Source: Porticoccaceae bacterium (GTDB taxonomy: Bacteria; Pseudomonadota; Gammaproteobacteria; Pseudomonadales; Porticoccaceae). From it: a DNA stretch of 59,806 bases. The stretch is taken from positions 1 to 59,806 of the forward strand of contig JAHEHM010000001.1 in NCBI GenBank assembly GCA_024644585.1. Direction: 5' to 3'. The position numbers and the translations under genes were made by a program. The notes below the pieces were generated by a model, which made no database searches, was not told where the DNA came from, and saw nothing but the letters and a program-made list of their open reading frames with translations. Position 1 is the first letter of the stretch. Every line of letters starts with the position of its first letter. Positions 1 to 59,806 of this stretch are shown one piece after another.

Positions 1-72
1 GTGCGTTTAGGTCTGCAAAAGTTACAGATCTTGGTTGCACCAGAATTTAGAGAAGAGTTAATAAATGAGTAA
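1..72 (+). CDS. C-terminal tail of probable ECF sigma factor (truncated by window start)
   Basis: Frame 1 is open to TAA at 70-72 (VRLGLQKLQILVAPEFREELINE*), overlapping the start of the ChrR-like ORF by 8 bp; sigma identity inferred mainly from position upstream of chrR. Confidence 0.5.
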   Translation: MRLGLQKLQILVAPEFREELINE

Positions 73-730
73 AGTTATAAACCATCATCCGTCCATTGAG
101 ATGCTTGTCGAGTTTTCGGCAGGGACCTTAGATACTGCTACTTCTATCTGCGTAGCCTCGCACTTACATTTCTGTCCCTGTTGTAGGGCTGAAGTGGCAA
201 GACTTGACCAGGTTGGTGCCCAGTTGATGGCCATCTCTTCTCCTCAAGAAATTGATGACAGCATTTTTGAAGAAGTGATGCGTAAAATCGATGAGGGTCA
301 TACGGAAGAACCAGTTATTGAACCGAAAAAAGGTATTCAAGGCTTCCCTGAGCATATTAATAAGCTCATTCATGATGCTGCAGAAATGCCTATTTGGAAG
401 CGACTCTCTAAGTCGATGGAAGTTGCCAAATTATTTACCGGTCAAAGTAAATATGAAGTGGCTCTGCACAAAATTTGTGCCGGTGGTACTACACCACAGC
501 ATGACCACAGAGGTACCGAATACACAGTAGTTTTAAAAGGCAGTTTTTCTGATGAAAAATCTGTTTATACCGAAGGTGATTTTATAGTTCGTGAGCCTGG
601 TGACATTCATCAGCCCATGGGCGCCAAGAATGGCGAATGTATCTGTTTGTCAGCGCAGGAAGCGCCGATTAAATTAACCAGTCCATTGGGTTTCTTTTTA
701 AACCCATGGCTAAGAGTAAACCCTGCTTAA
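65..730 (+). CDS. chrR: ChrR-type zinc anti-sigma factor with C-terminal cupin domain
   Basis: N-terminal HLHFCPCC zinc-anti-sigma motif; C-terminal cupin HDHRGTEYTVVLKGSFSDE...GDIHQP. Confidence 0.85.
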   Translation: MSKVINHHPSIEMLVEFSAGTLDTATSICVASHLHFCPCCRAEVARLDQVGAQLMAISSPQEIDDSIFEEVMRKIDEGHTEEPVIEPKKGIQGFPEHINKLIHDAAEMPIWKRLSKSMEVAKLFTGQSKYEVALHKICAGGTTPQHDHRGTEYTVVLKGSFSDEKSVYTEGDFIVREPGDIHQPMGAKNGECICLSAQEAPIKLTSPLGFFLNPWLRVNPA

Positions 731-767
731 TTTCACATTTCCCTTTAGCATTTTTATACCTGTGCTC

Positions 768-793
768 GACCGCGCCTTGCGCGGTCTTTTTTT
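768..793 (+). terminator. Rho-independent terminator after chrR
   Basis: GACCGCGC-CTT-GCGCGGTC perfect 8-bp stem followed by a T-tract. Confidence 0.85.
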
Positions 794-817
794 GCCACTA
801 AGAAATGAAACTCGTCT

Positions 818-1591
818 CTATCTGACTAACACTCCCTGCTGCGCCATAAACTGTTTGGCTTCAGGGATACTGTATTCTCCAAAGTGAAAGATACTGGCTG
901 CGAGAACAGCATCTGCACCGCCCTGCTGAACTCCATCCACTAGATGTTGTAAATTACCTACACCACCCGAGGCTATCACGGGCACGGCAACTGCATCGCT
1001 AATTCTTGAGGTTAGCTGTAGATCAAACCCATTTTTAGTGCCATCGCGATCCATGCTGGTCAGTAGTATTTCACCAGCGCCAAAATCAGCCATTTTTATT
1101 GCCCATTCAATGGCACAGATACCGGTTGCATTGCGACCGCCGTGGGTGAATATTTCCCATCTTGGATTATCGGAATCATCGGTTTGCTTGGCATCAATGG
1201 CAACGACTATGCATTGAGAGCCAAACTTATCTGCCGCCGCCTTTACAAATTCTGGATTTTTGATGGCTGCTGAATTAATGGCGACTTTATCGGCACCTGC
1301 ATTGAGCAGGTTGCGTATATCGGATAATTCTCGAACGCCACCGCCCACAGTTAACGGGATAAATACCTCACCGGCCATGCGCTCAACGGTATGTAATATA
1401 GTATCTCTGTCTTCATGGCTGGCGGTAATATCAAGGAAGGTGATTTCGTCTGCACCCTGTTCGTTGTATCGCCTTGCAACTTCAACGGGATCACCTGCAT
1501 CACGTATATCCACAAACTGTACGCCCTTGACCACTCGACCTTTGTCGACATCTAGGCAGGGTATTAATCGTTTAGCTAAACCTTGAGACAT
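818..1591 (-). CDS. hisF: Imidazole glycerol phosphate synthase subunit HisF
   Basis: [26 protein letters not shown]..., typical HisF barrel motifs. Confidence 0.97.
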
Positions 1592-1601
1592 CTACTTACC
1601 C

Positions 1602-2210
1602 TTATTCCTTATCCTTGAACATATGACCTAATTTGCCGGCTTTGGTGGCCAGATATTGAACGTTATGCGGATTGCTGTCTGCCTGAATAGGAATGCGTTT
1701 AACAATCTCAAAGCCTAAACTTTCTAAGGCATCGATTTTTCGCGGATTATTGGTCATTATCTGTAATTTTTTTGCGCCTAGATGCTGAAGCATGGGTGCA
1801 CAGATAGAGTAGTCACGCATATCGGCACCAAAACCTAATCGCTCGTTAGCTTCTACGGTATCAGCGCCCTGATCTTGCAAGCTATAGGCGCGTATTTTAT
1901 TCACCAGACCTATTCCGCGCCCTTCTTGACGCAAATAAAGAATGGCGCCTCGTCCGAGCTCGGCAATATTGCGCATCGCTTCTTGAAGCTGTTCGCCGCA
2001 GTCACAGCGCAGGCTTCCAAGAGCATCACCGGTTAAGCATTCTGAATGGATTCTGACCGGCAAAGGTTCATCGGAAGCGCAATCACCCATTGTAATGGCG
2101 ATATGCTCTTTACCTTTGAAGGGATCCTCAAAACCATGAATATCAAACTGTCCCCATCGGGTGGGTAACTTTGAGGATTCAATAAAACGCAGAACCAATG
2201 ACAACTCCAA
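1602..2210 (-). CDS. ribA: GTP cyclohydrolase II
   Basis: Zinc motif [20 protein letters not shown] and [11 protein letters not shown]. Confidence 0.96.
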
Positions 2211-2273
2211 TCTGTGTGTAGTAATTTTTCATTGTAACCTTTGACCGCAGTTAATTCAGTTTTTTACTGCGAT

Positions 2274-5200
2274 TTAACTGCCAATATTAAGCCTTTGGCG
2301 CATTGATTGAATACTGGCTTTTAGGTCATAGACAATGCGGTAGCAACAGGGCACCAAAATAAGCGTCATAGTGGTGGCAAAAACAATACCAAAACTCAGG
2401 GATATGGCCATTGGAATAACGAACTGTGCTTGCATGCTGGTTTCAAATAACATGGGCAATAGACCCACAAAAGTCGTCAATGTAGTTAACACGATAGCTC
2501 TAAATCGCTGTTTACCGGCTGACATAATGGAGTCGTCCATTGTTTCTCCAGCACCCTGCCGACGATTAATAAACTCAACTAGAATTAAACTGTCATTAAC
2601 AACCACACCTGCCAAGGCGACCAAGCCTAATATTGACAGCATGTTGAGTGAAATACCAAATAGGATATGTCCAATGACCGCCCCAATAAAACCAAAGGGT
2701 ATCACCGACATTATTACCAAGGGTTGAACGTAAGAGCGAAGAGGAACTGCCAGTAGCCCATAAATTAAAAACAGTGCCGCGGCAAAACCTATCATGGTGC
2801 GCATAATAAGGGTGTTTTCTTCTTTGGTTGAGCCACCCAAATCAAATTCAACTTCGGGGTACTGCTCAAGTAATTTGGGAATAAAATTATCGGTTATATC
2901 CGAAACAACCGTACCCGTTTGAACCTTGCTGGAATCCACATCTGCAGTCACATTCACGGTTCGCTTGCGATCAGTTCTGGAGATTGTTGATAGACCCTGC
3001 CCTAGCTTAATATCGGCAACCTGACCAATTTGAATGGCCTGTCCTGACTTGGTTCGGATCAGTAAATTTTCTAGGCTAGCCACTGAATCGCGCTCATCTT
3101 TTGGGTAGCGCACCATGACTTTTACTCGATCCACGCCACGCTGAATGCGTTGCACCTCTTCACCGTAAAAAGCCTGTCTTACCTGTCGCCCCACATCGGC
3201 AAGACTAATACCTATCTGACTGGCATAGGGTTTGAGACTGATTTGAATTTCTCTGCCGCCTGTACCCTGTGAGTTGTAGATATCAAAAACACCGTTGTAC
3301 TGGGCCAATTTATTTTGTAATCGATCACTTGCCTGAAGGAGTTGTTCAGGGTTAGAGCCACCGAGTTGGAAGTTGATTTTCGCACCACCCCCGGCATTGG
3401 TACTAGCAAAATACCGCTGCTTTCTGACGTTGGGTAGCTGACCAACCTCTTCCCGCCACAGCTTTTCAAAAGTTAAGGACGAAATTAGTCGATCTTCTGA
3501 GGGAACCAATGAGACGATAAAAGTACCAGATGTGTCGGAGCCTGCATAAAATAATAGATGCTTGACCAGGCCATTACCCTCAGGGTTTTGCTGACGATAA
3601 CCTTCGTCTACGCGGTAAGCTGCGTCTTCGATTGTGGTGAGGATGTCAGCCATACTGCTAGCAGATGTACCATCGTAAACGATCACTTCGGCACGCACTG
3701 TATCGCTGGGTACATTGGGGAAGAATTCAAATTTTGCGATACCACTATTTACCGCACCACCGGCAATAATTAATAGCCCAAGGAAAAATGAAACCGTGAG
3801 GTAACGTCTTTTTAAACAGTAAGCCAATGCTGGCTGGTATTTGTTTGCGATAAACTGCTTAAGACCCCTATCAACCTTAGCCTGCATTTTGCCGATAAAT
3901 TTAAATCTAGACTGAGAAACACCGCCAATTTTCATACCCACTAGGTGAGCTGGAAGAATAAGCTTTGACTCTATCAGTGAGAAAATTAGGCAAAGAATAA
4001 CCACTACGGCAATGGCTTCTTGGAAGCCTGCTACAACGCCGCCAATAAACAGCATGGGTGCAAAAGCGGCCATGGTGGTTAAAACACCAATGGTTGAGGG
4101 TATGGCGACTTTTTTCGCGCCCTCAATCACATCTTCAATTCGGGCAGTAAAGACCCCATTGTTATCATTTCCTAGTACCTTGGCCGCCTTCTGTTGAGCC
4201 TCGGTATAAATACTTTCGCCAATCACAATGGCATCGTCCACCACGATCCCCAACACCATAATAAAGGCAAATAGACTTAAAACATTGACGGTCACCGGAT
4301 AGGGATTAATTGGCATCAACCAAAAAGCCCCAAGAAAACTTACCGGTATACCCAGAAGTACCCAGAACCCCACCTGAACATTAAGAAATAACGTTAGTAC
4401 CACAGCAACCAGTATGGCACCCATAGCAAGGTTTGAGAGCATCATATCGAGCCGACCACGGAGGTGGAAAGATAGTGGCTCAAATTGCTCAATGGTGAGC
4501 CCATCAACTAAGGTTTCTGATTTTTTCTCAATATAAGATTTGACAGCTTCATCAATCGCCAGCAAATTTTGATCTTCTAAGGAGAAAATCCCCAGCGTGA
4601 CTGCAGACTCTGTATCAAAGTGCACAAAGGTACTGGATTCTTGGAATGCATCTCGTACTGTTGCTACATCGGAAATTAATAATTGTGAGCCATCGGCGTA
4701 GCTTCGTAGCACCAGATTTTCAAACTGCTCGCCTGAATAAGCCTTACCCTCAGTTCTAACCAGTATGTTGCCACTGTCAGAACGAATCATACCCGCGGGA
4801 AGATCTAAGGAAGACTCTCGCACCGCCTTGGCCACTTCAGCGAGCGTCATATTTAGTTCTCTTAGGCGCTGCTCTTTGACCTCAATGGAAATTTCATAGT
4901 CATCAACGCCCCAAAGAATAACTTTCTTTACCTGAGACAGCTCTAGCAATTCGTCACGGATTTCTTGACCAAGTTCCTTGCGCTGAAATTCGTCCAATGG
5001 CCCGGAGACAGCAACACCTGTCACCCAGCTAATATCTTCAAACTTACTCACACTAGGTTTTTCAAGGTCATCGGGGAAATTTAGGATGCTACTAATTCGG
5101 TCTTCAATTCTAGCCATGATCTCGTTAATATCTTGGCTTGGCTCAATATCCAACTCAATATTAGCCAGATCGCGACTAGCTTTAGAGCGCATTTCTTTGA

Positions 5201-5462
5201 TACCACTCAAACCTTGCAAGGCCGATTCAATTGGCAGAATAACCCCCTTTTCTACCTCTACCGGCGCAGCGCCAGGATAAACTGCAGACACCTGAACAAT
5301 GTTTCTATCTGTTCGTGGGAACATATCCTTACTGATGGTAGATGCCGAAATTGCGCCTGCAACTATAATAAATAACATCAGCAGATTAGCCGCTACCGGA
5401 TTTTTGGTGAACCATCCAATTAAGCCGTAGCTGTTAGATTCTTTCATTATAATTCTGTCCAA
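2274..5462 (-). CDS. RND family efflux permease (AcrB/MdtB-like)
   Basis: 1062 aa with typical RND topology and motifs (GVVVNDSLILVEFINRR, FIMVLGIVVDDAIVIGE). Confidence 0.95.
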   Translation of the reverse strand: MDRIIMKESNSYGLIGWFTKNPVAANLLMLFIIVAGAISASTISKDMFPRTDRNIVQVSAVYPGAAPVEVEKGVILPIESALQGLSGIKEMRSKASRDLANIELDIEPSQDINEIMARIEDRISSILNFPDDLEKPSVSKFEDISWVTGVAVSGPLDEFQRKELGQEIRDELLELSQVKKVILWGVDDYEISIEVKEQRLRELNMTLAEVAKAVRESSLDLPAGMIRSDSGNILVRTEGKAYSGEQFENLVLRSYADGSQLLISDVATVRDAFQESSTFVHFDTESAVTLGIFSLEDQNLLAIDEAVKSYIEKKSETLVDGLTIEQFEPLSFHLRGRLDMMLSNLAMGAILVAVVLTLFLNVQVGFWVLLGIPVSFLGAFWLMPINPYPVTVNVLSLFAFIMVLGIVVDDAIVIGESIYTEAQQKAAKVLGNDNNGVFTARIEDVIEGAKKVAIPSTIGVLTTMAAFAPMLFIGGVVAGFQEAIAVVVILCLIFSLIESKLILPAHLVGMKIGGVSQSRFKFIGKMQAKVDRGLKQFIANKYQPALAYCLKRRYLTVSFFLGLLIIAGGAVNSGIAKFEFFPNVPSDTVRAEVIVYDGTSASSMADILTTIEDAAYRVDEGYRQQNPEGNGLVKHLLFYAGSDTSGTFIVSLVPSEDRLISSLTFEKLWREEVGQLPNVRKQRYFASTNAGGGAKINFQLGGSNPEQLLQASDRLQNKLAQYNGVFDIYNSQGTGGREIQISLKPYASQIGISLADVGRQVRQAFYGEEVQRIQRGVDRVKVMVRYPKDERDSVASLENLLIRTKSGQAIQIGQVADIKLGQGLSTISRTDRKRTVNVTADVDSSKVQTGTVVSDITDNFIPKLLEQYPEVEFDLGGSTKEENTLIMRTMIGFAAALFLIYGLLAVPLRSYVQPLVIMSVIPFGFIGAVIGHILFGISLNMLSILGLVALAGVVVNDSLILVEFINRRQGAGETMDDSIMSAGKQRFRAIVLTTLTTFVGLLPMLFETSMQAQFVIPMAISLSFGIVFATTMTLILVPCCYRIVYDLKASIQSMRQRLNIGS

Positions 5463-6622
5463 ACATCCGTTGATTGAGGCTTAACTTTCATACCATCAAC
5501 CATAATGCCCATACCGCTGGTAACCACTTCAACTGAACCCTCAAGACCTGAGTTTATGTAGTAGTAATTACGATCATCGAAAATATAATCAACCGCAACC
5601 ATCTTTAATCGTTTCTCAGCTGTGACCATGGCGACTCGTTGATTAGCTCGCAACGCGTAGCGAGGTAGTGCATGCACGGCATTAATAGTCTTGCCGGACA
5701 CTGTGGCTTCGACAAAGGTTCCCATGAGGAGTGGTTGACGGTTTTTCTGGTTTTTTAAATTATAGGGATCATCAATTGTTGCCACGAGATACTGGGCGCG
5801 ACTACTCTGCTCTATGGTGCCCTCAGATCGAACTAAAACGGCGGGCCATTCGACCTCACTGCCATTAACCACAGCCTTTAACTCAACTTTAGCCTCCGCA
5901 AAAGACTGATTATTAATTGACCCCTCAGATAAGGAAAGTTTAGACATTTGCTTATCCGTCATGGGCAGTCTTATCTCGGCATAATCAATAGCAAAAATTG
6001 AACCCAATTTTGTTCCGATGGTGACATATTGACCCATATCCACATGAGTGGTGGCTACCATGCCGGCATAGGGGGCTCGAATAATGGTTCGCTGAATTTT
6101 TAACTCTGCCTGAGCCACTTCAGCCTGGGCTTGGATTAATCGAGCTTCAGCCTCAGCTAAAAATGGCGTTCGCAGTGCCAGTACAGGCGCATCTTCCAGT
6201 GGGCGGCCTGTCATCTGCCACTCTTTTTTGGCCTGAACTGATTTAGCTTGCTCAGTGAGTAACTGAGCCTTGGCACTCTTTAGCTGTGCCTCTGCTCTTT
6301 GCTTGGCGACTTTATAATCTGCTGCATCTAATCGAATTAAAATATCACCTTTTTCAAAGGTACCGCCCACTTCAAATTGTGCGGCAACATCAAGAACTGC
6401 GCCGGAAACCTCAGAAACCAATGTCGTGCTGGTCCTTGGCTCAACTGTTCCCTGTGAAACGGCCTGCAATTCGACCTTAGACGAGTTAATTATTTCGGTT
6501 GTTACCGCAACTTCCCGATCGGGTGATTCTAGCTCAAGGGAATTAGGCTTAAAGGCACTCATAATTAATGCAATAAGGAAAGCCACGACAATAACGATTA
6601 ATGGAAGTAATTTTGTTTTCAA
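5447..6622 (-). CDS. RND efflux periplasmic adaptor (membrane fusion protein)
   Basis: N-terminal TM anchor, lipoyl/hairpin region (VSGAVLDVAAQFEVGGTFEKGDILIRLD), overlaps the permease ORF. Confidence 0.93.
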   Translation of the reverse strand: MKTKLLPLIVIVVAFLIALIMSAFKPNSLELESPDREVAVTTEIINSSKVELQAVSQGTVEPRTSTTLVSEVSGAVLDVAAQFEVGGTFEKGDILIRLDAADYKVAKQRAEAQLKSAKAQLLTEQAKSVQAKKEWQMTGRPLEDAPVLALRTPFLAEAEARLIQAQAEVAQAELKIQRTIIRAPYAGMVATTHVDMGQYVTIGTKLGSIFAIDYAEIRLPMTDKQMSKLSLSEGSINNQSFAEAKVELKAVVNGSEVEWPAVLVRSEGTIEQSSRAQYLVATIDDPYNLKNQKNRQPLLMGTFVEATVSGKTINAVHALPRYALRANQRVAMVTAEKRLKMVAVDYIFDDRNYYYINSGLEGSVEVVTSGMGIMVDGMKVKPQSTDVWTEL

Positions 6623-6682
6623 CTAGCTGCCCTCACTGGCATTAAATATTTTATATTATAGATTTATCACTACGTTTTTTAC

Positions 6683-7213
6683 TTATAAAAAGCCCAAGTT
6701 ACTAATAACTACAATAACTATTGCCGCAAAAAAACCCGCCACAACATCATCGATCATAATGCCAATTCCGGCACCTACCTGTTTGTCCAGCCAGCTAATA
6801 GGCCATGGCTTAACAATATCGAAAAACCTAAACAGTAAAAAACCCACAATAATCGACGTGAGCTGAGGTTCGATAAATGCTAACGCGATCCAAAGACCGA
6901 CAAATTCATCCCAAACAATGCCCGAATGATCATGCACTGCAAGTTTGCTAGAGGCTCGACCACAGATATAGATGCCAGCTATTGCTGATATTGCGACCAC
7001 AGCCCAATAAAGAGACAGGGGTAACTGGCATAGCAACAACCAAAGTGGAATAGCCGCAAGTGTACCGAAGGTACCGGGCGCCTTGGGCGCTAACCCACTG
7101 CCAAAGCCAAAAGCTAGTAACAGTGTCGGCGATCGCAGAAGGTCGGTAAAACTCGGGTTCTTATTTGAAATGGGTATATCCTCCAAAGTTGGCGGATAGG
7201 GCCTGATCATCAA
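6683..7213 (-). CDS. pgpA: Phosphatidylglycerophosphatase A (true start may be downstream of the thiL overlap)
   Basis: GFGSGLAPKAPGTFGTLAAIPLW, WDEFVGLWIAL; position after thiL. Confidence 0.93.
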   Translation of the reverse strand: MMIRPYPPTLEDIPISNKNPSFTDLLRSPTLLLAFGFGSGLAPKAPGTFGTLAAIPLWLLLCQLPLSLYWAVVAISAIAGIYICGRASSKLAVHDHSGIVWDEFVGLWIALAFIEPQLTSIIVGFLLFRFFDIVKPWPISWLDKQVGAGIGIMIDDVVAGFFAAIVIVVISNLGFL

Positions 7214-8141
7214 GCAATACCGCGTCTTGATTATGCTGTAATTGCGTCATATTGCCAATCTTGGTGACTGGAATATTTGCTTGTTGTACCCATGCCTCAA
7301 AAGCCGCTTGTTTGGACTCAGGTATAGTAAAACATAGCTGATAATCATCACCGCCGGTCAATGCCCACTCAAGCACTTGATTTCTGTGGTTGTCTTTCAA
7401 TTCAGAGTGAATAGGCAGAAGGTCACTTTTAATTGCCGCGCCAAGGCCACTGGCTTTGCATATATGGCCTAAGTCGGCAACTAACCCATCAGAAATATCA
7501 ATACAGGCAGTAGCAAAATCTCTCAGGCATACACCTAAAGCAATCTGTGGTTGTGGGGAGTAAAAACGCTGCAAAAGTCGTTCGCTGATCATTTCGGAAT
7601 TTTGGGTTAATGCCAACAAACTGGCAGCACCATCACCCAGCGTACCACTCACATAGATACTGTCGTCCGCTTGAGCACCCCCACGACACAGCGCCTCACC
7701 GGCAGGTAGCTCGCCTGCAACTGTGATACTAATAGTCAGTGGTCCTGCTGTAGTGTCGCCACCCACTAGGGCTACATTATATTGCTTAGCGACCTCAGCT
7801 AGACCCTGACTAAAATCCTGCAACCAATCAGTGGTAGCCAGAGGCTTAGGCAGGGTTAAAGCCAGCGTAAACCACTTGGGCGTAGCGCCCATTGCCGCCA
7901 TATCACTGAGATTAACGCACAGAGATCGAGTAGCGACTTGGTAGGCATTAGCCTCATTGGGAAAATGAACAGATGCCACCAAACTGTCGGTGGCAAGGGC
8001 CAACTGATGACCTTCTGTTGGCTTTAAGATAGCAGCATCGTCACCAATACCCACAACCACATCTTGCTGTGCCGTTAGTTTTTTAAAGTAACGGTTAATC
8101 AGCGAAAATTCGTTATTGGATTGATCTTTACTCTTTGACAA
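7161..8141 (-). CDS. thiL: Thiamine-monophosphate kinase
   Basis: VGIGDDAAIL, GGDTTAGPL, DISDGLVADL, LTGGDDYQL. Confidence 0.96.
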   Translation of the reverse strand: MSKSKDQSNNEFSLINRYFKKLTAQQDVVVGIGDDAAILKPTEGHQLALATDSLVASVHFPNEANAYQVATRSLCVNLSDMAAMGATPKWFTLALTLPKPLATTDWLQDFSQGLAEVAKQYNVALVGGDTTAGPLTISITVAGELPAGEALCRGGAQADDSIYVSGTLGDGAASLLALTQNSEMISERLLQRFYSPQPQIALGVCLRDFATACIDISDGLVADLGHICKASGLGAAIKSDLLPIHSELKDNHRNQVLEWALTGGDDYQLCFTIPESKQAAFEAWVQQANIPVTKIGNMTQLQHNQDAVLLDDQALSANFGGYTHFK

Positions 8142-8144
8142 TGC

Positions 8145-8582
8145 TTAACCTTTATGGGCGGCGATCTCCACAGCTCTTGTATCTGCTGCCACACGATCGA
8201 GAACACCATTGATAAATTTAAATGCATCCGTGGGGCCAAAGGTTTTTGCTAAATTGACGCCCTCATTAATTGCTACCTTATAGGGAACCTCAATACTGAA
8301 CATTAACTCATAGGTGGTTAATCTTAGTATAGCGCGCGATACCGGATCTAGCTTCTCCTGCTCTCGATCTAGATACTTTTGGAAGGCGCCATCAATTTGT
8401 TCAAGATTTTGAGGTGCACCAAAGAGTATGGTCTTAAACAACTCAGTATCCACTTTGCTCATATCATTTTCTAAGTGGAAGTTAACTTCAATAGTTTCCA
8501 AATCTGTACCACCGAGATCCCAGGAATAAAGCGCCTGAACCAGAAGTTTACGCGCTTTTTGCTTGGCCTTTGTTTTAGACAT
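8145..8582 (-). CDS. nusB: Transcription antitermination factor NusB
   Basis: KARKLLVQALYSW...VAINEGVNLAKTFGP...FINGVLDRVA. Confidence 0.96.
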   Translation of the reverse strand: MSKTKAKQKARKLLVQALYSWDLGGTDLETIEVNFHLENDMSKVDTELFKTILFGAPQNLEQIDGAFQKYLDREQEKLDPVSRAILRLTTYELMFSIEVPYKVAINEGVNLAKTFGPTDAFKFINGVLDRVAADTRAVEIAAHKG

Positions 8583-9059
8583 TTATTTTTTATCCTGCAT
8601 TGATTTAAAAAGCTCAAGCATTTCAAGTACGGTCAGGGCAGCTTCTTCACCCTTATTTTCTTGGTTATCACCGGCACGCTCTAATGCTTGTTGCAGGTTA
8701 TCTGTGGTCAACAGACCAAAGGCCACTGGCATATTTTGCTGTAATCCAACCTCACCAATACCACGGGTTGTTTCGGCACAGACATAGTCAAAATGTGGGG
8801 TATCGCCACGAATAACACAGCCGAGAGTAATCACCGCATCAAACCGTCCGGTTAGGGCGGCACGTTGCGCGGCTAAGGGCAATTCAAAAGCGCCGGGCAC
8901 ATAGAAATCTTCAACAGCTTGAACATTGTGACGCTTGAGAGCTCTCAATGCTCCGTTGCGCAGCCCTTCAGTAATCTCTGAATTCCATCGTGCAGTCACC
9001 ACTGCAATTCTTGAATCACCTACAGAAAAATTACCTTCTTGAGGTCTAAATTCACCCAT
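8583..9059 (-). CDS. ribH: 6,7-dimethyl-8-ribityllumazine synthase (start set to the internal Met of the longer ORF ending at 9101)
   Basis: VPGAFELPLAAQ, GCVIRGDTPHFDYVC. Confidence 0.95.
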   Translation of the reverse strand: MGEFRPQEGNFSVGDSRIAVVTARWNSEITEGLRNGALRALKRHNVQAVEDFYVPGAFELPLAAQRAALTGRFDAVITLGCVIRGDTPHFDYVCAETTRGIGEVGLQQNMPVAFGLLTTDNLQQALERAGDNQENKGEEAALTVLEMLELFKSMQDKK

Positions 9060-9069
9060 AATTATTGCC

Positions 9070-10194
9070 TTAACTATCCTGATAATCGATGTATTCCTCA
9101 ACTTCTAAGTCGAAGCCAGAAATACCACTAAATTTAAAAGGTGCACTTAGTAAGCGCATCTTACTGACACCTAGATCCATCAATATTTGAGAACCTGTTC
9201 CCACCTGAAGGTAAACAACCTCATTGGCGGGTGGTGTTTTTTCGGTTTTGATATTGAGCATCTGATCAATATTCCTGTCCATATCCTCAGCGCTTTCGGG
9301 GTAATAGAGTAATACCAATGCACCTCTTCCCTCTTTGGCTATAGCCTCAAGGGCAGTATGGGTCGACCATGACTGAAAGCCTTCTCTAGGCTCAATAGCC
9401 AATAGATCTCGCGCTGATCGATTCACATGAACCCTCACTAAGGGTGCATCGCCGCCACTCACATCTCCCATCACAAGAGCAAAATGCTTTTCGTCTCGCG
9501 CATTATCAAGATAGGTTTTAAGAGTGAACTCACCATAATGAGTATTCACCTGACGCTCACTAATACATTGGGTGGTTTTTTCTGTTACCAACCGGTAGTT
9601 AATTAAATCGGCAATGGTGCCAATTTTTAAATCATGTTTTTTAGAAAAAATTTCAAGATCGTCACGGCGCGCCATAGTGCCATCTTCATTCATGATTTCT
9701 ACAATAACAGCAGCGGATTCAAAACCCGCTAATCTGGCTAGGTCACAGCCTGCTTCTGTATGCCCCGCGCGACTCAGTACGCCGCCTGGCTGGGCTTTTA
9801 AGGGGAAAATATGACCGGGCTGAACAATATCTTGGGGGCGCGCATTACTGGCAACAGCCGCTTGTACAGTTCGTGCGCGATCAGCAGCAGAAATACCCGT
9901 AGATACGCCTTTCGCCGCCTCGATAGATAGGGTGAAAGGCGTGCCATGACTTGAGCTATTGGTATCACCTGCGACCATTAAACCTAAATTTAGCTGTTCA
10001 CAGCGCTCTTCACTGAGAGGCAAACAGATTAAGCCGCGGGCGTAAGTAGCCATAAAATTAATATCTTCTGGCCTTACCATAGGTGCGGCCATAACGAGAT
10101 CGCCTTCATTTTCACGATCTTCGTCATCCATCAGAATAACCATCTTGCCCTGACGGATATCTTCGATTAATTCTTCTACTGTATTTAGCTGCAT
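9070..10194 (-). CDS. ribBA: DHBP synthase with degenerate C-terminal RibA-like domain (RibBX type)
   Basis: N-terminal MVILMDDEDRENEGDLVMAA and HTEAGCDLARLAG; C-terminal GCHII-like region lacks the Cys zinc motif. Confidence 0.92.
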   Translation of the reverse strand: MQLNTVEELIEDIRQGKMVILMDDEDRENEGDLVMAAPMVRPEDINFMATYARGLICLPLSEERCEQLNLGLMVAGDTNSSSHGTPFTLSIEAAKGVSTGISAADRARTVQAAVASNARPQDIVQPGHIFPLKAQPGGVLSRAGHTEAGCDLARLAGFESAAVIVEIMNEDGTMARRDDLEIFSKKHDLKIGTIADLINYRLVTEKTTQCISERQVNTHYGEFTLKTYLDNARDEKHFALVMGDVSGGDAPLVRVHVNRSARDLLAIEPREGFQSWSTHTALEAIAKEGRGALVLLYYPESAEDMDRNIDQMLNIKTEKTPPANEVVYLQVGTGSQILMDLGVSKMRLLSAPFKFSGISGFDLEVEEYIDYQDS

Positions 10195-10203
10195 GCTATT
10201 TTC

Positions 10204-10800
10204 CTAGTTTTCTTGGCTGGTCAATCGCTCAAGGTAACGGGCGATTAAATCCACTTCTAAATTAACTTTTGTACCCACAGCATAGTCACTCATTACCGTA
10301 TGAATCATGGTATGGGGCACGATATTAAGTTCCAATTCGCTACCCTTCACTGCATTGACAGTCAGGCTTGTACCATCCACAGTAATAGAACCTTTTTGAG
10401 CAATGTATTTTGCAAGATTAGCTGGAGCCTTTATACAGAAGCGCCACGACCGAGCGTCTTCATGCAGTGAAACCACCTCTCCAATACCATCGACATGGCC
10501 AGAAACAATGTGCCCACCAAATCGATCAGTAGCCTGCATGGCTTTTTCTAAATTAATACCTGTACCGGTTTGCCAATTGCCAATAGTGGTCAGGCTTAGG
10601 GTCTCAGTGGATACATCGGCCACAAAACCCTGATCTGAAAGCTCAACCGCAGTAAGACAGACGCCATTGCAGGCGATACTGTCACCTAACCTGACATCAT
10701 CAAGTCCCAAATTTGCTGCATCAATGGTTATGCGAACATCACCTTGACGCTGTTCAAGGGAAACAATCTTGCCAATCGCACTAATAATTCCTGTAAACAT
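10204..10800 (-). CDS. ribE: Riboflavin synthase alpha subunit
   Basis: MFTGIISAIGKI, GDSIACNGVCLTAVEL, GGHIVSGHVDGIG. Confidence 0.96.
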   Translation of the reverse strand: MFTGIISAIGKIVSLEQRQGDVRITIDAANLGLDDVRLGDSIACNGVCLTAVELSDQGFVADVSTETLSLTTIGNWQTGTGINLEKAMQATDRFGGHIVSGHVDGIGEVVSLHEDARSWRFCIKAPANLAKYIAQKGSITVDGTSLTVNAVKGSELELNIVPHTMIHTVMSDYAVGTKVNLEVDLIARYLERLTSQEN

Positions 10801-10821
10801 AAGTTCTACCTTAGCTTAGTC

Positions 10822-11943
10822 TTAGTAATCTTTGTCTGGGATTAATACCAGTTTAATATCTTCACCCACCTGACGCATATCTTTAACAGACAGCGCCAAA
10901 TGCGCATCAATTGTCTTAATGGGTAACTCAAACATGGGTCTAGCTTCACTACCAAATAATTTGGGAGCCCAATAACAGACTAATTCGTCCAATAAACCCT
11001 GAGCTACAAATGCCCCTGCAAGGCCAGCTCCCGCCTCGACCATAACCTGATTGCAATCTCTCGCCGCAAGTATCTCAAGCAATGCTTGAAGGTCGACATG
11101 CTCGGCATTATTGGCTACAAAAATCACCTCTGCACCTGCGGCAATCAAGGCCTCTGATTTGCGTCTTTGCTCAGGTCCATCGAGGGTTGCCACCAAGCAA
11201 TCGCCGGGCTGTTGAAGTAATCGAGCCTGAGTCGCCATTTTCAACTGCGCATCAATCACTACCCGCAATGGCTGCTTAACAGGATCTTCAACCCCAAGTT
11301 CTTGCTCTGTTATACGCAGGGTAAGCGAGGGATCGTCCATTATTTGCGTCCCTATGCCAGTAATAATGGCACAGCTTGCGGCTCGCATGCGCTGAACATC
11401 AAGGCGTGCCGCGGGTGAGGTAATCCACTGGCTCTGCCCGCTTGCCATAGCCGTTCGGCCATCAAGGCTAGCAGCCATTTTAACAGTCACCCAGGGTGTC
11501 CCTTCACTATGGCGCTTATAGAACCCTTGATTAAGCTCCCGCGCCTGCGCTTCCATAAGCCCTAATTCAACGTCTATTCCCGCATCCTGCAATTGCTTGA
11601 TACCAGAACCTGACACCTGTGGATTAGGGTCCTCGGCGGCAACCACAACACGTTTAACGTTGGCATCGATAATTGCTTGAGTACAGGGACCTGTTTTGCC
11701 TTGATGACAGCAGGGCTCAAGGGTTACATAGAGGGTAGACTGAGGCTGATTTCCCGCCTGTGATAGGGCTTCAATTTCTGCATGGTTACCCCCGGGAGGA
11801 CGGGTAAAACCCTCACCAATAATTTTTTCGCCTAACAGGGCAACACAGCCAACTGCAGGATTGGGTGAAGCGGTATAGCGTGCCTTTGCTGCTAACTGCA
11901 ATGCTCGCGCCATCATTTTGTGATCTATATCAGAAAAGCGCAT
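10822..11943 (-). CDS. ribD: Bifunctional diaminohydroxyphosphoribosylaminopyrimidine deaminase / uracil reductase
   Basis: HAEIEAL...YVTLEPCCHQGKTGPC, VKMAASLDGRTA. Confidence 0.96.
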   Translation of the reverse strand: MRFSDIDHKMMARALQLAAKARYTASPNPAVGCVALLGEKIIGEGFTRPPGGNHAEIEALSQAGNQPQSTLYVTLEPCCHQGKTGPCTQAIIDANVKRVVVAAEDPNPQVSGSGIKQLQDAGIDVELGLMEAQARELNQGFYKRHSEGTPWVTVKMAASLDGRTAMASGQSQWITSPAARLDVQRMRAASCAIITGIGTQIMDDPSLTLRITEQELGVEDPVKQPLRVVIDAQLKMATQARLLQQPGDCLVATLDGPEQRRKSEALIAAGAEVIFVANNAEHVDLQALLEILAARDCNQVMVEAGAGLAGAFVAQGLLDELVCYWAPKLFGSEARPMFELPIKTIDAHLALSVKDMRQVGEDIKLVLIPDKDY

Positions 11944-11946
11944 AAA

Positions 11947-12417
11947 TTAGTCAGTTGCGTCTTTGCCGTCGGCATTGAGACGATTGAGTTCTGCTTGAAA
12001 TTCGCTGATGTCTTGAAAGCTTCGATAGACCGAGGCAAATCTAACATAGGCCACTGCATCCAACTTTCGTAGCTGTCTCATCACTTCTTCTCCAATAATC
12101 TGTGATGGCACTTCGCGCTCACCCGTTACTTGAAGAAAATGTTTAATTTGTGAGATGGCTACTTCAATTTGCTCAATGGAAACTGGTCGCTTTTCAAGGG
12201 CTCGCTGCAGGCCTGCGCGCAACTTGTCTTCATCAAATGACTGACGGCTACCATCGGTTTTAATCACTCTAGGCATAACCAGTTCTGCCAGCTCATAGGT
12301 AGTAAAACGCTCACCGCACGCCCCACATTCACGGCGACGGCGAACCTGACCACCATTGGCAACCAATCGTGAATCTATGACTTTTGTATCATCAGCATTA
12401 CAAAATGGGCAAAACAT
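11947..12417 (-). CDS. nrdR: Transcriptional repressor NrdR
   Basis: [18 protein letters not shown]...[17 protein letters not shown]. Confidence 0.97.
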
Positions 12418-12535
12418 TATGATTTACCTTAAAAAAGAGCGAGTATTCTAACACAACATAGAGCATTGGAGACCCCACCACTGAATACATCCAATGTTCA
12501 GCCTATGTTGGTTTAACTGTTTCAATGAACAGGAT

Positions 12536-12566
12536 AAAAAAAGCCCCAATTTAATGGGGCTTTTAG
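12536..12566 (-). terminator. Rho-independent terminator downstream of glyA
   Basis: AAAAGCCCC-ATTAAAT-TGGGGCTTTTTTTATCC (minus strand). Confidence 0.85.
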
Positions 12567-12585
12567 GGTACCTATTTACCTAAGC

Positions 12586-13845
12586 TTAGCCGTATACAGG
12601 GAATTGCTTACAGATATCTAGAACCTTAGTTTTAACTTCAGCGATAACCTGCTCAGAATTGCCACTTTCTAGGCTTTCTAAGATATCGCACATCCAATGA
12701 GTCAACTGAGTTGTCTCTTCAATGCCAAAACCTCTTGTGGTGATAGCCGGTGTTCCCACTCTTAAACCCGAGGTCACAAAAGGTGATCTTGGGTCGTTGG
12801 GAACAGCATTTTTATTCACTGTAATAAAGGCTTGACCCATCGCAGCATCAGCATCGGTTCCGGTGTATTCTTTACCAATCAGATCTACCAACATTAGGTG
12901 GTTTTCTGTGCCATTGGATACAACGTTGATACCGCGGTCGATAAAGGTTTTTGCCATGGCTTTGGCATTAGCAACCACCTGCTTTTGGTATTCAACAAAT
13001 TCGTCACTTGCCGCTTCTTTGAAAGCAATGGCTTTAGCTGCAACCACATGACAAAGAGGCCCACCCTGACTACCTGGGAAAACGGCAGAGTTAACTTTTT
13101 TGGCGATGGCTTCATCGTTAGTTAATACAAAACCACCACGAGGACCACGCAAGGTTTTATGAGTGGTTGACGTCACAACATGAGCATGAGGGACTGGGCT
13201 AGGGTATACACCCGCCGCCACAAGACCAGATACATGAGCCATATCAACTAAAAGATAGGCACCCACTTTGTCAGCTATCTCTCTAAAGCGAGCCCAGTCC
13301 ATAATGCCGGAGTAAGCTGAGAATCCAGCAATAATCATCGCTGGTTTGTGCTCTTCAGCAAGGGCTTCAACCTGATCATAATCAATCAGACCGGTTTCAG
13401 CATTTAGACCATATTGCACCGCATTGTATAACTTGCCTGAAAAGTTAGGCTTGGCACCATGGGTTAGGTGTCCGCCGTCAGCCAAACTCATACCAAGAAC
13501 CGTATCGCCGCCTTTGATTAACCCTAAGAATACCGCATTATTTGCCTGCGAACCCGAGTGAGGCTGAACATTAGCAAAGTCTGCGCCATACAGAGACTTA
13601 AGTCTTTCAATTGCTAGTTCTTCTGCAACATCCACATATTCACAGCCACCATAGTAGCGTTTGTTAGGATAGCCTTCTGCATATTTATTGGTCAGCTTGC
13701 TACCCTGAGCCTGCATTACCGCTGGACTGGTGTAGTTCTCTGAAGCGATTAGCTCAATATGCTCTTCCTGACGCTGATCTTCCTGCTGCATAGCATTCCA
13801 AAGTTCAGCATCATAATTTTCAATGGTTTTCTGTTTATCGAACAT
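12586..13845 (-). CDS. glyA: Serine hydroxymethyltransferase
   Basis: [19 protein letters not shown]...[16 protein letters not shown]. Confidence 0.98.
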
Positions 13846-14012
13846 GGTTTTGGCGTTTCCTAAGTATTATTTAGACTATTAAAAGGCATGCTTAAATATT
13901 GCGTGCATTTTACCTCAAATTAATTTTTTCTGACAGAAAAAGTGTACAAATTTTCTGTGCTTTTGTATTTTTTAAAGTGTTTTTATTGACCCCATTTGCG
14001 TAAACCGAGGTA

Positions 14013-14741
14013 CTACCAAGGGATGGGCTTTCCCGCATAATCTAGATAGCTTAACTCACCATCAATTTTTAACTCATCCATGAGCTGAGACAAACAGTCA
14101 GCCACATAACTGGGTTCAAATAACTTACCCTCAGGTACAGTCCCATGAAAGGGTTTCGACATTTCTGAGTTTACAGTGCCGGGATGAAAGGCAATCAGCT
14201 TTACGTTCTTGGCACGACGCGCATATTCAATAGAAAACGTTTTCATCAAACTATTTAGTGCAGCTTTCGACGCTCTGTAACTGTACCAACCGCCCAGACC
14301 GTTATCACCCGTACTTCCAACTCTGGCACTGAAGCAGGCAACCTTGCATTCAACTGCACCCATCACAAGCTTTCTAAGTAGCTTAAGCCATAATGAGGGG
14401 ACAATGGTGTTGGCATAAAAAATAGATTGCATCATTTCTACGCTCATTTCTTCCATGCGCTTTTCAGGAAACATTTTCTCGCCATGGAGAATGCCATGAC
14501 AGATACAAACTTTTGAAAAACTGCCTTTAAACTCTGACAAGTTGTCGACAACCGACTGCATGCTTGGCTCATCATACTGGGTAGAAATCCAGTGTAGTTT
14601 GGGGTGCTCAAATGTCGCAGACGAGCGGCTCACCGCAATCACTCGCCCGATTCGATTGTCATTTAAGAAATTATTAATCAGCGCCTGACCTATAGCGCCA
14701 CTGGCACCTAGCACTAATGCGTTAGAGGAATCAGTTAGCAT
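14013..14741 (-). CDS. SDR family NAD(P)-dependent oxidoreductase
   Basis: LVLGASGAIGQALI, YSYRASKAALN (YxxxK). Confidence 0.9.
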   Translation of the reverse strand: MLTDSSNALVLGASGAIGQALINNFLNDNRIGRVIAVSRSSATFEHPKLHWISTQYDEPSMQSVVDNLSEFKGSFSKVCICHGILHGEKMFPEKRMEEMSVEMMQSIFYANTIVPSLWLKLLRKLVMGAVECKVACFSARVGSTGDNGLGGWYSYRASKAALNSLMKTFSIEYARRAKNVKLIAFHPGTVNSEMSKPFHGTVPEGKLFEPSYVADCLSQLMDELKIDGELSYLDYAGKPIPW

Positions 14742-15133
14742 TTTTCTCTCTCAAGTGAACAGCTTTCACAGCGTGATTTACCGGTAATAAGCCGGGAAAG
14801 GGGATGACGATATTTGGCAAACAACAGATAGACCCAATCAGTAAATATTCGAACGACCGGCCAGCGTAAAATAGCCGTCCAGCGACCCTTACCCACAAGA
14901 GTCCAAGCTTTATGGGTCACATCTAAACCCAAAATAATACTACCATCGGCTAATTGACCATGAAGAATCGCATCAGCTTTGTGTTTATTAATTGCAGGAT
15001 ATTTTTCTTCAAAACCCGATTGATTAATATCCACCAAGTCTATGCTCTGCTCGACATCTAGACTTAACAAATGCTTCATTTCGGACAGGCACAGTGGACA
15101 GCCGCCATCGTAAAAAATTCTAAGTTCTACCAT
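14735..15133 (-). CDS. DCC thiol-disulfide oxidoreductase family protein (DUF393)
   Basis: IFYDGGCPLCLSEM signature. Confidence 0.9.
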   Translation of the reverse strand: MVELRIFYDGGCPLCLSEMKHLLSLDVEQSIDLVDINQSGFEEKYPAINKHKADAILHGQLADGSIILGLDVTHKAWTLVGKGRWTAILRWPVVRIFTDWVYLLFAKYRHPLSRLITGKSRCESCSLEREKC

Positions 15134-15137
15134 TGAT

Positions 15138-15668
15138 TTAAAGATCCCGAATGAGATAAATAAGCACTAGGCTATGGGCGCAAATGACTAACATTGTAAG
15201 TACCAAACGCATACGCCAATATTGAGAATCTCTAGCATCATGATCCAGTGAGCGTTCAGCGATTAACAGACTGCCATAACCGCAGAGTAAAAGTGCCACA
15301 GCAAAAACCATGAGCATAGATGAAATATTTATCAGCAACAGGCTGGCCCAGCCCGAGAGTGCTAACAGGTTACTAAAAATTATCATGCTTCGAGCAATTC
15401 TTTTTTGTGAAAAGTCTCTGCTTTTTGCCCATAAAATTCCAGCAAGAAAACTTAAAATTATTGCGCTATAGGCAATGAATACATAGGGTGCATAGAAACC
15501 GAATAGCGAGGCACTATGAACGCCCACGCCTGAGGCTAGCGCATCGGTCATTTCGACCAGAGGCACCAAAAATGGAATTAAACCTAGGTAACCCAACCAA
15601 AGAGTTAATCGATTCTTGTCAGGCTGTAAGTCGACGGCTGAGGTATCCGTCATAGAATTCTCCATCAA
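15138..15668 (-). CDS. DUF3429-like integral membrane protein
   Basis: Five hydrophobic segments, LTLWLGYLGLIPFLVP and FLAGILWA; operon with DCC and SDR genes. Confidence 0.75.
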   Translation of the reverse strand: MMENSMTDTSAVDLQPDKNRLTLWLGYLGLIPFLVPLVEMTDALASGVGVHSASLFGFYAPYVFIAYSAIILSFLAGILWAKSRDFSQKRIARSMIIFSNLLALSGWASLLLINISSMLMVFAVALLLCGYGSLLIAERSLDHDARDSQYWRMRLVLTMLVICAHSLVLIYLIRDL

Positions 15669-15694
15669 TGTGAATAATTACTTTTCTACCTTTA

Positions 15695-15721
15695 TTTACG
15701 CTGTCTTAAAAGCTTTGGTTT
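15695..15721 (-). promoter_or_regulatory. Candidate ECF-type promoter AAACC-N15-GCGTAAA upstream of DUF3429-DCC-SDR
   Basis: Minus strand AAACC AAAGCTTTTAAGACA GCGTAAA, 27 nt from the ORF start; identical motif and spacing at 58029-58055. Confidence 0.6.
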
Positions 15722-15739
15722 GATCTGCTTTGGGAATTG

Positions 15740-15764
15740 AATCCAACCAATTTACCATCACGTA
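15740..15764 (+). promoter_or_regulatory. Weaker candidate ECF-type promoter AATCC-N16-CGTA upstream of CRY-DASH
   Basis: Same -35/-10 geometry as the two better copies, one mismatch in AAACC. Confidence 0.35.
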
Positions 15765-15804
15765 CCTCTAATTCAGCATTGGACAATTTAGTGGATAAAA
15801 GATT

Positions 15805-17133
15805 ATGTCAAAAAAAGGGATTTATTGGTTCACAACTGATTTAAGATTAGATGATAATCCAGCGCTAAAAATGGCTGCTGAAGCCATGGACCAGCTCCTT
15901 TTTGTGTATTCGGTTGATATTCCTGTTCGGCTCTCGCATTTACAAGTGGGGCCTACTATTTCACAAAACCGACAGGTCTTCCTTTCGGAATCGCTACATT
16001 GTTTAAATGAGCAACTTCAAGATTTAGGCCAACACCTAGTGGTTATCGAAAATACTCAGCCTGAAATGGCTCGGCTCATCGATGATCATGGCATTACGCA
16101 TATTTACAGAAATAGCGATCAACATGGCCTTGATAGCGCTGACTGGCTTAAGATCCAAACTCATTATCCACAGATTAATTTTTCCGAAGTCAGTAATAAT
16201 CGGTTATTTAGATTAGAACAATTCCCCTTTGAGCTTGGCGAATTACCCGATAGCTTTTCCAAATTTAGGCGCAAAGCAGAAAAGCTACAAATTGATTCGC
16301 CCCTGTCACCGCCAAACCATTTACCACCCCCAATAACCGATCCCTTACCCTGGCCGCAACTGGGTCAGGCTAGCGAAGCACAGACTCTATTTAAGGGTGG
16401 TGAAATTGCGGGGGTTCGCCATATGGAAACATACTTTCAATCGGACCTACCTAGCACTTACAAACAAACCCGAAATGGGCTTGACGGCATGGACTATTCG
16501 ACCAAATTTAGCCCTTGGCTGGCCCAAGGCTGCCTCTCGGCTCGTCGTATCATACATAGGCTTAATCAATACGAAGACGAGGTTGTGTCTAATGACTCTA
16601 CCTATTGGATTTATTTTGAACTACTCTGGCGTGAATATTTTCAGTGGTATGCAGAAAAACACGGCGAACAGATGATCGCTTTTTCTGGCATCAAAGATCG
16701 ATCCCCCAATACCAGTTTTTATCCTGAGCGTTTTCAAAAGTGGTGCCAAGGCACAACACCCTACCCGATTGTGAATGCTTGTATGCGCCAGCTGAAAGCC
16801 ACTGGCTATATGTCAAATCGTGGCCGCCAACTGGTAGCCAGTTGTTTTGTACACGAACTCTCTTTAGATTGGCGCTATGGCGCAGCCTACATGGAGCAAC
16901 AGCTGGTAGATTTTGATTTGGGATCCAACTGGGGCAATTGGCAGTATCTTGCCGGTGTAGGTGCCGACCCAAGAGGTCATAGACAGTTCGACTTGAACAA
17001 ACAAACGCAAATTTACGATCCTAAACAGCAATTTATTAATCACTGGCAGGGCCATACAGATAATTTTCCTTTGGATTCAACTGACCCCTCTGACTGGCCA
17101 ATTGATCTTAAACCTGCGGAGATTCTTGCTTGA
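15805..17133 (+). CDS. Cryptochrome DASH / ssDNA photolyase
   Basis: IYWFTTDLRLDDNPAL..., GSNWGNWQYLAGVGADPRGHRQFDL. Confidence 0.95.
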   Translation: MSKKGIYWFTTDLRLDDNPALKMAAEAMDQLLFVYSVDIPVRLSHLQVGPTISQNRQVFLSESLHCLNEQLQDLGQHLVVIENTQPEMARLIDDHGITHIYRNSDQHGLDSADWLKIQTHYPQINFSEVSNNRLFRLEQFPFELGELPDSFSKFRRKAEKLQIDSPLSPPNHLPPPITDPLPWPQLGQASEAQTLFKGGEIAGVRHMETYFQSDLPSTYKQTRNGLDGMDYSTKFSPWLAQGCLSARRIIHRLNQYEDEVVSNDSTYWIYFELLWREYFQWYAEKHGEQMIAFSGIKDRSPNTSFYPERFQKWCQGTTPYPIVNACMRQLKATGYMSNRGRQLVASCFVHELSLDWRYGAAYMEQQLVDFDLGSNWGNWQYLAGVGADPRGHRQFDLNKQTQIYDPKQQFINHWQGHTDNFPLDSTDPSDWPIDLKPAEILA

Positions 17134-18686
17134 GTAATTCGCCAAAAGTATTGCGTCTAATCTTAGGCGATCAGCTCAATATCAATCATTCTTGGTACGC
17201 CCAACAAGATGAATCTGTCCTGTATTTAATTGCGGAGCTACATCAGGAATCAAACTATGTGCGCCATCATATTCAAAAGCTGTGCGGTTTTTTTGCTGCT
17301 ATGTCAGAGTTCGCTAATGATCTAAGTAATCTGGGTCATCAGGTGTTGCATCTAACTTTAGATGACACCGCAAAATTTTCTGACCTCAATGCGCTGATTG
17401 CTAAACTATGTGCCCAACATGAGATTGAAGCTTTCGAATATCAGCACCCTGAAGAATTCCGGCTTGCCGAGCAACTCAAATCCCTCGACCTAGGCTCAAA
17501 AACAACCATTAATTGTTTCGACTCAGAGCATTTTTTACTGACTATTGAAGAGCTACCTAAATACTTAAATGCGGGCAAGCACAATCGAATGGAGTCGTTC
17601 TATCGCAAGATGCGCAAACGATTTGAAATTCTTATGGATGGCGACCAACCCCTAGATGGACGTTGGAACTTTGATTCAGAAAATCGACAAAAACTTAAGC
17701 CGGCCGATCTAGATGCTATTCCACAGCCGCTTATTTTTAGTAATGATATCTCTGAAATACTCAAGCGTATTAAACGCCACAATATAGCCAGTATTGGCAA
17801 TGTAGGGCCCTCTCTTATATGGCCCATTAATCGCCAACAAGCACTGCAGCAACTGGATTTTTTCTGCGACCAGTGCTTACCTCTATTTGGGCGCTTTCAA
17901 GACGCGATGACCCATCAGGGTGACCGTAAGTGGAGTCTCTATCATGCTCGAATATCCTTCGCCCTAAACTGCAAAATATTACATCCCTCTGAGGTAGTAC
18001 AGGCCGCTCTGGATAAGTTTTACCGCTCTGACACTGATATAGATATAGCGCAAATAGAAGGCTTTGTTCGCCAAATTATTGGCTGGCGAGAATATATACG
18101 CGGAGTGTATTGGGTCAATATGCCCGCTTACAAATCCCTAAACCATCTTCAAGCAAGCAATGATTTACCTGAGTATTTTTGGACCGGTGAGACAAAAATG
18201 ACCTGTGTAAAACAGGCTGTGGATCAATCATTAGACTACGCCTATGCCCATCATATTCAACGCCTAATGGTAACCGGAAACTTTGCCATGTTGGCCGGCA
18301 TTGACCCAGATCAGGTGGATCAGTGGTATCTTGGCATCTACATCGATGCTATCGAATGGGTTGAACTGCCTAATACTCGAGGCATGAGTCAATTTGCCGA
18401 TGGCGGCTTGATTGCTACTAAACCCTATGCGGCCAGCGGCAGCTATATTAATAAAATGAGCGACTACTGCTCCCAATGCAGTTATAAAGTCAAAGAACGC
18501 GATACTGAATCAGCCTGCCCATTCAATAGCCTGTACTGGAAATTTATGACAGCCAACAAAGCATTGCTTCGCAATAATCCGCGCACCGCTATGGCCTATA
18601 GAAGTTGGGACAAGATGCAACCAGAGATTAAAGAATCGATTCTAAAACGCGGCCAATACTGTCTTGATAACTTGGATTCTTTGTAA
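17130..18686 (+). CDS. FeS-BCP type cryptochrome/photolyase ((6-4) photolyase-like)
   Basis: LRLILGDQLN start; C-terminal YCSQCSYK...ACPFNSLYWKFM and upstream MTCVKQA Cys positions; GNFAMLAGIDP. Confidence 0.94.
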   Translation: MSNSPKVLRLILGDQLNINHSWYAQQDESVLYLIAELHQESNYVRHHIQKLCGFFAAMSEFANDLSNLGHQVLHLTLDDTAKFSDLNALIAKLCAQHEIEAFEYQHPEEFRLAEQLKSLDLGSKTTINCFDSEHFLLTIEELPKYLNAGKHNRMESFYRKMRKRFEILMDGDQPLDGRWNFDSENRQKLKPADLDAIPQPLIFSNDISEILKRIKRHNIASIGNVGPSLIWPINRQQALQQLDFFCDQCLPLFGRFQDAMTHQGDRKWSLYHARISFALNCKILHPSEVVQAALDKFYRSDTDIDIAQIEGFVRQIIGWREYIRGVYWVNMPAYKSLNHLQASNDLPEYFWTGETKMTCVKQAVDQSLDYAYAHHIQRLMVTGNFAMLAGIDPDQVDQWYLGIYIDAIEWVELPNTRGMSQFADGGLIATKPYAASGSYINKMSDYCSQCSYKVKERDTESACPFNSLYWKFMTANKALLRNNPRTAMAYRSWDKMQPEIKESILKRGQYCLDNLDSL

Positions 18687-18702
18687 GAACTTTGATTACA
18701 GT

Positions 18703-19947
18703 TTAAGGCTGATTTAGGGTGGCCAGGTTATCGATAATTTCACTGTAATTAATCGAAAACTGGTTGGAAACACCATCATCAAAGGTCATAGGTGCCTTAA
18801 CATCGGCTTTGATATCAACCCAACCCCATTGGCTTAAACGCATGGCTAGCTTTCTGCGAAATTCCACTGAGCCAATTTTATTTAAGAAGCTTAGCGGCCC
18901 CCAGTCAATTTTATCGCCTCCGGTAGGGTGATACTTTGTTACCCTTACAAAAACTACATCATTGGTAGGATCAACAAAAATATATTGGCCAAACTTGCCG
19001 CTTGCATTAAAAATTTTCGACTGTTCGTCATAGCGAGACACCCACCAATGGAGTGAATATCCGCGAGGGTGATTTAAATCATTGCTGGGTATATCACTCC
19101 AATACTGCTGAAAGGTTTCATCCACATAAGCCTTGGGAATAACCTGCTGACCCTGCCATTGCCCGCCCCGAGAAAATAACAGACCGAACCGCGCATACTG
19201 TCTTACTGTGGTATCTACACAGCAGTAAGTTAGTGCATTGCCCGCCGTGTCTTGCCACAGAGTGACATCGTTTAATCCAATTTTATTAAAGATTCTTTCT
19301 CTTAGAAGAATATCAGCAGGAGTACCTGTGACTTGAAGTAAAAGATCAGCCAGTAACATAGAGTTTACATTGTTATACTCAAAAACCTGATCGGGCGCTT
19401 GCTCAAACTTAACCCGTTTAGCATAGGCTAGGTGATCCGCAGTAAAAAACATTTTTTCATGCTCATGACTGGGCATTTCTAGGCCGCTGGTCATATTAAG
19501 CAGCTGTCGAATGGTTATATCCCGACGATCATCTAAAAAATAATCGAGATACAGACTGAGTTTTTCATCGAGATGTCCAATTTCACCTCGCTCTATAGAA
19601 ATACCCACCAGTGCGGCATAAAAACTTTTTGCCATTGACCATGAAGTAGCTACATTAGCTTCGCTGTAACCCTCCGCATAGTGCTCTTTAATGAGTTTTC
19701 CATTTTTAAATAGCGCCGCACCCTGAGTCGAGGGGTCTTCAAATGACAAATCGAATAGTTTTTCGAGCTTTTTTGGGTCTACATTGACGGCCTCTGCCGA
19801 TTGAATCTGCCATACCTCTGACGGGAAATGGCCAATTTGCGGCACTTCAGACCCATTAACCGCTATACCTTGCAATAACAGGCATAGGTTGGCAAATAGC
19901 CGTAGGTATTTACTAAAAAATAATTTCTTCATCGCCCCTATCCGCAC
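18703..19947 (-). CDS. Beta-lactamase-family serine hydrolase
   Basis: SMAK (SxxK) in ATSWSMAKSFYAALVG, YNN motif, N-terminal signal-like segment. Confidence 0.88.
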   Translation of the reverse strand: MRIGAMKKLFFSKYLRLFANLCLLLQGIAVNGSEVPQIGHFPSEVWQIQSAEAVNVDPKKLEKLFDLSFEDPSTQGAALFKNGKLIKEHYAEGYSEANVATSWSMAKSFYAALVGISIERGEIGHLDEKLSLYLDYFLDDRRDITIRQLLNMTSGLEMPSHEHEKMFFTADHLAYAKRVKFEQAPDQVFEYNNVNSMLLADLLLQVTGTPADILLRERIFNKIGLNDVTLWQDTAGNALTYCCVDTTVRQYARFGLLFSRGGQWQGQQVIPKAYVDETFQQYWSDIPSNDLNHPRGYSLHWWVSRYDEQSKIFNASGKFGQYIFVDPTNDVVFVRVTKYHPTGGDKIDWGPLSFLNKIGSVEFRRKLAMRLSQWGWVDIKADVKAPMTFDDGVSNQFSINYSEIIDNLATLNQP

Positions 19948-20112
19948 TTTTTTTTGTTGTCTATGCTTAGTTTACGTTGTTTTTAATGGCGTTAGTTTTT
20001 TAATTATCTGACTGTTTTAAAATCAATGGTTCGTGAGGTAATCCATATGTCATTTACTCGCGAATAACAAGCACCATTGTTACATAACCTATGTTACGCA
20101 TGCATCAATGGG

Positions 20113-20141
20113 TTGTCCTTTATTAAAAAAAGGGATAATGT
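20113..20141 (+). promoter_or_regulatory. Possible sigma70-type promoter for proteorhodopsin
   Basis: TTGTCC-N17-TAATGT (or GATAAT at shorter spacing) preceding overlapping inverted repeats. Confidence 0.35.
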
Positions 20142-20145
20142 ATAA

Positions 20146-20171
20146 GTTCTTGTGTAAGAACTATCTTACAC
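20146..20171 (+). promoter_or_regulatory. Overlapping inverted repeats upstream of proteorhodopsin
   Basis: GTTCTT-GTGT-AAGAAC (20146-20161) overlaps GTGTAAG-AACTAT-CTTACAC (20152-20171). Confidence 0.5.
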
Positions 20172-20279
20172 TGGAATTGCTGTACTGGGAGTGTCGCTTG
20201 ACTATCTTATGTAATGCAAGTCTTGGATATACAAGCAGACACAACAATAATAAAGCTTGATTTTTAGTAGGGGTTACAC

Positions 20280-20969
20280 ATGACAAACAATTTACAAGGC
20301 GGCGATTACGTCGGTATGTCTTTTTGGTTAATTTCCATGGCACTAGTTGCTGCAACAGCTTTCTTCTTCTTGGAGCGTGATCGCGTTGCTGGAAAGTGGA
20401 AAACATCGTTGACAGTATCTGGTTTAGTTACGCTTATAGCTGCGGTTCATTATTTCTATATGCGTGATGTCTGGGTTGCAACGGGAACATCTCCAACTGA
20501 GTTCCGCTATATTGATTGGTTACTTACAGTGCCACTCTTGATGGTAGAGTTCTATCTGATTATGTCGGCAGTAGGCAAAGTGCCTGGTCGCGTATTCTGG
20601 AATCTACTTGTTGGTTCAACAGCTATGCTGCTATTCGGTTATGCCGGAGAGACTGGCATGATGGGCGTAGGCATGGCCTTTGTTCTATCAATGGCATCTT
20701 GGTTCTATGTAATCTGGTACATCATGAAAGGTGAAGCAAGCAAGGTAAATGCAAGTCTTGCTAATGCCAATGTACAGAAAGCCTATAAGACAATGACACT
20801 TCTAGTGACTGTTGGTTGGGCTATCTATCCACTAGGTTATTTCCTAGGCTACCTAGGCGGTGGAGCAGATGCAGGTACTATGAACGTTATTTACAACCTA
20901 GCTGACTTCTGGAACAAAATTGGTTTCGGTATCGTTATTTGGGCAGCTGCAGTAGCTGATTCGGAATAA
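20280..20969 (+). CDS. Proteorhodopsin, green-absorbing type
   Basis: FRYIDWLLTVPLLMVEFYLI (D97/E108 equivalents, Leu at tuning position 105), NLADFWNKIGFG (retinylidene Lys). Confidence 0.97.
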   Translation: MTNNLQGGDYVGMSFWLISMALVAATAFFFLERDRVAGKWKTSLTVSGLVTLIAAVHYFYMRDVWVATGTSPTEFRYIDWLLTVPLLMVEFYLIMSAVGKVPGRVFWNLLVGSTAMLLFGYAGETGMMGVGMAFVLSMASWFYVIWYIMKGEASKVNASLANANVQKAYKTMTLLVTVGWAIYPLGYFLGYLGGGADAGTMNVIYNLADFWNKIGFGIVIWAAAVADSE

Positions 20970-20987
20970 TCTACTGTTAAGAATAGG

Positions 20988-21011
20988 AGAGAGTCAGTTT
21001 TCTGGCTCTCT
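20988..21011 (+). terminator. Hairpin / possible attenuating terminator between proteorhodopsin and crtE
   Basis: AGAGAGTCAG-TTTT-CTGGCTCTCT stem (one G.T pair) followed by CTTTCT, no clean T-tract. Confidence 0.55.
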
Positions 21012-21069
21012 CTTTCTAAAAAAAAATAAAAGACCTATAAAAACAAAAATAAGTAACAAAAAGTTACTA

Positions 21070-22059
21070 GTGATGAGGGTACCACCGATGGCCCCGACAA
21101 CAAAAAACCTATGGCTATCTCAATTAGATAATCTTCTTCATTCCGAGATGCCTAAGAACAACGACAGTTTGGCTATCGCTGCCAACTATCATTTTAAAAA
21201 TCCAGGTAAGGCCTTTAGAGCACAGCTTGCAATTTCAAGTGGCACCGCCCTTAACCTCGATAATAAAGACAATATTCACTGGGCAGCAGCCTGTGAGCTT
21301 CTGCACAACGCCTCGCTAATACATGATGATATTAGTGATGCCAGTACCCATCGCCGTGGACAAAAAAGTATTAATGAGTTTTTTGGCTCTGATATGGCGC
21401 TTTGTCTTGGCGACTGGATGGTTGCCAAGGCATTTGAACTAGCTGCGAGAAATACTCAGCAAGGCGGCCAACTTACCGCTCTCCTCGCGCAGGCAATGCA
21501 AGAAACCTGTAGCGGACAAATTTCTGATACAAGTCAGCGTCAATGCGCTGACTTAGGTGAATGGCAAAAAATTGCTGCGGGCAAAACAGCCCCCTTGCTA
21601 ATAGCACCCATAAAAGGTGCTGCCATTGCAGCTGGAATAATTAATAGATATGAAAATAGTGACTGGTTAAATGATTTAGATCGTTTGGTTAGCTTCTGTG
21701 GACTGGCCTATCAAGGCTACAATGATATAGATGATATTATCCCTTCAAGTCACAAATCCTGTGATCTTGATGGTCGTAAACCCAATCTAGTCGTGAGTCT
21801 TTTTGCCGCACAGGGCACAAGTCAAACAGATTTTAATCAATGGTATTGCTCGAATGATAATAGGCAACTTGCCCATTGGCAGCAACGGATTGCTTCAAGT
21901 GTTGTTATTCTTCAGGCTAATCAACTAGTCGATGACTGGTTAATGCAAGCAGAGCAGTTAGTTACCTCTCTGCCACTAGCATTACAATCGGTCACCGCCG
22001 GCTTAGTTGAATCAGTCAAGAAAACAACCTTGGAAAAAAGCCAATGTCGAATCGCTTAA
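21070..22059 (+). CDS. crtE: Polyprenyl (geranylgeranyl) diphosphate synthase
   Basis: LIHDDISDASTHRRG, GYNDIDDI; position in crt operon. Confidence 0.92.
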   Translation: MMRVPPMAPTTKNLWLSQLDNLLHSEMPKNNDSLAIAANYHFKNPGKAFRAQLAISSGTALNLDNKDNIHWAAACELLHNASLIHDDISDASTHRRGQKSINEFFGSDMALCLGDWMVAKAFELAARNTQQGGQLTALLAQAMQETCSGQISDTSQRQCADLGEWQKIAAGKTAPLLIAPIKGAAIAAGIINRYENSDWLNDLDRLVSFCGLAYQGYNDIDDIIPSSHKSCDLDGRKPNLVVSLFAAQGTSQTDFNQWYCSNDNRQLAHWQQRIASSVVILQANQLVDDWLMQAEQLVTSLPLALQSVTAGLVESVKKTTLEKSQCRIA

Positions 22060-23552
22060 ACGGTCAAGCAACAAAATCACAGCATGCCATTGTTATTGGC
22101 GCTGGATTTGCAGGAATAGCAACAGCATTAAGATTAAGAGCATTAGGTTACCAAGTCACTCTCATGGAGAGACTCGGCAACCTAGGTGGTAGAGCGCAGG
22201 TTTTTGAGCGCGGTGGCTATACCCATGATGCAGGACCTACGGTGATTACCGCTCCCTTTCTATTTGATGAGCTTTTTGAGTTATTTGATGAAAAGCTTGA
22301 AGATCATTTAAATTTTGTCCCCCTTGATCCTTTTTATCGATTTCATTTTAGCGATGGTAGTCAGTTCGACTATCGAGCCTCAATTGAGGATACCCTGACA
22401 GAAATTCGTCGCTTTAGTCCTAAAGACGCTGACGGCTATCTGGCTCTGCTTGATCAGTCGAAGAAAGTCTATGATATTGGCTTTAAAAAGCTGGTTCATA
22501 GGCCCTTTAATAGTCTGTGGCTAATGATCCGACAGATTCCTGCATTGCTAACTTTAAAGTGCTATAGAACAGTCTCTCAGCTAGTTGGCCATTATTTAAA
22601 GCACCCTCTTATTAGGCAAGCTTTTTCAATCCACCCGCTGTTAGTGGGAGGCAACCCCTTTAAAACCACGGCAATTTACACGCTGATCCATTATTTGGAG
22701 CGTCGCTGGGGTGTCTTTTTCTGTATGGGAGGAACGGGTAAATTAGTTGCCGAACTGGGTAAACTTATGGAGCGCCAAGGGATTAACATCGTTTTAAATG
22801 CCGATGTGGACGAAATAATTACTGAGAAAAATCAGGCTACGGCAGTTCGCATGGCAGATGGTACTGTTTCTGATGCTGATATAGTGGTATTTGGCGGTGA
22901 TCCAGAAACCTGTTACCAGCATTTACTACCCAACAAAAAGAACCTGATGCCAGCTGTTAAAAAGCGTTATAGCATGGGGTTATATGTGCTTTATTTTGGC
23001 ACTAAAAAGCTTTACCCCGATGTGGCTCATCACAGTATCTGGATGGGACCTAGGTTTGAGGAACTGTTATCTGAAATATTTGATAGCAAAAAAATGAGCG
23101 AAGATTTTTCACTCTATCTCCACAGGCCTACTGCAACCGATAAAAGTTTTGCCCCTGATGGTTGTGAGTCTTTTTATGTGCTCTGCCCTGTGCCTAATCT
23201 ACAGGGTGATATCGATTGGCAGACTGAAGGGCCAAAACTTCGTGATCGGATTGTGAGTGCATTGGAAGAATCCATTTTGCCTGAACTTTCTTCGGTAATT
23301 GAAGAGGTATTTTGGATGACCCCTGAGGATTTTGCCAACGATTATCGTTCTATGCATGGCGCGGGCTTTTCTATCGAGCCAAGACTCACTCAATCGGCTT
23401 GGTTTAGATTTCACAATCGTCATCGCAATGTAAAGAATCTTTATTTTGTGGGCGCTGGAACGCACCCTGGGGCGGGTTTACCGGGTGTAGTTAGCTCGGC
23501 TAAGGTGGTCGAAGAGCTTCTCACTGGTGTTGAGGTGGGCTCAGGCGGATAA
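22044..23552 (+). CDS. crtI: Phytoene desaturase
   Basis: AIVIGAGFAGIATALRLRALGYQVTLMERLGNLGGRA, HPGAGLPGVVSSAKV. Confidence 0.96.
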   Translation: MSNRLNGQATKSQHAIVIGAGFAGIATALRLRALGYQVTLMERLGNLGGRAQVFERGGYTHDAGPTVITAPFLFDELFELFDEKLEDHLNFVPLDPFYRFHFSDGSQFDYRASIEDTLTEIRRFSPKDADGYLALLDQSKKVYDIGFKKLVHRPFNSLWLMIRQIPALLTLKCYRTVSQLVGHYLKHPLIRQAFSIHPLLVGGNPFKTTAIYTLIHYLERRWGVFFCMGGTGKLVAELGKLMERQGINIVLNADVDEIITEKNQATAVRMADGTVSDADIVVFGGDPETCYQHLLPNKKNLMPAVKKRYSMGLYVLYFGTKKLYPDVAHHSIWMGPRFEELLSEIFDSKKMSEDFSLYLHRPTATDKSFAPDGCESFYVLCPVPNLQGDIDWQTEGPKLRDRIVSALEESILPELSSVIEEVFWMTPEDFANDYRSMHGAGFSIEPRLTQSAWFRFHNRHRNVKNLYFVGAGTHPGAGLPGVVSSAKVVEELLTGVEVGSGG

Positions 23553-23555
23553 ATC

Positions 23556-24461
23556 ATGGATGCAGTGCAATCAGGTCAGCTAACGTCAAAACAGGTCTTA
23601 GCTAAACATGGAAAATCTTTTTATTGGGCGAGTTTTTTTCTAGGCAAAAAATTGGCTGATCGCGCTGCACGCCTGTATGAGTTTTGTCGCTTTGTGGATG
23701 ATATTGCTGATGGTGATCTACCCCACCGACATGAGACGCTAGAAGATATCAGTCAAAGTTTAATTAATCCTCAGGTTTCAGCTGGAACAGAGGTGCAAGC
23801 CTTTCTGAAGCTTGCCAAGGATATTGATATCCCCATCAATGCTGCCACAGAGTTACTGGACGGTATGCTACTCGACCAACAGCCTACCGCAGTAAAAGAT
23901 GAAGCCGAACTTTTAAGATACTGTCATGCAGTGGCTGGCACAGTGGGTCTTATGATGTGTAGGGTACTGGATTGTCAGCATGCACGCGCCGATCAATTTG
24001 CTATTGATCTGGGTATTGCTATGCAACTAACTAATATTGCGCGTGATGTTTTGGAAGATGGCAAGATGGGCCGTCGCTACATTCCTGCCGACTGGGCTAA
24101 TTATACTGCTGAGGATATTGCTCAGGCACAGCCCCAATGTCGAGATTCCGTGGCTATGGCCACTAAAAGACTGCTTAATTTAGCGGAAAAATACTATACC
24201 AGCGCCCTATTAGGCATACAGCTACTCCCCTTTAGATCACGTTTTTCGATAACGGTTGCCTTGCGTATTTATCGACAAATTGGCATCGTATTAAGACGTC
24301 GTCACTGCGCCTGGTGGAAGGGTCGAGCAATGGTAGGTAAAACTGAAAAAATTATTATTAGCTTATATAGCCTATTTGACCTTCGGCCAAAAAAAGTCCC
24401 ACCGCACCAATCAGAATTACATACAGCTCTAAAAGGATTGGCGGGTGTTGATGGAAAATAA
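23556..24461 (+). CDS. crtB: Phytoene synthase
   Basis: RLYEFCRFVDDIAD, QLTNIARDVLEDGKMGRRYIP. Confidence 0.96.
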   Translation: MDAVQSGQLTSKQVLAKHGKSFYWASFFLGKKLADRAARLYEFCRFVDDIADGDLPHRHETLEDISQSLINPQVSAGTEVQAFLKLAKDIDIPINAATELLDGMLLDQQPTAVKDEAELLRYCHAVAGTVGLMMCRVLDCQHARADQFAIDLGIAMQLTNIARDVLEDGKMGRRYIPADWANYTAEDIAQAQPQCRDSVAMATKRLLNLAEKYYTSALLGIQLLPFRSRFSITVALRIYRQIGIVLRRRHCAWWKGRAMVGKTEKIIISLYSLFDLRPKKVPPHQSELHTALKGLAGVDGK

Positions 24462-25563
24462 TCTGACTGATGAAATTATCGAAACCGATATCGCCATTAT
24501 TGGCGGCGGTAGTGCGGGAATAACCCTTGCTAGCAAACTGTCACAGCACAATGCTGTGGTAATTGAACCTAAGACCCCTGCCGAGCGCGACGCTTGCTGG
24601 GCATTATGGGCGACCTCTGATCAGCAAGCTAAACTTAAGTCAGCCACTAAGGGTCGTTGGAGTCAGTGGCGACTGGTGGATTATGAGCAAGAGATTATTC
24701 ATAACAGTCATGAATATAATTATATTAGTTTAAGCTCTGCTGATTATTTAAGTGCCTGTGAAGAGACATTATCCGCTAATGTTAAGTTGGTTAGAGCCAC
24801 TGCAGAGAGTATTAAGCCTAAGGGGCATGGCGGCTCTTTTTCTGCACAGGGTCAAAACTATCAGGCTAATTATATTTATGATTCGCGCCCACCTAAGGCC
24901 GCCAAAGAGGGTTTAAAACAACACTTTTTTGGCCTCGAGATTCGCACCAAAAGCCCCCTTAAGGCACCTGATATTGCAACTCTGATGGATTTTCGGGTGG
25001 ACCAATCACGGGGTCTGCATTTTATCTATGCGCTGCCTTACTCCGATCGTGAAATATTGATTGAGTCCACAATGATCTCTAAATCATTAGAACCTGAGGA
25101 TTGGTATAGGCAGGCAATTGATCAGTGGCTCGATCAGCATGGAATTGAAATTGAAACTATTGTGCGTCAGGAGTCTGGAATTATTGCTATGCATAGTAGT
25201 CTTCCCATTGACTCAAACTTGGCGTGCATTGGTGCCGCGAGTGGTGCAGTTAGGCAATCATCTGGCTATGCCTTCACCAATATTCAATCACAGATTAGGC
25301 AACTGGTTGAGGGTATAGAAAAAGGTGAATTCGAGGTGCCAAAACCTCTCTCAAGTCTGCTGAATTATATGGATAAACTTTTTAATGGCGTACTGGTAGC
25401 ACAACCCCAGCTTGCCGTGACCCTTATGATGCAAACGGCTAAATCCCTTAACCCTGAAGGTTTTGCGCGCTTTATGCTGGGACAAGCAACTTTGTTCGAT
25501 TGGATAAGGGTTATTTTAGCCATGCCTAAAATTCCTTTTTTAAAACAGGTATTCAAGCGATGA
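24445..25563 (+). CDS. crtY: Lycopene cyclase
   Basis: DIAIIGGGSAGITLASKL, IYDSRP, GAASGAVRQSSGYAF. Confidence 0.93.
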   Translation: MLMENNLTDEIIETDIAIIGGGSAGITLASKLSQHNAVVIEPKTPAERDACWALWATSDQQAKLKSATKGRWSQWRLVDYEQEIIHNSHEYNYISLSSADYLSACEETLSANVKLVRATAESIKPKGHGGSFSAQGQNYQANYIYDSRPPKAAKEGLKQHFFGLEIRTKSPLKAPDIATLMDFRVDQSRGLHFIYALPYSDREILIESTMISKSLEPEDWYRQAIDQWLDQHGIEIETIVRQESGIIAMHSSLPIDSNLACIGAASGAVRQSSGYAFTNIQSQIRQLVEGIEKGEFEVPKPLSSLLNYMDKLFNGVLVAQPQLAVTLMMQTAKSLNPEGFARFMLGQATLFDWIRVILAMPKIPFLKQVFKR

Positions 25564-26360
25564 CTAGCTGGGATATGGTTGCATTAGTGGCCATCATTTT
25601 ACTGGGTGTTCCCCATGGGGGTTTTGATGCCGCTATTGCCCGACGCAGTGGCTGGCAAATGAACGGTGCACTTGCTTGGCTTGGGTTTCATTCTGCCTAT
25701 CTATTGCTGGCTATTGCTGTGGCAATCCTTTGGTGGTGGTTTCCATTAATTAGTTTAGGTGGGTTTTTACTGATTTCAGGCCTTCATTTCGGGGCCAGTG
25801 ATATCGCAGAAACAGGTTCAGATTGGTTGCCATGGCTTGCTCATGGCGGATTAGTTGCAGTGGCAATACCTAATTTTCATACCGAGGAAGTATTAACACT
25901 GTTTAGTTTTTTAACCTCAGCGCAGGCGGCACAACAATTATTAACAGTTCTTTCTATGGTATTTGTTATCTGGATACTCTGTTGCGCTGGCTACTGTATT
26001 TTTACGATTTATCATCGAAAATATCTAAAGCCATTGCTAAATTTATTAGCCCTTATTGGGGTTATGGCAATAACACCTCCACTGATAGGTTTCGCCCTGT
26101 ATTTTTGCCTTTGGCATAGTCGTGGGCATATGTTGCGACTATGGACTAGCTTGTCATCCAATGCGCGCTATGGTGCAACACGCGAGGCCCTGATTTATAC
26201 CCTTTTAGCATGGGGCACGGGGTTGATATTGTTTTACTATCTGAATGGTTCGCCAACCGAAATTGTTTTCAGACTAACCTTTATCGGCCTTGCTGCTTTA
26301 ACCTTGCCGCATATGATCTTGGTGGATTTATTGGATAAACGAAGGAAATCAGCCTTATGA
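25560..26360 (+). CDS. blh: Brp/Blh-family beta-carotene 15,15'-dioxygenase
   Basis: GVPHGGFDAAIARR, GLHFGASDIAE, CLWHSRGHMLR, LPHMILVD. Confidence 0.95.
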   Translation: MTSWDMVALVAIILLGVPHGGFDAAIARRSGWQMNGALAWLGFHSAYLLLAIAVAILWWWFPLISLGGFLLISGLHFGASDIAETGSDWLPWLAHGGLVAVAIPNFHTEEVLTLFSFLTSAQAAQQLLTVLSMVFVIWILCCAGYCIFTIYHRKYLKPLLNLLALIGVMAITPPLIGFALYFCLWHSRGHMLRLWTSLSSNARYGATREALIYTLLAWGTGLILFYYLNGSPTEIVFRLTFIGLAALTLPHMILVDLLDKRRKSAL

Positions 26361-27361
26361 CCGATATTGGCAAACGTAAACAGGATCATATTGAATTGGC
26401 GCTCAAATCAGAGCATCAGTCCAAGGCAGATTCGAGCTTTGATACTGTTCGCTTTGAGCATAATGCACTACCTGAAATATCGCTGTCTGATATTAGCCTG
26501 AACTGTGAGTTTCTTAATCAGAATCTTGCGGCACCACTGATGATTGGTGCCATGACCGGTGGCTGTGAAAATGGCGATATTATTAATTGTCATCTGGGTG
26601 AAGCGGCTGAGGCCTGCAGTATTCCAATGGCGATTGGCTCACAGCGTGCCGCATTAGAAAATAATCAGCCACAGACCATCAGGCAATATGCTCCAAATGC
26701 GATTTTACTGGGCAATATTGGCGCGACCCAAATACAGCAACAGGGCATTGATTTGGCAAAGCGTGCTGTTGAAGCTATTGAGGCCAATGCACTGATTATT
26801 CACCTGAATCCATTACAGGAACTTGTTCAGCAGGGTGGAGACCGCAATTGGAAACTTGTTTTGGAGGCCATTTATCTCTGTGCCGACAAATTATCAGTAC
26901 CAGTAATTGTTAAGGAAGTGGGTGCGGGAATCAGTCCGAGCAATGCTAAACAGCTTGAGCAGGCTGGAATCAAATGGATCGAAGTCGCGGGTCGTGGTGG
27001 TACTAATTGGGCAAGTATTGAGTATGCCCGTAATCAATCGGATTTTGAGCAGCAGGTTGCTTCGCCTTTTCTTAATTGGGGAATGGATACAGCCAAGCTT
27101 TTGCCCGCTATTTCTGCAAACTGCCCCAGTCTTAATTTAATTGGCTCTGGGGGCGTTAGAGATGGCTTAGATATCGCGCGCTGTATTCGCTTAGGTGCCT
27201 GTGTAACAGCCCTTGCACAGCCGTTTTTGGCGCCTGCCCTTGAGAGTACCGAGGCGGTGATTAATAAAATAGACATTCTTAAAGAACAGCTTCGCTGGGC
27301 CATGTTTCTCACTGGTAGCAAAGATCTTGAGGCACTTAAAACAGCCAAGCTGGAGGAATAA
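26357..27361 (+). CDS. fni: Type 2 isopentenyl-diphosphate delta-isomerase
   Basis: [38 protein letters not shown]. Confidence 0.95.
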
Positions 27362-27366
27362 TTAGC

Positions 27367-27555
27367 GTGTTTTTACATGAAGAACAGGTCACCTGTCCCT
27401 ATTGCTGGGAGTCAATTACTCTAATGGTTGATCCCTCTGAGTCTCAAACCTATACCGAGGATTGTTTTGTTTGCTGTCGTCCGATTTTAGTTAATGCCGA
27501 GATTGAAGGTGATTCTATAAATGTTAGAGTGACTCAAGAGGATCTTGGGTTTTAG
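27367..27555 (+). CDS. CPXCG motif-containing cysteine-rich protein
   Basis: [15 protein letters not shown]...DCFVCCRPI. Confidence 0.85.
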
Positions 27556-27655
27556 GAATTATTCATTTACAGGTTACTGTGGCTATATCACTCAGTTTCA
27601 TTGCGAACCATGTTAGAATAATTGCTATTAAAAAAACCTAAGAGAACAGCGCACA

Positions 27656-28597
27656 ATGGCAATTCAATGGTACCCAGGCCATATGCACAAGGCTAGTAAG
27701 GAGATGACTGAGGCATTGCCTCAGGTTAACCTGGTGGTCGAAGTATTAGATGCGCGCATTCCATTCAGTAGCTCGAATCCTTTTATACAAACATTGTGCA
27801 CCCACAAGCCACGCATAAAAGTGCTAACCAAGTTAGATCTTGCTGATCCCATTATCACTAAACAGTGGCAAGAATATTTTGAGAGCCAAAATAACACCAA
27901 ATCTCTAGCGCTGGATTTAATTAATACGGATCCCAGTGGGCAAATTATTGACCTTATTAATAAGCTCTATCCACAGCAGCCTGAGCGCAATACCTTAGCC
28001 ATGGTCACGGGTATTCCAAATGTGGGTAAATCTACTCTAATTAACTGCCTTGCGGGCAAACATATCGCTAATACAGGTGATGAACCGGCTATCACCAAAG
28101 GTCAGCAACGTATTAACCTGCGCAACGGCATTATGCTTTTGGATACACCGGGAATCCTCTGGCCTAAAATTGATAATCCAAACAGTAGCTATAGACTGGC
28201 GACTACAGGAGCGATAAAAAATACTGCTACCAGCTATGAGGATGTTGCCTTTTTCGCCGCTGAGTTTTGTCTTAAAGAATATCCTCAACACCTTAAACAG
28301 CGTTTTAGTCTTTCCCAGCTTCCTGAAACTGAGATTGAACTTTTAGAAATCGTCGGCAGACAACGTGGCTGCTTACGCGGTGGTAATCGAATTGATTTAG
28401 AGCGTGCCTCGACTATCTTTGTTAATGAACTTCGCGATGGCAAGCTTGGCCCAATGAGTTTTGAGACTCCTGAAGTCATTGATCAAGAAATGATACAGGT
28501 CGAGATTTTGAAAAAAGAAAAGGCAGTACTTGATGAACTGCGTCTTGAGCAAAAAGCCGCCAGAAAAAGAAAAGCCAAGGCTAACCGGAAAAAATAG
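27656..28597 (+). CDS. ylqF: Circularly permuted ribosome biogenesis GTPase YlqF/RbgA family
   Basis: IQWYPGHMHKA, LTKLDLAD, GIPNVGKSTLIN, LLDTPGIL. Confidence 0.95.
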   Translation: MAIQWYPGHMHKASKEMTEALPQVNLVVEVLDARIPFSSSNPFIQTLCTHKPRIKVLTKLDLADPIITKQWQEYFESQNNTKSLALDLINTDPSGQIIDLINKLYPQQPERNTLAMVTGIPNVGKSTLINCLAGKHIANTGDEPAITKGQQRINLRNGIMLLDTPGILWPKIDNPNSSYRLATTGAIKNTATSYEDVAFFAAEFCLKEYPQHLKQRFSLSQLPETEIELLEIVGRQRGCLRGGNRIDLERASTIFVNELRDGKLGPMSFETPEVIDQEMIQVEILKKEKAVLDELRLEQKAARKRKAKANRKK

Positions 28598-28667
28598 ACG
28601 CCTTTATTGATATTCATTTTTAAGCACTGCGTATCTATTAGTCCCCGATATTAATAAAGACTGGGCT

Positions 28668-30209
28668 ATGCAACTTAATTGGCTGGAACAGACCGCTACT
28701 AATAATGCCCTTTTGTCTGATGGCTTCCCAGAGAAGATGGTGCTTTTGGATTGCGAAACTACTGGCGGGCGAGCTAAGTATCATCGCGTTATAGAAATAG
28801 GTTTACTGGTAATAGAAAACGGTCAACTTGTTGAAACCTGGCAATCGTTTATTAACCCTGAAACTATCCTACCCCGTCACATACAAAAATTGACGGGAAT
28901 ATCGCCAAAAATGGTAGAAAATGCGCCTAAATTCGGCGAAATATCAGAAATATTACTTGAAAAGCTTAAAGATAGAACTCTGGTAGCACATAACGCACGA
29001 TTTGATTACAGCTTTTTAAAAAGTGAATTTGAGCGGGCGGGAATAACCTACAGTACCAAGCCACTTTGCTCTGTAAAAATGAGCCGTAACCTGTACCCTC
29101 AATTTAAACGACATGGCCTTTCAGAGATTATTCGGCGCTTTGATTTAAATATTGAAAACCGACATCGCGCGCTGGACGATGCACAGATGATCTATGGGTT
29201 TTTTCTTAAGACCTCTGCTATTTATTCACCACAAGAAATTTCGGCCTGCTGTAAACAGCTTTTAAAAAGGGCCTCATTACCCCCCCTATTAGACCCTGAT
29301 GAAGTTAGTAGCATCCCTAATACGGCAGGTGTCTATTATTTTTATAGCCAACAGAACGAGCTGCTTTATGTGGGTAAGAGTGTCAATCTACGCAACCGAG
29401 TATTAAGTCATTTTTCTTCTGACTATAAGAATTCTAAAGAATTTCAAATGAGCCAGAAAACAGCCCATGTGACATTTGAAACCACACCCAGTGATTTTGG
29501 CGCACAGATAAGAGAAAGCCACCAAATTAAAGCGCTTGCTCCACTGTATAACCGACGATTGCGTAAAACTCGTAAACTTTATCAGTATAAATCCACCACT
29601 GACGCGAATGGTTACCTTCGGTTAGACACTGAAGCTGTTGCATCTGCTAATCCTTCTGATCAGCAATTTGGCTTATTTAGATCCCCAAGGCAGGCGACTA
29701 TTCAGCTTGAAAAATTAGCCGATCAGTATTTTCTTTGTCATCAATTAATTGGCCTAGAAAAGCCTAAGAAACAAAACACCCCCTGCTTCAGAAGCCAACT
29801 TAAAAAATGCTTAGGTGCCTGTTATGGCGCTGAATCTGCCGATAGCTATAATGAACGCCTCAATTCTGCCATATCCCGTTATCAAATTCAGGCTTGGCCC
29901 TATCAGACGGCAATTATGATCGAGGAACGTAATACTGAAGACTCAGATCGAGTGGCTTTTCATATTATTGATAACTGGCGCTATATCACTCAACTTGATA
30001 TTCCAGAGGATATATATGATCTGGGCTATGAGACAACATCTCAAAACTTACCTCAATCATCTTCAACAAACATTCCGCTAATTGCTGATGATAAGTTTGA
30101 TTTGGATATTTATTTTATTTTAGTGCGATTTCTGATTAACGAAGATAATAAAAAACTCTCTAATCTTAAAATATGGTTACTAAAACCCACTTCTGCAACA
30201 GTTGATTAA
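28668..30209 (+). CDS. DnaQ-type 3'-5' exonuclease fused to GIY-YIG (UvrC/Cho-like) nuclease domain
   Basis: DEDDh motifs LLDCETTG, HNARFDYSFL, HRALDDAQM; GIY-YIG TAGVYYFYSQQNELLYVGKSVNLRNR. Confidence 0.92.
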   Translation: MQLNWLEQTATNNALLSDGFPEKMVLLDCETTGGRAKYHRVIEIGLLVIENGQLVETWQSFINPETILPRHIQKLTGISPKMVENAPKFGEISEILLEKLKDRTLVAHNARFDYSFLKSEFERAGITYSTKPLCSVKMSRNLYPQFKRHGLSEIIRRFDLNIENRHRALDDAQMIYGFFLKTSAIYSPQEISACCKQLLKRASLPPLLDPDEVSSIPNTAGVYYFYSQQNELLYVGKSVNLRNRVLSHFSSDYKNSKEFQMSQKTAHVTFETTPSDFGAQIRESHQIKALAPLYNRRLRKTRKLYQYKSTTDANGYLRLDTEAVASANPSDQQFGLFRSPRQATIQLEKLADQYFLCHQLIGLEKPKKQNTPCFRSQLKKCLGACYGAESADSYNERLNSAISRYQIQAWPYQTAIMIEERNTEDSDRVAFHIIDNWRYITQLDIPEDIYDLGYETTSQNLPQSSSTNIPLIADDKFDLDIYFILVRFLINEDNKKLSNLKIWLLKPTSATVD

Positions 30210-30296
30210 AAATATACCCATCCCCCTGTTAGCTTTTTTCTGCGATAATATCTTTTTTAAATAATGTGTCGATAACCCTAAAGTCGACTGCACAGG

Positions 30297-31304
30297 ATGA
30301 CTATTTTGAAAGATATACCTGTCTGGGAAAATGTGGACTATGATTGTTTTCACAATGAGATAGTTCCCCTTAACCAACCCGCTGTTATTAGATCCCTAGT
30401 ATCGGACTGGCCACTGGTCAATGCTGCTGAAAAATCAGCGAATTCTGCTGTTGACTATTTAAAGCCCCTTGATAAAGGTGCCATCACTTCAGCCTTGGTA
30501 GGCACTCCAGAAATTAATGGTCGATTTTTTTATAACGATGAACTAACAGAGCTTAACTTCAAGCGTGCACAGGTCACCATGAGCATTGGCCTTGATCGAC
30601 TTCTAGCTATTAAAGATAACTCAAACCCTCATGCTATCGCTTTACAAGCTATGCAGCTGGAAGATGTTATGCCGGACTTTCAGCCTCTACATAACCAACC
30701 GTTACTTGATGAATCGATTAAACCCAATATGTGGGTGGGCAATCGCGCCGTTGTGGCACCCCATTATGATATTAATGACAATTTGGCCTGTGTTGCTGCG
30801 GGAAGTAGAAAGTTCACCCTATTTCCTCCAGAACAAATCAATAACCTCTATCTCGGGCCCACACTTAACACTCCTGCAGGCGTCCCTATTAGCTTGGTAG
30901 ATATTAGAGACCCTGACATAAAGCGCTTTCCAAAATACACACAGGCTCTTGATGCTGGCTTTGAAGCGATCTTAAATGCGGGTGATGCGATTTTTATTCC
31001 TGCGCTTTGGTGGCATGGGGTCGAGTCACTTGAGACATTGAATATTCTTGTGAACTACTGGTGGGGAGATAATCAAGAAAATAAATTCTCGCCTGGGGAT
31101 AGTCTTCTTCATTGCATGATGAGTATTGCTAAACTCGACCCAGCAAAGCGTGAGTCATGGCGTCATATTTTTGATTATTATGTATTCAAAACTATGGATG
31201 AACCTTCTACTCATTTACCCAAGGATTTAGAGGATATCTTAACTAGCCTTTCTCCTGAACAACAGTCAGCTATTGGAGAATTCCTTGCTGAACAACTTAA
31301 GTAG
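30297..31304 (+). CDS. Cupin_8/JmjC-like Fe(II)/2OG oxygenase family protein (copy 1)
   Basis: HYD...IPALWWHGVE (HxD...H), SRKFTLFPPEQ. Confidence 0.88.
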   Translation: MTILKDIPVWENVDYDCFHNEIVPLNQPAVIRSLVSDWPLVNAAEKSANSAVDYLKPLDKGAITSALVGTPEINGRFFYNDELTELNFKRAQVTMSIGLDRLLAIKDNSNPHAIALQAMQLEDVMPDFQPLHNQPLLDESIKPNMWVGNRAVVAPHYDINDNLACVAAGSRKFTLFPPEQINNLYLGPTLNTPAGVPISLVDIRDPDIKRFPKYTQALDAGFEAILNAGDAIFIPALWWHGVESLETLNILVNYWWGDNQENKFSPGDSLLHCMMSIAKLDPAKRESWRHIFDYYVFKTMDEPSTHLPKDLEDILTSLSPEQQSAIGEFLAEQLK

Positions 31305-31319
31305 TCTAAAAAACGCAGG

Positions 31320-32813
31320 TTAAATTTGCGGTGCTTTACAGTACCTATCTATAAATTGCTGATGTGAAGGCAGTTGATCCACTAGATTATTCACTGAATT
31401 TTTTATTGTCATTAGGAAACCCTTAAGCTCTTCATCTGTCATCATATTAACAATCGGGTGATAATTTTCTGGCAATAGCCCCTGACCTAACATCACCTGG
31501 GACCATGAATTTTCAGCAAATATGTCATTATTCTTCTGAAAAATTCTTCCAGATTTTTTAAATAATTCTATTCTATGTTTTAAAGTTTCAGGTATTTCCA
31601 TCGTTTTACAATGGCGCCAAAATGGCGTGTCTTCTCTCTCAGTCACATGGTAGTGAAGCACAATAAAATCTCGCACAAAGAGGAACTCTTCCTTCATTTG
31701 GGCATTAAATTCATCAACATCTGCAGCATTTATTCCATCAATGGGAAACAGCTGTAACAGCCTAACAATACCACTCTGAATAAGATGAATACTGGTGGAT
31801 TCCAGCGGCTCTAAAAATCCAGCAGCCAAACCTAAAGCCACACAATTTTTATTCCAATGCTGATGTCGCTGACCGGTTGTAAACTTGATAATTCTTGGCT
31901 TAGTTAAAACCTCGCCCTCAATATTATCCAGTAAAGTTTGAGTGGCCTGGTCATCACTAAGGTATTTACTACAAAATACCATGCCGTTACCCACGCGATG
32001 CTGTAAGGGTATTCGCCATTGCCAGCCAGCTTCTCTGGCGATTGATCGAGTATAGGGAATAGGCTCTTCAATTGATCGGGTTTGTACCGCTACCGCACTG
32101 TCACAGGGTAAAAACTCTGTCCAATCATCATACTCAGTTTTAAGCGTTTTATTGATAAGTAAACCAGTGAACCCACTACAGTCGACAAATAGATCGCCCT
32201 CAATAGCTTGACCGCTTTCGAGAATTACACGCTCTATACAACCTGTACCTGAATGGGTAATTACATCTGAAATCTTTCCTTCAATACGCTGACAACCATG
32301 TTGCTCGGCAATTTTACGCAGGTACTTGGCATACAAGCCAGCATCCATGTGAAACGCATAATTCATACCATTATTAGGTAATACCGCAAATTTGTTGTTT
32401 TTTGCAGCCTGTAGCTCGTTACAATAATCTCCAAACTCGCCGCTTATCCCCTGCTGCTTTCCTTTCAACCAGAAATGTTGAAACCCTGCCGCCCAGCAAT
32501 CTTTTCCTGTAAAGCCAAAGGAATGAATATAGTTTTCATCAACATTTTTCCAATTCTCAAATGAGATGCCTAATTTAAAGGTACCCTGAACGGCAGCCAT
32601 AAAGTCCCGCTCATCAATCTTTAATAACTTGTGTAAAGTCAGCATTGTGGGGATAGTAGCCTCACCTACACCTACAGTTCCAATAGCATCAGATTCGACT
32701 AATTTAACATTGATATTTTTACCAATGAGCTTGGAAATTGCCGCAGCAGCCATCCAGCCAGCGGTTCCGCCACCGACAATAACGACATTTTTAACTGGAT
32801 TAGCTTGCATCAA
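31320..32813 (-). CDS. Flavin-dependent tryptophan halogenase family protein
   Basis: VVIVGGGTAGWMAA, GTFKLGISFENW (catalytic Lys region), WQWRIP (WxWxIP), PLESTSIHL (catalytic Glu region). Confidence 0.94.
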   Translation of the reverse strand: MMQANPVKNVVIVGGGTAGWMAAAAISKLIGKNINVKLVESDAIGTVGVGEATIPTMLTLHKLLKIDERDFMAAVQGTFKLGISFENWKNVDENYIHSFGFTGKDCWAAGFQHFWLKGKQQGISGEFGDYCNELQAAKNNKFAVLPNNGMNYAFHMDAGLYAKYLRKIAEQHGCQRIEGKISDVITHSGTGCIERVILESGQAIEGDLFVDCSGFTGLLINKTLKTEYDDWTEFLPCDSAVAVQTRSIEEPIPYTRSIAREAGWQWRIPLQHRVGNGMVFCSKYLSDDQATQTLLDNIEGEVLTKPRIIKFTTGQRHQHWNKNCVALGLAAGFLEPLESTSIHLIQSGIVRLLQLFPIDGINAADVDEFNAQMKEEFLFVRDFIVLHYHVTEREDTPFWRHCKTMEIPETLKHRIELFKKSGRIFQKNNDIFAENSWSQVMLGQGLLPENYHPIVNMMTDEELKGFLMTIKNSVNNLVDQLPSHQQFIDRYCKAPQI

Positions 32814-32823
32814 AAAACCTCAT

Positions 32824-33843
32824 CTATCTTTTTAACTTTTTTGAAAGCCGTTGCATTCTGTCTTCGGCGATCACTTTACTTAACTTTCCAAGTATACCTT
32901 TTGCATTATCTGGAATATGTTCAAAATTTTCATTGTCGGGTGAGAACACATAATGATCAAAAAGATTTTTCCAAATCTGACGTTGATCATCAGGTAAATC
33001 CCGCAAGCCAATAATGGCATGCTCAAGTGCATCTTGAGGCGAGCCCATAAATGTCGGTGAATTTCTCCACCAGTAATTTACCAAAATATTAAAATCCTCA
33101 AGCGCCTCAACATGATGCCACCACATACTAGGAATCATTAGGGCATCACCCGGCTCAAGCTCTACTACCAAAGCTGACTCAAGAGCCTTACGAAACTTTG
33201 GGAATTTATCAAAATCTGGATTTAAGAAATCAACCATACTTATTGATTGACCCGCTGGAGTAAAATCAACAGGTCCCACATAGAGGTTTTCTAATTCTTC
33301 CGGTGGAAAAAGAGTAAATCTCCTCTTCCCAGCTACACAGCAAGCGATGTTCGAAGCAAAATCATAATGTGCTGGAATACGACTTTTATTTCCCATCCAA
33401 ATACTTACTAGTGGGTCATAGTCATCAAATACAATATCATTTTCAGCTCTGAATCCCGGAAGCCATTTATCAACCATCGATGAACCAACATATATCATCG
33501 GGGCATTATCGTCACCAACATGCTTAGTTAATACGGATGAAAGTTGATTTAACGATGAACCCAACACCTGAAAATTAAAATCACTACAATCATTATTATA
33601 AAAAACCCGTCCATTGATCTCCGGCTCACCAAAAAAAACCGTATACAATTCGTCGTTACCGAATTTTTTTAGATATTCAAGGGATTCAACGGGCGATTTC
33701 TTTGACGCTATGACTGATGGCCATGATTGAATCAAGTTTTTAATTAGAATAGGTGAATCTGAAGTGAAAACTTCCTTTGGAATATTATCAGGGCTACATT
33801 CTAAAATTTGCTGTAAATTACTTTTTGAAGCCATAAATCTCAA
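32824..33843 (-). CDS. Cupin_8/JmjC-like Fe(II)/2OG oxygenase family protein (copy 2)
   Basis: IPAHYDFASN...IPSMWWHHVE, KRRFTLFPPEELENLYVGP; clear paralogue of the 30297-31304 product. Confidence 0.88.
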   Translation of the reverse strand: MRFMASKSNLQQILECSPDNIPKEVFTSDSPILIKNLIQSWPSVIASKKSPVESLEYLKKFGNDELYTVFFGEPEINGRVFYNNDCSDFNFQVLGSSLNQLSSVLTKHVGDDNAPMIYVGSSMVDKWLPGFRAENDIVFDDYDPLVSIWMGNKSRIPAHYDFASNIACCVAGKRRFTLFPPEELENLYVGPVDFTPAGQSISMVDFLNPDFDKFPKFRKALESALVVELEPGDALMIPSMWWHHVEALEDFNILVNYWWRNSPTFMGSPQDALEHAIIGLRDLPDDQRQIWKNLFDHYVFSPDNENFEHIPDNAKGILGKLSKVIAEDRMQRLSKKLKR

Positions 33844-33868
33844 AATCTCATTTTAATATTGATTGAAC

Positions 33869-34615
33869 CTATTTTGACTCTAATTTCTCAGCCCATTCTT
33901 TTTGTAATTTAGTATTTTTTCTTTCAATCAATCCAGTGACGCAAGAATAGGATGCAAGAGCCATATAAATTGGCTGTAGATACCCATTGGTGTTTAAGTC
34001 GGCTAATATGAAACCATCCAAATCATTTAACTTATCTTCATTAATCGTATAAAAACCAATCAATTTATTATTTGTATTATCCTTTAAAGGAATTTTTAAC
34101 GTAAAGGGCTCGAGCAATTCATATTTAATCAATGCTTCAATAAAACCCTTATTATGCTCGTGACCATAGTGCAAAGCCTCTAGCTTTTTCATTACTCTAG
34201 TCATATATTCGGTAGGATTGCCGTCAGCATCAAAAACAGACTGCCCAGAGTCCTGCGATATTCTTGGACTGCTAGTTTCAATAGACACTATAGGTTTTTT
34301 ATCACCCTCATCTGAGGCCTGAAAGCCTATGGAAAATGGCTGCCGCTGGATCATCATGGGAATATAACTAGCATTCCAGCCAGCATTATCTAAAAATAAA
34401 TTCTCATTATTTTCAAAACCCAAAAGGGCTATAGGGATGAACTCACCCTCATTATTGCCTTTTGAGAAAAAAATAGGATAGTAAGCCTGTATATTTCTAA
34501 ACTCAAGAGCATGGGTTTCAGCGTACTGAATATTGTCACCGTATGACTCTCCAGTTTCAGTACGTATTTTTAATTCTCTGTGTTTTGAAGGACTTAAAAC
34601 TTCAAAATTGCTCAT
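33869..34615 (-). CDS. SapC family protein
   Basis: YYPIFFSKGNNEGEFIPIALLGFENNENLFL; neighbourhood with TBDR and halogenase. Confidence 0.88.
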   Translation of the reverse strand: MSNFEVLSPSKHRELKIRTETGESYGDNIQYAETHALEFRNIQAYYPIFFSKGNNEGEFIPIALLGFENNENLFLDNAGWNASYIPMMIQRQPFSIGFQASDEGDKKPIVSIETSSPRISQDSGQSVFDADGNPTEYMTRVMKKLEALHYGHEHNKGFIEALIKYELLEPFTLKIPLKDNTNNKLIGFYTINEDKLNDLDGFILADLNTNGYLQPIYMALASYSCVTGLIERKNTKLQKEWAEKLESK

Positions 34616-34719
34616 ATTGACTCCAGCGTCCTAAAACGCAAATAGTTGACTCTAAATCTTATTATTAACAAACAATTACAGCTAGCAGTTTATTAAAACA
34701 GCCCTAGAAAGAGTACAAA

Positions 34720-34750
34720 AAAAAAGCCGCTAATTACAAGCGGCTTTTTT
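34720..34750 (-). terminator. Rho-independent terminator downstream of the TonB-dependent receptor
   Basis: AAAAAAGCCGCT-AATTACA-AGCGGCTTTTTT. Confidence 0.85.
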
Positions 34751-34776
34751 AACATCCTAAACTAGCAAACTAAAAT

Positions 34777-37700
34777 TTAAAATGTGTAACGGAGACCAAG
34801 GTTATATCTTGGTCCGTTTTGTGAAACACCTAAGACCTGTAACTTCTCTCGACCATACCTTCTTAGGGTAGAGTCAGTTACATTAATACCATCAAGCATA
34901 ATGGTTAGATTATCGTTGATCTCATAGGTTGCACTCAAATCAACCTGGCCGTAGGCCTGGGTATTTTGCGGGTTATTTGCGATAAAGTTACCTTTTGTAT
35001 CATAGGCAGCACCCTCATCTTGACCATCACCACCATAGAAGTCATCTCGCCAGTTGTAGGCAATACGAGTACTGAATCCATCTTTATCATAGAAGGCAAT
35101 TAAGTTTGCAGATTCACTTAAACCAACCAGTGCAAATTGTGGTTCTACACAAACTTTATCGGCACTTGAGCCCTCTTCGCAAGGCTTTGAAGTAATGATG
35201 TTATTGTAACCAACATTTGCCCAAGGCTTGGTATAGTTCGCAATAAAGCCGAAACCACTATCACCAAAGTTATGCTGCAGATTAAATTCCCAACCATAAA
35301 CCATGGCTTCTTTTTCATTGATGGGGCGACTCACTTGAAACACAGCATTATCATTTAGTTCAGGATCAGATAACAGAGGAGCTTCTACTGAAATACCCGG
35401 CATAACCTTTGCAATACCAGCAGTATCATAGACTTCGAGTCCCGCTTGGTTTGCATTAATAACATATTCACTGGCGTCTCCCGTCGTAACATCAGGAACA
35501 CCTCTAATTTCTTCGCCGTTTTCATCTATTCTCACAAAGACGTCCAACAACTGGCTTCCTATAGTTTCGTTTCCTATAAAATTCCTAACATCCTTCTTGA
35601 AATAACCCACAGAGAAATAATCTGTATCACCGTAATACCATTCTAAAGATAAATCTAAATTTCTTGATTCGATGGGTCTGAGGTTCGGGTTACCAGAACT
35701 AGCTGATAGGTTTCCATACTTGTATGACTGACCATTTACTGTGGTTCCACCCTTAATAAGATTATAACTCGGGCGAGTAATAGTCTTACTCATTGAAAAG
35801 CGTCCAACTAGGTCGTCAGAAATTTCAACATTGATATCTAAATTGGGCAAAAATATCCCATAGGCGCCTTCACTCACCTTTGGCTCTGGAAGGACAAGCT
35901 CACCCGTTTCCTTGTCTTCCACCAAAAACTCTTGCCTAACTGTAAACTCACTCCCACCTTCCCATGCTGTACCTATAGGGGTAGGGACATAGGCAGTTGA
36001 AAGAACATCCGTTTCTTCATAGCGCGAACCAATGCGTAGGTTAGTAGGCAAGCTGAAATCAAAATCAGTACTCATCTGGAAATAAGCGGATGTTGTGGTC
36101 TCAGCTGTTTCTTTTTCATTGGTGAAATTAGTTGATGCACAATAGAAATCTCTATTTGGCCCATCCAGGTCATCAGAACATGAACCACCTTTCCAGATGT
36201 CGAGTTCATTCACCGGGTATGTTCTTGCTAAATCTGAAAGTGTTTTGATATCAATGTGGAAGGCTTCTGACTGAAGGTACTCATAATCACTGCCAGATAC
36301 AGCATCAAACGCACTCGAAAGGTCAACTCTGGTCAATGCATCGATATTAAGATCTCCAGGATCAGAGATACCACTCCAGGAGTTTCGTTGTACAACAGCG
36401 CTCTTAGTATTATTAGTCACTTCGGTTAACTCGACACCAAAATCAATGCTTGAGAAATCTGAAATATCAAAGGTGCCACCGAATCTTGTCTGTTCAATAT
36501 CCATTCTGGATCGACCATTACTGATAACACTACCAGAGATAATCATGTCATTGGAGTAGATAGGACGATCAGTTTCATCACCCAGCTCATCAGCTGCAAT
36601 ACAACTTTCAGAATCCATACCTAATACAAGTATAGGAAGGTCTTCCGTAAAATAAGCCTTTGAAACACAACGGTTATAGCTAGAAATAGTTACTAGTGAG
36701 CCCGTACCATTGATATTATCTTGCGGACCTGATTTAGCGAGAGACTGGTGGTGATCTAACTCAAGCTGCAATCTATCGGTGGCAAACCATTCAAAATTAA
36801 CGCCGAAAGAATTATTTTGGCTCCTTGATCCGGTAGCACCCTGACCAACAGGATAATCGTTGTTAGCTCTCTCTTCTCGATAAAGTATAGGCGAAGCATT
36901 TGGCGATGAATTATCCCAAACAGTATCCTGCCTGCTAGCCTCACGACCACTGAACCAAGCAGAAAGATCATTGAAATCACTGCCAAACTCGAGACCTGAA
37001 TAGGTATAATCTATGGTTGTGGTTAAAGATTCAATAGGTCTGTACTGCAAAGTGAGCTGGCTATTTTTCCTATCTGCTTCGTAGGAAGTTACTCGATAAG
37101 TCAGATTTTGCGGTAACGAAGTTGTTGCTAACCCATTGGGCATTCCATTATCAACAAACCATTCAGACCAATCAGATTGCGACAACCGACCATGATGAAT
37201 TTGCCCCGCTGCATGCCCATTAGCAGTGTCCATGGGAGCTGAATATAGAGGCCCATCAGCATCTGCTAGAAATGTTTTCCAGCCTGAGACACCTGCATTG
37301 CGATCAGCATTATTTCGCTTTTGATAGGACAGGCTAAGTGAAACACCTAAGGTATCATCCAAAAAAGTATCCGAGACAATGCCTGAAATTTCTGGACTAA
37401 TCCCCTCTCGTTCAAAATCAAACACGTCCCAGACATCTGTAAGGTTCGGAGCAATCTCATCAGTTGCAATTATTGATGTGTCATACATGGCTTTTATGCC
37501 AAAAGAACGAACATAACCAGCTTCAAGGGGCTTAGTAGAGATGATATTGATAAGTGAACCAATGCCACCCGATGGGACCGAAGCGTCACCTGTTTTGTTA
37601 ACAACAACAGCTGCTACGCCTTCAGAAGCGAGATCACCGAAATCAAAAGAACGACTATCACCAGAATGTGTTGGCATTTGGCGGCCATTCAAGGTCACCA

Positions 37701-38022
37701 TATTGTATTCAGGGCCAAAACCACGAACGGTTACTTTGCTACCTTCACCTCTGGATCTATCAATCGATACACCAGTAATACGCTGAAGTGCTTCTGCAAG
37801 GTTAGTGTCTGGGAATTTACCCATGTCTTCAGCAGAAATTGCATCCGCGACACCTGCCGTATCACGTTTAATATCCATTGATTTCTTAAGACTGGCTCGA
37901 ATACCACCCTCAACAATGACCTCTTCGATCTCAAGCTCTTGCGCCTGAGAAAAAGATGGCATCGTGGATCCAACCAATGCAACAGCAACACTGTTAGAAA
38001 GAACGTTCTTCTTGAATAACAT
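34777..38022 (-). CDS. TonB-dependent receptor (Xanthomonas/Caulobacter-type, TIGR01782-like)
   Basis: Signal peptide, plug motif FPDTNLAEALQRITGVSIDR, C-terminal LGLRYTF. Confidence 0.96.
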   Translation of the reverse strand: MLFKKNVLSNSVAVALVGSTMPSFSQAQELEIEEVIVEGGIRASLKKSMDIKRDTAGVADAISAEDMGKFPDTNLAEALQRITGVSIDRSRGEGSKVTVRGFGPEYNMVTLNGRQMPTHSGDSRSFDFGDLASEGVAAVVVNKTGDASVPSGGIGSLINIISTKPLEAGYVRSFGIKAMYDTSIIATDEIAPNLTDVWDVFDFEREGISPEISGIVSDTFLDDTLGVSLSLSYQKRNNADRNAGVSGWKTFLADADGPLYSAPMDTANGHAAGQIHHGRLSQSDWSEWFVDNGMPNGLATTSLPQNLTYRVTSYEADRKNSQLTLQYRPIESLTTTIDYTYSGLEFGSDFNDLSAWFSGREASRQDTVWDNSSPNASPILYREERANNDYPVGQGATGSRSQNNSFGVNFEWFATDRLQLELDHHQSLAKSGPQDNINGTGSLVTISSYNRCVSKAYFTEDLPILVLGMDSESCIAADELGDETDRPIYSNDMIISGSVISNGRSRMDIEQTRFGGTFDISDFSSIDFGVELTEVTNNTKSAVVQRNSWSGISDPGDLNIDALTRVDLSSAFDAVSGSDYEYLQSEAFHIDIKTLSDLARTYPVNELDIWKGGSCSDDLDGPNRDFYCASTNFTNEKETAETTTSAYFQMSTDFDFSLPTNLRIGSRYEETDVLSTAYVPTPIGTAWEGGSEFTVRQEFLVEDKETGELVLPEPKVSEGAYGIFLPNLDINVEISDDLVGRFSMSKTITRPSYNLIKGGTTVNGQSYKYGNLSASSGNPNLRPIESRNLDLSLEWYYGDTDYFSVGYFKKDVRNFIGNETIGSQLLDVFVRIDENGEEIRGVPDVTTGDASEYVINANQAGLEVYDTAGIAKVMPGISVEAPLLSDPELNDNAVFQVSRPINEKEAMVYGWEFNLQHNFGDSGFGFIANYTKPWANVGYNNIITSKPCEEGSSADKVCVEPQFALVGLSESANLIAFYDKDGFSTRIAYNWRDDFYGGDGQDEGAAYDTKGNFIANNPQNTQAYGQVDLSATYEINDNLTIMLDGINVTDSTLRRYGREKLQVLGVSQNGPRYNLGLRYTF

Positions 38023-38282
38023 TTTATGTACAACCCCCTAAAAAAATACTTTAAAACCGACGCTTAATATTCAAACGAACAAAGCAAGCCCAGCTCAATC
38101 CGATAAAATACATCTTCAGGGCTTTAAAGGCATTGTTTTTGAGACGAAATTCACATATATGCGATAACAGGGGCAGCTGAGCAAAAATATTGCCACAAGG
38201 TGCTATTTATTTGACTTTTTTGTTTAAAAACAAAACCCAAAAAATGTTTTGTAAATCTTTTTTTCTCGTCAAAAAAACACTC

Positions 38283-39071
38283 TTAATTAAGCGGGATTCG
38301 ATTAAGGTAAAAAGCTAGCCTAATACCAGCTTGATGAAGCCGTTTTTTTGCAATGGGTTGGTTTTTCTCATGATACCAGCGCCCCAAAGGCATAATTTTT
38401 TGGTCTTCACCAACACCAAAATCATATATGTTTTCATTTAGAATTAACGACTCATTCGCCCAATCGGCAAAGGTTGAATGCTGCCACTTTAACCGCTGAG
38501 ACTTCGATGGCTTTTCAAAGGTTTTCGCATATTCTTTGGCACTGAGCTTTGAATGGGTGAGCAAGCCATCCCAAACCCTATGAAGGTTATGTTTTCGTGG
38601 AGAATTATACCAATTAACCGCCACCCGATTACCGCCTGCATCGTCATATTTACCCACATGTAATGGCTGATGAACGTCACCCACAAAATGTACAAAAAAC
38701 ATCAACGCTTCGCGCCTTGCTTGCTTCGAATTATCTGGCTTTTGTAATTCTTGATAAAAGTAATCCAAAGCCCACAAAATATCCCCAACAGGGACTGGCC
38801 TGTGCTTATCAAAATTTTGATTAGGACCAGCGTTTATATAGTGCCAACGCTTAGAATGGGCCCATTTTGGATCTGATTTAATACTATCAGCCCATGAAGA
38901 AACCGATGCCAATGACTCTCCGTCAAGCAATAGGTTAACCTGCTTTCTTGCCGCCTCTGATAGATTATTTTCCGCAATAATCGCGACAACTTGATGCTCC
39001 TTTTCCCACCAAGCTAAAACGGGTGTGGCGTAAAAAAATATCACAAATAAAAAAATAACTGTTCGAATCAT
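38283..39071 (-). CDS. S1/P1 family nuclease, secreted
   Basis: Signal peptide then WWEKEHQVVAIIAE; HFVGDVHQPLHVGKYDDAGGNRV. Confidence 0.94.
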   Translation of the reverse strand: MIRTVIFLFVIFFYATPVLAWWEKEHQVVAIIAENNLSEAARKQVNLLLDGESLASVSSWADSIKSDPKWAHSKRWHYINAGPNQNFDKHRPVPVGDILWALDYFYQELQKPDNSKQARREALMFFVHFVGDVHQPLHVGKYDDAGGNRVAVNWYNSPRKHNLHRVWDGLLTHSKLSAKEYAKTFEKPSKSQRLKWQHSTFADWANESLILNENIYDFGVGEDQKIMPLGRWYHEKNQPIAKKRLHQAGIRLAFYLNRIPLN

Positions 39072-39252
39072 TTATGATTACCTAAGAACAATATGTATGG
39101 CTGAGTGTAATATAAAATAAATTTTCTATAAATTATTAAATCCTAAGCTATGGAGTCTATTGACAGAAACCCTAGGCATGGTAGTTTTAAACTGACAACA
39201 ATGAACGTATAAGGCCATACGCTCTTTTAATTAATACATTAGCAGGCATCCA

Positions 39253-41148
39253 ATGATTACAAACAAATATTATTTCCCCCTAACTCTTATACTGTTTTTA
39301 TTGTTTGGTTGTAGTGATGAGCCTTTAGAGTATGAGATAGCACCCACCCCTAATATCGTAACCAACGAACAATACACCTGGGATCTAACCGACCTATACC
39401 CTGACCTCAGCGCCTGGCAAGTCGCTAAAGAAAAAGCCGCTCAGCAAATAAAAGATCTAAGCAAGTTACAGGGCGCCCTTGGCAACAGTTCGGCAACACT
39501 TTTATCTGCCTCCGATCAAATATCAGCCGTCTACAAAGACGTTGTGCGCATCTATGTGCATGCCAACCTGAATGCTGATGTTGATACTCGTATCGCTGAA
39601 AACCAAGAGCGTAGTCAATTAGCACGCAATCTTTTTAGCGATCTCAGTGCAGCTATTAGTTGGTATAACCCAGAACTATTAGCGTTAGGCGAAAAGAAAA
39701 TTGCCCAATTTCTTGCTCAAGAGCCGGCATTGGCCAAACATGGTTTTGGTATAAATGATGCACTGCGTCGCGCACCTCATACGCTTGTTAGTGAGATTGA
39801 GACCCTATTGGCGAAAACAAGCAAACTAACCAGCGGCGCTAATTCTATTTACTCGGTTTTCGCTAACGCTAATATGCCCTGGCCAACGGTGACTTTGTCT
39901 AATGGTAAAGAGATAAGACTAAGTCAGGCTGGCTATTCTGCTGGTAGGCAGGCAACATCAAGAGAAGACCGAAAAATGGTTTTTGATACTTTCTGGTCAG
40001 TATGGCAGGACTACGAAGCCACTCTGGGCGCGATCATGAATTCGCAAATCCAAGGGTTAGCCTTTAAAACTGATGCTCGAAACTATAAAAGCTCTCTCGG
40101 GCGAGCGCTGTTTGATGACAATATGCCGCCTGAGGTCTACGAGACTCTTGTTGAAGAGGTGAATCAATCACTACCCACTCTCCACCGGTATTTTAAATTG
40201 CGCAAACGCATGCTCGGCATAAAAGATGAGATGCGTTACTACGATATATACCCGCCTTTGGTTAACCTCAACAAACAATTTAGCATTGAAGATTCTATTG
40301 AGGTTACAAGACGTGCATTGAAACCTTTGGGTGCAGAGTATATGGCAGCTTATGATCTTGGCGTTAAAAATCGCTGGATGCATGTTTACCCATCAGAAGG
40401 CAAGCGATCGGGTGCCTATATGTCAGGCGGTGCCTATGATGTTCACCCTTATGTGTTGCTTAATCATAATGACGATTTTGAAAGCGCTTCAACTTTTGCC
40501 CATGAATATGGCCATGCCGTTCATTCAGTTTTAGCCAATGCACAGCAGCCATGGGAGACTGCTGGCTACTCAACCTTTATCGCTGAAACGGCGTCTATTA
40601 TGAATGAGATGCTGCTTCAGGATATGGTGATAGACGAGGCTAAAACTGATAATGAAAAGCTATTTTATTTGGGTATTGGCCTTGAAGCATTACGCGGTAC
40701 TTTTTACCGACAAACCATGTTTGCAGAATTCGAACTAAAAATTAATCAGGAAGTAGAATCTGGCAATGTTCTCACTGGCTCTAAGCTGAGCTCAATGTAT
40801 TTGGAGTTACTAAAACGCTATCATGGCCATGATCAGGGCGTAATGACCATCGATGATTTATACAGCATAGAATGGGCCTATATTCCGCATTTTTATTATG
40901 ATTTTTATGTTTTCCAATATGCCACATCGATTGCCGCTGCCAGTGGCCTAGCCAAGAAAATCAGCACCGGGAATCAACAATCTCAGCAAGACTTTATTAC
41001 ATTACTAAAGGCGGGTGGTTCTGATTACCCCTATGAGTTAATGAAGAATGCTGGCATTGATATGGCAACTCCAGCGCCCTATCGAGCACTGGTGGAACGC
41101 ATGAATAAGATTATGGACGAAATGGAAACCATTCTAGATCGCAGCTAA
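39253..41148 (+). CDS. M3 family oligoendopeptidase F-like metallopeptidase, predicted lipoprotein
   Basis: HEYGHAVHS zinc motif; lipobox FLLFGC. Confidence 0.92.
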   Translation: MITNKYYFPLTLILFLLFGCSDEPLEYEIAPTPNIVTNEQYTWDLTDLYPDLSAWQVAKEKAAQQIKDLSKLQGALGNSSATLLSASDQISAVYKDVVRIYVHANLNADVDTRIAENQERSQLARNLFSDLSAAISWYNPELLALGEKKIAQFLAQEPALAKHGFGINDALRRAPHTLVSEIETLLAKTSKLTSGANSIYSVFANANMPWPTVTLSNGKEIRLSQAGYSAGRQATSREDRKMVFDTFWSVWQDYEATLGAIMNSQIQGLAFKTDARNYKSSLGRALFDDNMPPEVYETLVEEVNQSLPTLHRYFKLRKRMLGIKDEMRYYDIYPPLVNLNKQFSIEDSIEVTRRALKPLGAEYMAAYDLGVKNRWMHVYPSEGKRSGAYMSGGAYDVHPYVLLNHNDDFESASTFAHEYGHAVHSVLANAQQPWETAGYSTFIAETASIMNEMLLQDMVIDEAKTDNEKLFYLGIGLEALRGTFYRQTMFAEFELKINQEVESGNVLTGSKLSSMYLELLKRYHGHDQGVMTIDDLYSIEWAYIPHFYYDFYVFQYATSIAAASGLAKKISTGNQQSQQDFITLLKAGGSDYPYELMKNAGIDMATPAPYRALVERMNKIMDEMETILDRS

Positions 41149-41168
41149 CCAGCACAATAAGTCGACGC

Positions 41169-41192
41169 AAAAAAAGGGGCTAAAATAGCCCC
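41169..41192 (-). terminator. Terminator downstream of GH17 lipoprotein gene
   Basis: GGGGCTA-AAA-TAGCCCC with T-tract on the minus strand. Confidence 0.75.
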
Positions 41193-41211
41193 CTGTATAG
41201 TTCAACATAAA

Positions 41212-43095
41212 CTAGTTTTTAGAGTAATAGATATTTCTGATATCAAGGCCCTTATTGTCTGCTGAAAAACTACTCCACAGATATAAAATGCCAGTGACAT
41301 CGGTTAGGTCGGCACCCTTATCGATTTTTGCTAGTGGTAGTTTATAGCTAACCCAATCTTCGGTTAGCTGGCTATCCGCTTGTGGGCCAAATGACTGAAA
41401 ATTATTAACCTGTGTGCCCGCTAAAAAGATACCGGTTTGAAAACCAATATTAAAAGCCAATGAAGCATCGCCGCGTATATCAAAATTCAAATAACCTGAT
41501 GCGAAATTAGATAGATTTTCACCATGATCGCCCTGCAGTTCTAGGCCACCACCCCACCAGTTGCCTATGCGGGTAGTCACCTCAATAATACTGTCATCAG
41601 TCATCTGAATATTCATAGTACCTTCCCAAGGGTTAAGTTTTATCTCATTACTTGGGTAGGTCATATCGTTTTCAGTTGAGGGGATCATGGCAGGATTAAC
41701 CACAACATAGGTCTCTGCCTCAACGGGCTTGCCTGCCACAGCATTAGGGTTAACCGTAGTAAGCTTGCGAATGCCCATTTGGCTCTTGAAGGGTGGCAAC
41801 AACACATCTTGCATTAACGCCGCTCGATCTCCCTGATAACTCTTTGTTAAGGGCTTACCACCGCGCGTTAATCCCTCAAAGGCCTTCTGATCCACTAAAT
41901 CCCACAGGGCATATTTAATCGTGTTATCCAAGGCGACTAATCCAAAATGATTTTCCGAACCGTTGACATCGTGGGGGTCTTTCCACTGCTCATCAAAGGC
42001 CTCAAAGTAGAACACCGACATACCTGCCGACTTTTCCCAGTCGCGCATATGTTTATAGAATATTGCCTGCTTGAGCTCATCAGCGGCTTTAGAACCAGTG
42101 GCGCCATAGGCAGTGGCTGCAATCGATGACCAGCCTGTTTCTCCAATATGAATGGGTTTTTCAATCCCCAAACTTGCCAAATAATCCGCTACACCCTGAT
42201 ACTGAGAAATAGCGTACTGTTTAGCGCGCAACATAGCAGCTTCAATCATTTGCTGTTCTGAAAGCTGCTCTTCGTGCTTTAACACCCCCCAAAAATCTGA
42301 ATTGTAGTGGGAGTCATGAAATGGATAGGTATGCACCGAAAGGAAATCAACAGCATTAATTAATTTCACTAGGTCATCTGTATGGTAGCCCTTGTCGCCC
42401 CCACCCCAGGATTCGAAATTATCAGAACTGGTAACCCATAGGTCAGCGGGCAAGTCCCCTGCCTGCTTTAGATCCTGCAAATAATTCACCCAGCGAAGAA
42501 TAGTTTTAGGATAGACAAAGTATTTTACCGCCCATTGCACCATGGCCTCATTGCCCACGGCAATAACCTTAACAATATCTGGGTATTGATTGGCTAATTC
42601 CGCTGCTTTGTTTATTTCCGTGCGATTATTCTCTTCACTTTCTTGATGATGGTCAGGCTCAAGATCTGTCCAAGCATTTTTACAGTCGATCCATGCACCG
42701 AGCATCACATACATTTCAAAGCTTGGATCTGCCTGTTTTAACTCACTAATGGCTTGAAGCATACGTTCCGCTTGAGGAAATTGCGAAGCATTATAGGTGC
42801 GAAGCACTCTCACCCCCATGGCATACAGAATTTGCATATCTTCTTTGAGGTCTGCAACTGTTGGCCCCTGCTCACGGGTTTTTTCGCGATAGCCACCATA
42901 GGAGATTGCCGGATAATTTGGATTACCCAGAATCTCAGCGGCTGAAGGGCTAGTAGACTGATTAGATTGCAAGGCATTGTCACAACCAGAAACCACTAAA
43001 ACCATAAGCGAAATAAGAATAGAGGCAGAAAATATTTTCACTAGTAGAAACCTTATACTGTTATTGATTAATTGGGTCGTAATTATATTACTCAT
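41212..43095 (-). CDS. GH17-like beta-1,3-glucanase lipoprotein with C-terminal beta-rich (CBM-like) domain
   Basis: Lipobox VVSGC; VGNEAM and IGETGWSS catalytic motifs. Confidence 0.88.
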   Translation of the reverse strand: MSNIITTQLINNSIRFLLVKIFSASILISLMVLVVSGCDNALQSNQSTSPSAAEILGNPNYPAISYGGYREKTREQGPTVADLKEDMQILYAMGVRVLRTYNASQFPQAERMLQAISELKQADPSFEMYVMLGAWIDCKNAWTDLEPDHHQESEENNRTEINKAAELANQYPDIVKVIAVGNEAMVQWAVKYFVYPKTILRWVNYLQDLKQAGDLPADLWVTSSDNFESWGGGDKGYHTDDLVKLINAVDFLSVHTYPFHDSHYNSDFWGVLKHEEQLSEQQMIEAAMLRAKQYAISQYQGVADYLASLGIEKPIHIGETGWSSIAATAYGATGSKAADELKQAIFYKHMRDWEKSAGMSVFYFEAFDEQWKDPHDVNGSENHFGLVALDNTIKYALWDLVDQKAFEGLTRGGKPLTKSYQGDRAALMQDVLLPPFKSQMGIRKLTTVNPNAVAGKPVEAETYVVVNPAMIPSTENDMTYPSNEIKLNPWEGTMNIQMTDDSIIEVTTRIGNWWGGGLELQGDHGENLSNFASGYLNFDIRGDASLAFNIGFQTGIFLAGTQVNNFQSFGPQADSQLTEDWVSYKLPLAKIDKGADLTDVTGILYLWSSFSADNKGLDIRNIYYSKN

Positions 43096-43124
43096 TGGCT
43101 AATTTTGACTAGCAACAATAAGCC

Positions 43125-44438
43125 TTGTTTTGTATGACACCCAGAAATAGAATACGACCCACTTTAAAATTCAAGAGTTTTCTTCACATGTCCCCCGCTA
43201 ACGTCAAATTGCATCAGATTGATAATAAATTTCAACTTAAAGTAAATGGCCAGCCTTTTTATATCAATGGTGCTGGTGTTGATTTTGGCAGCATTAAAAG
43301 CCTCGCCGACTTTGGCGGCAATGCATTTCGTACCTGGCGAGTCAATAATGGTGAGAAAACTGGTCGGGAAATTCTAGATGAGGCTCATCAATATGGGCTT
43401 ATGGTGTGTATGGGACTTGAGGTCGAACGTGAGCGTCATGGTTTTGATTACGATGACGAGGTCGCAGTTGCCAAGCAACTGGCCGAAATCAAGCAAGATA
43501 TTCTCGATCTAAAGGATCATCCTGCACTCTTAATGTGGGGCATTGGCAATGAGCTTAATCTTCGCCATAAAAACCCAAAAGTGTGGGATGCGGTGAATGA
43601 TCTTTCCAAAATGATTCATAAAATAGACCCTAACCACCCTACCACTACCATGCTTGCCGGCGCTGAACCCGATGAAATTAAATTAGTTGCGGCGCGCTGT
43701 CCCGATCTGGATCTGCTGTCTTTTCAGATTTATGGCGAAATAAATAAGCTACCGAGCTTTTTACAAAAAAGTAACTATTCGGGCGCTTATATGATTACCG
43801 AATGGGGTGCCACTGGCCATTGGGAATGTACCCAAACTGATTGGGAGCGACCGATTGAATCCAATAGCACCGAGAAGGCCGCTGACTATCATTCGCGCTT
43901 TTCAAATGTTATTGCCGCAGATAAAACTCAGTGCATTGGCTCCTTTGTTTTTCTGTGGGGACAAAAGCAAGAGCGAACTCCCACCTGGTATGGCTTATTT
44001 TTGGAAAATAATAACAGTACCGAGGCAGCTCAAGTCATGCAGTATCTTTGGACGGGACAATGGGCCACTCATAGAATTCCACAGATAGGTAAGCTTAGGG
44101 TAAATAACATGCTTGCTGAGGAAAACGTTCACTTGCAAGCTCAACAAACCTACAGCGCAACCATCGATATAAAAAGCACAGATAAAAACCTCAGCTATCG
44201 ATGGGAAATTATGGAAGAAGTTGACCGTAATATGGAAAGTGATGGTGGCGATTTTGAGCCTACGCCAGCGATTGTATGGCAGCAATCCGAATCATCTAGC
44301 CTGAAACAGGTAACATTTGTAGCGCCTGACAAAGGCGAATATCGTCTATTTGTTTATATAGATGACTTGCATGGTGGGACGGCTACCGCAAATATGCCTA
44401 TTTTAGTCGAATCGGCAGGGACTCCCTCTAAAGCCTAA
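43125..44438 (+). CDS. Clan GH-A glycoside hydrolase (GH2 TIM-barrel-like), likely cytoplasmic; start may be Met at 43188
   Basis: LMWGIGNELNLRHKN and YMITEWGATGHWE acid/base and nucleophile motifs, no signal peptide. Confidence 0.8.
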   Translation: MFCMTPRNRIRPTLKFKSFLHMSPANVKLHQIDNKFQLKVNGQPFYINGAGVDFGSIKSLADFGGNAFRTWRVNNGEKTGREILDEAHQYGLMVCMGLEVERERHGFDYDDEVAVAKQLAEIKQDILDLKDHPALLMWGIGNELNLRHKNPKVWDAVNDLSKMIHKIDPNHPTTTMLAGAEPDEIKLVAARCPDLDLLSFQIYGEINKLPSFLQKSNYSGAYMITEWGATGHWECTQTDWERPIESNSTEKAADYHSRFSNVIAADKTQCIGSFVFLWGQKQERTPTWYGLFLENNNSTEAAQVMQYLWTGQWATHRIPQIGKLRVNNMLAEENVHLQAQQTYSATIDIKSTDKNLSYRWEIMEEVDRNMESDGGDFEPTPAIVWQQSESSSLKQVTFVAPDKGEYRLFVYIDDLHGGTATANMPILVESAGTPSKA

Positions 44439-44500
44439 CCTATACTCATTTGGTATAGGTCTATATGATGGTAGACTCAATAAAAAACTAGTTAAACCCT

Positions 44501-44534
44501 GTTGTAACTGGCGGTTTAATCGCTTTATTACAAC
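44501..44534 (+). promoter_or_regulatory. Inverted pair GTTGTAA...TTACAAC upstream of GPH/MFS transporter
   Basis: GTTGTAA (44501-44507) and TTACAAC (44528-44534), 20-nt spacer; related pair at 49824-49870. Confidence 0.4.
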
Positions 44535-44587
44535 TGTAGCGAGTGAAAATCACTTATAACTAATAATAACTTTAGAAGAACTGGACT

Positions 44588-46009
44588 ATGTCTCAAGATA
44601 ATTCGTTGCAATCCTCAAATAGTAATTTGGTCCCCTTTAGTCAAAAAGTCGCCTTTGGTATTGGTATGTTAGCCAATCAGATGTTCCCTGCAGCACTGGG
44701 TATCTTTATGGTCATTCTGGTTCAGGGCTTGGGTATGAGTCCGGTTCTATGGGCACTAATTTTCTTTATCCCTAAATTGATTGATGCGGTAACCGACCCG
44801 TTAATGGGTTATATCTCCGATCATACTAATTCGCGCTGGGGCAAACGCCGACCCTATGTGTTTGTCGGCGCCATTATCTCTGGACTGTCATTTATGATGA
44901 TGTGGCAGCTGTATGCCACTAATACCGAGATGTATAACTTCTACTATTTTCTCTTTTGGGCCTGTGTATTCTGGATTGGCATGACTATTTTTGGGGTTCC
45001 CTACGTAGCCATGGGCTATGAGATGAGCTCCGACTTCCATGAGCGCACACGCATTATGGCAGTCGCCCAATGGATTGGTCAGTGGGCTTGGGTGATTGCA
45101 CCCTGGTTCTGGATTATTCTGTATGACCCTGACTGGTATGCATCAGCTACTGAAGGCGCTAGAACCCTTTCACTATGGGTTGGCGGTGGCTGTATGATAA
45201 TGGCATTAGTACCCGCTATTTTTTGTACCCATACAACGCCTGCCTCAGCTAAGCAATATGAAGATGATGGCAAATCATTAAAAGAAACCATGCATGACTT
45301 TTGGCGCGGCATCGTTGTTACTTTGCGCAATAAGCCTTTCCAAAAAATCTGTATCGCCACCTTCTTTATCTTCAATGCTTTCCAAGTAGTGGCTGCATTC
45401 TCTTGGTTTATTGTTGTGTACTACATGAATGAAGGCGACCCAGCGGCTGCCGGTGTATGGCCAACATTATTTGGTTCTATTGGTGCATTATTCACCACCT
45501 TTATGGTGATACCGATCGTCAATTACATGGCGCAAAAATATGGTAAAAAGGCCACCTTCCTTTACTCACAGGCTATATCTTTGGTGGGTTATGTCCTTTT
45601 TTGGTGGGGATTCTCTCCAGAAAACCCATGGATGATGTTTATTCCGTTACCGCTATTTGCGTTTGGTATTGGCGGCCTCTTTACCATCATGATGTCAATG
45701 ACGGCTGATGTCTGTGACTTAGACGAACTAGAGACCAATCAGCGAAGAGAAGGCACCTTTGGCGCTATCTACTGGTGGATGGTTAAGTTTGGTGGTGCCT
45801 TTGCCGGTGCTGCGAGTGGCTTGATTTTAAGCGTAATCGGCTTTGATCAGTCGGTGGCATTACAGAGTGATGAAACACTCACCCTACTTCGACTGAGCTA
45901 TATTATTATTCCTTGTACTGGAACTTTGATCGCGATTTTTGCCATGCGTAACTATGATTTAGATGAAGAGCGCTCTCAAGAAATTCGCACTCAGCTAGAA
46001 GCTCGTTAA
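44588..46009 (+). CDS. GPH family / MFS sugar transporter
   Basis: PKLIDAVTDPLMGYISDHTNSRWGKRRPYVFVGAI. Confidence 0.94.
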   Translation: MSQDNSLQSSNSNLVPFSQKVAFGIGMLANQMFPAALGIFMVILVQGLGMSPVLWALIFFIPKLIDAVTDPLMGYISDHTNSRWGKRRPYVFVGAIISGLSFMMMWQLYATNTEMYNFYYFLFWACVFWIGMTIFGVPYVAMGYEMSSDFHERTRIMAVAQWIGQWAWVIAPWFWIILYDPDWYASATEGARTLSLWVGGGCMIMALVPAIFCTHTTPASAKQYEDDGKSLKETMHDFWRGIVVTLRNKPFQKICIATFFIFNAFQVVAAFSWFIVVYYMNEGDPAAAGVWPTLFGSIGALFTTFMVIPIVNYMAQKYGKKATFLYSQAISLVGYVLFWWGFSPENPWMMFIPLPLFAFGIGGLFTIMMSMTADVCDLDELETNQRREGTFGAIYWWMVKFGGAFAGAASGLILSVIGFDQSVALQSDETLTLLRLSYIIIPCTGTLIAIFAMRNYDLDEERSQEIRTQLEAR

Positions 46010-46030
46010 TGTCGAGTTAATTATCTACAG

Positions 46031-46068
46031 AAACAAAAAAGCCGTCTTAATAGACGGCTTTTTTGTTT
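46031..46068. terminator. Bidirectional rho-independent terminator between convergent MFS and phosphorylase genes
   Basis: AAACAAAAAAGCCGTC-TTAATA-GACGGCTTTTTTGTTT perfect 16-bp stem. Confidence 0.93.
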
Positions 46069-46085
46069 GTTCTATAAGCTATGGA

Positions 46086-49000
46086 TTATTCTAATCCTGG
46101 CTCCAATGCAACCTTGATTGAGACCACTTCGCCAGTCTTATCAAAGATTGACAGTGAAGTCTCAGCATCAATAGCATCACCCGCAATGGCTTTTTCACTG
46201 CCATCAGCATAGCTCACCACAATAGAGGTCTGCTTAGCTAAACTATAAACCACTGGAACCTGACAGTAGGTAAAGCCAAGCTGTCCAGCTGCAAGCGCAA
46301 CGCTTTGCTGTTCACCGGAAATATCAAAGTAGCTGAGATTAGCAGATGAAGATAGGAACTCTGACTTTCTAAGAATAAAGGGTCTAAAGCAGATAGTACC
46401 CTGAGAAACCGAAACACCCAGTTCCATAAGACGTGTAATCACTTCTTCTTTCACCTGACCTGTCATGCCCGGCTGTTTAGCGCCGGCAAAACCTGGTGTA
46501 TGTGAATATGGATCCGTAGGGAAGGCACCATAATTTTCTGGTGTTTTATTAAAGCCAATACCCGCACGAATATCGAAGTAACAGTCTGCTAACTTTCCTA
46601 CCACAACCGGATCAGAATCCTGCTCAAGTGCTTTACGGAAGTTTTCTAGCGCGGCTAGCAATAACTTAGACACCATATGCCAGTAAATTGAACCCAACCC
46701 TTCATAGGCATACATACCGCCTGAACGGCCTGTAAACTGACGATGGTTGAAGACAGATTCAAATATTTCTTCAATTAACGGCTGCTCTTTTTGCACTAAT
46801 GCGTCATAACCATTTGACTTAAGGGTCTCGAGCACAGCCTTAGCACTATCAACATTATTAAAAGCGCCATTAAAGTGGTATCCACCCTGCGAATCTTTTT
46901 CTACTAATGATGTATTGCCAGAAGACACTAATGTTTGCAGTAATTCTGAACGCTTAAGTTGGTCTGCAGGAATAATGTTCTTATCCACATAGCGCGTAAG
47001 CTCACGATCTGGATATAACAGATAAGAGTGCTGACGGGCAGTATATACAGCTGATTGTCTCAGAGATGTTAGCACCTCAAGAGCCTGCTCAGGGTTTAAA
47101 TAGCCCGAACTCAATACCGCAACTTGACCCTCTAGCATCTCATACAAATAGTTGACTTCGACAGAGTCGTCTTTGGCAGTCATTAGATTGTAGGCATGAT
47201 AAAGACCGTCTTCACGACGGTTAGCCTCAATTGTATGATCAATATACTCAAGTGATAGATTTAGGAATGCAATCAGGTCTGCCGTTTTAAGCATAACGCG
47301 ATTACCACTAAAATCATTAGCATAGACATCGCCTCTAAACTGACTACCGGCTTCACCTAGTGCATCAACGACAAGCTTTCTATCAGCATCGTTAATTTTT
47401 CCTGCCAATAGTTGCTTGTTATCTTCGAAAGTACTGTTAATTGATCTTAGTAGCGCTTCAATTTCTTCTGAAATAGCCACTTCTTCAAGTTCAGTATTAG
47501 CAAATAAATCGAGAAGATACTGCTGATAACGACGGGTGTAATACAGTGTTACCATCGATACGCCGTAGCCAACCAATGCATTATTCGCGTCATTCCATTC
47601 CGGACGCTGGGTATTCATCCAGATTCCGCCTTCAGGAATAAAGTTTGATAACTTAGATAGCATGGTCGCAAGTAGCTTTTCAGTCAGATTTACATAGTAA
47701 ACTGAGCCGTTTTTGTCCCATATAAGACGACCATCAGCACCTACCTGTGATACGCGCTGTTCGATAAGCTCATCAGCTGCTTCATCAAAATCAATCGTAT
47801 TATGCGGATCATCCAAAAGATCCTGATAAGGTTTGATTTTGTAAGGCACATTGGCATAACAAAATAGATCACGGGTCAGGAAATCGCGAAGCGTGCCTGG
47901 GTGGTGATCATTTGAAAATTCTAAGAATTTAAGCAAATAGATAATTTGGTGATCGCCCCAATAACCGATATTTGCCCAAGGATCATGCGGATCTGGCTTT
48001 TCCCAATCAATACCTGCTTTGGTAATTCGATAAGGGTTGTAGCCATCGGCGGTAGAAGCATTAACAAACTTACAAATCATACTTTCAATGTAGTTTGGAA
48101 TAGAGAAACTCAGCGCTTCCCAGTTCTGGAAAATATCTCGCCAGTTGCCTTCAAAGTTAAGCAGCTGTGAACCATCATCTTGCTTCACTTTAATATTAAA
48201 CTTATTCCAGGGTCGCGAAGGATCACCATGACGACGACTAAAGCTTAATGGAAGGTATTCAAAACAAATGCGCTGAACGCCAGCATCATTTTGTTTTGCA
48301 GCAGCCTTAATAAGATCGCTGTAGTGGAAGCTATCCTCTAAGCCATCAAAAAAGCTTTGGAAGTTACTGTATACATCGCGATTAAAGCCTTTAACAAACT
48401 CAATAAAGTCAGCTTTAGGAACCGAGTAGTTATCAACAAAAAGTCCACCACGCATAACATTAAACAAGACATTGGCAAAATGATGATTAGCACTCAATTC
48501 ATCTTCAGTGACCTGTAAGCCATCGGAAATACCCACAATACGCGCCAGATTTTCTGAACCTAAGGCAATATCGTCTTCAATCTCTTGTTTGATATTTTGA
48601 TTGGAATGTAAGTCTGCAATTAAATCTTTAACTTTTGCAGGGCCTTGATTGATTTCAGCTACGATACTCCAGCTAGATTCTGCAGATGCCGCCAGCTCAA
48701 TAGTATCGCTGACAAAATAAGCACCGCGACGGCCTCTCACATCGAGCTCTTGCTCGATAGATTCACCATGACGGAAGTCGTCTAGCTGTAATGATGAAAC
48801 CAGTTTTTTCGAATTAGGTAAGCCAACAGACCATACAGTGGTAGTTGATAGCGCTTCACTGGGTTCAGCACGATCCACCAGAATAGAACTCATACTATAA
48901 AGGCCAAGACCAGAATCTGCCTCAAGCTCATTCTTTTTATAGGCATCGACCAAACAGCTTAGAGAACCCTGAACATCGGGTTCAACACCGTAGGGAATCA

Positions 49001-49565
49001 AATTCTCGATACCGTCAACAATCTCGACCTGAGCAGGTGCATCAGCGTTGTTAACTAAAGTAGATGTCTTAACAAAACCAAACTTATCAGAGGTGCGCCA
49101 TGCATAACGGAAGGTCAGTGAAAGATCATGGTTAACTTCTTCAAAAACTAACTTGTCACCAAAAACGTTTTTGTAGAGATTGCGCGTGATGTTATAGATA
49201 CCATTATATTGCTCAGAGAATGGTTCCCATAATGAGGTTTTATCACCTCGGGTTGCTAAAGCAACGGTTCTGCTACCGGTATAGGGTGAACCATCACTAA
49301 TTTTGTCATCAGTGTAATAAGGAAAGAGTGCACTTTCAGAATTGACTCGACCTGCTGTAAGGCCACCTCGAGTAGAGATAAACATCCAGTGGTCTGAATC
49401 ACTGACCACACTAATGAAGAAATCCTTCATCTGGTTGTAATTTTCAATCTTATAGAAGGTTTCACCCTCTAGATTAACGTACTCGCCTTTAACTTCAACA
49501 TTACCCATTTGTCGAAGTTGCTCACCTACATGAATGCGCTTCTGAGTCATTTGTAACCTAACCAT
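46086..49565 (-). CDS. Large GH94-like glycoside phosphorylase, GH149/GH161-type beta-1,3-oligoglucan phosphorylase candidate
   Basis: 1159 aa; SDHWMFISTRGGLTAGRVNSESALFPYYTDDK, WKFNIKV-type DGSQLLNFEGNWRDIFQNWEAL, GH17 context. Confidence 0.8.
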   Translation of the reverse strand: MVRLQMTQKRIHVGEQLRQMGNVEVKGEYVNLEGETFYKIENYNQMKDFFISVVSDSDHWMFISTRGGLTAGRVNSESALFPYYTDDKISDGSPYTGSRTVALATRGDKTSLWEPFSEQYNGIYNITRNLYKNVFGDKLVFEEVNHDLSLTFRYAWRTSDKFGFVKTSTLVNNADAPAQVEIVDGIENLIPYGVEPDVQGSLSCLVDAYKKNELEADSGLGLYSMSSILVDRAEPSEALSTTTVWSVGLPNSKKLVSSLQLDDFRHGESIEQELDVRGRRGAYFVSDTIELAASAESSWSIVAEINQGPAKVKDLIADLHSNQNIKQEIEDDIALGSENLARIVGISDGLQVTEDELSANHHFANVLFNVMRGGLFVDNYSVPKADFIEFVKGFNRDVYSNFQSFFDGLEDSFHYSDLIKAAAKQNDAGVQRICFEYLPLSFSRRHGDPSRPWNKFNIKVKQDDGSQLLNFEGNWRDIFQNWEALSFSIPNYIESMICKFVNASTADGYNPYRITKAGIDWEKPDPHDPWANIGYWGDHQIIYLLKFLEFSNDHHPGTLRDFLTRDLFCYANVPYKIKPYQDLLDDPHNTIDFDEAADELIEQRVSQVGADGRLIWDKNGSVYYVNLTEKLLATMLSKLSNFIPEGGIWMNTQRPEWNDANNALVGYGVSMVTLYYTRRYQQYLLDLFANTELEEVAISEEIEALLRSINSTFEDNKQLLAGKINDADRKLVVDALGEAGSQFRGDVYANDFSGNRVMLKTADLIAFLNLSLEYIDHTIEANRREDGLYHAYNLMTAKDDSVEVNYLYEMLEGQVAVLSSGYLNPEQALEVLTSLRQSAVYTARQHSYLLYPDRELTRYVDKNIIPADQLKRSELLQTLVSSGNTSLVEKDSQGGYHFNGAFNNVDSAKAVLETLKSNGYDALVQKEQPLIEEIFESVFNHRQFTGRSGGMYAYEGLGSIYWHMVSKLLLAALENFRKALEQDSDPVVVGKLADCYFDIRAGIGFNKTPENYGAFPTDPYSHTPGFAGAKQPGMTGQVKEEVITRLMELGVSVSQGTICFRPFILRKSEFLSSSANLSYFDISGEQQSVALAAGQLGFTYCQVPVVYSLAKQTSIVVSYADGSEKAIAGDAIDAETSLSIFDKTGEVVSIKVALEPGLE

Positions 49566-49711
49566 TATCTTATTAAAAAGTATTGGATTCCCTCTTAAGG
49601 GGTCCTCTCTAGCAAATCCGTTTGTCTCATTATTACTTTTAACTGCTTATCTGCAGCTGAGGTTAATCTTAAAAGTCGGCTATTCTAAGGGCACTGTTCG
49701 ATTTTCGCTAG

Positions 49712-49744
49712 TTTATCGGTCGATAAAATCGCCTCTTTTATCGA
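49712..49744. promoter_or_regulatory. Overlapping palindromes between divergent phosphorylase and GH17 genes
   Basis: TTTATCG-GT-CGATAAA (49712-49727) and TCGATAAAA-TCGCCTC-TTTTATCGA (49720-49744) share a central half-site. Confidence 0.55.
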
Positions 49745-49823
49745 AAATTCACTAAATCTGGCTTTTTAGCCACAAAAAATTGGGTATTATCACAATATCA
49801 AAACAGTTTTAAGCATATACAAG

Positions 49824-49870
49824 GTTGTAACTTTTAGGGGAGTCCAGTAGGATTCGCGCAACGTTACAAC
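49824..49870. promoter_or_regulatory. Inverted pair GTTGTAAC...GTTACAAC upstream of GH17 gene
   Basis: GTTGTAAC 49824-49831 and GTTACAAC 49863-49870, 31-nt spacer. Confidence 0.4.
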
Positions 49871-49952
49871 AGGTCATTAGCGCCCAAATTAGCCACCCTG
49901 TTTTAATGCTCTTACAGGTAAATCACGCATAAACAAAAGGTAGAATTCGTCG

Positions 49953-50843
49953 ATGTCTAAACGAGAAGGAAAAATTTTATCCCTAACAGGTACAGATATT
50001 TCTCAGCTAAACCAAGTACAGTTGCAGGACCACTTTAAAAAGTGCCTGGATTCTGGCATTCATGGTATTGGGTTTAGTGCCTTTAGAGAGGGCCAAGAGC
50101 CCGGTGATCAGTTAGACATTGAGCAAATTCAAGAACGCATGGCAATACTTAAACCCCATACTGGCTGGGTGCGTTCATTCTCCTGCTGTTTAGGCAATGA
50201 GCTTATTCCTATGGTTGCAAAACAAAATGGGCTGAAAACCCTCGTTGGTGCATGGCTCGGCGATAACCTTGAAAAAAATGAACTTGAGATTGAAGGACTT
50301 ATTAATTTAGCCAAAAAGGGTTACGTTGATGTCTGCGCAGTAGGCAATGAAGTTCTCTATCGCGACGATCTATCCGAAGAGCAGTTACTTGAATATATTG
50401 CCAGAGTGAAGGAAGCGGTTCCCAATTTGCCAGTAGGCTATGTTGATGCCTACTATGAGTTTGAAGATCGTCCAGCAGTGACTGCAATCTGTGATGTTAT
50501 TCTTGCCAATTGCTACCCATTCTGGGAAGGCTGTCCTATTGAATATTCCTTGCTGTATATGAAAGACATGTACAATAGAACCATAAAGGCTGCCGGCGGT
50601 AAAAAAGTAATTATTACTGAAACAGGCTGGCCCAACCGCGGGCAAAGTTTCCATGGTGCAGTGCCTTCAGAAGAAAATGCCATTCGCTACTTCTTAAACA
50701 GTCAGCAATGGTGTGAATCAGAAGATATTGAAATGTTCTATTTTTCATCCTTTGATGAATCATGGAAAATTGGTGCCGAGGGTGATGTTGGTGCCTACTG
50801 GGGTTTGTGGGATAAAGACGAAAAATTAAAATACTCAAAATAA
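49953..50843 (+). CDS. GH17-like beta-1,3-glucanase, no signal peptide
   Basis: AVGNEVLYRD and IITETGWPNRG motifs. Confidence 0.88.
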   Translation: MSKREGKILSLTGTDISQLNQVQLQDHFKKCLDSGIHGIGFSAFREGQEPGDQLDIEQIQERMAILKPHTGWVRSFSCCLGNELIPMVAKQNGLKTLVGAWLGDNLEKNELEIEGLINLAKKGYVDVCAVGNEVLYRDDLSEEQLLEYIARVKEAVPNLPVGYVDAYYEFEDRPAVTAICDVILANCYPFWEGCPIEYSLLYMKDMYNRTIKAAGGKKVIITETGWPNRGQSFHGAVPSEENAIRYFLNSQQWCESEDIEMFYFSSFDESWKIGAEGDVGAYWGLWDKDEKLKYSK

Positions 50844-50858
50844 AATAAAATAAATAGT

Positions 50859-51770
50859 ATGAATAATAATACCTTACCTTTTGCAAAGGCTATTTGCTAT
50901 TCGGGTTATCGCGATGGACAGAGTCCAGATGGCGGTGAATTTCCTTCCTATCAGCAGGTTAAACAAGATCTACTGATTCTAAAAGATGAGTGGAAGTCAC
51001 TGCGACTTTATGGAAGCGATCAACATTCTGTGACTATTTTAGAAGTCATTGAAAAAGAATGCCTACCCTTTGATGTTATGCTGGGCGCCTACATCACGGC
51101 CGAAGTCAGCAATGATCATTGCCCCTGGGGAGGTCATTATTCTGACGAAGAATTAGCCACTAACAAACAGCATAATCATCAGCAAATCGAGCGACTTATT
51201 CAACTGGCTAACCAGTATCCTCAAATTATTAGCTCAATTTCTATTGGCAATGAAGCTGCTGTCAGTTGGACTGATCATTTAGTGCCCACAGAAAGTCTTG
51301 TTGAATACGCCAAGCAAGCTAAGTCACAGGTAACACAACCGGTTACGTTTTGTGAAAACTATGTGCCCTGGCTCGAACACCTAGGCCCTCTTGCAGAACA
51401 ATTGGATGTTATATCAATCCACACCTACCCTGTCTGGGAATTTAAAAGTATTGATGAAGGCCTTGCCTATACCATTGCCAACTACGAAGCGGTTAAAAGT
51501 GCCTACCCCGATAAACAGATTATTATTACTGAAGCCGGCTGGGCTACCAACTCTAATGGCCGTGGCATTGAAAGCCATAATGTTAATGAAGAATTTCAGC
51601 ATCAGTATTTTCATCAACTCATGGACTGGGCTGAGCAGCAACAGGTATTAGTCTATTTCTTTGAGGCCTTCGATGAAAACTGGAAAGGTTCAAGTGATCC
51701 CCTTGAGCCAGAGAAACATTGGGGCATATACAAAGCCGATAGATCTCCTAAGCTGGTGATGCAAAGCTAA
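50859..51770 (+). CDS. GH17-like beta-1,3-glucanase, no signal peptide
   Basis: SIGNEAAVSW and IITEAGWATNS motifs. Confidence 0.88.
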   Translation: MNNNTLPFAKAICYSGYRDGQSPDGGEFPSYQQVKQDLLILKDEWKSLRLYGSDQHSVTILEVIEKECLPFDVMLGAYITAEVSNDHCPWGGHYSDEELATNKQHNHQQIERLIQLANQYPQIISSISIGNEAAVSWTDHLVPTESLVEYAKQAKSQVTQPVTFCENYVPWLEHLGPLAEQLDVISIHTYPVWEFKSIDEGLAYTIANYEAVKSAYPDKQIIITEAGWATNSNGRGIESHNVNEEFQHQYFHQLMDWAEQQQVLVYFFEAFDENWKGSSDPLEPEKHWGIYKADRSPKLVMQS

Positions 51771-52059
51771 AGAACTCCGCGCACCTCAGTTAACACTCTA
51801 AATCGAATTCAAGTTTGGATGGCTTCGCCTGCACAATCCGATTTCAACTATAATTTTTATCCAAAATTTTTCGTTAAAAGCAGACTAAACTTAAATTAAA
51901 GGCTAATAAAAAAGGACTTTTATAGGCATGGATGCTTTCAACAACCTTATATGAATCCCTTTTTTTCATACCGTCGTAACGAAATTAAGTCAGTTGCTTT
52001 TTATCAGGCATCTAGGCAAAAAAAATATCACAATAATTAAAGGGTTTGAGGGTACTACT

Positions 52060-52614
52060 ATGAATAGACATTTTTATATTAGTAACGATTTAAATGATTT
52101 AGAACAGATTGAATTAGAGTTAGAGCAAGAAGGCATTTCCGCGGCACATTCGCATGTATTAAGCCTTGATGATGCGGAGGTTGCCGCGCATCCCAGTCTT
52201 AACCAAGTCGAAGCTGTTTTGCGGACCGATGTGGTTCACAGTACCAAAGTAGGTGCGGTAGTCGGAGTTATTGCTGCAACCTTAATGATCTATGTTGTCT
52301 CGTTAATGGGTTGGGCAGAGAAGGCTACTTGGGTACCATTTGTCTTTCTAGCCATTGCCATGTTGGGCTTTTTTACCTGGGAGTTTGGTTTTATTGGCAT
52401 TCAGCGAAAAAATAATCGATTTGCGCGCTTTGAAAAAGCACTTAAACGAGGAAAACATATTTTCTTTGTCGATATAGAATCAGAGAACGAAAGCATATTA
52501 TCAAAAATACTCAAAAAACATCCCAAGCTAAAACGCGCTGGTGACGGCCCTTCAGTCCCCCAGTGGTTCGTTAGCTTACAGGAGAGATTTGGTGTTTTTA
52601 ATAGGTCTTTTTAA
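52060..52614 (+). CDS. Uncharacterised two-TM membrane protein (start set to internal Met of ORF 51994-52614)
   Basis: Hydrophobic pair VGAVVGVIAATLMIYVVSLMGW and WVPFVFLAIAMLGFFTWEF; no catalytic motif recognised. Confidence 0.75.
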   Translation: MNRHFYISNDLNDLEQIELELEQEGISAAHSHVLSLDDAEVAAHPSLNQVEAVLRTDVVHSTKVGAVVGVIAATLMIYVVSLMGWAEKATWVPFVFLAIAMLGFFTWEFGFIGIQRKNNRFARFEKALKRGKHIFFVDIESENESILSKILKKHPKLKRAGDGPSVPQWFVSLQERFGVFNRSF

Positions 52615-52637
52615 TAGCTCTATTGAATAGCTCTATT
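52613..52637. repeat. Tandem palindromic 12-mer AATAGCTCTATT x2
   Basis: AATAGCTCTATT at 52613-52624 and 52626-52637. Confidence 0.7.
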
Positions 52638-52655
52638 AAATAAACTCAAGAATAG

Positions 52656-52694
52656 AAAACGCCAAAGAATAGAGAGTCTATCCTTTGGCGTTTT
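52656..52694. terminator. Bidirectional terminator between the two-TM gene and CFA synthase
   Basis: AAAACGCCAAAG...CTTTGGCGTTTT with inner ATAGA-GAG-TCTAT stem. Confidence 0.85.
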
Positions 52695-52714
52695 TTATTA
52701 AATATCTAACTATT

Positions 52715-54025
52715 CTACTTTGCTATACCACGATCCCAATCAATTCTATTCTTGGGCTTAATAAACACCAAGTGGGCATTACCCAACACCCGCTCCAAAA
52801 ATCCCGCCTCGCAATAACAAAGATAAAAATCCCACATAGCAATAAACTGCTGAGAGTATCCTAACGTCTTAATCGGCTCGATATTATCAAAAAAACGCTG
52901 ACGCCAATCGCGCAGCGTAGTCGCATAGTGCGGACCAATATCTTCCAACTGAAACAGTCGCATATCTGTTGACGACTTAACTGAACTGGTAATTGCACTA
53001 ACGGATGGAATAAATCCCCCAGGAAAGATAAATCGCTGAATAAAATCTACAGACTTAATCGCTTGATCATAATATTGATCAGCAATCGTAATCGATTGAA
53101 TTAGCATAATCCCTTCCGGCTTGAGAAGAGAGCTACATTTAGCAAAGTAAGTATCAAGATACTGATGTCCCACGGCTTCAATCATTTCAATGGAAACCAA
53201 CTTGTCATAGGTGCCCTGCAGGTCTCGGTAATCTTCCATCAAAAGAGTAATTTTATCTTCTAAACCGGCTTCAATAATGCGCCGCTGTGCCCAATCATGC
53301 TGTTGTTGAGAAATAGTCGTAGTGGTGACCTTACAACCATAATTTTGCGCGGCATAGAGCGCAAAACCACCCCAACCGGTGCCAATTTCAATCACATGAT
53401 CGGATTCATTGAGCTGTAATTTGTCACAGATACGCTGTAATTTAGCCAGAGATGCCTGCTCTAAACTGGTTTTCTCATCGGGATAATAGGCGCAGGAATA
53501 CATCATGGTAGGGTCGAGGAAAAGCTCGAACATCTCATTGCCTAAATCATAATGCGCCTCAATATTGCGGCGACTACCCGCCTGACTATTGCGATTTAAC
53601 CAATGGGCAATGCGCAGAAAAGCATTTTTGAACAGCGAAAGATTAGCTTCCATCTGATCAAGAATATGCCGATTTCCAATCATAATGCGTATTAAATCTG
53701 TTAAATTGCTGCAGCTCCAATAGCCCTGCATATAGGCCTCACCGGCAGCCACAGTGCCACCAAAAGCAATATCCGAGTAAAACCTTTGATCGGTTACATT
53801 AAGGGTAACAGTCAACGGGTTAGCCTCATCAGGACAACCAAAGCTATGGCTTCCGTTAGAATCAATCAGTTGAATCTCACCTACTTCTAATTTTTCAAGT
53901 TTTGCGATCAACAGGCTTCGGCACCAACGATCAATTGAGCGGGTTGAAGCATTTGGAACCTGTGCAGACATATTTTTACTCACTTTTGTCATCCAAATTT
54001 TTATTATTCTCATGGGCGTGTCCAA
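52715..54025 (-). CDS. cfa: Cyclopropane-fatty-acyl-phospholipid synthase family protein
   Basis: NIEAHYDLGNEMFELFLDPTMMYSCAYY, VIEIGTGWGGFALYAA. Confidence 0.94.
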   Translation of the reverse strand: MDTPMRIIKIWMTKVSKNMSAQVPNASTRSIDRWCRSLLIAKLEKLEVGEIQLIDSNGSHSFGCPDEANPLTVTLNVTDQRFYSDIAFGGTVAAGEAYMQGYWSCSNLTDLIRIMIGNRHILDQMEANLSLFKNAFLRIAHWLNRNSQAGSRRNIEAHYDLGNEMFELFLDPTMMYSCAYYPDEKTSLEQASLAKLQRICDKLQLNESDHVIEIGTGWGGFALYAAQNYGCKVTTTTISQQQHDWAQRRIIEAGLEDKITLLMEDYRDLQGTYDKLVSIEMIEAVGHQYLDTYFAKCSSLLKPEGIMLIQSITIADQYYDQAIKSVDFIQRFIFPGGFIPSVSAITSSVKSSTDMRLFQLEDIGPHYATTLRDWRQRFFDNIEPIKTLGYSQQFIAMWDFYLCYCEAGFLERVLGNAHLVFIKPKNRIDWDRGIAK

Positions 54026-54767
54026 TAAATGGAACGCCTTTCATCCATATTTTTAGCGCTTGCCAGTAAATCCCTGCGGTGACCTTCACCGACATTAAGG
54101 GTATCTTAATTAACTGCACAGCTAAAGTTTTACCATTGATCGGTTGAGCCTTTAAACTCAGGGCCACATCAAAGACTTTAGTGCCCTGCCGATGATTTTC
54201 CATTTTCACTATACAGCCCTCATCAGGCGGTGAAAATTCAAACTTATATTCCATATCCAATGGCATAAAAGGCGACACAGTAAACGCTTTTGACGTCTTA
54301 TAATATAGGTGATTTTGCTTATCCGAGTCAGACAGTGTTTTTTCATTATCCGCTAGCACATAACAGTACATCTCACCCCAAGGCGTATTGGTTACCTCGG
54401 CTACAATCGCTTCAATCGTTTGCCCATCGGGCTGATAGCAATAATAAAAACTTACCGGATTAGATTTATAAAAGAAATAACGAAGATTGGTTAACAGCCT
54501 AATAGGACCCTCAGGTCTTTTTCCGGTACGCTCACAAACCAAGTCTCTAACCGATTCAGCTAAGGCTTGGGATTTATTGCCTAGGTGATCCTCACGTTTA
54601 AACCAAGCAAAATTTGCCTTGCCAGTAGACCACAGCCAAAATTGATTAAATACCGTCTCTAGTTCATCCAAATCTAGATAGAGCATAAATACTTTGTAGG
54701 AAAATTGATTAACAGCCGGCAAGTGCCTACAGTGACCTAGATCTCCACTGTAAAGCCGGCTTTTCAT
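53976..54767 (-). CDS. DUF1365 family protein
   Basis: LYSGDLGHCRHLPAVNQFSYKVFMLYLDLDEL; NPVSFYYCY. Confidence 0.92.
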   Translation of the reverse strand: MKSRLYSGDLGHCRHLPAVNQFSYKVFMLYLDLDELETVFNQFWLWSTGKANFAWFKREDHLGNKSQALAESVRDLVCERTGKRPEGPIRLLTNLRYFFYKSNPVSFYYCYQPDGQTIEAIVAEVTNTPWGEMYCYVLADNEKTLSDSDKQNHLYYKTSKAFTVSPFMPLDMEYKFEFSPPDEGCIVKMENHRQGTKVFDVALSLKAQPINGKTLAVQLIKIPLMSVKVTAGIYWQALKIWMKGVPFIGHAHENNKNLDDKSE

Positions 54768-56005
54768 CAGAGGTCTCGCTTAAATTTTTCAATGGCATTC
54801 AATGCGCTGACTACGCCGTCCTCATGAAAGCCATAACGCCAATAGGCGCCACAAAAATACAGCCTATCGGTATTTATTTCGGACTGTCTTGCCTGAGCCG
54901 CCACTGATTCTTGAGTGTAAATAGGATGATGATACTGCAGGCGCTTTAAGACCTTGGTTTGATCAATCGCATTAGCATTATTCAGGGTGACACAGAAGGT
55001 TTGCTCCGAGTCTAAGCCCTGCAAAATATTCATATTATAGGTGACCGGCACCTGCCCTTGGTCGTTCTCTAATAAATGATAATTCCATGCCGCCCATGCG
55101 GTTTTTCTTTTCGGCAAAATAGAGGCATCGGTATGCAGTAGCACTTCATTTTCTTGATATTTAATCGCCCCTAACACCTGCTGTTCCGAAGCTGTGGGCT
55201 GCTCTAGAAGACGTAAGGCCTGATCGCTGTGACAGGCAAAAAATACCGCATCATAGCTTTCTTCACCCTGGGCACTGGTCACAATCACTGCCTCTTTTTC
55301 ACGCTTGACCCCGGTAACTGGTGCAGAGAGTCTAATTTTGTCTTTAAAAGAGGCTGTTAGCGCAGTGACATAGGTCTTTGAGCCGCCCTTGATAACATAC
55401 CAGTCAGGGCGGTTAGTGACGCTCAGTAACCCATGATTATGGAAAAATTGAATCAGGTAACGCGCTGGGAATTGGTACATCAGATTTAGATCTGCAGACC
55501 AAACCGCGGCGGCCATGGGGACTAAATAATAATCAATAAATGTTTGACTGAATTTTTCTCGTTTTAAATATTCACCCAGACTAATATCATCAGATTCGTC
55601 TTCAAGAAGATCAGTTGCCTGACGGTTGAACCTTAGAATATCCAAGATCATACGCCAAAATGAAGGGCGGAAAATATTGCGTCGCTGGGCAAATAAGCTA
55701 TTGATGGTTGAGCCCATATATTCAAGGCCAGTCTTTTCACACTTGACCCCAAAACTCATTGCCGATAGCTGCTCTTTAACGCTCAGCTCTTTTAAAAGAC
55801 CGGTAAAGTTTGGGTAGGTTTTATAATTAAAAACAATAAACCCAGTGTCTACTGAGTATGACTTACCTTCTAGCTCAATATTATGGGTGTGAGTATGGCC
55901 ACCCAGATAATCGTTGGCTTCAAAAACAGTAATATCATGATCTTTATTCAAATGGTAAGCGGCAACATTACCTGATATACCTGTTCCAATAATGGCTATT
56001 TTCAT
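54767..56005 (-). CDS. NAD/FAD-binding amine oxidase-like oxidoreductase
   Basis: KIAIIGTGISGNVAAYHLNKDHDITVFEANDYLGGHTHT; CGAYWRYGFHEDG. Confidence 0.94.
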   Translation of the reverse strand: MKIAIIGTGISGNVAAYHLNKDHDITVFEANDYLGGHTHTHNIELEGKSYSVDTGFIVFNYKTYPNFTGLLKELSVKEQLSAMSFGVKCEKTGLEYMGSTINSLFAQRRNIFRPSFWRMILDILRFNRQATDLLEDESDDISLGEYLKREKFSQTFIDYYLVPMAAAVWSADLNLMYQFPARYLIQFFHNHGLLSVTNRPDWYVIKGGSKTYVTALTASFKDKIRLSAPVTGVKREKEAVIVTSAQGEESYDAVFFACHSDQALRLLEQPTASEQQVLGAIKYQENEVLLHTDASILPKRKTAWAAWNYHLLENDQGQVPVTYNMNILQGLDSEQTFCVTLNNANAIDQTKVLKRLQYHHPIYTQESVAAQARQSEINTDRLYFCGAYWRYGFHEDGVVSALNAIEKFKRDL

Positions 56006-56019
56006 GCTGTTTCTTATTG

Positions 56020-56553
56020 TTAGTGACTCAAGGGTAGCTTGTGAGATGCAAGCTCCAGTTGATTGATATCATATCCTATAGAAGCCACGAATTGGGTTAA
56101 TTTAGAGAGCATTTCTTCAGTAATTTCAGGGTTTCTGGCCATTATCCACACATAATCTCGTTTATTTCGGCCAATCACCGTATATTGATATTTACTATCA
56201 AGATAAACAATTCGATAATCTGCCTTTATAGGCCATAAAAACTGCATGCCCCACTCAGCATTGGTCTCGGTATTTTTAACGAAACCCCTCGGATAATAGA
56301 CCTTTTTTTCGCCCTCTAGACTATCCGCATTAAAACTAAAGGTGGTGGCAATACTGCCATCGGTATCGAGGGCATAAGATTCTATGGGGTTGTAAGCGTT
56401 TTTCTCTAAAAAGGTAGGGATATTGGCAATTACGTACCAATCGCCCATAAATCGCTGTAAATCCACATAATCAACGGTTTCTAGAGGCTTTTGGCTCTGA
56501 CAGCCACTGAGCAAACAGAATGCAATAACTGCTAGCAAGTTTCTTAGCCACAT
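56020..56553 (-). CDS. blc: Blc-type lipocalin lipoprotein
   Basis: Lipobox CLLSGC; FMGDWYVIANIPTFLEKN. Confidence 0.93.
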   Translation of the reverse strand: MWLRNLLAVIAFCLLSGCQSQKPLETVDYVDLQRFMGDWYVIANIPTFLEKNAYNPIESYALDTDGSIATTFSFNADSLEGEKKVYYPRGFVKNTETNAEWGMQFLWPIKADYRIVYLDSKYQYTVIGRNKRDYVWIMARNPEITEEMLSKLTQFVASIGYDINQLELASHKLPLSH

Positions 56554-56645
56554 AATTTAACTCCAAGTGATGCCACTGTTAGACTTTAGCTCTAATTTAA
56601 AGTAAAAATCAGAGGACTGCCAATGAAATTGGGCGATAATTGAGG

Positions 56646-57470
56646 CTAGATATCGATTACTTTTCTAAGAGGTTTACCGGGGATTAGCGTATTAGTGGTT
56701 TTAATATAGGCCTGATAATCCGGTCTGCGATCGGTAATACCCTGCTCCATATTGCCCACTCCAGAGAATTTAACCAATAAGTAGGTCATCACCAATGGCG
56801 CCACTAGTATCCATAGGGAGTCGGTTGGCACCGCATATAGACACCAGCCCCACCAAACACAGAGCTCACCAAAGTAGTTAGGGTGACGTGAATAACGCCA
56901 AAGACCGGTATTAAGAGTCGAACCCGGGGTAACCAGCTTGCGATTAAAGCTATGTAACTGATGGTCAGCAACAGACTCATAGATAAAACCAAATAACCAG
57001 ATAGCAGCGCCTAGACTATGCCAGAATGTCCAATTATTTTGCTGCTCAATGCTCATATCAAACACTGGCACAAAACTCACACTCATGATCCATGCCACAG
57101 TGGCTTGGAAGATAAAAATTAGGTATAAACTTTTGAAGGTAAAGTTAGGCGAGTTTCTTTTTCGAATCACCTGATAGCGCCTATCTTCGGGCTTATTATG
57201 TCCGCGCACCATTAAAAAATAGGCCAGCCGCAGCCCCCAAATAACCACCATAAGTAACATGCCCATACCCACCGGGCCTAATGAGCCAGATAAATCGGAT
57301 AAATAGCTGTATGTTGCCACCGCTAACAGGGTTAATAATGACCAGATATAGTCAACAATACTGACATCCTGCAACCAGGTACTAAACACCCAGGTCACTA
57401 CTGCCAGCAACATCAATGCCTGAAAGCTCAGAATCAAAAAATCGGTGTTTAAGATAAATAACCCACTCAT
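56646..57470 (-). CDS. DUF1295 family membrane protein (steroid 5-alpha-reductase-like)
   Basis: GLWRYSRHPNYFGELCVWWGWCLYA. Confidence 0.93.
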   Translation of the reverse strand: MSGLFILNTDFLILSFQALMLLAVVTWVFSTWLQDVSIVDYIWSLLTLLAVATYSYLSDLSGSLGPVGMGMLLMVVIWGLRLAYFLMVRGHNKPEDRRYQVIRKRNSPNFTFKSLYLIFIFQATVAWIMSVSFVPVFDMSIEQQNNWTFWHSLGAAIWLFGFIYESVADHQLHSFNRKLVTPGSTLNTGLWRYSRHPNYFGELCVWWGWCLYAVPTDSLWILVAPLVMTYLLVKFSGVGNMEQGITDRRPDYQAYIKTTNTLIPGKPLRKVIDI

Positions 57471-58000
57471 CTGGCATTCTCCTGGGAATTAAAATTATGG
57501 TTAATACGTTCTGCTATCCACAGTAATAGTGGCATCAGCAGTCCCCATCCAATAGCTAGGGTAATCATAGATAGGGTTGAATCCAAAAACACAACCGCGC
57601 CTAATTTTTCACCCGCAACAAAAGCAAGGGGTCCAAAAATTGCCCCCATAAATACCGCTAACACCCAATGACCCTTGAGCCAACCCATGGACAAATTAAT
57701 AGTAGTGGCAAACAGCGCCCACATCATAATCAACCAAGTAGGGGCCCAAAATAGGGCTTCAGGATGACTCGGATAATGAAGGATATTTAAGCTTAGTACC
57801 CAGGTTTCCCAAAGTAAGCCGATGACTGTCGCTGCCAATACAAGCTTGAGCTCCTTACGCGAATCGCCTTGATTAACCACATGGTAAATAACAATGCCTA
57901 GGGCAATGATCATACCCAAAAGCTCCTTATCGTTGGCCGCGCCCAATACACAGGCAAACCAACCCACTTGAAACCCTATAAAATTAACCAATAAAGCCAT
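57467..58000 (-). CDS. DUF2878 family membrane protein
   Basis: LVNFIGFQVGWFACVLGA start, multiple TM segments, operon context. Confidence 0.87.
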   Translation of the reverse strand: MALLVNFIGFQVGWFACVLGAANDKELLGMIIALGIVIYHVVNQGDSRKELKLVLAATVIGLLWETWVLSLNILHYPSHPEALFWAPTWLIMMWALFATTINLSMGWLKGHWVLAVFMGAIFGPLAFVAGEKLGAVVFLDSTLSMITLAIGWGLLMPLLLWIAERINHNFNSQENAR

Positions 58001-58028
58001 TGCAGTCCCTGTTTATGCTTATAGGTTG

Positions 58029-58055
58029 TTTACGCCGAGTTTTTAGAAAAGGTTT
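58029..58055 (-). promoter_or_regulatory. Candidate ECF-type promoter AAACC-N15-GCGTAAA upstream of DUF2878-...-CFA operon
   Basis: Minus strand AAACC TTTTCTAAAAACTCG GCGTAAA, 29 nt from the ATG; matches 15695-15721. Confidence 0.6.
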
Positions 58056-58135
58056 AGTTAGGAGCTGTTCGGCTAAAAGAGAGGCATTTAACCTTAGATG
58101 GAATACATACAACCATCGATACAAATTCAACGGAC

Positions 58136-58173
58136 AAAAAAAGGCCCCTGAGCGTTTAACGGCAGAGGGGCCT
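58136..58173 (-). terminator. Rho-independent terminator downstream of the porin-like gene
   Basis: AGGCCCCT (58142-58149) / AGGGGCCT (58166-58173), T-tract on minus strand. Confidence 0.75.
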
Positions 58174-58283
58174 GATCTTACTTCTTGAAAACATACATTA
58201 CACTTTGAACTTCCTTGCTTTTAGGGAGCTTGCCTAATTCCAGCTCTTGGGAGAGGACTGGACCCTTTAGACACTCCTATAAC

Positions 58284-58868
58284 TTAAAACGGTAGTGCGT
58301 AAGAAGCTACTACAATAGTATCAGCGTCTTCTGGCTCACTAACTGTAAGAGTTAATGAATCATTTACCGCATAGCTAACGTCGAAGTGAGTAGTAGTTTC
58401 GTTGTCGCCATAAGCAAATGAGTATGCACCAGCTTCATAACCTACAACTGTGTACTCGTAGTCGCCGCCTTTTTCGTCATATACAGTTACGCTAGCAGGA
58501 CCATAGCTTAGGCCATAAATGTACTCAGCGTTATCATCAAAACCAACGCCAGTTGTTGGGTAGTTGTATGATGCATAACCAACGCTATAACCGATTTCAC
58601 CTACAGAACCACCATAGCTAGCATAGATATCATACTCAGTGCTTGATGAATCACCAGAAGAAACCCATAGGCCGTAAGAGATAGCGCCTGTGCTTCCACT
58701 TAGATCAACAGCAAGAGCAGCATCACCACCACCTAGCTCAGTACCACGCCATAGGTATGAAGTAGCAAGAGATGCAGAAGCGTCTAAAGCAACAGCAGCT
58801 GGAGCAGCAGCTAGACCGAAAGTAGTTAAAGTTGCAGCAGCAATTAAAGTTTTATTAAAAGTTTTCAT
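58284..58868 (-). CDS. TorF-like putative outer-membrane porin
   Basis: Signal peptide ending AVA-like, ASASLATSYLWRGTELGGGDAAL, C-terminal aromatic (ALPF). Confidence 0.85.
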   Translation of the reverse strand: MKTFNKTLIAAATLTTFGLAAAPAAVALDASASLATSYLWRGTELGGGDAALAVDLSGSTGAISYGLWVSSGDSSSTEYDIYASYGGSVGEIGYSVGYASYNYPTTGVGFDDNAEYIYGLSYGPASVTVYDEKGGDYEYTVVGYEAGAYSFAYGDNETTTHFDVSYAVNDSLTLTVSEPEDADTIVVASYALPF

Positions 58869-59074
58869 AGTATGTTTAACCTCAAAGTTAAATTTTTTAT
58901 TTATGACTTAACCAGCCCCTAGTAGGCAAGCAAATCAATACGACGCATTATTCCGAAGAAATCCGCGTGTTCGCATCATAATTCAACGAATTTGATATTA
59001 CAAGTGAATGAACTATGCTCGGTTACGTCAAATAACGTAGTTGCAAACCCGCGTATTTGCTAAGATTATATGCA

Positions 59075-59806
59075 TTATTGATTAATATATTTTAGAGAGA
59101 CCGCCGCCGCCGTGGTTCTATTCTCAACCCCCAGCTTTCTGAATATTTGCTCTAAATGCTTATTCACTGTGCGCGGACTAAAATCAAGAATCATAGCGAT
59201 TTCTTGATTAGTTTTTCCTCGAGAAATCCAGACTAATACCTCTGATTCTCTTGGTGTTAGCTCAAATTTCTCGCGCAATAGATCTTCTTCTCTGGGTTTA
59301 TTGGCGGGCTCTATCACCAATAAACGTTCTTCTGCTAGCTCCTTGTCCATAGTTTTGACTAAAAGCGGCTCTGATAGGTCCTCGATTAACAGCGGCTCAA
59401 TAGCCCCAGCTTCGAGCCACGGCGCTAAATAAATAGGCAAGGTAGTTGAAATCCACTGCTGATCAGCACCATACCTAGCCAGCAAGCTATGGGTATTAGG
59501 TGTTGACCAAAGTATATTGCCCGCGGCATCTACGGCTAATGAGTTTTGCCCCAGGGTATCTAATGCCTGCCTAGCACCCACTGCAATACGAGAATTTACC
59601 AAATGGGCGCGAATACGAGCGATAAGCGCCTTTAAATCAATGGGCTTGGTCACATAATCAATGCCACCCGAGTCAAAACCCTTAACCATATCTTCGCTTG
59701 CACTTAAGCCGGTCATAAATACTACAGGGATATGAGCAATGACAGTGTCGGACTTGATTTTTTGGCAGGCCTCAAAGCCGTCCATCCCGGGCATCATGGC
59801 ATCCAT
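59075..59806 (-). CDS. Response regulator with receiver domain and C-terminal LuxR HTH (N-terminus beyond the window)
   Basis: MDAMMPGMDGFEAC...VFMTGL...VTKPID receiver motifs; LTPRESEVLVWISRGKTNQEIAMILDFSPRTVNKHLEQIFRKLGV. Confidence 0.93.
   Translation of the reverse strand: MDAMMPGMDGFEACQKIKSDTVIAHIPVVFMTGLSASEDMVKGFDSGGIDYVTKPIDLKALIARIRAHLVNSRIAVGARQALDTLGQNSLAVDAAGNILWSTPNTHSLLARYGADQQWISTTLPIYLAPWLEAGAIEPLLIEDLSEPLLVKTMDKELAEERLLVIEPANKPREEDLLREKFELTPRESEVLVWISRGKTNQEIAMILDFSPRTVNKHLEQIFRKLGVENRTTAAAVSLKYINQ

Follow-up and report, generated by a model that had tools for sequence, protein, structure and literature searches.

The window analysed here, a single contig (C54) of 59,806 nucleotides, opens within the 3′ end of an rpoE gene that is followed by chrR. 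Its first 121 bases recur without a mismatch at the end of contig C44, where the missing sigma gene is found, and the two contigs are probably adjacent, with the assembly break falling within the end of rpoE. The initial annotation had placed the tail of an ECF sigma gene and a ChrR gene at this position; the ChrR call is upheld, and the sigma gene could be recovered from C44. The sigma product, of 219 amino acids, has Rhodobacter sphaeroides RpoE as its best PDB match (2q1z_A, E = 5e-34; the next match has 9e-14), and 'ECF11-type' is used below for this likeness rather than for a formal ECF group assigned by profile; an NCBIfam search with the sigma returned no specific equivalog above its cut-off. 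The only PDB relatives of the ChrR protein are R. sphaeroides ChrR structures, and its HxxxCxxC and HxHxxxE...H zinc ligands align to 2z2s_B. It is 93% identical to the ChrR of a SAR92 metagenome-assembled genome (MAG), and named relatives place the host in the SAR92 clade/Porticoccaceae. One other genome, G050, apparently holds two full-length ChrR genes (on its contigs C14 and C1), with 57% and 55% identity to that of the window.

The predicted targets of this sigma and their candidate promoters are collected in Table 1. All of the other gene calls made beforehand in the two minus-strand operons (DUF3429, DCC1-like, SDR, DUF2878, DUF1295, lipocalin, FAD amine oxidase, DUF1365 and CFA/CMAS) were confirmed. 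The operon that runs from DUF2878 to CFA/CMAS possibly directs furan fatty acid synthesis, a role that we propose because the R. sphaeroides DUF1365 protein, RSP1090, is UfaO and the amine oxidase RSP1091 is UfaD, both of which act in furan fatty acid synthesis in that organism.

Table 1. The rpoE-chrR locus, candidate promoters and predicted targets (coordinates are those of the window unless a contig is named).
Feature	Position	Strand	Basis or remark
rpoE 3′ end (ECF11-type sigma)	1..69	+	remainder on contig C44, 121-base overlap
chrR, zinc-binding cupin anti-sigma factor	65..730	+	TIGR02451, 165.8 bits vs cut-off 124.5
rpoE promoter, TGATCT-N16-CGTAAA	C44:744-771	-	one of 27 rpoE upstream regions examined
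Candidate promoter of DUF3429-DCC-SDR operon, CAAACC-N16-CGTAAA	15695..15722	-	exact match, matrix rank 3-4
Candidate divergent promoter of phr/DPRP operon, GAATCC-N16-CGTACC	15739..15766	+	matrix rank 8-9
Candidate promoter of 184-aa membrane-protein gene, GAATCC-N16-CGTAAC	51953..51980	+	matrix rank 2
Candidate promoter of DUF2878-...-CFA operon, TAAACC-N16-CGTAAA	58029..58056	-	exact match, matrix rank 1
Predicted target operon: DUF3429 (15138-15653), DCC1-like (14735-15133), SDR (14013-14741)	14013..15653	-	Pfam
Predicted target operon: DNA photolyase (15805-17133), DPRP photolyase-related protein (17130-18686)	15805..18686	+	Pfam
Predicted target operon: DUF2878, DUF1295, lipocalin, FAD amine oxidase, DUF1365, CFA/CMAS	52715..58000	-	Pfam
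184-aa predicted membrane protein, candidate lineage-specific target	52060..52614	+	no confident Pfam match

The string AAACC-N15-GCGTAAA, singled out in the initial annotation, does occur without mismatch at 15695-15721 and 58029-58055 of the minus strand, as that annotation states, with no third exact copy in the window; the whole genome (1,406,120 bases in 66 contigs) holds three. The accompanying claim of rarity is also correct, in that an order-1 Markov model predicts 0.20 exact matches per 1.41-Mb genome and 0.0085 per window, although the latter value overstates the significance since the motif was selected after inspection. As it was picked by eye, the independent evidence comes from conservation and from a matrix built without the window. 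Genome-wide enrichment gave a mixed picture: each of the three exact copies is followed by a gene start within about 120 nt, whereas at one mismatch or fewer the string occurs 10 times in the genome against 10 times for its reversed control, an absence of excess that makes it, as worded, a poor genome-wide classifier. The element that is conserved is nnAWCC-N16-CGTA(A), and the G preceding CGTAAA is not part of it. Both copies had been put at promoter distance, 29 and 27 nt from their genes; the gap to DUF2878 is 28 nt, and that to DUF3429 is 41 nt, given that the ATG at 15653, with GGAG upstream, is a more likely start than the TTG at 15668. Two looser patterns, RWWCY-N16-CGTAA and RAWCY-N16-CGTAA, find 21 and 16 matches in the genome, most of which, among those inspected, sit within coding sequence in a chance-like manner and were rejected as promoters; the reversed-pattern control for these patterns is not composition-matched and did not serve as a rate. 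A match before sdhC was set aside because it contains TATAAT.

The promoters of rpoE itself provided a reference. YRATCY-N16-CGTA is found at exactly one site in each of 27 rpoE upstream regions, including that of the window's own genome (TGATCT-TAATTTCTAATTAGGG-CGTAAA), and in nearly all of them it lies about 80 nt before the start of the sigma gene. A position matrix was made from the rpoE promoters of the 26 other genomes, with no site from the window, and about 119,500 window positions were ranked with it (Table 1). On score alone the result is modest, as positions scoring as well as the two motif sites number 0.4 and 1.4 in simulated windows. When the matrix is made without the subclade described below, each of the top three matches has a gene in the correct orientation starting no more than 110 nt downstream, a zone that comprises 4.6% of positions, so that three of three would arise by chance with a probability of about 1e-4. 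Beyond the noted pair, the divergent phr site, the site before the 184-aa gene and a third exact copy before rpoH are further candidates. A search of 50 genus genomes for TGATCC-N16-CGTAA gave 37 occurrences, 19 of them at rpoE and 3 at DUF2878 when positions were compared by hand.

The orthologous genes of relatives retain these sites. Seven genomes, the window's own (G000) together with G021, G030, G041, G042, G055 and G060, form a monophyletic subclade (100/99 support in an RpoH tree), and six of them (G000, G030, G042, G041, G055 and G021) have (T/C)AAACC-N16-CGTA upstream of DUF2878. Outside the subclade the same spacing is seen there with TGATCC (G039, G058, G059), TGATCT (G035) or TGATCG (G050), and the TGATCC of the first three occupies the position that AAACC has in the subclade. 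Upstream of DUF3429, nnAWCY-N16-CGTA is present in all 30 genomes compared, in one locus (L083) as the second-best match only; the five subclade genomes that have the gene show CAAACC or AAAACC, and the other 25 show nnATCY, several of these 25 sites being individually weak. Most relatives have the same -35/-10 geometry upstream of phr, with ATCC in the subclade. The FAD-oxidase gene, which lies inside the operon, was used as a negative control; at 29 of its 30 loci no convincing site precedes it. In G041, AAACC-N16-CGTAA also stands before a separate DUF1295 gene (L228:351-376, contig C14 of that genome), as a second copy of the promoter there. A coincidental match of the 12 common bases, caught by eye, is an extremely improbable reading: its appeal lies in the post-inspection choice of the motif and in near-matches that are no commoner than the control, but both orthologous operons keep the site across the genus and the independently derived matrix agrees.

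The 184-aa protein has homologs in 19 of the 50 genus genomes. (T/G)AATCC-N16-CGTA is kept before its gene in six subclade genomes, and the motif is absent before the 12 homologs outside the subclade. Two adjacent genes that match glycosyl hydrolase family 17 (49953-51770 in the window) adjoin this gene in several subclade genomes.

The genome also encodes a second ECF-like sigma, on contig C63, which is probably the envelope-stress RpoE, and many ECF sigmas recognise a -35 element that contains AAC; both points could be taken to assign the sites to that sigma or to another regulator. We give this assignment a negligible probability, as the RpoE/ChrR group's TGATCC form is found at the orthologous sites, the set of target genes agrees with the core ECF11 regulon as set out in the part of PMC5507510 used here, and envelope-stress RpoE promoters, in the corresponding part of PMC4336711, resemble GAACTT-16/17-TCnnA and not AWCC-N16-CGTA. 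We suggest instead that RpoE, the ECF11-type sigma encoded across the left edge of the window, very probably uses the two motifs as promoters. The view of the two sites as candidate targets of the neighbouring sigma/ChrR pair is strengthened both by the matrix from the relatives' rpoE promoters and by conservation at orthologous operons, and the photo-oxidative type of the regulon is supported by targets that match the known core ECF11 regulon and by a sigma and ChrR that match the R. sphaeroides pair. Site positions, conservation, gene content and the identity of sigma and ChrR are direct readings of the DNA; together they point to two genuine and conserved promoters that have drifted within a regulon of a known type.

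The form of this drift bears on whether the sigma reads a different -35 element. Both motif sites have the CGTA -10 element at 16-nt spacing and lack the canonical TGATCC -35, from which TAAACC departs by two mismatches and CAAACC by three. The initial annotation had found the motif unlike the TGATC type and suggested that specificity may differ, a suggestion that is not supported in view of the genome's own TGATCT-N16-CGTAAA at rpoE, of GAATCC-N16-CGTA at phr and of TGATCC before DUF2878 in relatives. A stronger version, in which the specificity of the sigma changed in this lineage and AAACC is now the preferred -35, could draw on the A that the seven-genome clade has at -35 position 4 before DUF2878 and DUF3429, where relatives have T, and on two changes private to the recognition helix of the same subclade's sigmas, A204G and M208L. 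We consider it very unlikely and reject it because rpoE (TGATCT), phr (AATCC) and the 184-aa gene (TAATCC or GAATCC) keep T at position 4 in the same genomes. In addition, the residues aligned with the known contacts of E. coli sigma-E are unchanged in the subclade, and a single branch provides no statistical power. Since relatives beyond the subclade show ATC at the orthologous sites, we read AAACC as a degenerate, apparently tolerated and lineage-specific variant of the canonical TGATCC -35 rather than as a canonical site, one that has been fixed at two operons in one SAR92-type subclade; we take it to have arisen by drift and to be probably weaker than TGATCC.

The third exact copy of the motif (G000:C42:13865-13891; L001:1501-1527) reaches into the 3′ end of ftsX and is separated from rpoH by 92 nt. 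Its AAACC part encodes the FtsX C-terminus, so that only the CGTA half is informative, and this half is kept in six of the seven subclade genomes. In the ftsX-rpoH gap of other genus members, some have TGAGCY followed by CGTA 16 or 17 nt later, and many have no such site. A link between rpoH and the RpoE/ChrR sigma is attractive, as RpoH-type sigmas also take part in the singlet-oxygen response of R. sphaeroides, and is only suggestive here. It is conceivable, though we think it unlikely, that the regulon of this small-genome subclade is split, with an AAACC class (the putative furan-fatty-acid and DUF3429 operons, perhaps rpoH) that co-evolved with A204G/M208L and differs in strength or threshold from an ATC class (rpoE, phr and the 184-aa protein), and that singlet-oxygen stress acts directly on rpoH.

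By analogy with the family, from which binding, transcription and the stress signal are all extrapolated, ChrR would hold RpoE in unstressed cells, and singlet oxygen or organic peroxides would free it, as shown in R. sphaeroides. The freed RpoE would direct RNA polymerase to begin transcription shortly after CGTAA at the predicted targets, namely rpoE-chrR, the photolyase operon, DUF3429-DCC-SDR, the putative furan-fatty-acid/CFA operon, the lineage-specific membrane protein and perhaps rpoH. Such a scheme would give the largely uncultured SAR92-type bacteria of the surface ocean a concrete and testable photo-oxidative stress regulon. It would also be a case in which one lineage has let core ECF11-type promoters drift and has kept a canonical promoter for the sigma itself, and the same change at two operons would amount to a small natural experiment on how far an ECF sigma tolerates departures in the -35 element.

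No work dealing directly with this regulon emerged from the literature on SAR92 sigma factors and photolyase, and the comparison is with better-known systems, in each case with the part of the published account used here. The core ECF11 regulon comprises rpoE-chrR, phr, an SDR, an amine oxidase, RSP1090 and a CFA-type methylase (PMC5507510), and the operon content of the window fits it. The likeness to R. sphaeroides RpoE-ChrR extends from sigma and ChrR homology to the core targets, the DUF1365 gene included; the differences are another operon arrangement, the added DUF2878, DUF1295, lipocalin and DUF3429-DCC genes and the AAACC -35 at two operons. DUF2878, DUF1295, lipocalin and DUF3429-DCC are not named as regulon members in the portions of the ECF11 literature compared, and we do not claim new membership for them. 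The N16 spacing is shared with Shewanella oneidensis RpoE2-ChrR, where the promoter is TGATCC-N16-CGTA, rpoE2 has an autopromoter, and comparable targets include a phr-related gene with an SDR and a ybgA-phrB-cfa operon; unlike here, the promoters listed in that part of the report have TGATCC or TGATCA and none has AAACC (PMC4336711). The SigmaE/ChrR blue-light regulon of Vibrio cholerae is similar in its TGATC-N16-18-CGTAW promoter and in the induction of photolyases/cryptochromes and a CFA synthase, with a MerR regulator contributing as well (PMC5241685). Pseudomonas syringae PSPTO_1043/1042 has the same spacing in its ChIP-seq consensus, TGATCC-N16-CGTA, and degenerate CAAACC, CAAACT and GAAAC sites belong to its weaker or weakly induced targets, with CAAACC and CAAACT types at targets of weak or no significant induction; PSPTO_2853, the closest published CAAACC site, is bound by the sigma and not significantly induced (PMC5507510). 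Going by the same portion of that report, such degenerate sites are rare across P. syringae strains, whereas in the subclade described here they are fixed at two operons that are probably of the core type.

Follow-up and report, generated by a model that had tools for sequence, protein, structure and literature searches.

The window is a stretch of 59,806 nucleotides from a Porticoccaceae bacterium. Positions 30297-38022 hold five intact ORFs, which encode a flavin-dependent halogenase, two Cupin_8/JmjC proteins, a SapC protein and a TonB-dependent receptor of the TIGR01782 type. The first-pass annotation had described this module, and a profile match confirms each of its families. The genes, the codons of interest and the neighboring sugar genes are as follows:

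30297..31304, plus strand: JmjC-1, Cupin_8 protein (PF13621, E 7e-61), convergent paralogue that closes the cassette
31320..32813, minus strand: HAL-A, flavin-dependent halogenase (PF04820, Trp_halogenase, 638 bits)
32574..32576, minus strand: codon of the catalytic Lys80 of HAL-A, conserved in 56/56 relatives
31800..31802, minus strand: codon of Glu338 of HAL-A (PLEST motif), conserved in 55/56 relatives
32824..33843, minus strand: JmjC-2, Cupin_8 protein, predicted FIH-like Fe(II)/2-oxoglutarate dioxygenase (PF13621, E 9e-71)
33869..34615, minus strand: SapC (PF07277, E 7e-66), proposed client-recognition partner
34777..38022, minus strand: class I TonB-dependent receptor (TIGR01782), proposed substrate, encoded first in the cassette
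36955..36957, minus strand: codon of receptor Trp356, in the motif SAWF at 36952-36963, best candidate target residue
41212..43095, minus strand: GH17-type glycoside hydrolase (PF00332, E 5e-8), beta-glucan context
43125..44438, plus strand: GH2-like TIM-barrel protein (PF02836, E 4e-5), context
44588..46009, plus strand: GPH-type sugar symporter (PF13347, E 8e-71), context

For HAL-A and JmjC-2 the listed ORF begins at TTG, with in-frame ATG codons one codon (32808-32810) and three codons (33832-33834) downstream, respectively. A crude hydropathy scan and reading of the N-termini finds a signal-peptide-like sequence on the receptor only, in agreement with the earlier view that the enzymes carry no visible signal peptide. 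The GH17-type hydrolase and the GPH-type symporter (207 bits against TIGR00792, slightly below the 231 cut-off) back the proposed glucan locus and point to a beta-glucan setting.

HAL-A belongs to the BrvH/Xcc4156 clade, the group C flavin-dependent halogenases, and is predicted to be active in halogenation. It is 58.5% identical to Xcc4156 (PDB 6y1w), and the alignment has a single gap, one residue long. The motifs reported at first reading are all retained: GGGTAGW (14-20), FKLG with K80, WQWRIP (264-269), and PLEST with E338. When examined for group C membership, HAL-A has GxGxxG, the catalytic Lys, WxWxIP and the active-site Glu, together with short substrate loops, the ATIP and HSFG motifs shared with BrvH and Xcc4156 (PDB 6frl and 6y1w), and no free-Trp site. 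The motif comparison sets ATIPTM and HSFGF against ATIPSL and HSFGH (table in PMC8269204). Xcc4156 has an open active site and brominates indoles but not free Trp in vitro; its authors proposed peptide substrates, and the native substrate of BrvH/Xcc4156 was reported as unknown in 2020 (PMC7336383). For HAL-A, in contrast, the operon setting suggests one. Xcc4156 itself shares 71% identity with the halogenase encoded in the Xanthomonas sp. AmX2 operon.

Both JmjC proteins contain the intact HYD...H that had been noted. In JmjC-2, the metal triad H159, D161, and H243 is invariant in 53/53 relatives. Its best solved relative is human FIH (E 8e-23), with which this bacterial protein shares the HxD...H triad of JmjC protein hydroxylases and local similarity over 110 residues, whereas our reading of the alignment places Arg174 at the position of the FIH 2-oxoglutarate Lys214. 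JmjC-2 is classed as an FIH-like Fe(II)/2-oxoglutarate dioxygenase, with predicted protein hydroxylase activity. JmjC-1 (HYD 156-158, WWHG 238-241) is 36.2% identical to it over 315 aa, and the convergent JmjC-1 copy is also present in same-genus genomes and at two further loci (L179 and L239).

The order receptor-[second halogenase]-SapC-JmjC-halogenase is common to Xanthomonas, Lysobacter, Pseudoxanthomonas, Rheinheimera, and Porticoccaceae. Of this canonical cassette, only the second halogenase is missing from the window. There are also reduced forms (receptor-halogenase, receptor-SapC-JmjC, and receptor-JmjC), in which the receptor always comes first. Neither the second halogenase nor the reduced variants had been noticed in the first-pass annotation, nor had the wider associations of SapC. 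Class I receptors are found in 26 of 56 related genomes, and all 26 of these genomes have SapC and a strong halogenase, while the 30 relatives without such a receptor have them in five and four cases, respectively (Fisher p ~3e-11 for SapC and ~4e-12 for the halogenase). The class I halogenases are monophyletic, and their distances correlate with those of the receptors (r 0.885), but the correlation is weak evidence because linked genes co-evolve anyway. Cassettes lie in alpha-glucan loci, with alpha-amylase, GH97, GH77, and CBM48, as well as in beta-glucan loci, with GH3, GH16, and GH1. The CUT loci of Xanthomonas and Caulobacter likewise combine a TonB receptor with sugar enzymes, as in the window, but halogenase, SapC, and cupin have 0 occurrences in the paper describing them (PMC1790865). 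We found no account of the operon in the open-licence literature that the search covered.

The receptor scores 572 bits against TIGR01782 (cut-off 310), has both Plug and barrel domains, and carries what we read as a TonB-box-like EVIV at residues 34-37. Among receptors that share their operon with HAL-A and SapC, position 356 is a Trp in 39/39. It is a Phe in a halogenase-less receptor-SapC-JmjC-SapC operon, and the Trp is missing in 16/18 cassette-free receptors. Four cassette-free paralogous receptors (L137, L138, L233, and L234) keep it, and all of their genomes have a cassette elsewhere. On these counts, Trp356 is the best candidate modification site. The idea that one Trp is the target in every receptor class was dropped because Trp356 is missing from class II receptors and from that of a halogenase operon with the arrangement HALB-SapC-HALB (L236). 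We also looked for receptor columns that track the second halogenase or JmjC-2, and found none; each minus group comprised six operons. The AlphaFold2 model of the receptor, built with 12 sequences, is too poor for placing residues (pLDDT 47), and loops are therefore located by reasoning from the sequence. Conserved receptor Trp residues may simply bind glucan; this, the four paralogues that keep Trp356, the exception at L236 and the lack of tracking columns count against a modification reading.

SapC matches positions 1-217 of the 220 in the PF07277 profile, and its AlphaFold2 model is confident (pLDDT 91.9). A Foldseek search of the model against PDB and BFVD gives no match at E<=0.001, a profile search of PDB sequences yields chance hits only, and a scan of viral contigs finds no SapC. 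Neither sequence nor fold searches thus reveal a solved relative, and our literature search found no known SapC function. The neighbors of the family are more informative. Receptor-less SapC genes adjoin an ORF of at least 1200 aa in 19/33 loci, compared to 14/591 background genes (p 6e-19), and secretion genes of two-partner, type I, or SecA-like type accompany them. At one locus (L229), a halogenase-SapC pair with no receptor or giant ORF seen within 16 kb lies beside a GT41 glycosyltransferase, a carbamoyltransferase, a kinase, and an Asp/Asn beta-hydroxylase, with an OEP gene nearby. These enzyme neighbors speak for protein modification, whereas the missing receptor and giant ORF at L229 count against the receptor reading. 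The family name implies an S-layer component, but SapC has no apparent signal peptide, and its neighbors across the family suggest a partner of exported proteins instead.

A maturation model can be proposed from the genes present and their retained catalytic residues, from an operon conserved in distant genera, from strict co-occurrence and the glucan context, and from the association of SapC with giant exported-type proteins. On a narrow balance, we hold it probable that these genes form a cytoplasmic maturation cassette which modifies the exported receptor, with the chemistry predicted from the enzyme families. The receptor would be made with a Sec signal, and the cytoplasmic enzymes would act on it before or during its export. 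SapC would bind the receptor chain. The BrvH/Xcc4156-type halogenase, with FADH2 and O2, would then halogenate one exposed Trp, bromination being likeliest in seawater; the best candidate for this site is Trp356, which is predicted to lie in a long loop. One or both FIH-like JmjC proteins may hydroxylate a different side chain. The modified receptor would finally insert in the outer membrane and import beta-glucan.

Known systems offer partial parallels. Cytoplasmic modification of an exported protein has a precedent in HMW1C (PMC2877744): in HMW1ABC adhesin systems, the gene of the GT41-like enzyme adjoins that of its exported client, which is modified before secretion, as proposed for the cassette. 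However, HMW1C glycosylates Asn, while halogenation and hydroxylation are predicted here and the client would be a TonB receptor. In Qhp (QHNDH) maturation, the halogenase-like flavoprotein QhpG acts in the cytoplasm, modifying a peptidyl Trp ahead of export (PMC7876137), but it hydroxylates for a cofactor, neither SapC nor JmjC is named there, and the match of HAL-A is weak. When compared to systems of the HMW1C and Qhp type, the cassette has both the linkage of enzymes to an exported protein and their co-occurrence, with the receptor as putative client.

The Qhp comparison raises the question of whether the flavoenzymes act on receptor Trp as peptidyl-Trp monooxygenases, yielding hydroxy-Trp or a cross-link. 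QhpG dihydroxylates peptidyl Trp and resembles halogenases (PMC7876137), and HAL-A has weak NCBIfam similarity to QhpG (E 6e-6), LodB, and GoxB. However, HAL-A has every halogenase motif, K80, WxWxIP, and E338 among them, and the related Xcc4156 brominates indoles in vitro (PMC7336383), which makes this unlikely. It is distinctly doubtful that the enzymes serve some other exported client (a glycoside hydrolase or another receptor, for instance) and that the receptor gene merely shares their transcript: cassette-free paralogous receptors do occur in cassette-bearing genomes, but across class I and class II operons no exported partner other than the receptor is constant. The first-pass annotation had left a choice between modification of the receptor or another exported protein and processing of an aromatic ligand. 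The former gains indirect support from strict co-occurrence, from receptor-first reduced operons, from a halogenase family common to alpha- and beta-glucan receptors, and from SapC genes that elsewhere lie beside protein-modifying enzymes and giant proteins of exported type. The latter, in which the enzymes act on an aromatic compound, either an imported ligand or a substituent of the polysaccharide, is weakened and now has little chance of being right. Flavin-dependent halogenases do require electron-rich aromatics and the adjoining receptor imports something, but the loci point to plain glucans as ligands, and since one halogenase family serves both alpha- and beta-glucan loci, a shared aromatic ligand is unlikely. 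Moreover, the neighbors include no recurring aromatic-catabolism gene, and no inner-membrane transporter, for aromatics or otherwise, is conserved with the cassette. Many PF04820 enzymes are part of natural-product pathways, but it is a poor prospect that the cassette makes a halogenated small molecule or signal and shares only its regulation with glucan uptake, given the strict co-occurrence with a single receptor type, the lack of any recurring NRPS, PKS, RiPP precursor, or export gene, and the lack of an obvious precursor ORF in the window gaps. A RiPP precursor, as in a MibH-type cluster, was judged unlikely because operon gaps are short (medians 4.5-175 bp, maximum 308 bp); the window gaps that were checked hold only ORFs of at most 29 aa.

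The BrvH/Xcc4156 halogenases have already been crystallised and assayed, and the operon now points to a concrete candidate client, the first-encoded receptor. The conserved operon suggests this same client for SapC. More tentatively, and with rather less confidence, a cytoplasmic cassette guided by SapC may equip nutrient receptors of the outer membrane with bromo- or chloro-Trp and with a hydroxylated residue, and SapC may be an adaptor of general use, marking giant exported proteins of the cell surface for modification of this kind. If so, SapC-guided halogenation and hydroxylation would be a previously unknown class of bacterial-surface protein modification. If true, the model would reveal a new kind of protein modification that could account for the role of a puzzling group of bacterial halogenases, and would provide enzymes for site-specific protein halogenation. 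It would also tie enzymatic protein halogenation to polysaccharide uptake, a route for marine bacteria consuming algal glucans.

The cassette comprises five genes, all intact and placed as the first-pass annotation had them:

30297-31304 (+), JmjC-1
31320-32813 (-), HAL, a flavin-dependent halogenase of the BrvH/Xcc4156 type
32824-33843 (-), JmjC-2
33869-34615 (-), SapC (PF07277)
34777-38022 (-), TonB-dependent receptor (TBDR)

Pfam and NCBIfam profiles assign both JmjC proteins to Cupin_8, confirm SapC, and identify the receptor, which has Plug and barrel domains, as TIGR01782 (572 bits); the halogenase matches Pfam Trp_halogenase (638 bits). Its nearest solved structures are Xcc4156 (6y1w, 58.5% identity), then 9luq and BrvH (6frl). 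JmjC-2, 36% identical to its paralogue JmjC-1, is closest to human FIH. The catalytic residues described as retained are indeed present in the halogenase and JmjC proteins, and relatives keep them: K80 in 56/56 and E338 in 55/56 halogenases, and H159, D161 and H243 (JmjC-2 numbering) in 53/53 JmjC proteins. In a crude scan only the receptor has a secreted-type N-terminus, in agreement with the proposed lack of signal peptides on the enzymes.

A pattern search across 84,980 species genomes gave 17 halogenase relatives; their annotation, together with that of 40 stretches from related genomes, yielded the operon order. The canonical order, TBDR-HALB-SapC-JmjC-HAL, is found in Porticoccaceae-like genomes as well as in Xanthomonas, Lysobacter, Pseudoxanthomonas and Rheinheimera. 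One contig from Luteimonas has it with the receptor end missing, and the Mitsuaria operon lacks HALB. HALB is a second, distant halogenase (nearest structures 2pyx and 9ltb), whose own Lys and Glu are intact in 42/42. It is missing from the window and locus L103, and sister loci L005 and L084 have HALB without JmjC-2, so enzymes are gained or lost singly while receptor, SapC and HAL are retained. Across all variants the receptor is the constant member, and is the first gene every time. In one related genome (G016, L086, 11544-14080), an in-frame stop interrupts HAL and the JmjC-1 gene is split; this cassette may be decaying.

Operon variants and their loci
Class II, TBDR-HAL alone or with further halogenases: L091, L095, L104, L108, L111, L112, L178, L182
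Class II, HALB as sole halogenase type: L183
TBDR-SapC-JmjC-SapC: L105
TBDR-SapC-JmjC: L230
TBDR-JmjC: L231, L232
TBDR-HALB-SapC: L180, L237
TBDR-HALB-SapC-HALB: L236

The assembly containing the window (1.41 Mb, estimated 91% complete), whose close relatives include Porticoccaceae assemblies, has one true halogenase (the other PF04820 match is fragmentary, 21 bits), one SapC and one receptor above the TIGR01782 cut-off; this small genome thus keeps exactly one such cassette. By reading, the window also carries apparent carotenoid/retinal genes at 23556-27361 (phytoene synthase, lycopene cyclase, Brp/Blh-like, type II IPP isomerase), which suggests retinal use by this bacterium.

The co-occurrence analysis called for by the first-pass annotation, across 56 related genomes, bore out the association: class I (window-type) receptors track with SapC and halogenase. 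By hand count, all 26 carriers, defined by a class I receptor profile, have SapC and a strong halogenase (at least 100 bits); among the 30 others, SapC occurs in 5 and a strong halogenase in 4, some of these with contig ends where the receptor is possibly missing (Fisher p ~3e-11 and ~4e-12, with more than half of the 56 genomes from one genus and not independent). Of 370 genomes sampled across the class, 49 have SapC and 19 a strong halogenase, many adjoining SapC; the distribution of SapC is therefore much wider than that of the cassette. Distances among the receptors correlate with those among the halogenases (r 0.885, Mantel p 0.0005). Class I halogenases are monophyletic (support 0.93), and where a genome has two operon types (G017, G018, G029) and both were sampled, halogenases group by operon type, not genome. 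All of this could be explained by physical linkage alone.

Class II operons neighbour alpha-glucan genes (alpha-amylase in 12/53 scanned proteins, plus GH97, GH77, CBM48 and GH31), and class I operons neighbour beta-glucan genes (GH3 with Exop_C, GH16, GH1; GH17 in the window). Since alpha- and beta-glucan both lack aromatic rings, the most likely target of the shared halogenase is another component common to the operons, the receptor. Of the two targets first suggested, we infer that the exported receptor is favoured and an aromatic ligand disfavoured, the linked ligands being glucans. On the far side of the symporter (44588-46009, +), the intervals 46086-49565 and 49953-51770 hold another large ORF that reads as receptor-like (1159 aa) and two weakly GH17-like ORFs.

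Xcc4156 and BrvH have open active sites and halogenate indoles, not free Trp; their authors proposed peptide substrates, the native ones being unknown in 2020 (PMC7336383). The halogenase-like flavoprotein QhpG modifies peptidyl Trp in the cytoplasm, ahead of export (PMC7876137), and HMW1C is a glycosyltransferase acting on a two-partner-secreted adhesin (PMC2877744). No published description of the TBDR-HALB-SapC-JmjC-HAL operon was found in the open-licence literature searched.

Judged from sequence, a candidate modification site on the receptor is Trp356 (window numbering), in an SxWF motif. It lies in a ~60-residue stretch between two strand-like segments, and hence probably in a long outer loop. 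This position is W in 39/39 receptors with HAL and SapC in the operon and F in the halogenase-less L105. The Trp is missing from 16/18 cassette-free receptors, the two exceptions being paralogues in one two-cassette genome; among other cassette-free paralogues, L233 and L234 keep it and L235 has Tyr. The L236 receptor lacks it. Conserved Trp residues often bind sugar and class I receptors are interrelated, so the pattern offers a lead but does not show modification. A search for receptor alignment columns that track HALB or JmjC-2 presence found none.

SapC also occurs away from receptors. In 33 loci without receptor or halogenase, a same-strand ORF of at least 1200 aa lies within 3 kb in 19, versus 14/591 background genes (150-400 aa, fetched loci; p 6e-19). 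RTX proteins, repeat proteins without Pfam match and a TPS-domain protein are among the giants examined, and surrounding genes include ShlB, OEP, HlyD and SecA-like. In L220-L228, L240-L259, L109 and L114-L116, SapC is often directly downstream of a 1200-3200 aa ORF, many without Pfam match, accompanied by secretion genes (type I, two-partner or SecA-like). In L227 (7074-11233, -), a TPR-methyltransferase protein and an 849 aa ankyrin-repeat protein follow a lone SapC on the opposite strand. L229 (G407:C18:176001-192000, 3534-13528) looks like a protein-modification island: HAL and SapC adjoin a TPR-GT41 glycosyltransferase, a carbamoyltransferase, an APH-type kinase and an Asp/Asn beta-hydroxylase, with an outer membrane efflux (OEP) gene nearby and no TonB receptor found in the fetched stretch. 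The predicted SapC model is confident (pLDDT 91.9), and no structural relative was found in PDB or BFVD. These surroundings fit a role for SapC as a partner both of exported surface proteins and of the enzymes that modify them.

The halogenase-JmjC-SapC-receptor module is genuine, occurs widely and is tied to its receptor. Its predicted function is most likely to modify the exported receptor in the cytoplasm, and the most likely reaction of the halogenase is Trp halogenation.
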